DNA of 64,000 bases from Sphaerolaimus hirsutus (Eukaryota > Nematoda > Chromadorea > Monhysterida > Sphaerolaimidae), in assembly GCA_964036195.1 (NCBI GenBank), contig OZ038460.1:7939504-8003503 (forward strand), given 5' to 3'. Made by a program: the position numbers and the translations under genes. Under the pieces are notes generated by a model. It ran no database searches, was not told the origin of the DNA, and was given only the letters and a program-made list of their open reading frames with translations. Position 1 is the first letter of the stretch. Each line of letters starts with the position of its first letter. This document shows, piece after piece, positions 1 through 64,000 of this stretch.

Positions 1-347
1 CGTGAACGAAATGTTTTTAAAAAATTCACAACCATCCGGATCGAGGTAAACAAGGGTTTAACTAAGCGGCCTCCGGGATCGATAGATAGCTGGGCGGTTT
101 GGGGGGGGTAACCCCCCCAATCCCTCATTCGACACCCCTGATGCTCGGTTTTATGCAGCGGTAACAACAACAATCCCACAATATTTTGTGTGTTTTGTCA
201 GGATTTTTCAACGCCGTATTTGTATAAATAGTTGCATACAAGCTTAACATGACATGAATGGACAGAAATTTAGTGCTCGCACTTTCCAAATTATTCGGGT
301 CAACCTAATCAACTCCTCTCAGCAACAACGAGCATCACATCTGCCAG
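1..347. repeat. ELP1 intron end with G/C-run repeat relic
   Basis: Non-coding; this is the intron upstream of the first ELP1 exon in the window. Positions about 60-140 carry a repeat fragment with the words GATAGATAGCTGGGCGG and a G run facing a C run, ending in CGACACCCCTG. The same words recur at 21655-21790, 25508-26030 and 26570-26980, often next to a CAGGGG terminus, so this is one end of a dispersed foldback family. The rest of the stretch shows nothing recognisable. Confidence 0.5.
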
Positions 348-3300
348 CTGCGGCGGCAGCGGCCGCGCCGTGGAACGCGGCAGTCGTCTGGTCGGGGCCG
401 CGCGCGGCGGCACCGGCGTCGTGCTGCAGATGCCGCGCGGCAACTTGGAGCAGGTGCACCCGCGGCCACTCGTCTTGTCCAAGCTGTGCCGTATGCTCGA
501 CCGGCGCATGTACCGCAAAGCGCTGCTGCTCATGACCAGGCACAGGATCAACATGAATTTGGCGTGTGATTTGCAACCGCGGGTGAATTCGAATTACTTT
601 TTCAGTTAATAAAGTGCTATGTGGCACTTGGGGTCCAAACGGGATCATGATCCCGAATCCCGAAAATTTTCGGGGTTTGCGGTCCCGATCCCGAAATCTC
701 ATAGGCGCTACGCACACTGAAGCCGAAATATTCGGCATACGCACGTTTTTGACAAATGCCGAATTAAATGCTGAATAGAAAAAAACTTGCTGAACTCAAA
801 TCGTCCGTACTCTTGAAAATTAGGCGGTTTGTCAATTCAGCATGTATTTCAGCATTCAAAAGATGCGTACACTTTTTCATGCGGAAACCATTCGGCAAAA
901 TCAAATGAAATGTTGAATGCTGATAACGCTCAAATTCGTCCGAATTCGTCCGAATATCGTGCGCACGTTTTCAAAATTCAATATGGCAGCCCCTAAAATG
1001 CCGAATTTAAAACGTCCGAACGGCAATTTTTCAATTCGGATTCGGCAGATGAAAACGTGCGTATGCCGAATATTTCGGCTTCAGTGTGCGTAGCGCCATA
1101 GAAACCAATCCTGATCCCGAAAATCCATACCTGTTTGAACCCTGATGGCACTGAATGATGTTCGTCTGACTTCGCATCTGCTTACTACAGATATTCGAGA
1201 GTGATATTTCGAACTTTGTGAAGGAAGTGGGCGATCCAGATTTACTGAATTTATTTATCGCCGAGCTGAAGTAAGATCCTTTTATGGTTACAGTTTTTAA
1301 ATGTATCATAAAAGCATCTTACTATTTCCTCTCGTTTTGAACAGGGACGAAATTGTGACAGACACACTATACAAGGAGAATCTTCAGTGTATTGATGCGT
1401 ATGCTGAAAACAGTCAAAACAAGTCCTCAAATGCCATTTTGGACAATCTGAGAACTGTTCTAGATGAATTGGTTTCTGGCAACGAGCCAAATGCTCGAAA
1501 ATGGATGAGCTCTCTGATGGTGGCTTATGCGCACAAAACGCCACCTCAACTGGAAGAAGCACTTGATAGGGTCTCGCAGTTCATGCTGGGTGCGCATTTT
1601 TTTGTTTTACCGCTTGCTGGATTAGACATAATTTGGGTGATAAGGATTTTATTCGTCAAAATTCCGACATCAAAATTCGTGTCAACTGAATTCAATCAAG
1701 TCAAATGTGATTTTAACTTTAATATGTGATAGAGCATAGTTTATTTTGTATCGTGACACTTTAATTTTAATCGTTAATTTTCATTGGCCCTGCGCACACT
1801 AGTTTTCACACGAAAATTCGAAAACTGATAAATGAGCTTTGAACGTGTTTGAGTTTTCCACAATGAGTCATTTTGAATCTCCGTCAACTGCAGTTGACGG
1901 CCACTACATTGTAGAAAACTCAAATGCGTTCTAAGCTGATTTATGAGTTTTCGAAATTTCGTGTGAAAACTAGTGTGCGCAGTCACATTGTTTCTGTTAA
2001 GTGTGATGCTTCAAAAAATTGGTGCTATTTAGTTGACATTCAGTTGACACGAATTTGCGATGTCAACTAGTGTGTGTGTGGGCTGTATGAATCAATGACA
2101 TAGCAGTAATCACCCGCAGCTTTTCCCGACGACCAGCGCACAGTGGACGCGTGTCTGCGCCAGTTGGAGTACGTATGCGAGCCGGCAAAGTTGTACAGGT
2201 TCGCATTGGGCACTCACAATTATGACTTGGTGCTCATGCTGGCCGACCGCGCGCAAATGGTCGAGTTTCTCAATTTTTTTAAATTATTTTACTCGATTTT
2301 TATTAATATTTTTTCTCAGGATCCTAAGGAATACCTCCCGTTTCTGAACGAGCTGCGCAGTTTGCCACCCGACTATAGAAAGTACACCATGGAAATGCAC
2401 TTGAATCGACCTCAGCTAGCCCTGCAACATCTTATTCGATGTGCTGGTTTGTCGGAAAATGTCAAATGATACTATTTGTGTTTTGTCTGTGTAAATACAG
2501 ATTAGCCCTGTTTGCAGATGATCATTGGGATGAGCTACTATCTTTCATCCATAAGCATAATCTGCATGCGTCGGCGTTGAAATCTTGCACCGACGAAAAG
2601 CACGCAAAGGTGTGTCCATCCATGACCTGCTTGTGCTTAGAATTTTGTATAGCGGAAGCCCTGCATGTGCATTTCCAAAATCAGATGTTTTTTGCTTTGC
2701 CCACTGGCATCTTGCTGATACTTCATTATTATACCTCGAATTGTAACCTATTCGCTGCACTGTCCATGTATACAGTGAATTCAGTAGCGAGCGCACACTC
2801 AAATGAGCCTTCACGCATTTCATCTGCCATCTGCCGCAGAGTTTGGCGGTGCTGTACGGCGACGTGTTGGCGCAGCGCAACCGGCACGGCGACGCGGCGC
2901 TGGTGCCAATCCCAGACCCTGTAAAACGCTTTGTAAAATGTCAAATACCATGTAAAGTGTCAAAAGTCATGTAAAATGCCCTGCAAAATGACAACCGAGC
3001 ATTTTCCATGACTTTTGACAGTTGCATGACATTTGACATTTTACAGGGCATTTTACAGGGTCTGGGACTGCCCCGAGGTCTACATGCGCGCGGGCGAGTG
3101 CCGACGCGCGGCCGACATGTTCGCGTTGGCGCTCGACCCCGACGGCTTCGCCATGGCCGCCGCCAGAGCGAATGGCCAGTGTGCAGCTAATGATGGTGAA
3201 CTGGTGGACGTGCAGTCGGGACTGCAGCAGATCGCCCTGCAGTGTTCGCACAACGGCAAACATGTGGCCGCGGCGCGCGTGCACGACACTTTTCTAAAGG

Positions 3301-6300
3301 TCGGTGGGTGTTTTATGTCGTGTGTCTATCTAGTAATACTGAGCAAATAAAAACGTACATCTGATATATATATATATATATCCCAGATGTCAAATATCAA
3401 AACAAAATAAAAAATATGATTTTTTAAATACTTCTGCCAGGATTTTCCATGGAAATTTTTCTGAAATTTACCTTTTATACGATTTGCTTTAATACTGATT
3501 TTCCAGCACTCCCCCAACAGGACGGCGTGTCTGCTGCGTCAAGCTACAGCGTATGCGGCGACTGGACGGCGGCTGCCCGGTGCGACCCCCTTGCCACAGT
3601 GCAGCGAGCTGTAGAGCGCGTCGACGCACTGGTGCAACAGCTGCAGCAGCAGGCAAACGACGCGCACGAACACGCGCGCAGGTTGGAACAAGTGCGCCAG
3701 ACCAAGAAGGAGAGACTCAAGCAGATTGTCGATTTGGGTTTGTTCCCTGGTTCTCGTTTTGCACCTTGTTGGCGACAGGCTGGACATGGGTGAACAGTTC
3801 AGAGCTCTGTAAAGTGTAAAGACAAGTGTAAAATGTCGTGCAAACTGTCATACAAATTTGTCATTTTGTTATGCGGTGTCAAAATTTCAAAAAAATCTTC
3901 TTCTTGACCTTGACTTTACACTTTACAGGGCTCGGTACAAAGGTACAAAGTTGACCCAAACTTTGTGAATTTTGCGTGGCAAAGGCCCCACACACACTAG
4001 TTGACATCGACACCTAGTCTCAACTGGTTCATAACCCAATTCCAAGCTTGCATTTGAGCGTCGTTGGTCGGCTCGTGAGAAAACTTTGAATTGTGATGGG
4101 AATCAGTTGACATTTGATGTCGATGTCAATTAGTGTATACTGCGGCGACATTACACATTACAATGAAATCTACCATATCTCATCCGAATAAAAGAACAAA
4201 CATCAAAAAAATTCATCATATTTATCAAATTGCTTCTACTTGGTAATGAGTGATGGAATGTAGTGAGGAATGTAGTGAATTTGGTACAGTTTTTAATGTG
4301 ACCTTATTCATCAAAATATGGCATCATTCATTGTATGGCGATCTCTCCGTCCAGTTTATGTGGGGTAAGCCCAACCACCAACCAGGGTAAGTGACGACAA
4401 CCACCAACTCTCCCAGGCGCCGACCCGTCGGCAATGGACGCTGGCGCTGACGCCTGGTCAGAGTCGAGCGTCACCAGCAGCGCGGCGTCCACCAGCGGCC
4501 GCAGCGGGTTGACAACTAAGTCTAAAGCGGCCGCTGCACGCAAGCACACCACCGCGCACCAACAGACCAGGTGCCAGTCGCAGATCCTGTGAAATGCCCT
4601 GTAAAATGTCAAATGTCATGCACCGAGTTGCCATTTTGCAGGACATTTTACATGACTTCTGACACTTTGCGTGACATTTGACATTTTAGGTGGCATTTTT
4701 CAGGGTCTGGGATTGCCCCCAGGCGACTGCGCCTCAAGGCCGGGTCGCATTGGGAGGATTTGGCCCTGCTGCACGCTATCGCCGACGTGGCCAACTGGGC
4801 CAATGGCGTACAGGGTGCGATACTTGATATTTTGTGGTATTTACACGAGCTTGTTTGATTGCTAGAGGAAAAGGAGTTGCAAAAATCACGAGAGTATGTA
4901 CTTAATCACACTTCATTAGTTTTTGAGGTTTATTTTGTTGGTGTGCATATTTATCTGTGAATGCATGGCATTTTTCAATGGAAACTATTTTTCAATCATG
5001 TGATATTATTTGTCGCGCTCTTAAAATTCTCCCACTTCAATTGAAATTCACTCACAGTGCAATTCACACTCACACAACATCGCACATTCAACACCCATCC
5101 CGCAGCTGAACTGAACAGCTTAGTTCAAGCCCTGGCCCGCCTCGACCAGTGGGCCGCCATCGACCGGCTGCAGTGCGCCGCCGTCGCCGCGCTGGAAACG
5201 ATCGACTGTGCGGTGCACTGCTCGTGGCCGGGTGTGTGGCTGCCGCACATGATGCCGGGACCGTTGGATAAATTGGTGTGTGTGTTTTGTTGTTGTTTTT
5301 TTTTTGGGGGGGGGGGTTGTGAAGTTTTTTCAAGTTGACTTTTTTGCTGGTGGTAGAAAATATTTACCTGAAACACTTAAGGCATACTTTGTGATGTAAT
5401 AATGCTTGTAAGTTGTGATTCATTTATTTGTGTGTTATTTTCTGGCATTAATTGTGTTTGATGGCAATTTTTTGTGCAGTTCGAGCGTGAGATTCCAATG
5501 GAAGGCGCCATGCCCAAGCAAATCGCTATTGGTTGGTTTTTGTTAAATATTTACCGTATTTCCTCGAAATGCCCCCAGGGGGTTTATTTTTTCAGAGTGG
5601 AAATTTTGAGGGGGGTATTTCGAGGGGGGTTTAATATTTCGCCAGAAATTTTACGAAATTCATAGTAGATAGTACGCTTTTATATACCCAAAACAGCTCA
5701 TCAACGTGTCCAAGTAAGGTTTATTTGGACATATCAACGTCCATCGCTACACAAACTAGTATATGTGTATACTTGGCGGACTTGATACTCTGCACTCGCA
5801 CTGATTTATGTCGCACGTTGGAAATGTGCCAACGATAATCAAAGCATGCGATCTTTGTAAAACGATGACAAATTTCGTTGTTGTTAATACATAAACCCAT
5901 AAGATTAAAACTACTATGAATTTTTCAAACTTCTTATTAAAATTGCGCGAGTTAAATTCCTTTGGCACTGTTCCAAAGTGAACCACGCGTGCAAGGTGTA
6001 AAGTCACTGAAGTATAGCTGCGATGCAAACTGCGACCAATACATACATCATTTACTTTGTATACATCATGTACATAATTCCAGACGGGGGGTATTTCGAG
6101 GGGGAGGGTTACTTTTTCCCCAGCTCAAAAACACCTGGGGGTATTTCGAGGGGGGGTTAATTCAAGGGGGAGGGGTAAATCGGGGAAACACGGTATGTAA
6201 TAGAATTTTTTGGCGGCTTGTGGTTTAATATCAACTTTCCCAGAACCTCAAATGGTGCGGCCTGTTTTGCGCATGGACAAAACGTGGATGCTGCACATAG

Positions 6301-6305
6301 TCTGA
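348..6305 (+). CDS. ELP1: Elongator complex protein 1 (ELP1/IKAP), C-terminal half, 5' partial
   Basis: Scaffold subunit of Elongator, the cytosolic complex that starts mcm5U/ncm5U modification of tRNA wobble uridines. Exons: 348-582, 1191-1270, 1345-1589, 2120-2259, 2320-2450, 2501-2609, 2840-2902, 3078-3299, 3521-3737, 4417-4570, 4723-4814, 5106-5275, 5480-5531, 6244-6305 (stop TGA). All phases agree and give about 657 residues. Family signatures are LQMPRGNLE and RINMNL in the first exon, TYDFDLVLM-like THNYDLVLMLAD, DPKEYLPFLNELR, then TPR-like helical repeats. A basic stretch (KSKAAAARKH...) runs into the conserved WEDLALLHAI and corresponds to the basic tRNA-binding region. The segment between the last TPRs and the coiled coil (exon 3521-3737) is shorter than in vertebrates. 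The N-terminal WD40 half lies upstream of the window. Two introns, 2903-3077 and 4571-4722, are introner-like elements. The donor at 2451 (GTCGGA) is weak and was chosen by phase. Confidence 0.95.
704..1097. mobile_element. MITE with 46-bp perfect inverted ends
   Basis: The element starts GGCGCTACGCACACTGAAGC and ends with the exact reverse complement of its first 46 bases. The flanks on both sides read ATA, a possible 3-bp (or TA) target duplication. It has no coding capacity. It lies in an ELP1 intron, inside an older repeat made of CCCGATCCCG-type words (about 640-700 and 1100-1150). The arms are identical, which suggests recent insertion. Confidence 0.8.
1786..1982. mobile_element. MITE, GGCCCTGCGCACACTAG family
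   Basis: Foldback of about 197 bp in an ELP1 intron. The arms begin GGCCCTGCGCACACTAG and return as CTAGTGTGCGCAG. The interior has a second inverted pair around CGAAAACTGATAAATGAG and a central palindrome GTCAACTGCAGTTGAC. Close relatives are at 28724-28924, 14480-14672 and 19151-19363. Confidence 0.8.
2903..3077 (+). mobile_element. Introner-like foldback forming a complete ELP1 intron
   Basis: This 175-bp intron is nothing but a foldback element. Its left arm starts at the donor itself (GTGCCAATCCCAGACCCTG, then TAAAA) and its right arm (CAGGGTCTGGGACTGCCCC, then GAG) ends at the acceptor. Inner arms repeat the words TGTAAAATG, TGTCAAAT and CATGTAAAG in mirror order. The exon junction it interrupts reads ...GCG CTG/GTC TAC ATG..., giving the conserved residues AALVYMRAGE. 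Sister copies are at 4571-4722, 3790-3942, 10515-10671, 12883-13283, 23267-23539 and 56297. Confidence 0.85.
3790..3942 (+). mobile_element. Introner-family foldback inside an ELP1 intron
   Basis: 153-bp copy of the same family. It runs from GTGAACAGTTCAGAGCTCTG to CAGGGCTCGGTACAAAG and is also bounded by GT and AG. The inner arms are TGTAAAGTGTAAAG and CTTTACACTTTACA. It lies 52 bp past the donor of the exon ending at 3737, within a larger intron (3738-4416). Here it may be a plain insertion rather than the intron itself. Confidence 0.7.
3984..4145. mobile_element. MITE, CACACACTAGTTGACATC subtype
   Basis: Foldback of about 160 bp with ends GGCCCCACACACACTAG and the degraded complement TTAGTGTATACTGCGGC. 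The subterminal arms are TTGACATCGACA and TGTCGATGTCAA. It sits in the ELP1 intron 3738-4416. Just downstream, 4141-4370 is a second dispersed repeat whose sister copy is at 8130-8365 (shared words include AATGAAATCTACCATA and ATTCATCAAAATATGG). Confidence 0.6.
4571..4722 (+). mobile_element. Introner-like foldback forming a complete ELP1 intron
   Basis: 152-bp intron coextensive with a foldback element. The left arm at the donor is GTGCCAGTCGCAGATCCTG; the right arm at the acceptor is CAGGGTCTGGGATTGCCCCC, then AG. Internal mirrored words are TGTAAAATGTCAAATGTCATG (split here as TGTAAAATG/TCAAATGTCATG) and CATGACTT/TTTGACATTTTA. The exons join as ACC AG/G CGA within the conserved basic motif before WEDLALL. 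AG/G is a classic proto-splice site. Confidence 0.88.
5552..6195. mobile_element. ACCGTATTT-ended foldback with a nested MITE
   Basis: Element in an ELP1 intron. It opens TACCGTATTTCCTCGAAATG and closes with the complement ending ACACGGTA. It is rich in GGGGGTATTTCGAGG words near both ends. A second element is nested at 5768-6015, with ends GTATACTTGGCGGAC and CACTGAAGTATA; it is related to 31174-31429. Neither codes for protein. Confidence 0.7.
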
Positions 6306-6393
6306 TTTTTTGTTCTCTACTGTTGTTGTTTAAAGAAATTTGTTGTGATATGTTTCTTATATATACAGATTTTTACTTACTAAAATATTAACA

Positions 6394-6399
6394 AATAAA
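6394..6399 (+). terminator. Candidate poly(A) signal of ELP1
   Basis: AATAAA lies 89 bp past the ELP1 stop codon (TGA at 6303-6305). Position and sequence fit a 3' end signal, but no cleavage site can be confirmed. Confidence 0.45.
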
Positions 6400-9300
6400 A
6401 TGCACGCTAGATTTGTTTCGAACTACAACCGCCAAATTTTCCAACGCAAATATTCACGAGTGAACAAGCTGTTGATTACCAAAAATAGAGTGACATGTAT
6501 AATTAATTATATTTACATTTTATGGCGAATGGTCTGTCTGCTCGAAGCTGCAATTGTAAATGGATAAAAAGCTGCTCCATCCATTTTGCATGCATAGCTC
6601 GGGGTTCGGGTGTCAAATTCCTAAAGTAATTATTACAACCGCACTGCGTGTAATTCCAGCGCACTGAGCTCATGACCTCCATAATCCGCAGCATTTTGAC
6701 CACTGACCATGTGCTTCATTTCTCGTATTGTTCCCTAAATGTAGGCCAGAAATTTTCTTTACAAATTCCCTGGGTCACCATGGTATCAACTAAAGTGATC
6801 ACCTGTAATTTCCGTTGCACAATTGTCAAAACGGTCCCAGGTAGCAAATTGTGTGCATGTACAATTAATACAAAAAGGTAACGAAATAGCTGGTTCAGAG
6901 TGACCATTACCCACACGGACTCATTTGTTCATCCCATTGTGTTTGCGATTTGGAGCCTATTGACTCTACGCACTGGGAATTATAATTTCAAGAGGTCACA
7001 AGATGGCGACCGAAACAAAAACAAAAGACTATCTGCTCATCTTTTTACCGGTACCCCGTGCTGAATGGCAAAACATTTAGTAGTCAGATGTGTATGTGTA
7101 CCTTGCCATTATTAGGTGTGCCACTGTGACCAGTGCACATGCATTAATTGCCTTAGAAGCATGACGTTACTCAATCTGAGCATGGTTTTTCTGCTCGGAT
7201 GCGTTCCCACATCAACAGCATGACGCTGGTGTATTCAAGTGCACTTCACAGACCGGCGGCGCTAAATTTCACGCATTTTTGTGTTAATGCGTGAATTGAA
7301 GCATGTTTTTCATGCAGTCGAGTGTTTGGTGGGTAGATTTGGTGGGCAATCTGGCGCTTGGGCGGCGCCCATACGCTGGATTAAGTAGCATAATCTGGGA
7401 AGATATTTAATTGACCCGACATCCATTTCAGTCGGCTCCATGAGTTGTAAATGTATGAGGTTTTGCCCTGCCTTGTTCCAGATTTTTTTCTGATCTTGCA
7501 ACAGCTGCCAATTGGAACCACATCAAACTCTGGCGGCGCTTAATTTTCAATACAATGAGTCGGGCTGCCCGAAAAAAACCCCGAATCGGGCAAATTGAAG
7601 CTCAAACATCGAAGCTCTCATAGTAATCAAGCTTGAGCCTCAGTTTTAGTGCCCTATGATATAATACGGCCATGTGAAACGGTCGCAGTGCCTCCGCCCA
7701 CCTAATCACTTCTGTGGCCGCGTGCCCGTGAAATTGCCCACATTAGTAAGTAGCATTTATCCCATCTCGATTCAATAACATCGCTAGGGGGCGACACATT
7801 TACACGGATCGGTGCACAGGTGCTAATTATCAATTTCCCAGGTGAGAAGAGCTCCAAATTGCACACCTGAAGAAGCGACGGCAGAAATAAATCCTCATAT
7901 TTTTGTGTGTCCGCTGCTATTGGCGCATTGGTGCGTGCGGAAAAGCGTTTTGTAATCACCACGCAAATACTGATTGCGTATTTGCGAATCTGTTTATTAA
8001 TCTAATGTAGAGGTAGTGCTATTTTTATAATATTTAGATTCGTCCGTCGGTTGAATGATTTGTTTTTCGACCTGAATGAATATCCTAGATTGTTTTCATT
8101 TCGGATTTGATATAGTCCACTGATGGCACACCTCACAATGAAATCTACCATACCATATCCCATCTGAATAAAAGAACAAACACATTTTTTCCTCACATCA
8201 AATTTATGGGAAAATACCAATTCACCAAAACCGCGTATTGGACATTTGTAATTAACCTTCCATAAGGTTGATTGTAATTCACTCAGGGTGAATTTGGTGC
8301 ACATTTCGACGTGCCCTTATTCATCAAAATATGGTATCATTCATTGCATAGCGATCTGTGTGTTCAGTTTAAGGACTTATCTCTTGTTGGATGGAACATG
8401 TGTGAGGCATTTTATTTCTTGTTGGATGGAATATGTGTGAGGAACATTTGTATCGACTGCAATCACTGATAAAATCCATTCTGGCATTTCCACACGAGAC
8501 CTTTCCTTAGGCTCTCAACACAAGCTGTTCAAGTTTTCGACTTGGAAATTTAAAAGCGCTATATTTCCTTATATTTAATATTCATTTGTTAGTTCTGATC
8601 TGATTCCGCGGTAATATGAAGTTTGATAAAATTTAAAACTGCTACTTCAACCGATTGATGGGCGTGTAAAATTCAATGTTCGTCATTGGCTCTTGCTATT
8701 TTTATCCGCATTTAAGTGGAAAACAGAAATTCTCTGTAAAATAAATTGGAAACCACTTGTGCGGAAGATTTAGACACAAATTTAATTATCCACCCACCAC
8801 CACCTTCATCACCTTACCGTTGTTCAACGTCGACATACAGTCTACATCACTATATTACCGACAAAAATAACTGATCCTATTTCCCCATTCACCAGCAAAC
8901 TTTCCCATTGAAGCGAATCTTCCACTCATCCTCAATGATTGGCACATCAAAGGGATTATCATAATAGTGTTGCAATATGCGCGCAACTTATTTATCGGCC
9001 CCCAGGTGATAAATATAAGTCGCATCTGTATTATCTCTGACCTATTGTGCAGTCAATATTAATCTCTTCCCAACAAAAAATGACGACAAAACAATGGCAG
9101 CATTGGCTTTTGAAAGTGAAATTTTCTATGGGCTGTCAAAATCGGTGCACAGAAGGCCGGCGGCCACTTTGCCAATTCGCAAAGCACACATGGCCATCAT
9201 CACCTCCGCAATCCAATTGTATTGTATTGGTAGTTGCGGCGGCGGAAAATCGCCGCGGTAGGGCGATATGAGTGGTGAATTAAAAGAGTGTCTACCTAAG

Positions 9301-10079
9301 TATAATAAATATTATGTGGAGAAGTGTGTTTGGAACTTCATATTTTTATTTAATTGAGTAGGAGCCAGTGGCAAGTGGTTGTAATAATAATATTTAGCAG
9401 AAATGGGGGACATTTGCATTTTTAGATATTTTTAGATTGTGCTCCAAGAGTTGTGTTGAACTACATAAGTCTCCATTCAAGTATTTATTGTGGCTCTATG
9501 CACTATTTTATAGTTGAATTTTGGTATACTCGGCAGACATGATACTCTACAAATAGATATGATTTATGTCATCGGCTGGCAGACAGCCAACTGAAAACTT
9601 ATGAATAAAAATTTCGCAAAAAGAAAAAGAAAAAAAGAACAGAAAAGAAATGCTAAACGCCAGAATTGACTAGAGTGATGACGTCATGATGGAGTGTTTC
9701 GCCCGGAAAAATGTACGGTGTAATGTCATCCGAGTATAAGTGGTAAATTTTTCTTTCACACACATTTCAATTTACCAGAATGAATCATTTTAGGTTTCTG
9801 TCAACTGTTATTCACAGATATATTATTATGATAAACTTAAATGCATCGAAAGCAATATCAGTTTCCAATACTTCAACCCAGAGTATGGTGCATTGGGCCA
9901 AGAGGATTTTTCACAAATTGCTGGCAGGTAGCAACCTAAAAGTATAATTTATGAAATAATTACCAATTGATGTTAATTTTACGCTAATTAAACATGGTCA
10001 CTCTCCAAACTCTCACCAAAAAAACCCCAACAAAACCGGAAATTTTCCGGCACTGCCAGCCTAATTCCCGATCTGACCA
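6400..10079. other. Intergenic region, no gene seen
   Basis: No exon-like stretch with coding bias or family similarity was found. Recognisable repeats are the dispersed copy at about 8130-8365 (sister of 4141-4370), a CACCAAAACCGCGTATTG block at about 8222 that recurs at about 15848, and a MITE at 9523-9739. The rest is AT-rich and featureless to me. Confidence 0.5.
9523..9739. mobile_element. MITE, TATACTCGGCAGACATG family
   Basis: The ends are GGTATACTCGGCAGACATG and ATGTCATCCGAGTATAA, with subterminal ATGATACTCTACAAATAG and GACGTCATGATGGAGTG. Copies are at 23143-23619 (interrupted by an introner-family element) and, more distantly, 53053-53727. Confidence 0.65.
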
Positions 10080-10452
10080 ATGAGCGCGCGGCGCGGCGGG
10101 TGGCGCGCCTCCAGCGCAGAGACACTGTAGCCGCAGCGGCGCGCATGCGCCGCCCAGCCGCCGGGGACACTGCTTTTTATGTATCGAGATGTTTTAGTCG
10201 CACACCTTGCCGATATGGTCATTTCTTCCTAAAGCGTTTCTTTTCCCCTTCAATTCGCTTTCCGTGACGCGCTTATGATTTGTTCCGTGTGACCGCTTAG
10301 CGTGAGTAGGTGATTTGAGGCGGAGTTTGCTTAACAAGAAACGTCAATGTTTGTTTTTTGGTCAGTCGTCGATGTTGCTTACAAATTCATTTTTGTTGCA
10401 GATCACTCGTGTCGATATTTTTGCACTATAGCAATAATTAGCTGCGCTCGCG
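10080..10452 (+). promoter_or_regulatory. GC/CpG-rich block upstream of the bHLH gene, likely promoter/5' leader
   Basis: Positions 10080-10170 are strongly GC- and CpG-rich in otherwise AT-rich intergenic DNA. They contain GCGCGCGGCGCGGCGGG and GCGCGCATGCGCCGCC. The block ends about 280 bp before the first ATG of the Olig-like gene. No clear TATA box was identified. The promoter role is inferred from position and base composition only. Confidence 0.4.
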
Positions 10453-12869
10453 ATGAACATGTATTTTTCAAAGGATGAGGCACCATTGTCACCGACAGAC
10501 GTGAGTTCACCTGAATGCAATCCCCGACGCTGTAAAATATTCTGTAAAATGTCAAATGTCATGTAAAGTGTCTAGGCAAAACGTAGGTTTGCCATTTTCC
10601 AAGGCTTTAGACACTTTGCACGACATTTGAGATTTCACAGGGCATTTGACGGGGTATGAGACTGGCAACAGGGCTACTTACATTTTTGCACTTTCTGTGA
10701 ATTTCTTTCTTTCCACTTTACTCTGAAAACTGTCAACTCCACTAAATGTCAACTTTCAGCCGAACGCCGAGTTAGAGCAGCTCGCGTCTCAGCTGGACGA
10801 GCCGGTGGAGCCGTACATCCGCAAGCACCGCAAACGGAAGCAGGGCGCCACGCCGCCCGCCCAGTCCGACATGGACACCACGGCGGGCAAGCGGCAGAAG
10901 GCCAACATGAGCGACGAACAGCTCAATTTGCTTAGATTGAAGATCAACTCGCGGTTGGTGTTTATTTAGTAATGGTAGGGCGGCAGAGTTTCTTTAGCAT
11001 AGGTACAGTCGGTGGACATCACACTTAGTATGGCAACCTACCATAACCCCTGTGAATAATGAACCAAAAAATTATACTGTTTTTCAACATAATATTTATT
11101 TTTAGTCTCTATGGAATAATCAATTACGAAATTTATCACAAGATTTTATACATCTTATTATATTATATTATTATATTATATTATAGATTTTATACAATTT
11201 ATCTGCTCCCGCTCGGTGTATTTACCAGTTTTTAACCCATTTGTAAATTGTCCCACCTCTCGCAGCGAGCGCCGCCGCATGCACGACCTCAACTCGGCCA
11301 TGGACGCACTTCGCTCTTCCATGCCGCACGCAAACGGCAGCGACAAGAAAAGTCCCGCCGCCGGCGGCAGTAGGAAACTGTCCAAGATCAGCACACTGTT
11401 GCTAGCGAAGAAGTACATCGAGTCGCTGATGAGCGCCGTGGCAGAAATGGAGAAGCTTTGCGAGCAGGCGGGCAAAAGTGAACATGCCAAAGCTATAGTG
11501 CAGGCGATGCTGCTGGAACAGGTTGGTTGACGGTTCAATTTTGATGAAATCGGATTTTGGGGGTGCCGCAATGCCAGTAACACTTTTTATGGCACTTCCA
11601 CTTATTTGCCGTCTTGGTGTTGACAATAAACACCATAAATAGCACTTATTTGAAGCTAACTGCCAAATATGCAAAAATAGCAGGCACACATCCATTTTTT
11701 TCTAAAATACAGTGAATCATCAGCCAAGATAAATACGTTTTCTCCACTCGGATAGTTTAAAAAGTATACGTCAAACTAATTAGGTATTTTATGTTGCAAG
11801 TACTTTTTGAAGGAAACATAATGGTTACTCTGTATCCGAGTCTACTTTGAACTAAAACAGTAAACGCATTTAAACTATGCAGTGTCCACATCTTCCACAC
11901 AAGTGACTCTCAACTAGGCAACTTTCCGACTTCCGAAGGCAGAATTTTCACCACTCTGTTTTCCGGCAGTTGAAAAATTTCACCTGTCCGTTTTCCGTAA
12001 AATCACCCTTCTACACCCAACTCTCCACCCGCAGACGACCGAATTCGACCGTCGCACATCATCAGACAACGCCAGCAGCGTGACGCCGCAGCCAACCACG
12101 GCGGCCAAGGGCAAGGCGCGCGGCAACGCGACAAGCACACAAGCGAGCGGCAGCAGCGGCGACGACGCGCACAGCCGCAGGTCGTCCACCAGCGGCGGCA
12201 GTTCCGAGCCGGAGGCTTGCACCAACAGCCACAGCAGCCAGCAGCATGCCAATAATCTGTCCATGTCAGTCAGTCGCCTGCTGGCCCAGCGGGGAAAAAT
12301 GACTCACAGGTGGGAATTGTGGACTGCAGTGCACTGCTTTTTGAGGTTCATCAGCAAAGTATTCCGAGTGGAGCACATACTTTGCGAAGAATAACACCGT
12401 AATTTAATGAATGTAATCTTGTGTTAAATGTCGTTATTAATTAATCATTAGCAAAAACGAAATATCATGATGAAAAACTGTATGATTTTTGATTCCTTAT
12501 TCAAATGGGTAGGTTACCATACTAAGTCTGACGCCCGCCGACTATATTGCCACTCAACGCAGGCCACAAATCAGCGCCGCCGCCGCGCAGCCGCCGCCAC
12601 CTCCCCCAATGCACGCCGCATCGGCGCTCGGAGTACCAGCCGGACTGCCGCACGGCGCCTGCCTCAAGTTGTATCTGGGCGCGGCGGCCCCGTGCGCCTG
12701 CGACCGGTGCTGCGCGGGCGCGTCCGCCTGGCACGTGGCCCTGTCGCAGCTGGCCGCCGCCGCCGCCCGGCCGCTTTACGCCGGTGTGCCTCATGGCGGC
12801 GCGGCGGCCCTTGCCGCGGCTGGATTGCTGGCGCACAGAGATGCTGGCGTGACTCTTGGAGCTAAATAA
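10453..12869 (+). CDS. Olig: Olig-family bHLH transcription factor
   Basis: Nuclear E-box-binding factor of the Olig/bHLHe22 group; in animals these specify neurons, glia or muscle-associated cells. Exons: 10453-10500, 10760-10953, 11266-11521, 12035-12309, 12563-12869 (TAA); 359 residues. The basic region [17 protein letters not shown] and helix 2 [16 protein letters not shown] are diagnostic for the Olig subfamily. Unusually, the loop carries an extra stretch of about 10 residues ([11 protein letters not shown]) before RKLSK, where Olig proteins are normally compact. The middle is Ser/Thr/Gly-rich. The C-terminus is Ala/Pro-rich and holds a Cys cluster, PCACDRCC. The exon 1 start is the first in-frame ATG ([16 protein letters not shown]). 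Intron 1 holds an introner-family element 14 bp past its donor. Introns 2 (11003-11190) and 4 (about 12391-12540) hold MITE copies. Exon 1 is short and less certain than exons 2-5. Confidence 0.9.
10515..10671 (+). mobile_element. Introner-family foldback in bHLH intron 1
   Basis: 157-bp copy. The left arm is ATGCAATCCCCGACGCTG, then TAAAAT; the right arm is GACGGGGTATGAGACTGGCA, then ACAG. Inner mirrored words are TGTAAAATGTCAAATGTCATG (cut as TGTAAAATG/TCAAATGTCATG) and CACGACATTTGAGATTTCACA. It starts 14 bp after the GTGAGT donor of intron 1. The family GT at its left end reads AT here, so it may have lost or never used its own donor. Confidence 0.72.
11003..11192. mobile_element. MITE, CGGNGGACATCACACTTA family, with ATT microsatellite
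   Basis: Copy in bHLH intron 2. It starts near ACAGTCGGTGGACATCACAC, followed by a CAACCTACCATA block and AATAATGAACC. The right part dissolves into a TTATA/TTATAT simple repeat (about 11155-11190). Sister copies are at 57036-57211, 44746-45184, 21401-21556, about 12391-12540 and about 45545-45715. Confidence 0.6.
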
Positions 12870-12882
12870 GTGATGTGATCAG

Positions 12883-13283
12883 GTGGCAGTTTTAGACCCT
12901 GTAAAATGTCAATGTTATGCAAAGTGCCAAAAGTAATGCAAAGTGTAAAAAATTCATGTAATGTGCCTACACACACTAGTTTTCACCGTGACTTCGTGTG
13001 AAAACTGAATTTTTTTCAAATGCAAATTAAAAACGACGGTTGAATGATTTGATTTGATTTAAATTTGAGTTTAGATAAATGATAGCTAAACATTGAAAAT
13101 TTTAAAACTAAAACACATAAAGCATACAAAATGAGTAGGCTGGATGTCGCCATGTCGCCATTTCAGTTTTCACATCAGTCACGGTGAAAACTAGTGTGTG
13201 TAGGGCCATTATGTTATGAAAAATGTCTAACGTCCGGTAAAGAAATTAATTTGACATTTTTCAGGGTCTGCTAGCGGCCCCAG
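12883..13283 (+). mobile_element. Introner-family element, possible 3'-UTR intron of the bHLH gene
   Basis: It starts 14 bp after the bHLH stop codon with CAG/GTGGCAGTTTTAGACCCTG and ends ...CAGGGTCTGCTAGCGGCCCCAG/GT. It is therefore bounded by GT and AG and flanked by AG and GT. It is 401 bp long, but 245 bp of that is a younger MITE at 12964-13208. The remainder is 156 bp, the normal size of the family. Whether it is spliced from the 3' UTR cannot be seen from DNA. Confidence 0.72.
12964..13208. mobile_element. MITE, TGCCTACACACACTAG family, nested in an introner
   Basis: 245 bp. The ends are TGCCTACACACACTAG and CTAGTGTGTGTAGGGCCA, and the subterminal arms are TTTTCACCGTGACTTCGTG and CACGGTGAAAAC. 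Nearly identical copies lie at 20270-20507 and 43946-44184, so the family moved recently. It is non-autonomous. Confidence 0.85.
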
Positions 13284-14062
13284 GTAAAAGTGACCATTGC
13301 GATATTATACAGAGTTGTTTTCAGCTTATATATATTTATTTCGCCTGATTATTTGATACAAAAGTTGTATGTTGTGGCACATCAAATCAAAGTACATCGT
13401 GGTAGCTTTTACAGTACACTTTTTTAGTAAAAGTCTTAGTGGTAGTACATTTTTATTATAGCAGCTAAATATATCCAAGTTTGTATCGACAAATTTCTGC
13501 AACTTTCACCTTTTTCAAAATCCGCTCTGTATTGACAACGCTTGTATTGTACTTTACACTTTTTCTCATATCATCGACCGGCCTCACGTGATTCACGGTA
13601 ACCTATTTTTTCCATTCAGCATGTTACTTTGACTTTACAATTGGCCTACCTAATTTAATTCGGAGTTCCCAGCCACAATTGTACAAAACTTGACATTTAA
13701 ATCCAGTTTTTTTTCATAAATATCAAAATGGCCAAATTTTTGCAAATAAATAGTTTTATCCGTCAACGTTTTACATCTCGTGATCATGATCCTCTTATGG
13801 TAGATAGAACCAAAGGTTCACTTCTGTACTAATTATTTCATTTCGAATTAGTATTTTGCTATTATAATTATTATTTCAATTTTATTATTAATTATTATTG
13901 TCAAAATAAATATGTGCCCACAACTTGGCTGGAATGGCGTCGCGCTACGAAAAAAAATATATTTAAAAAAACAAAAGATTTAAACGCTGAAGATTTATGG
14001 CATCAATCTGCCGCTATATTAGCATCAAAAGGGAAAATCATGCAGCTGCAAGGACTCACGTG

Positions 14063-15020
14063 TAGGGCTCGAAACTCTATTTTTTTCAAACTCGAGTTCG
14101 AGTCGCAACCCCAAATTTTTGCCGGTCGAGTCGGCGAGTCGAGTCAGGCGAGCTAGTGAAAGGTTGAATCGAGTCGGGCAAAAATCTCGAGTCTCGTATC
14201 GAGTGGGATGTGTTACTTTTTGGTATGACCCTTGCAGTAATTATTGTACTGCTTTCTCTACCAATGTACTTTTCACACACACTTAATAAAGTCTAAATGC
14301 CAACAGTTCATTTAAATATCAAGATAAAGCAAAAATAGAACTTTTTATCACTCATTTTGCTACAAATAAAGTTGCAAAAATAAAATCAGCCTAGGGATTG
14401 AAAATCTTTTACAACATTTTTTTGGATCAGTGCCAACATTGTGCAATGCATTTGAGGTGGTGTGTGTGTGTTTCACATGTGGCGCTGCACACGCTAGTTT
14501 ACTGCCAGATTTTGGTAAACTCATAAATCAGCTTTGAACGCATTTGAATTTACCATAATGATGTATCTGTCAACTGATTTCAAGAATAACTCATTTCAGT
14601 AAACTCAAATGTGTTTTATCAAAGCTGATTTATGAGTTTACCAAAATCTGGTGCTAAACTAGTGTGCACATGCACATGCACATTATGTAGAATTGTATGG
14701 TAATAAGAAATTTGAGTTTTAACACCATTCAATACATATGCCAAGCCAATCCACAATATATCATGCATGTGGTGTCAAAATGCGTGCTTGCCCGCAAAAA
14801 TATGTTAAAAATTTCATATCAAAATTGATATTTGAGGACATTATTCAATGGAAACCCTGACTTGAAATTTGCCAAAATTTCGAGTCGAGTCAGGCAAAAA
14901 CCTCGAGTCTCGAGTTTGGGCCATATTTTTCCGGTCGAGTCAGACGAGTCGAGTCGGTACCCTGTTTTACCCTCTATTCACGAGTCGAGTCGAGTCGAGT
15001 CGAGTCGAGTTCGAGTCCTA
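14063..15020. mobile_element. hAT-type foldback with CGAGTC word repeats
   Basis: The ends are TAGGGCTCGAAACTC and GAGTTCGAGTCCTA. The 8-bp flanks CTCACGTG and CTCATGTG differ at one position and act as the target duplication. The subterminal zones at both ends are repeats of CGAGTCGAGT. A MITE of the CACACTAG type is nested at 14480-14672. No transposase is visible. Confidence 0.75.
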
Positions 15021-16730
15021 CTCATGTGCCTTGAAAATGGTTCCAGATAGGCGCCAAAAACATGGCTAAAAGGGGCATCGCAAGTTCCCCAAACCGCTAA
15101 TGGGGCGATTCTTGGCTATTTCCATAAAGTGCGGATCCCATGGCACCAGCATTTTCAGGATTCAAAAAATAAAGGTATTAAAAATACACACAAGAAGATC
15201 TTGATATTCAGGAATGATGTTGAAACGCGTTCACATATACCTAGGTAACTTTGTTATTATTAACTTATTATTAAATTATTATAAACGCTGTTTACATTTG
15301 GAACCAAAGCAACCCATTGGCAGATTTTTGGAGATTCAATTCCAAGACAATTTTTCGAACATATAAGACCCCACAATGAAAAAGTGAATCGTGGAGCCCC
15401 CCTGGGTTTGAACACGTGGGGGGGAAGGCTTCGATCGGCACCTTACGGTAAAGTGACGTTGATGCTCTCTGCGTAGAAATATTTTTCATTAAATTCCCAT
15501 GAAAATCGTAGGCACGAGTTCATCTGGGCGTGCAACCATTTTTGAGACAGATTGAATCACTCATCCGATATCAATACATGTTAGCTTGTAAATACGGTAA
15601 ATCGAATGCTTGATGCTGATAGGGACAGTGACGACAACGGTGCCTGTAGCAGCCAGACAGCCACACTTTGACACCAGAACAATCTATCACTTAAACACCC
15701 GCTAATTTTATAGCGCGAAATTCCGTAAAACCTTAATTTACAAATTGCGCTTAATTTAGACCCACTGTCAACTGAGTAAATAACACCAACCCAATCGGGG
15801 AAATACCGACTCCGCAATGTGGTGCATTTAACGGGGAAATACCTATTCACCAAAACCGCGTATTGCACATACGTAATTAGCTGCCCATAAGTGCCGCGCT
15901 TTCCACAAATTAATTAATTGCACATGGGAACATAATATTGCCCATGGCGGGCAAAGATTCAACGCCAAAATGGGTATCGATTCGCCATAACACAAAGTAT
16001 GCACAGCCCTCATGTGCAATCATCCGCGTGCATGTACAATACTTCGCAAGCACGTGAAGGGTTGAAATTGTGGATTATCGATGCAGCCTTCATTCATTGC
16101 ATAATAGTAAATATGAAATCCATAGATTATCCACATATTTACGTCTGTTTTCACTGTATTTACGTCATCTGTCACTATTGTATTTAGGGTTGGCCGATGT
16201 TTTAAAAAAACGTTTTATGTAAAAAAACGTTTTTTTTAAATAAAAACACCAGGTCCGAAACGTTTTTTTTTTAAACATCAGTCGAAAAATTTTAGTACTA
16301 AGCACTAGGTATTTTGCAAAATTTTTGCACGCAACCGCGCAACTTCACACACAAATTGACATTGGTGGTTGTTTTCATTGGTTTTGTGGCATTTTTAGTA
16401 TCAAAGCATCCATTTCGATGTGCTACCATTGGTAAATAAGCCATCATATGTTGCTGTAGTATATAATATTCAGGTAATGTAATTCCATGTACCCCCACAG
16501 TGTGTAACATCACTCCCAAAGTAACAACCTCATTTTATAACCTTGTTTGATCACTATTCCATGCCAAACTTCACTTGAAGTCATGAACATTTGACTATAA
16601 GGCGATATACAAACATGCAAACAAAAAAATGGACATTTTTGACACAAATCACCACTTATAATGCTATCCCATGGCTCCACAGCATGGTCATATATAACAT
16701 CACAGAGTATTGTCACTTGTCTGATATACC

Positions 16731-17189
16731 TACCGTATTTCCTTGAAATACCCCCCCCCCTTGAAATACCCCCCCCCCCCTCGTTTGACCCCCCCCCCCC
16801 TCTCGAGACCACTATGAAACAATCACCCCCCCCTCGAAATACCCCCCCCCCAAATTGAGTGTAAAGAGAACGTACATGACAAATACGGCAGTTTATGTTC
16901 TGCGTAGTGCAGAACACACGTTAAAACAATGTCGGAATCACGTTAGAACAGTGTTTATACCATCTACGTACTAATATTAGTCTACAGAACCTTATAAATG
17001 GCAGTTTTTGTTGCATTTTTCGACGTCTGCGTACGTTTCAGACGACAATTTCGTACTTGGTTTTCAAAAATTTTCTTGTGAAATAATACCCCCCCCCCCC
17101 TCGAAATACCCCCCCCCTCGTTTAACCCCCCCCTCTCGGGACCACTATGAAACAATCACCCCCGGGGGGTATTTCGAGGAAATACGGTA
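16731..17189. mobile_element. ACCGTATTT-ended foldback with C/G runs
   Basis: Starts TACCGTATTTCCTTGAAATA and ends with ATTTCGAGGAAATACGGTA. Both subterminal zones are runs of C separated by TCGAAATACC and CACTATGAAACAATCACC. It is non-coding, and apparent ORFs through it are compositional. Confidence 0.75.
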
Positions 17190-19150
17190 TATATATATTG
17201 ACCCAGGGCCATATCTGGGAGCTTTTAAAAAACTTTGTTTTTTAAAAAAACATGGAGTTAAAAAAACGTTTTTTTTTTCAACTCTTATTGTATCTATTAT
17301 ATCTATCACTTAACAAAGCACTTGATAAAATCTTACTGTTATCTGTCCACAATGCTTTTTGAAATTTCGACTTGCATGTGTAAATACATATTCTTTTGCA
17401 AATCGAAATTTCGATTTGCATGTGTACCTATTTAAATACTGGTTTCACCAGTAAAATACTGGTAAAAGATTTCACCAAAATACTAACTCATTCAAGTAAC
17501 TAATACCTTTGATTTTGCCGCTGTATACTTTGCATTATGGGGAATTAACCTGTGACATGTGCAATTTGCGGCACTTGAGACTCGCCATTTATGTGCAATG
17601 TGTGTTCGGCCATGTGCAATTGTCGGCACTCATGTGCAATATAAGCTTTGTGCAACACGGCAGAAAAATTATGCAACTAATTCCTATGTGCAACACGCCG
17701 TATGTGCAATGCGTAGGCTCTCCATTTAACCAGGTATATAACTCCGCAACTTTGGTTGTGGATCCAATCAGCTAATAAATTCCGCAGAGTAGCGGAAGAT
17801 TGAGTTACGCCGCGGAAGATTCATCTGAGAGTAGGGTATCAATTCGTCCCAACGTAAAGTATCCGCAAGGTGCTCTGACTAAATCGGTGGTATATATTTA
17901 GTCAGGATACAGCGGTCAAAGTGTATGTGCCCCAATGCGGTGTGGCCATGTGCACTTGAAAAACTTCAAACTTCAAAGAAAGTGACACGCATAAGAAAAC
18001 GCGGATAATCATCTTTAGCATTGAAATACTTGATTAGTAAATACTTGAACTTGAACAAATAACTTGAAACATTGATCAATTTTTCACTGACATTTTATTT
18101 TACATTTCACTTGTTGTGTTAAGTGCACTGTTTCATATGGCAACATTTCATGTCGGAACGTGAAGAAAAGTCTAACGTGTTAGACGAATCTTCCCTACTG
18201 TTACTCAATTGATGCACTTAAAAGTAAATACATCCTTGACTCAATGCGGGAGTTACTCAATCCATACCTGCGCTGACTGAATTGCACGCGCAGTTACTCA
18301 ATCTACCGTTTACTCAGCCCACCATTTCCCTGACTCAATTAGTTAGCTGATTGAATTCGCGACTTACTCAAAACATAGTGGGTCAAAATTACATCGCATT
18401 TGTGTAGGAATTTTACCTTCCGACACTTGCCACAGTGCAATATTTGCCTCAAAGCACCGGCTAATCGGATAAACATGTAGGCATTCACCTGTCGGCGCGC
18501 ACAAAGTTCCCGCGGCCCCCTTTCACGCTCAAATGCGCAGTGCACAGGTGATTCGACTTTATTACACCTGACAAAATATAATAACCCATCCTCAACCCGC
18601 GGAGACATTCGCACTCCGCGTGACGCCCGCCGAAATCAATGTCATTTTTAATCGCGCCGCATGGCAAATAAATGATTGACTTGCTTCCGTTACTATCGGA
18701 TTATTGGCTACTTCGTGCGGTCGCGCCGCTGCGATCAAAGGGGGGGGGGCGCAAATGGCGTCGTAAAAACAAACCAAGTGCGAAATTTGGAGTCAAGAGC
18801 CAATTAAACGGAACTGAGGTTATCCACGGCGCCTTGGGATTATTGCCAGCCTTTCACATTAGAGAGGAAGCGATTGTAATCGAATTTACGAGGTGCCAAG
18901 CGCCAGTTGGAAGCCGAAAAATCCTTTGTTTGTCGCCGATTTGTCGTTTGAAGTGAGCGACAATGTGATCATGGAAAATGTGCGTGTGCACCGTTAACAA
19001 ATCACATTCGGTTATGGTATTTACGACGCGCGGCTGGTGGGGGTGGTTTTTTTTTTTTGGGCGAACACATGCGAAGAAATACGTTGGTCGTTTTTTGTGT
19101 TCGCAAAAAAATCCAATTATTTGTATGTATACATGGAATGAATCCACTTT

Positions 19151-19363
19151 TGGCCCTACACACACGAAATAGTTCACAACTAAATTTTCCGAAGTTTATA
19201 AACCTGTTTTAAGCACAATCGAGTTTACCGGAATGCGGTATCTATTCTTCAAATACTGTTGATGGAGATAATATTTAAATAATTCATCCTGGTAAACTAA
19301 AATCATTTCAAAACGGAATTATCAGTTTTCGAAATTTCAGTTGTTAACTAGTGCGCGTGGGCA
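19151..19363. mobile_element. MITE, GGCCCTACACACACGAAATAG variant
   Basis: The ends are TGGCCCTACACACAC and AACTAGTGCGCGTGGGCA. Inner arms are CAACTAAATTTTCCGAAG and TTTTCGAAATTTCAGTTG. It abuts the hAT-type element starting at 19379. Confidence 0.6.
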
Positions 19364-19378
19364 CTTTCAACCCATGAC

Positions 19379-20886
19379 TAGTGATGGTAAGGAACCGGGG
19401 CACCGGTGCTGGTGCGGTGCGGTGCCATTTTTCAGCGGTGCCCTGCTGGTGCCGGTGCCATTTTTTTCAGAATAGCACCGGTGCCGTTGCGGTGCGGTGC
19501 CATTTTTTGGCCGGTGCCAAAGGTGCTAGCACCAGAACGAATTTAAAAAGCACCGGAAAGGCACTGGCCAAGTGTTCATAGAGTGTAAAATTTTGTCCAC
19601 GGCACATGCTTACCGTATTTCTTTGATAATATTGACCACCAATGTGTTGTTTCATAAACAGTTTTGGGGGGTCAATGTAATCAAGCACGGCAATGTAAAT
19701 GAGCATGGCAATATATTTTTCCAGATTGTATTTATCATTTAAGTGCATTCAGTGATATAAGTGCAAATCATTGCTAATTTGTGACATAACGCTGCACAAT
19801 ACCATATGAGTAGATAGTGAAGGCAAAACATAGGCAGAACAGACGGTGTGCAATGTATGGCGGCAAACATCTAAACATAAATCGGATCATGCAATGTCAA
19901 CGTTTTCATACGGCAATGTATTCGAGCACGGCAATGTATTTCTCAGATGCTCTTTAGACCCGCCAAAGTAATCGAGCAAGCCAATGTGAATGAACATGTC
20001 AATAAGATCGAAGAAATACGGTATTCATATTTTAAAAACAACAACAATATGCCCAACAGTTTTCCATCTCATTTCAAAAAATGTCACAATAAATATATTT
20101 TGAAAGCTGCTGTACCATTCTGAAGAGGGAAACAAAAATCGAGTTGTATTTTTCATCATAAAAATTATTTCCTTCACCAGTTTGTTCATAATTTGTTGTC
20201 AATTTATGACAGAAAACAGTTACATAACTAGTGATCCCAGTGAGTAAACCATAGTGACTATGTGTATTGTGCCTACACACACTAGTTTTCACCGTGACTT
20301 CGTGGGAAAACTGATTTTTTTAAAAATGCAGATTAATCAACACGGTTGAATGATTTTATTACATTTTAATGTGAATTTAAATTAATGAAAGTTTTAATTT
20401 GATAAATTTGAAAACTAAAACACATATAGCATACAATAACAGTAGGCTGGATGTCGCCATTTCAGTTCTCACAGAAGTCACGGTGAAAACTAGTGTGTGT
20501 AGGGCCATTGGAGCATATTAAATATTGGAACTATCCTTCGTAATCATTATAATTGCTTCATAAAATGATCACCACCTTATTCTGATTATTTTAAATGCTC
20601 AACCATCAAAATCGGTTAAGAACTTATGGAAATATGCAGTTCTGAAGCTGCGGCCTCTATGAAAAATACCTGATAAATAATGCAGAAACTTCCAGCCTGG
20701 TGCAGTGCCTTTCAGTGCTAGCACCGGCAGCCGGCCGGTGCCCCAGGGTGCCGGTGCTATTTTTTTCAAAATGGCGCCGGTGCGGTGCCATTTTTTGGCC
20801 GGTGCCCATGGTGCCAGGTGCCCTTTCTGAGGAATGGCACCGGTGCCGGTGCGGTGCCATATTTCCCGGTGCCTTTTCCATCACTA
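19379..20886. mobile_element. hAT-type foldback with GGTGCCGGTGC word repeats and nested elements
   Basis: 1.5 kb. The ends are TAGTGATGGTAAGGAACCGG and TTTTCCATCACTA, with an exact 8-bp target duplication CCCATGAC on both sides. Both ends are dense in GCACCGGTGCC-type words. Nested inside are an ACCGTATTT foldback (19611-20023, with CGGCAATGTA words) and a CCTACACACACTAG MITE (20270-20507). This gives an insertion order: hAT element first, the other two later. Confidence 0.8.
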
Positions 20887-21400
20887 CCCATGACAACCTG
20901 CCGCAGTTTGCGAATCGAAAAATAAACAAATCAGAATTGCGTGGCGTTGACGATGTCGTATATCGCGGCCGTGAAATTGCCCATTTGTTGCATTCGCAAT
21001 TCAAGGGGATCCTCCGAGGTTTACGACAAACCATGTTGAAACCACCGCGGGACATTATTTCGATTTCACGCCGACACTCGTGGTGATAATTCGTGACATG
21101 ATGCGACAGTAAACACCAAGGCGACCGTAAACGCGTTGTAAAACGGGGCACGAGAGGTTCGATTGTGAATGGCGGTTGCAGGATGGATACCGGACCCCGA
21201 CTGGCTGCTGCAGTTACCAGGCAGGGGCCAGTTCGGCAAGGGGCATAGGAAAGTTTACTTACAAATTTTCACTTAACTCTTCTACTCTTAACTTTTCATT
21301 CCTCAATTTATTCTATTTTTCACTCAACTCTTTACTTTGCCAATGCCAGTTTCTGAACTGGCCTAAGAACCAGGTTCTGCTGCACCACGTCCCGCAGGAT

Positions 21401-21556
21401 CCTACCATTATTTATTGTATAAAATTTTCTGATAAATTTCGTAATTAATTATCCCATTGTAAAAACGAAATATTATGATGAAAAAAACTGTATAATTTTT
21501 GGTTCATTATTCAGATGGGTCATGGTATGTTTCCATGCAAAGTGTGATGTCCGTCG
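21401..21556. mobile_element. MITE, CATCACACTT family, minus orientation
   Basis: Degenerate copy of the family at 57036-57211 in reverse. It begins CCTACCATTATTTATTG and ends CATGCAAAGTGTGATGTCCG. It contains the shared core AAATATTATGATGAAAAAAA. Confidence 0.5.
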
Positions 21557-23142
21557 AGTTATAAAGCTCACTGGTCCGAGCAGAAGGCGGGTCAGGCCTA
21601 TTAAGCATGTAAACCCATTATGCATGCAGACCCGTTATAGACACATTGTACCCACAGGGGTATGAAAGGGGGGTGGGTAACCCCACCCCAAACCGCCCAG
21701 CTATATATCTATTATACCAGAGGCAATGTTTTTTGGTTACTTTCCCCTGAACAACCCCCCCCCCCCCCCGCAAATTGTCTAGCTATCTAGCTATCTGGAG
21801 CGCTTTTGGGTAAAAGTCGCTAATTTTCATACTTTTCATAAATTTTAACCTATAAAATCACTAGGTCGTGTGTTTTATTGCATATTTTCAGGATGCGGGT
21901 TATAGTTAAATGCGTGCCAGTTCTACATGCGTGATGGGTTTACATGTGTAATGGCACAGGGCCGTGAAATGATCGGTATTTTTCTTTTCTACGATGAAAA
22001 GTTGTCGCCAGTTTCAACCGGATTTTCGGACATTGAAACCGCGATCACCAATAAATATTTTGAAAACTTTTGCAACATGAAACACAAAGCCACCTAGTGC
22101 GCTAAGATTGATTTCGATTTTCACAAATCACAAAATTCACGCGAATGAATCTGCGATTGCAATTCGATTTTATGACCGTCAATGAAAACGTGTCAAGTGA
22201 GCAATAATGTGAATCGAATCTGTTGCCAAAATTGTCGCAAATGCTATGGGCGGAATCCGGAATTAGGATTCTGCGGGAATAATGCTGGGGTGGTAATAAT
22301 CTCTGGTAGCGTGAGAATACACTGGAATAACAGACTAGAAAACAAGAGTCACCTTGCAAATCATGCGTGAAATGAAAGGAGAAATGCCGATGGAAAATGT
22401 GCCACAAAAAGGGATAATTACTGGAATTACAAAGGAAGATTTCATTTATGTAATAGCTGGTTTCTCGAAAGACAAGTCAAGTGATTACACGCTTTCAGGC
22501 ATTTTTGCATCCAAATGTGTGAATTGTTGCGTGAACTGTTTGTTCTCTATGGTTCAATGCACCGTCGAAATGCAGCATTTTCATCTTAGGTGAGAAGGAT
22601 GTGAATTAAATAATTGAGAACTACGTTGCTGGACTGTCCGTATAGCTGAATTGAATATTCAGAGAATAGAATTTTTAAGACTACGCAATACAATATTAGA
22701 CAATGCGCAAATCACAGATTTACATGATATTTACATAATTACAAATAAATACATACAACAAATCCGATGAGCCCCTCTCCCTTGAATAACCAGTCAAATG
22801 AGGACAAAAATTCCCCTTGAATAGTTATCCCATTTGATGAGTGGAAACAGAATGGAATGTTCCCTAGCTACAGTGACAACACAAACAACTTTATTTACCA
22901 CTATTCCTACAACCAAGATATAGATGTGATTAAAACTCCTTCAAAAAACTATTCCCCTTGAACAGTCCCCACTGAAACAGACTGACGAAAAAAATAATCC
23001 CCTAGGGGGATCGATCTATATATGGTAAAGTATATTTATGCTTTTTGTTCTAGCATTAGCACGAAAAAGTATCATAAAAGAGATACCAAGTTCCAAGTGA
23101 CCACTGGAACCGTGTTACGATGCGAAAAACGGTATTAACAAA

Positions 23143-23619
23143 ACTCATCAGACATGATACTCTACAAATAGATATGATTTATGTTTTCGGCTGGCAGACC
23201 ACAGCCAACCGATAACTTATGAGCCGACCCCCCACACCACTCCACTTCATCCCAACTCCAAACCGGGTCAGGGGGGGTCCCAAACCCTGTAAAATTTAAA
23301 GTAAAGTGTAAATTGTGTATCCAAATCTTATTTTTCATATCCAAAACTTATGTTTTTGTATCCAAATCTTATGTCGAAAAAAATATTTGGATACAAAAAC
23401 ATAAGATTTGGATAAGAAAAATAAGATTTGGATACACAATTGACACTTTACTTCACATTGTACTTTACATTTGACTTTGCATTTCACTTTACATTTGACA
23501 CTTTACTTGACACTTTACAGGGCTTGGGATTACTACCAGTTACTGTGAACTGCGGTTATGACGTCATGATGGAGTGTTACCCCCAGAAAAATGTAGGCTG
23601 TAATGTCGCCCGAGTATAC
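23143..23619. mobile_element. MITE interrupted by an introner-family foldback
   Basis: The outer element matches 9523-9739 at both ends (CAGACATGATACTCTACAAA; TGTAATGTCGCCCGAGTATA). It is interrupted by 23267-23539, a foldback of the introner family. The left arm contains TCCCAAACCCTGTAAAAT, the right arm is CTTTACAGGGCTTGGGATTA, then CTACCAG, and it is again GT...AG bounded. The centre of that insert is a palindrome of TTGGATA/TATCCAA words (about 23315-23445), which makes it 273 bp. Confidence 0.65.
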
Positions 23620-24087
23620 TGGCGTTGTTTTGTGCCAAGAATATGGGTTAGTGAACATCAGCCATTCCACTATTGTTTAGTAAATATTAAGTAATATTTA
23701 GGATGTCACATCAGAAACAGCGTTGAGATCTGTACGAAGCGCAATATCAAAAAACTCCTAACTATACTAATGTAATGCTTTATTGTGGTCATGCCATCGG
23801 TAAAATGAAGCTAGCTCAGCTTAAAACTTGGTTCATATGCGTTTTACAGCGCTTGTACCGACAATCGGTGTTATAAGCACAAATAAAAACATTTTTAGGT
23901 GCAAAGTATTCAATATAATGCATTATGTACAATACAAGGACACAAACACTATTTAAACCCCCCACCTATTTACAGATTTTTACAAGGGTATTCAGTACAC
24001 TGCAAACAAACTAACAATTAGGTATTTAAGCAACCTGAAAGACAGAGAATCAATGCAGAAGCACACAGCACCTCAATTAACACAGCG

Positions 24088-52018
<27,931 letters not shown>

Positions 52019-52909
52019 GTTGAACGACACACTGAATATCTCCTAACGGATTGACAATGAAACGATTTTCACGTGTGTGGCACTCTGCCAACTCTTGGCA
52101 TCTAGCCCCGATCCTGTTTATCAAGGTGCCATTGCAAAAGCTTGGCATTTCGCCATTGAACCAATGCCGATCCTGCCCGTCAAGGAAACCTTTGTACTAC
52201 GCTGTCCAAAAAATAGAGTCGGCGGCCCAAACGCAATTCTAACTTCAAGAAAAAATTCGAATGAATCCACGCCATAACTTGGATGTAATTGTACGCGGAA
52301 TAGCACGATCACGTCTGGCTCAAACAAGATTTCAGCAACGAATAAATTCTCTCAATCACAACGATCCAGGCATAAAACTCGATTTTCAAAAAGGAACAAA
52401 GCAAAGACTACTGAGGTTGTCTGCTGCCGCGGCGGTGACGCCCCCATTCATCAAATGTAGTCCCGATCCCGAAATTCCAAAAGTTCACATATTAAAATAA
52501 ATTTTTTTCGGTTCATGGAACGTTGTCGCGAGATAACAGTATTTGTCATGGCTATCTGTTTCAGTAAAGTGAACGGTCTCAAATTGCATTTCAACTGACA
52601 AAAAAGTTCCATATTGTCGGTGCACAATTGAGGCTACCTAATTTATAACCTTGTTTGTCACCGGACTGCGCACGTGATCGATTATCTGAAATTTGCCACT
52701 ATTCACTTAACGGGGCACTAAATAACTACTGGGTCAGCGGGGTTGGGCAAACCTTTGTGAAGTATCCAACCACTACAACACAATAAAATACCTAGACAGA
52801 TACTTCATTAGCGATACTTAAGCTGCAGCAATTTTTGATCACACTTTTAGACACAGCCTCTAGACATCACTGCAGCAGACATCCTCAGTAGTAACTCAAG
52901 TTGGCAAAA
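52019..52909. other. Head-to-head intergenic region, possible small ORF 52261-52500 (+)
   Basis: The gap between the start codons of PHAF1 (minus) and the SH2-kinase (plus) is 891 bp and probably holds both promoters. It contains an 79-residue open frame at 52261-52500 (+) beginning MNPRHNLDVIVRGIARSR, with AATAAA overlapping the stop (about 52494). The preceding 52057-52242 has another short open frame beginning MKRFSRVWHSANSWHL. The codon texture looks more like coding sequence than introns do, but I recognise no family. It could be a small gene, part of the kinase 5' leader, or chance. Confidence 0.3.
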
Positions 52910-55900
52910 ATGAGTGGCAATAGAAAAGTAAAACACAGTGGCTCATTGCGAAGTGATCAACCGCTACCGAAGAGGCAAAAAAGCAGCGCAGATGCGAGCG
53001 CCACCGCCACCACGACTAGCACGGTGCATTTTCGAAGACATGTAAAATATACATATAGTCGGCAGACATGATATTACACAGGTTTGGTCCACTTATGTTT
53101 CGCTTCGCTGAGCGTCAATGAAATTCAACATCTTACTGAACAGCGAAGTGCGATACATCTTAAATACGGTAGAAAAACGGTGCACAGTGGGTCGTAAATA
53201 TGTCAATATGTATAGTCGACAGACATATCATTCTACAAAATTGGAAAGTTATATTTTGTTCTTGTAGAGCGAACGAGAAAGGAATTTAGTAAAAAAGAAG
53301 ATATAAAGATAGTAAGAAGGAAAATAAAAATGTGCTGTTCTTTACGCACTCGTTTACTCTAATTTTTGTGCCGATAGGTGCTGCAAATTTTTGATTATAC
53401 GTTTACCTACGTTTAATCTAATTCATATTTAGAAAAGTTACACGCTATCGATTCATTTTGACGAAAACTTGTTACGTTCAAAATTTTGAATTCAGAAAAC
53501 GTTCCCGCTTTGTATTTATTCAGATCCAGACGACGCTTGGATGGCATCATGCCAAAAAACTCAACTACACTTTGACGGGGGTTTGAATTGTGCGGGCACA
53601 ATTGAATAGTTTCATTCCGTATATGCGTAAGCACGAGTCACCAAAACAGAGTTCTACGGGTTGGATACAGCGTGCATGATATGACATCATGCAACTCATT
53701 GTATAGTATCATGTCTGCCGAGTATACCTACTTGTTTGAGAAGCACGAAAAGTTACACATGTCTGGCTTGTTAGGTCACATAAAGATACTTACAGCAAGT
53801 AAAGTGGTATATTCTGGATGAAAATTGATGCATTCGATGTGATACAAAAATAGTGCAAAATTGCACTTGCCACAGGTGGGAATCGAACCCGGAATGAAAA
53901 ACATTTTGTACGTTTTCCATGCTGACGCTCCACAAATCGCTTCACGGTTGCCGATGCCAAGATAAACTGTGCAAATGTAACCTGTAAAGCCGGAATTACA
54001 GCTCAGCGGCGTTTGACGTGAAATGATGACGTCGTAAAATTGATTACATCAAGATAGACAAAGGTACAGCATTGAAATTTCAGAATTAGATAGTTCTAGT
54101 AATTGTGTGTAATGTCCCACAAAAAATTTATCAAATAATCATTATTTAAGTAGTTATTAATTTAACGTCAAAATTTTTTTGGTGACGTAAAATGTTTGAC
54201 GTGAAATGTTGACGTAGAATGTGTAAATTTTGACATAAATTAATAACTTATTAAATAATAATTATTTTCTTAAATTTTTTTAGGACATTACACACTATTA
54301 CTAGAACTATCAAATTCTGAAATTTCAACGCTGTACCTATGTCTATTTTGATGTAATCAATTTTACGACGTCATCATTTGACGTCAAACGCCGCTGAGCT
54401 GTAATTACGGCTTTATGTAATGTAAATGTGCAAATGCAAATGTTACCTTAATGTAACCTACCAATCTACGGGAATCCCTGTAATCAGCAGAAAAGCTGCT
54501 CCGCGTCGGCGTCGGAACCGCGCGACGGCAGGAAAGTGAGGGCGAAAAAAGCCCCCGTGCCGCCCGCCGCTAAACAGTCTAGCAAATCTTCCAGCAGCAC
54601 GACCAGACGCAAAAACGACTCCAAGGAAAGGCTGAGTGGCGAGAAAAAGGTACTGATACTGTATTGAACTTGATAGTGTATTACCGACAAATAAGGCGTC
54701 CAATTCTAAAAGTCGACAAGTGCAAAATATGAAAATTGCGAGTTAGGCCCGGAAACGTCATCTGGGACTACGTACTCCCGCACATTTTTCATCATTTTCC
54801 ATAAATTTTTTGACCTCACATGCCTATATACGATCATGTCAAATTTGAAATTTTTTTGGGAAAAATGCAAAAAAAATTGGGCAAGAAGTCGGCAAGTCCA
54901 CCGAGTTTTGGGCTCAAAGTCCGTTCTCCGCATCCTTTTTATGGGAAAAAACGCAAGTCCACTGTCGACACAACTCCAAAGTCCACTGTGGACACCGATG
55001 ACTAAAAGTCGACAAGTCCATAAATTGCCCATAAGGCATCCTCCTCCTCCCTGGGAACAAAAATGTTTTCGAGTGCAAGAAGTCGACAAGTCCATTTCCC
55101 TCCCCGAAACAGTTTTGCTCTGACCAAATGGAATTTTATGGACACGCCATTTTTCACTATGTGGAGAGCAGGGGCTGAAAATTTAACACTTTCTGGTCAA
55201 CATTTGGAACTGCGAGAGACAAATTGGACACGCACCGCGGGCCTGGAATTGTGTCTTAAACTTAAAATGTGATTTACTCAAAATCGCATTTTGTGGACTT
55301 GTCGACTTTTAAAATTACCTAGACGCCTCAAATGTAGGCATACCTACAATAAAAGGTGTAATTTTGATATTTTTGAATGTGATAAAAGGCGCAGTTAGCT
55401 GTTTTAACTGCAGAGTTGTCAAAAGTACCGAACGTTTTCATAGTACATACGTAAATGTAATACCGTATTTACTCGAATAGTTCCCCCGGAGAATTATTTT
55501 TTCCTCACTCGCCTAACAGGGGGAACTATTCAAGTGGGGGGAACTATTCAAGTAAATACGGTATTTATGTTTTACTCATCCACTGAGTACAGCAAACGTA
55601 AAGTAATTTTTTATACTTTTACTCATGAGTAACTTTTTCCCCAGAAAACGTAAAATTAAGTATTTTTGAAAATTTTGCACCATTTTTCAAAATCAAAAGC
55701 ACTAATTTTTTATATATTTTTTGCCAATTATTACATTCAAATTAGCTTATTTTTAGCCTTTTTGGCTTTTATATCTACCCATTTTTGGCTATTTTTAGCT
55801 TTTTTTCACCCTATTCTCGCTTCCATGCCTTCAAAAACCTACATAGGTAATTGCCTATCAGAAATACGTTTTCTGTACTCGACTACTGTTCTACTTTCAA

Positions 55901-58900
55901 AAAGTATACGTAAACGCGAGTACAGGAACTTTTTTTAGAGGAAACCTAAACGTATTTACTGTGTACTCGAGTAAACGAACCTATATCTAGTAAAGTAAAC
56001 GCGTTATAACAACTATGGTTTTAAGCACTAGGCAGTGCTAAGCAGTACCATACGATCCAATTTTACTTGACTTGGCTGAGGCGGGACTTGCATATCACAG
56101 CGGCCGGACGGCTACAAAGGTCACAAAGGTGCGGCAGCGTTAAATAGACAACAAGCGCAAGGGTCTATGCGTTTCGACGTTCCCGCGACCATACACCAAC
56201 CTGCACCGGCCTCCTCCAGCACTTCGATCATGTCTGGCACCGCGCCAGATCCCGTTTCTAAGCAGCCATCCAGCTCATCAGGTGCCACGCCAGTCAGTGC
56301 AAACGTAGCGACACCCTGCAAAATGTAAAATGTCATGTTAAATGTCCGAAATGTTTTTTCAATGCTGGATGTTGCAGTTTACATGACACGTAACATGACA
56401 CCTAACCTAAAATGAAAATATGCATGGTTAGAAAAAAATTGAAAATTACATACCGTATTTCCTCGAAATACCCCCCGGGGGGTGATTGTTTCATAGTGGT
56501 CCCGAGAGGGGGGGTATTTCGAGGAAATACGGAAATAGTAGATCGATGTTTTGGTGTTATCTCTGGTCTTCTCACAGGTGTGGAAATTCGACACTACATT
56601 TGCGTTATTTCAAGTCATTGACCATCTATCATTGCATTCGATTGTGAATGCTAGGTTGGGGACATCACAGGGACCCCACATTCAATTACACTCCGTGCAC
56701 AATTTCACGCGCCTACTCTCGTTTCGGGCACCTTAAATCCCATTAACTCCGCCCCCCAGTGGACCGGGGCAGGAAGCAACGGCAGGCGAAGCACGGCCAA
56801 CAGCGACCGAGCACCAGTTCGATGACGCCCGCCGACGGGGGCGACACGTCGGCGAGCGCGGACGACAGCGGCAAGCCCATGCTCAAGCCGGCCAAGGAGA
56901 GCGAGACCGGCACCAAGACCAGGAACTGGCTGGATAATCAGGTAGGTTGACTGTGGTCGTGGTGGGGCACGTGATGCGACAAACTGCCACTGGGGGATAG
57001 TTAAGAGGATGCACCTATTTTTACTAAAAAGTCTCATACTCGGCGGACATCACACTTATATGGAAACCTACCATAGCCCATCTGAATAATGAACCAAAAA
57101 TTATACAGTTTTTTTCATTATAATATTTTTTTTTAATTTATTAATCACGAAATTTATCACAAGATTTGATTCATTAAATTATGGTAGGATTCTGCGGTCC
57201 GCGGAGTATACCAAGTAAATACGTTTACGTTTCCATCCCAAAAAGTAGGTACACTTGTGCTTGGGCAGGCAAAATGAGTACACAAAACCTAATTTCTTTA
57301 ACTACCTATTTCCTCGAATTACCCTCGGCGGGGTTATTTTTTCATAGTGAAAATTTTAAGGGGGTTGAAACGAGGGGGTATTTCGGGGGCTTATTTCAAG
57401 GAAATACGGTATTCTTTTTGGGGAATATCATTAAAATCTTTCATTTCCTCATTACATCAAAATCCCACGCAATGGCAAGCATGGCACAAACAACCACTAT
57501 GCACAGCCGTTCTACCACGGCATGCTGCCGCGGTCGTGCGTGGAGCGGGCGCTGGTGCAGCGCGGCGACTGGCTGGTGCGCGCCACCGACCGGGGCAAGC
57601 GCATCCGCATCGTGCTGTGCCTCAAGCTGGCCGACGGCGACCGCGGCGAGGTGGCCCACTACGCCCTCGAGTACGGCCAGGCGGGCACGCCGCACGCCGG
57701 CAAGGTACGTCCTTGTTTGGTTCGGAAACCAGCATTGCGGAGTCGTTATTACTGTGCACTGCAAACATCAACACCTTGAAAGTTTATATATATATATATA
57801 TATATTTTATATACCTATATACATTTTTGTGCAGCATAGCATCACACTGAACCCAGAGTACCGACGCACAAAAATTACAAATAAATTATAAATAAATTAC
57901 CTTTGATAAACCTAAAATTACCTTTATAAACCTAAAATTACATTTTTTACAACGCCAGCACGTTAAAACATTTGGGGATTTCAAAATTCATTTTGGATTT
58001 CGCGTATGCATTTTTAGATCAAAAAAGTCTACTTTTAGTCTTTAACTTTTAGTCTACAGCACGCATGCACATTTTGCGAACATCAACGCAGGTGCGGCTG
58101 GAAAACAGCAAACCGTGGTACCGAGACATAGCGCACTTGATCAGCACGTTTCAAAAGCACCCGCTCACTGGACAACCCAGTCCGCTAGGCTTGAAGCGGC
58201 CCATTGGCAGGCCCAGCTACCTGTTGGCAAGTTGCCATGTAAAAAGGGAGTTCAAAGTGGGCCATGGCCAGTTTGGGGATGTGTACAAGGGCAAGGTTGG
58301 TTTTGCGTTGATGATTTGAAATGCGTGTAGTTTGTGGAGAGTGGAGACGTCATAAATAGCGCCAAGTTCCACGGTTATTGTAGTCTAGTAAACATCAAAT
58401 AATGCCGGCACTAGTTGACAACCGAAACTTTCAAAGCTGAAAATATGCTATAAAAACATTTGAGTTTGGTAGCGTGGGGACGATAAAAAATGAATCGTTG
58501 TGGTAAACTCAAATGTGGTTAAAACAAACATTAGTTTGAGAAATTTGGGTTGTCAACTTGTTTTCGCAAACGTTCCAACCTTCCAACGTCTCCCTTGAAA
58601 ACTTAGACCATTCCACCCAACCTCCCAGGTGCTACAACGAAAGGAGGGTGACGAACGCTGGCTGGACTCCGCGATCAAAGTTTCGCGGACGCACGAGCGC
58701 CACCGACTGTCGCCCGAGGACCGAGAGAAGGCCATGCACGAGGCCGAGGTCATGCATGGACTGCTGCACAAGAATGTAGTGCAGCTGATTGGAGTGGCTT
58801 GTGATACGCCGCCCTTCCAGATTGTGCTCGGTATGGTTGGAATGTTTTTTTTACAAAAAAAACACATTTGTTCGTGAAGAAGTTCCCTTGGCACTGGCAG

Positions 58901-60601
58901 TTACCGTAATCCTCGAATAACCCCGGGTGATGAAAAATAACCCACCTCTAGTAAAAACTCCACACCCAAAAACTTCTGACGAAAAAATAACTCCCCTGGG
59001 GTCTTATTTGAGGTTATACGGTATTTTTGCCAGACAATGTTGATGGAGAGTGAGCATAACACAGAATGGTGCGTTGGTGGCTCTCTGGACACGCGACTGA
59101 AGAAAAAGCCGCAGTTGAGCCTCAAACAAAAGCATCAAGTTGTCGTTGACGTGGCATCAGGTATGAACTACCTAGCGAGCAAAAGCATCGTGCACAATGA
59201 TTTGGCTGCCAGAAATTGTTTGTTGGATGCTGATGGATGCGCCAAGGTGTCCGATTTTGGCCTGTCTGCCATTGAGTCAGAATTGGTCAGTCGCGTTTGT
59301 GCAATAGTAATATTGAAAACAGTTTTCTGCTTTTACTTTTCCGTAAATTTATGAACTTTTGCCTCACTGCAAACTAGTGATGGCCGGGTTTTTTGCCAAA
59401 GGTTTTAAAAACAACACTTTTTTTGATAAAACCCTTTCTTTAAAAACAGGTCGTTGAAAAAACAACTACAAAGTTTTGTTTCATCACTGCCAACAACAGA
59501 ATCGCAATCAATTCGCGCATGCAGGTGGGTAGAAAGCAACTGGCGTCTCACCTGCCAATCCGATGGCTCGCACCCGAAACTCTGCGGCGCCAGCCACGAT
59601 ACAGTGCTCAGTCTGACGTGTGGTCGTTCGGCGTGCTCATATGGGAAGTGTACATGGATGGCAACAAGCCCTGGGGCGAGAAGCTCACCAACAGAGAGGT
59701 CATAAAGAAGGTATCAACGAGCTTGCCTTGTTTTTAAAGTGGTATACAATTTGGCGATTGAATGAGATTCGAGACATGACCATGATTACCGTATTTCCTC
59801 GAAATACACCCGAAAATTTGTCAGAGTTTAAATTTTGAGGGGGTATTCCGGGGGGGCTTATTCGAAAGGGGTTTTGAGTTTTCACCAGAAATTTTCGAGA
59901 CGGATCGTAGCAAAGATGGTCTTTTCCATACCCAAAACTGGTAATAAACGTGATAAAACAGGATATATTTTGACATAGAAGGCTACACAAACTAGTCTGT
60001 GTGTAGCTGCGATGCATATTGGCAACAATTGATAAAATACATCATGTACATTGCATCCATGATGTACCTTATTCCAGATGGGGGAATTTCGAGGGTCGTT
60101 ATTTTCCCCTCAGCTCGAAAAGACCTTGGGGTATTGCGACGGGGGTCATTTTTTGGGGGGTATTTCAAGGGAGGGGGGCGTTAATTCAAGGGATATTTTG
60201 AGAAAATAGAGCGAGTTGAACAAATTGCAAAACTGATAAAGAATGAAAGTCCACGTCTGAACAGGGTGAATTGACCAAATCGAAATGACTTGCAATTAAA
60301 GCAATAACATACCTAATTTTACATTTCCAAGCAATTCCTCAAAAACGTCAACCCCCCACCCCAATCCCAGGTGAAAACCGAGCGACTGACAGTGCTCGAC
60401 TACCAAGCACTTCCAGCAGACACGCCAGTCATCGTAGTTCGGACGACGCGCGCGTGCCTCGCCCACAACCCGGACAAGCGGCCCGCCTGGACCGAGATGT
60501 GCGCCAAGCTCAACGGATTGGTCGTTCCGGGAGACACTAGTGCAGAGTCGGAACAGTTAGTGCTGGATGTTTTGTGTGCTTGGGGTGAGAACATTGTGTG
60601 A
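52910..60601 (+). CDS. SH2 domain non-receptor tyrosine kinase, Fer/Fes-like
   Basis: Cytoplasmic protein-tyrosine kinase. Exons: 52910-53023, 54491-54649, 56101-56296, 56760-56941, 57507-57704, 58092-58295, 58629-58830, 59065-59285, 59525-59710, 60371-60601 (TGA); about 630 residues, phases closed. Residues 1-217 are basic and Ser/Lys-rich low complexity (no F-BAR). The SH2 domain (about 218-310) starts FYHGML and keeps the phosphotyrosine Arg in DWLVRAT. The kinase has a GHGQFG loop (about 340), Lys368 in SAIKV, Glu389 in HEAEVM, catalytic Asp464 and Asn469, DFG 482-484 and WLAPE. Two oddities: the HRD motif is HND (Arg463 to Asn), and the activation loop between DFG and APE has no tyrosine. 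The layout resembles nematode Fer-like (SPE-8/KIN) kinases. The N-terminal exons 1-3 are less certain than exons 4-10. The donor GTGCAA after exon 3 was chosen because it alone gives the right phase. Confidence 0.9.
53053..53727. mobile_element. Foldback with TCGGCAGACATGATA ends in kinase intron 1
   Basis: 675 bp. It begins TATAGTCGGCAGACATGATA and ends TATCATGTCTGCCGAGTATA. An internal copy of the terminus occurs at about 53213 (TATAGTCGACAGACATATCA). It is related by its ends to 9523-9739. Confidence 0.65.
53872..53960 (-). other. tRNA-like / SINE-like Pol III promoter relic
   Basis: Read on the minus strand, it contains GGGTTCGATTCCCACCTG, a good B box (GGTTCRANNCC), about 50 bp after GTGGAGCGTCAGCATGG, which resembles an A box. 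A folded acceptor stem and clear anticodon arm are not evident, so this is more likely a tRNA-derived SINE fragment than a functional tRNA. Confidence 0.35.
53990..54415. mobile_element. About 420-bp near-perfect palindromic MITE
   Basis: The arms begin GCCGGAATTACAGCTCAGCG (left) and end CGCTGAGCTGTAATTACGGC (right). They stay complementary for most of the length; other paired blocks are GATTACATCAAGATAGACAA with its mirror at about 54336 and TAGTTCTAGTAATTGTGTGT with its mirror at about 54292. The centre is built from TTTGACGT/ACGTCAAA words. It ends 75 bp before kinase exon 2. Confidence 0.8.
55461..55563. mobile_element. Short ACCGTATTT foldback with GAACTATTCAAG words
   Basis: 103 bp. 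The ends are TACCGTATTTACTCGAATAG and TATTCAAGTAAATACGGTA; the interior repeats GGGGGAACTATTCAAGT. It is nested in a region of ACGTAAA words (about 55411-56015) that itself has hAT-like ends (CAGAGTTGTCAAAAG; ATAACAACTATG). Confidence 0.7.
56297..56410 (+). mobile_element. Degenerate introner-family element at the start of kinase intron 3
   Basis: The intron starts GTGCAAACGTAGCGACACCCTG, here split as GTGCAAACGTAG and CGACACCCTG, followed by CAAAATGTAAAATGTCATG. This aligns with the family left arm (GTGCCAATCCCAGACCCTG, TAAAATG). A partial mirror, GTTTACATGACACGTAACAT, lies at about 56377. The intron's own 3' end (56748-56759, CCGCCCCCCAG) also resembles the family right end. Later insertions (56451-56532) separate the two, so the whole intron may be an enlarged introner. 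Confidence 0.55.
56451..56532. mobile_element. 82-bp ACCGTATTT minimal foldback
   Basis: TACCGTATTTCCTCGAAATA ... TATTTCGAGGAAATACGG around GGGGTGATTGTTTCATAGTG. It is the shortest complete copy in the window and sits in kinase intron 3. Related copies in this gene and just after it: 57303-57411, 58902-59023, 59787-60209 and 60814-60978. Confidence 0.75.
57036..57211. mobile_element. MITE, ATACTCGGCGGACATCACAC family
   Basis: Best-preserved copy of this family (176 bp), in kinase intron 4. The left end is ATACTCGGCGGACATCACAC and the right end is CTGCGGTCCGCGGAGTATAC. Subterminal arms are GGAAACCTACCATA and TATGGTAGGATTC. Confidence 0.7.
59787..60209. mobile_element. ACCGTATTT-type foldback in the last kinase intron
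   Basis: Starts TACCGTATTTCCTCGAAATA and fades at GGGATATTTTGAGAAAATAG. It carries GGGGGTATTCCGGGG and ATTTCGAGGGTCG words at both sides and is older than 56451-56532. It lies in the intron between 59710 and 60371. Confidence 0.55.
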
Positions 60602-61250
60602 TTGACCTGCATTACAGTGCAAATGAAGGGTGTGCTTCTAAAAGTACCGATCTACAAAAAATCGATTTTGAGATAATCGCGATTGAAAGTTTGGAGTATG
60701 CAATACCCATACATGGGTATTGGGTATGGGAATTTTGGGTATGGGTATTTCGGCCATATTGTTGGGTATCCACATGCATGGGTATAATCATTGATATTAC
60801 ACATAACACAAGCTACCGTATTACCTCGAATTATCCCCCATTGAATTAACCCCCCCCCCTCGAAATACCCCCCTAAAATTTGGCTGAGAAAATAATAACC
60901 CCCCCTCGAATTATCCCCCCCTCAAATTTTGCTGGCGAAATAATAAACCCCCTGGGGGTATTTCGAGGTAATACGGTATATAAAATTTAGTGAATTGTAT
61001 TTTTGTAGTACAGTACATTTTAAAGGAACAAGTTGGTAATAACATGTAGAGCGGTATTTTTTAAAGCACAAAATCAGAAAGCTGTAGATCGGTACTTTTA
61101 CCCATAATAAAAAAGCACAAAATGAGTTTTTGCTCAACCAGACACTGATCTGACATCGGTACTTTTAGAAGCACAAAAAATAATGTGCAGATCGGTACAT
61201 TTAAAAGAACAATTTTGAAAAAAGTGTGTAGATCGGTACTTTTTAACAGA
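60602..61250. repeat. Kinase 3' flank: TACCGATCTAC word cluster and TGGGTATGGGTAT cluster
   Basis: No gene seen. Between 60635 and 61245 the words GTAGATCGGTACTTTT or complement recur six times, with AAGCACAAAA spacers. Embedded are a GGGTATGGGTATT cluster (60700-60785) and an ACCGTATTT foldback (60814-60978). The outer words probably form one foldback element. Confidence 0.5.
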
Positions 61251-61288
61251 GTTGCAAAAACGTATTTACGTTTACCCGAAATACCCGG

Positions 61289-61734
61289 TGTTGCGGCGGC
61301 GCACCGCTTAAACGGTGCGCGTCGCAGTTATCCCCCTGCACCGCACCTAATTAAGTCTCATTTTCATGTGTGTTCCGCAGGCGCGGTGCGTGCGCTGCGG
61401 CCGTAATCCGGGAGCGTTCCCGCGGGCGGCGCGTTTATAACGCGCCCGCATCTCTCTGTCCCCTATCAGTGCGAGCCGTTTTATCTACACTTTCTTTCCC
61501 GTTTCACCCCGAGTTTGGGTGAGTTCTATTTCATTCAGTTTTCACCCCGCCGTGGCTGTATTTACCTACCTACTGGCATTCCGTGTGAACATGAACTTTT
61601 GTTGAGTTGACTCGGGGACTTGTTTTGGAACTTGTGAAGTTCGCTACCCAGCGCGCCCACTTGATGTGGGCCATTCTGTGAAACTTTTTGGTGCTCGTTT
61701 TTTGGAACTTTAACGTGGCAGCGGCCACGTAACA
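61289..61734 (+). mobile_element. 5' LTR of an LTR retrotransposon
   Basis: 446 bp starting TGTTGCGGCGGCGCACC and ending CGGCCACGTAACA (TGTT...AACA inverted termini). It contains a TATA-like GTTTATAACGCG at about 61431 and is more GC-rich than its surroundings. TGGTGACTGTACCTCC follows immediately, in the position of a tRNA primer-binding site. It is inserted into a hAT-type end (CAGAGTTGCAAAAACG, 61251-61288), whose remainder must lie past the window. The 3' LTR is outside, so the borders rest on the TG/CA termini and the downstream primer-site-like sequence. Confidence 0.65.
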
Positions 61735-61864
61735 TGGTGACTGTACCTCCTCGCACCTGACTTCTGGGCGAAGTCAGGCGCCCGACCCCGGCCCCGCAGC
61801 ACCCGACCGGCACCGCGGCCGGCCCGACTACACGTGCGAGCCGCGCGGCGTCTACACGGCCGGC

Positions 61865-62075
61865 GGCGACGTGCAGCGGCAGCGGGCCATCCGCCCGCGA
61901 TTCGATTGCGCGTGCCGGCAGCGACCTGCGGCGGCCGCTAGCGCGTGCGACGCGCAGCGGCACGGCGACGTGCAGCGGCAGCGGGCCATCCGCCCGCGAT
62001 TCGATTGCGCGGGCCGGCAGCGACCTGCGGCGGCCGCTAGCGCGTGCGACGCGCAGCGGCACAGCGGCGTGCAGC
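61865..62075 (+). repeat. 99-bp tandem repeat in the retrotransposon leader
   Basis: Two full units (61865-61963, 61964-62062) and the start of a third. The full units differ at very few bases. The period is 33 codons, but in the gag frame each unit contains a TAG (for example 62038-62040), so the repeat lies in the untranslated leader. Confidence 0.85.
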
Positions 62076-62118
62076 GGGCCGGGCTGATACAGCGCGGGTC
62101 CGCATTCGGGCGGACTCG

Positions 62119-64000
62119 ATGGCGCACTCGGTGCGCAGCAAAGGGCCGCCGCCTACCGACGCGGAAATGGCGGCGCAGTTGGCCGCCGAGGCGGCGGCCG
62201 AGAGAGCGGCGGCGGCGCAGGCCGCCCAGGTTGGTCGCTCTCCTGCCGAACTGCGAATTTTCGTGGACCAATGTTTGGATCCGACGGACCGAACCGTTAC
62301 CCGATCGGACCTGTTGAATTTGGTGTGTAACCTATTGGCCCAGCGCCAAGGGGACTGGCCGACGTGCGCCAAGCCCACCCAGTTGAATGACGCGGCCCTC
62401 TGCCGCAAAGCGCTCGCCCTCATAAGCGCATATGAAAACTCAAGTAGGGGGGCGCCTTTTTTCGTGCCGGTCGATTCTGCGGACGAGGACGACTATGGGC
62501 CGCAGCGGCCTGCCTCGCCGGTTTTTCAGAGCCCGGCCGCCTCTCAGGTCGACGGCCTGGAGGGGGGTGGGGCTCACGCGCAAATCAACATGAGCCGCTC
62601 GCGGCACAGCAGCGGGGGCTCGATCGCCACAAATGCAACGAACTACGATCAGTTCACCGCAGCGATCAACGCGCGCGTCGCGCAGCAGGACGCGTTAATT
62701 AAGCAACTACAACAGCAGCTCGTTCAGCAACAACTGGGGCCCTCAAAGGGCGCCCCATCGGCGGCGTCATCAGCAGCGGCAAGCGACCCGTGGTCGTGGA
62801 CCAGGGAGGAGCGCATCACCGCCGCGACCGAGGCGGGCCCCTCGCTGATACAGCAAATCGCGGCGTACGTCGATAAGTTCGTCACGTCGTCGTCCGATGG
62901 GTTGCAAAAGCTGACACCGGCGTTGGCACTGATTTCCTCGCGCGATCGCATGGGCGTCGGCCAAGTCGCGGCCGCCGCCAGCAAGCAATTAAACTTTGAT
63001 GGCACCCCCACCTGTTCCGCGGGGCCTTTCAAGTTTTGGCTGCACACCACGTGCCTCCAGGCGCTGGGGGTCCCCAACACGCACCAGCAAATGTTCTGGA
63101 ACTGCGTGTTTGCGCAATGTCTGAAGGGCGACGCCCACCGGCGCTACATCGCCACGCGCATCGATAAGCGGCACGACATTTTGTACATCCTAGACAAACT
63201 TGCCGACCTCTACCGCCTCGATCAGCGCATCACATCCGTGACGGACTGGTATCACACCAAGGCCAAGCCCGGCGAGCCGATCGCTGAGCTGTACGCCCAG
63301 TTGTCCGCCAACTTCCACCACATCAGCGACACGATGGCCGACGCTGAGCGCGAGAAAATGATCGGCGATAAGTTGTTTTCCGAAATCGTTTCGCTCGTCC
63401 CGTCGGCATGCTGGTACGTCTGGCATGAAAAGTGGAAACAGGGCGAGGTGTCGCTCGACATGGCGATTTTGAAAATGGACAACGCACGGCAAGAGTTGAA
63501 GGGCGGGAATCGTTTCGCGCGCTCGGACAATTTCCGCTCGGACAATTTTCGCTCGGACAATTCGGGGGGTCGTTTCCGCCAAAGTGGCCGCCAGAACCGC
63601 GGCAATTGGCAGGTCGAGTCCAAGGCACAGGGCACCTGTGAGGCGCCCCGGGGCGCCAACAGCACCACGCCCAGCGACATGCGCGCACCGAGGGGCGGTG
63701 CCAACTCGACCACATGGTGCACATATTTTCTGCACCCCCGACCGCTTCAGCACGCAGCCTCGGATTGCTTCCTAAACCCGTCATCACCGGCGTACAAACC
63801 GGAGGTGGCGGAACGCGTTCGAAACGCGCTCGCGCGCAAGGGTGTAAGTGAGGCCGATGCACGCCAAGCCATGATGCGCATGTGCCAGGAGCAGGGCATT
63901 CCCACGCAGCGCGCCGATTCTCGCCAGCAGGGCGGCCGCCCCAGTCGGGGCCGGCCAGCGCGCTCTACGCGAAAAAACCAGTCGGTCCAGAGCACGCAGC
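62119..64000 (+). CDS. Gag polyprotein of an LTR retrotransposon, 3' partial
   Basis: One reading frame is open from the ATG at 62119 to the window end (at least 627 codons, no stop), following the LTR and leader. The N-terminus is Ala/Glu-rich and helical. A Ser/Gln-rich linker (about 150-230) follows. A capsid-like region (about 300-450) starts GPFKFWLHTTC and contains a TDWYHTKAKPGEPIAELYAQ segment typical of retrotransposon gag. A basic Arg/Gly/Asn region with three RSDNF units (about 470-500) comes next. A Cys-His box (WCTYFLHP...HAASDC, about 531-548) then takes the place of a zinc knuckle. The Cys-His spacing resembles the C-x-H-x-A-x-C boxes of Ty3/gypsy-type gags. Protease and polymerase are beyond the window. 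The start was chosen because the frame is closed by TAG at 62038. GC content is much higher than in the flanks, consistent with a recent insertion. Confidence 0.8.
   Translation, partial: MAHSVRSKGPPPTDAEMAAQLAAEAAAERAAAAQAAQVGRSPAELRIFVDQCLDPTDRTVTRSDLLNLVCNLLAQRQGDWPTCAKPTQLNDAALCRKALALISAYENSSRGAPFFVPVDSADEDDYGPQRPASPVFQSPAASQVDGLEGGGAHAQINMSRSRHSSGGSIATNATNYDQFTAAINARVAQQDALIKQLQQQLVQQQLGPSKGAPSAASSAAASDPWSWTREERITAATEAGPSLIQQIAAYVDKFVTSSSDGLQKLTPALALISSRDRMGVGQVAAAASKQLNFDGTPTCSAGPFKFWLHTTCLQALGVPNTHQQMFWNCVFAQCLKGDAHRRYIATRIDKRHDILYILDKLADLYRLDQRITSVTDWYHTKAKPGEPIAELYAQLSANFHHISDTMADAEREKMIGDKLFSEIVSLVPSACWYVWHEKWKQGEVSLDMAILKMDNARQELKGGNRFARSDNFRSDNFRSDNSGGRFRQSGRQNRGNWQVESKAQGTCEAPRGANSTTPSDMRAPRGGANSTTWCTYFLHPRPLQHAASDCFLNPSSPAYKPEVAERVRNALARKGVSEADARQAMMRMCQEQGIPTQRADSRQQGGRPSRGRPARSTRKNQSVQSTQ

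Follow-up and report, generated by a model that had tools for sequence, protein, structure and literature searches.

Introners are a leading proposed source of new introns. In diverse eukaryotes they appear as similar introns at many unrelated sites, carry TIRs and short TSDs, and have splice sites divided between element and TSD; some families bring the 5′ site and recruit the 3′ site, GC and GA donors occur rarely, and the passages of the survey cited here place introners in only two animal groups (PMC9860276). In Micromonas CCMP1545, IE-B and IE-D are repeat introns with GT-TG splice sites, of 25 and 6 members (PMC3879977); as described there, the precedent for GT-TG introners is small (31 introns). 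In Amoebophrya, inverted repeats fold the ends of introner elements together, direct repeats of 3-5 nt are present, and the borders are non-canonical and vary widely; U1 was not found, according to the sections cited (PMC7789003). Fritillaria borealis is reported to have non-canonical introns and divergent U2AF paralogues (PMC13326754).

We analysed a 64,000-nt stretch of an animal genome (the window) in which two introns of ELP1 each appear to consist of one element of an introner family whose copies end in either AG or TG. The features of the window are as follows.

274..6303, + strand: ELP1, C-terminal part; exons placed from homology
2900..2902, + strand: upstream target triplet CTG, exon end (sequence; target logo)
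2903..3077, + strand: predicted ELP1 intron consisting of one introner copy (175 nt; element G2903..C3074 plus 3′ target copy; ungapped junction)
2903..2921, + strand: left arm, GT donor at its tip (arm-pattern match)
3056..3074, + strand: right arm (arm pattern, 0 mismatches)
3075..3077, + strand: downstream target copy, now GAG, predicted acceptor (sequence)
4568..4570, + strand: upstream target triplet CAG (sequence)
4571..4722, + strand: second predicted ELP1 intron consisting of one introner copy (152 nt; arms; ungapped junction)
4571..4589, + strand: left arm with GT donor (arm-pattern match)
4701..4719, + strand: right arm (arm pattern, 0 mismatches)
4720..4722, + strand: downstream target copy CAG, predicted acceptor (sequence)
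3797..3938, + strand: diverged family-related foldback covering only part of a larger ELP1 intron
10501..10681, + strand: diverged foldback relative close to a bHLH gene
12880..13283, + strand: older family copy with CAG/CAG flanks, interrupted by a different MITE (12959-13211)
23271..23535, + strand: diverged relative with arms GGGTCCCAAACCCTG/CAGGGCTTGGGA

After removal of 2903-3077 and 4571-4722, the spliced ELP1 model matched Elongator complex protein 1 with E 1.3e-66 and neither element junction was gapped, in agreement with the sequence-only reading that frame and protein are restored when the elements are taken out. A one-residue gap lay ~6 residues upstream of the second junction, within a poorly conserved stretch. 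Each intron is a single foldback with the arms that reading had described: predicted folding energies were -93.5 kcal/mol (z -15.05) for 2903-3077 and -69.6 kcal/mol (z -8.91) for 4571-4722, with no shuffle equally stable in either case, and the right-arm pattern, at up to three mismatches, had four matches within the window (both ELP1 right arms, one left arm and the diverged relative at 23271) vs. 0.01 expected. The claim that the introns coincide exactly with the foldback held in that each contains a single element; each also includes one copy of the 3-bp target duplication. The acceptor had been placed at the end of the right arm and had to be moved: the last three intron bases (GAG and CAG) are the target copy, outside the arm. 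The two sites are unlike, with the first intron between CTG and G (duplication now CTG/GAG) and the second between CAG and G (CAG/CAG). Judging by the target logo, GAG at 3075-3077 was probably derived from CTG. The remaining eleven ELP1 acceptors, placed by homology, were all AG (11/11).

The 348.5-Mb genome containing the window was searched for the arm pattern with up to two mismatches, using the reversed pattern as control. This check, suggested with the original reading, gave 17,666 matches (8827 + 8839) vs. 24 (10 + 14) for the control. Nearly all of 82 sampled readings had a common design: an NCWGG target, a CWG duplication, and GT at the left tip. For the GT donor, the flank G was present in 80/82 and the element T in 79/82. 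The central W of the target agreed between the two flanks in 0.72 of pairs vs. 0.45 expected. A fixed 5-bp CCWGG duplication was ruled out, since W covaries between flanks and the outer base does not. The insertion target is the palindrome CCWGG with duplication of CWG, rather than the AG/G-like site proposed earlier, and about half of the copies lie at CTG, where the site provides no AG. Copies on contig 1 at first seemed biased in strand; this was dismissed because the same stretch has many minus-strand copies. The arm had one match in IMG/VR and 23 in GTDB genomes, by rough estimate about the chance level for an 18-mer in such large collections.

PIF/Harbinger transposons duplicate CWG. In sequence, the palindromic CCWGG target and 3-bp CWG duplication found here resemble those of this group, to which the family would belong by target and duplication only; the reported target of Harbinger3_DR is AAACACCWGGTCTTT (PMC3016246). 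No transposase was found linked to the introner TIRs (GTGCCARTCCCAGACC or GGGGCARTCCCAGACC), and no autonomous partner was seen among 90 loci. Nine of these loci were without a clear left arm, mostly with a degenerate small element. DDE_Tnp_4 had 163 matches in the genome, counted at the level of the domain; one such copy, viewed over 651 bp, contained no introner arm, and its introns looked ordinary.

Reading frames across the copies were examined in 74 of the 82 readings (39 AG-class and 35 TG-class copies), with both flanks required to score as coding. Exact removal kept the frame in 21/22 AG-class and 17/20 TG-class copies, vs. 1/3 by chance; shifted controls gave 1/22, 0/22, 3/19, and 1/19. 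Antisense codon scores were a weak control (with the independent model, sense scored clearly higher in 48 of 80 readings, antisense in 16, and neither in 16) because GC-rich exons score on the opposite strand too; Pfam was therefore used instead. Some of the 16 readings were clearly sense by homology (STAG, ZIP). Matches over the curated Pfam cut-off were obtained for 9/40 sense joins and 0/40 antisense joins; six were of the TG class, all across the junction. Below the cut-off there were five sense and two antisense matches. The frame for each orientation was chosen by the codon model, and misses may reflect a wrong frame. In PDB matches, exact removal gave an ungapped junction in TG-class copies of CNOT9, Na/K-ATPase, arginyl-tRNA synthetase (RARS1), and BCKDHA. 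In the paralogues L074 and L077, the TG-ending intron differs at 21/188 sites, and the exons have seven differences, all at third codon positions, with amino-acid changes at 0/105. The pair thus appears to have remained under purifying selection while the intron diverged by 11%, and such insertions are evidently not all short-lived. The family shows borders shared by element and predicted intron in unrelated genes, high copy number, and TIRs with a target duplication, as introners do. The core of the first proposal, intron creation in this genome by a non-autonomous DNA transposon, is well supported by the arm matches, the duplication and target, frame continuity, and the sense-only Pfam matches. 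The proposal, which had the transposon acting at present, is supported in part, ongoing activity being only a possibility.

The elements are probably introners removed by splicing at their exact borders, AG not being required, as judged from sequence. Under this mechanism, non-autonomous DNA transposons (MITEs) would target CCWGG on insertion, with duplication of CWG. The left tip starts with GT, and a sense insertion would place GTGCCA... directly after an exon ending in CWG, the element supplying the 5′ splice site. At the other end, splicing would use the duplicated CWG beyond the right arm as 3′ site, its AG or TG set by the target. A near-perfect hairpin would bring both ends together and hide most internal AGs; in introns of 300 nt or less the outer arms were paired in 70/72, and of the upstream AGs in the final 60 nt, 127/136 lay within stems. 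We infer removal by RNA splicing, the spliceosome as agent, and the role of the hairpin. It is a tentative suggestion, a little short of an even chance, that the family is free of the AG rule, with the hairpin joining the splice sites and CAG and CTG copies removed with similar success, possibly aided by duplicated U2AF1.

Because the 3′ end of the intron is the duplicated CWG, either AG or TG stands there. Genome-wide, the right-end border that keeps the frame was CAGG in 601, CTGG in 661, and C/G in 56 cases; left-end counts were 1377 for CAGG and 1228 for CTGG. The GT donor of a canonical U2 intron is present, and its AG acceptor is found in the AG class only. A family with genuine introns in its AG copies alone, the TG copies using other AG sites or being harmful and short-lived, is unlikely. 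The eleven other ELP1 acceptors fit such a canonical family, as does the flank-unselected set of coding-supported copies (8 AG vs. 3 TG). An excess of left T/right A over left A/right T among coding-supported copies (7:1, p 0.07; 9:4 with the rest) is a hint of pressure toward AG. The near-equal genome-wide counts oppose this explanation; however, CTGG is 1.7-fold commoner than CAGG in coding flanks (61:36; CCWGG 12:10), and equal counts could therefore mask a moderate deficit of TG copies. Left-arm mismatches, a proxy for age, were alike in coding-supported copies of the two classes (1.28, n=25; 1.18, n=22), and the selection on L074/L077 argues against all TG copies being short-lived. Some GT-AG pair was in frame for 17/20 supported TG copies, by length only and with stops left aside, and would alter at least two residues; in L074, L077, and L083 (Na/K-ATPase), use of the tip GT and of an AG located 18 nt from the end would add only six. 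Apart from these three, retention of the arms in mRNA through internal splicing was rejected: the internal AGs met most often, at 19 and 31 nt from the end, cause a frameshift when paired with the tip GT. The in-frame alternatives found in CNOT9 would all affect a conserved stretch or its edge, through loss, replacement, or gain of several residues. From the sequences, the AG dinucleotide seems unnecessary for removal.

Other routes of removal were also considered. Hairpin-guided removal independent of the spliceosome, a route suggested in the accounts available for the nonconventional introns of euglenids or Amoebophrya, would suit an entire intron that is a single stem and the approximately half of copies without GT-AG borders; it is quite doubtful, as the sense bias and near-invariant GT tip suit the spliceosome and the ordinary ELP1 introns end in AG. 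DNA-level excision in the soma or early development, similar to that of ciliate IESs and leaving one CWG, would account for indifference to AG or TG and for exact restoration of one target copy. Such excision should ignore gene orientation, whereas Pfam matches over the cut-off were sense-only among the 40 elements, and GT is at the left tip in nearly all copies; we consider it very improbable. Larger introns do contain some of the relatives (3797-3938 is one), but the idea that MITEs landed within ordinary pre-existing introns is barely credible, because the ELP1 pair and the supported copies consist of element plus duplication only; it is contradicted for both ELP1 introns.

The family of spliced introners favoured here departs from each described system. 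The introner survey gives no TG acceptors in its cited passages (PMC9860276), whereas the present family co-opts AG and TG about equally as its 3′ site. Micromonas IE-B and IE-D are likewise repeat introns with GT-TG, but in an alga, and their available description includes no mixed AG/TG family, hairpin, or CWG duplication (PMC3879977). End-pairing inverted repeats, short direct repeats, and non-canonical borders are shared with Amoebophrya; in the present family, however, GT is almost constant, and the variation is mainly a switch between A and T at the penultimate base. Like Fritillaria borealis, this is an animal with introns that would break the AG rule, and two U2AF1 loci are present in its genome too; unlike in that species, AG closes the ordinary introns of ELP1, and the two U2AF1 copies both have conserved-looking zinc fingers. 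By its mitochondrial code the host is not a tunicate: AGA fits Ser rather than Gly at COX1 positions taken as conserved.

With a large introner family in an animal, the birth of introns could be put to the test in a metazoan. More important is the TG half, and the mixed AG/TG 3′ ends are the surprise of the family. If the reading is true, a 348-Mb animal genome contains hundreds or more GT-TG introns derived from one element. This would be a natural experiment, with one element in one genome and copies that differ mainly in whether the penultimate intron base is A or T; comparison of AG and TG copies would allow measurement of the extent to which the AG rule can be relaxed and of whether RNA structure can substitute for it.

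The ELP1 introns at 2903-3077 and 4571-4722 had been described in the sequence-only reading as one foldback apiece with shared arms, and inspection of the sequence bore this out. Each was far more stable than shuffled sequence: the first had a folding energy of -93.5 kcal/mol, at z -15.05, and the second one of -69.6 kcal/mol, at z -8.91. The joined window exons gave a C-terminal ELP1 model, which was compared with solved structures and matched Elongator complex protein 1 (E 1.3e-66). As previously claimed, the exons joined without a gap once the introners were removed, at GDAAL/VYMRAG and HQQTR/RLRLKAG in the structure alignment; a one-residue gap was located about six residues upstream of the second junction, in a poorly conserved stretch. 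The other ELP1 acceptors, placed from homology, ended in AG in 11 of 11 cases.

The genome-wide arm search proposed earlier was performed on the source genome (348.5 Mb, 762 contigs; the window is G000:C16:7939504-8003503). CAGGGTCTGGGAYTGCCC with up to two mismatches gave 8827 + 8839 matches; the reversed pattern, used as a whole-genome control at the same tolerance, gave 10 + 14. These matches count arms, not copies, and suggest a copy number on the order of ten thousand. A sample of 90 loci, 30 each from searches for the arm, the right end with CAGG and the right end with CTGG (some places were shared), yielded together with the window 82 distinct element readings, among which L026- and L083- are antisense readings of elements already counted and a few others look composite. 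The left end was CWGG followed by TGCCARTCCCAGACCCTG and the right end was CAGGGTCTGGGAYTGCCCC followed by CWGG; for every base of the flanking motif, between 73 and 80 of the 82 readings conformed. Agreement between the two flanks was 0.72 at the central W (expected 0.45) and 0.55 at the next base outward (expected 0.59), the latter not beyond expectation. Because W covaries and the outer base does not, we read CWG as the duplication, NCWGG as the target and G as the first base of the element. The ends are asymmetric (left tip GTGCCA; right tip, reverse-complemented, GGGGCA), so the GT donor is carried by the left tip. A family relative at 23271-23535 encloses within its arms an additional, unrelated inverted repeat (TATCCAAATCTTAT). 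Another MITE is present in three copies (12959-13211, 20272-20503 and 43948-44180) with near-perfect ends CCTACACACACTAGTTTTC(A/G)CCGTGAC; the first is inserted in an older introner-family copy, which gives their relative age.

Insertion at CCWGG would duplicate CWG, and a sense insertion would give exon-CWG/GTGCCA...GCCCC-CWG/G-exon. Since the acceptor is the duplicated triplet, the intron would end in AG at CAG sites and in TG at CTG sites. CWG is also the duplication made by Harbinger3_DR. The palindromic CCWGG target of that element is the same as that of the introner family (PMC3016246); in the literature searched, one paper on introners also mentions Harbinger, a single time. The genome has 163 matches to the PIF/Harbinger transposase domain DDE_Tnp_4 (e.g. 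C1:20514088-20514720), many equal in score, which probably reflect a recent burst; the one piece read had two short, ordinary-looking introns. Introners are an established class: in a 2022 survey they occurred in 175 of 3,325 genomes, within animals in two groups only, and some families bring the 5′ site with the element while the duplication supplies the 3′ site (PMC9860276). Other reports describe GT-TG introners in Micromonas (25 IE-B and 6 IE-D members; PMC3879977), single GT-TG introns in human genes (PMC4176328), and hairpin introns with variable borders in Amoebophrya (PMC7789003).

A codon model was trained on 1196 codons from the window's ELP1, leucine-rich-repeat protein and kinase exons, with three introner-adjacent ELP1 blocks excluded. 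Genes other than ELP1 in the window were:
11120-11527, bHLH protein gene (PF00010)
42793-45900, leucine-rich-repeat protein gene
57435-60600, protein tyrosine kinase gene
An exon upstream of the kinase looked SH2-like by eye but had no Pfam match. A 653-residue open frame leaving the window (62041-63999) resembles Gag by eye and likewise had no Pfam match.

The best frame was picked independently for each flank, with a threshold of 6 for both flanks coding. Removal of two antisense readings, four near-duplicates and the two window copies left 39 AG-ending and 35 TG-ending copies. Among copies with both flanks coding, the reading frame continued across the exact removal of the element in 21 of 22 of the AG class and 17 of 20 of the TG class (chance, 1/3). 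When the right flank was shifted one or two bases later, the frame was kept in 1/22 and 0/22 (AG) and in 3/19 and 1/19 (TG). The best-scoring joined sense and antisense peptides of 20 copies per class were searched against Pfam. Nine of the 40 sense peptides (six TG-class, three AG-class) and none of the 40 antisense peptides exceeded the curated cut-off; matches below it were obtained for five peptides in sense and two in antisense. The match spanned the junction in all six TG-class cases and in one of three AG-class cases (STAG only). These sequence comparisons indicate that the introners are introns of coding exons.

Exact right-end counts, genome-wide and coding or not, were 601 for CAGG, 661 for CTGG and 56 with C or G there. 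At the left end, where the variable base is exonic and free, they were 1377 for CAGG and 1228 for CTGG. AG is thus not enriched at the acceptor: the A share was 48% there versus 53% on the donor side, the two ends being counted on different copies. Exact removal of TG-ending copies joined CNOT9 (105 residues, E 1.2e-53), Na/K-ATPase alpha (E 5e-41) and arginyl-tRNA synthetase (E 6e-28) without a junction gap, and BCKDHA (E 1e-14) with its sole gap far from the junction. Judged from these sequences, the TG class is not made up of dead genes. Left-arm mismatches, a rough measure of age, were similar in the two classes of coding-supported copies (1.28 of 18, n = 25; 1.18, n = 22). A BCKDHA-like gene (contig 1 near 8335219) has two closely spaced introners, one CTG-ending and one CAG-ending; the joined peptide of the latter resembles a BCKDHA-like enzyme by eye.

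Two copies of an amino-acid transporter gene (L074 and L077; Aa_trans, 5e-21 for L074), ~31 kb apart on contig 1, have a TG-ending introner at the identical place. The elements show 21 differences over 188 sites, whereas the joined exons show seven, all at third codon positions and without any amino-acid change in 105. Because the exon changes are all silent while the intron is 11% diverged, purifying selection evidently persisted with the intron present; exon gene conversion is possible. The pair is not proof of the TG end, since in both copies splicing from the tip GT to an AAG located 18 nt from the end would preserve the frame, at the cost of six extra residues.

Outer arms were paired in 70 of 72 introns of ≤300 nt, the stem spanning nearly the whole intron, and 127 of 136 upstream AGs within the last 60 nt lay in stems. 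We propose that the stem may hide internal AGs and bring the true borders together, such that the spliceosome could finish at AG or TG. Two U2AF1 loci were found. One (G000:C14:3032343-3038004) has 67-73% identity to the human protein, exon by exon, and a near-identical copy on C720; the other (C16:15183258-15191469) has a divergent middle (38%) and zinc fingers that look conserved. Recognition of non-canonical 3′ ends has been assigned to divergent U2AF paralogues in Fritillaria borealis (PMC13326754). By analogy, U2AF1 duplication might underlie TG-end tolerance, as a lead and not as evidence.

Several further features were noted. A foldback with perfect 46-bp ends (GGCGCTACGCACACTGAAGCCGAAATATTCGG...) lies in an ELP1 intron (704-1097), and another MITE (1790-1982) shares CGCACACT, here near its start. 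Stretches containing TACCGTATTT(A/C)CTCGAA together with C and G runs, at 5550-6200, 55459-55565 and 56450-56535, look by eye like one more dispersed repeat family, and the second U2AF1 locus has one resembling them in an intron. Contig 762 is the mitochondrial genome (14,754 bp, 17% G+C). Its code is read as the invertebrate one, since at conserved COX1 sites AGA matches Ser and AAA matches Lys; this speaks against a tunicate, echinoderm, flatworm, sponge or cnidarian host.

Could AG copies be real introns while TG copies are spliced via other AGs, or are harmful and short-lived? The commonest right-half AGs, at distances of 19 and 31 nt from the end, cause a frameshift when paired with the tip GT, which argues against this. 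Within the searched range, three of the 20 supported TG copies had no in-frame GT-AG pair; the other 17 had at least one by length alone, regardless of stops, removing at least two residues or adding or replacing at least three. In CNOT9, the in-frame alternatives would lose, replace or gain several residues within or bordering VKTDEQE, a stretch that is nearly invariant. The mildest pair in L074, L077 and L083 (Na/K-ATPase) would add six residues or remove four, and the AG that these loci have in frame 18 nt from the end made this canonical explanation slightly less improbable. It is also favoured by the full-length sample unselected for flanks (24 of 30 arm-search places), in which coding-supported copies were 8 AG and 3 TG. 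We consider it unlikely overall.

Two biases weigh against removal at TG ends. Coding-supported copies with T at left and A at right outnumbered the reverse 7 to 1 (p 0.07; 9 to 4 with the rest added), so TG ends may slowly give way to AG. CTGG was commoner than CAGG in coding flanks (61 to 36; 12 to 10 for the CCWGG versions), and equal AG and TG counts could therefore mask a moderate loss of TG insertions. Excision of introners at the DNA level would explain the indifference to A or T; however, it leaves the lack of antisense support unexplained.

That same AG slightly lowered our confidence in splicing at the exact borders, at AG and TG alike, and in the more novel reading given last. We still regard it as probable that these elements are introners, non-autonomous MITEs with a CCWGG target, which are removed by splicing at their exact borders and do not require AG. 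That the family has been freed from the AG rule, its hairpin pairing the splice sites so that CAG and CTG ends are removed alike, is a tentative proposal to which we give slightly less than even chances.
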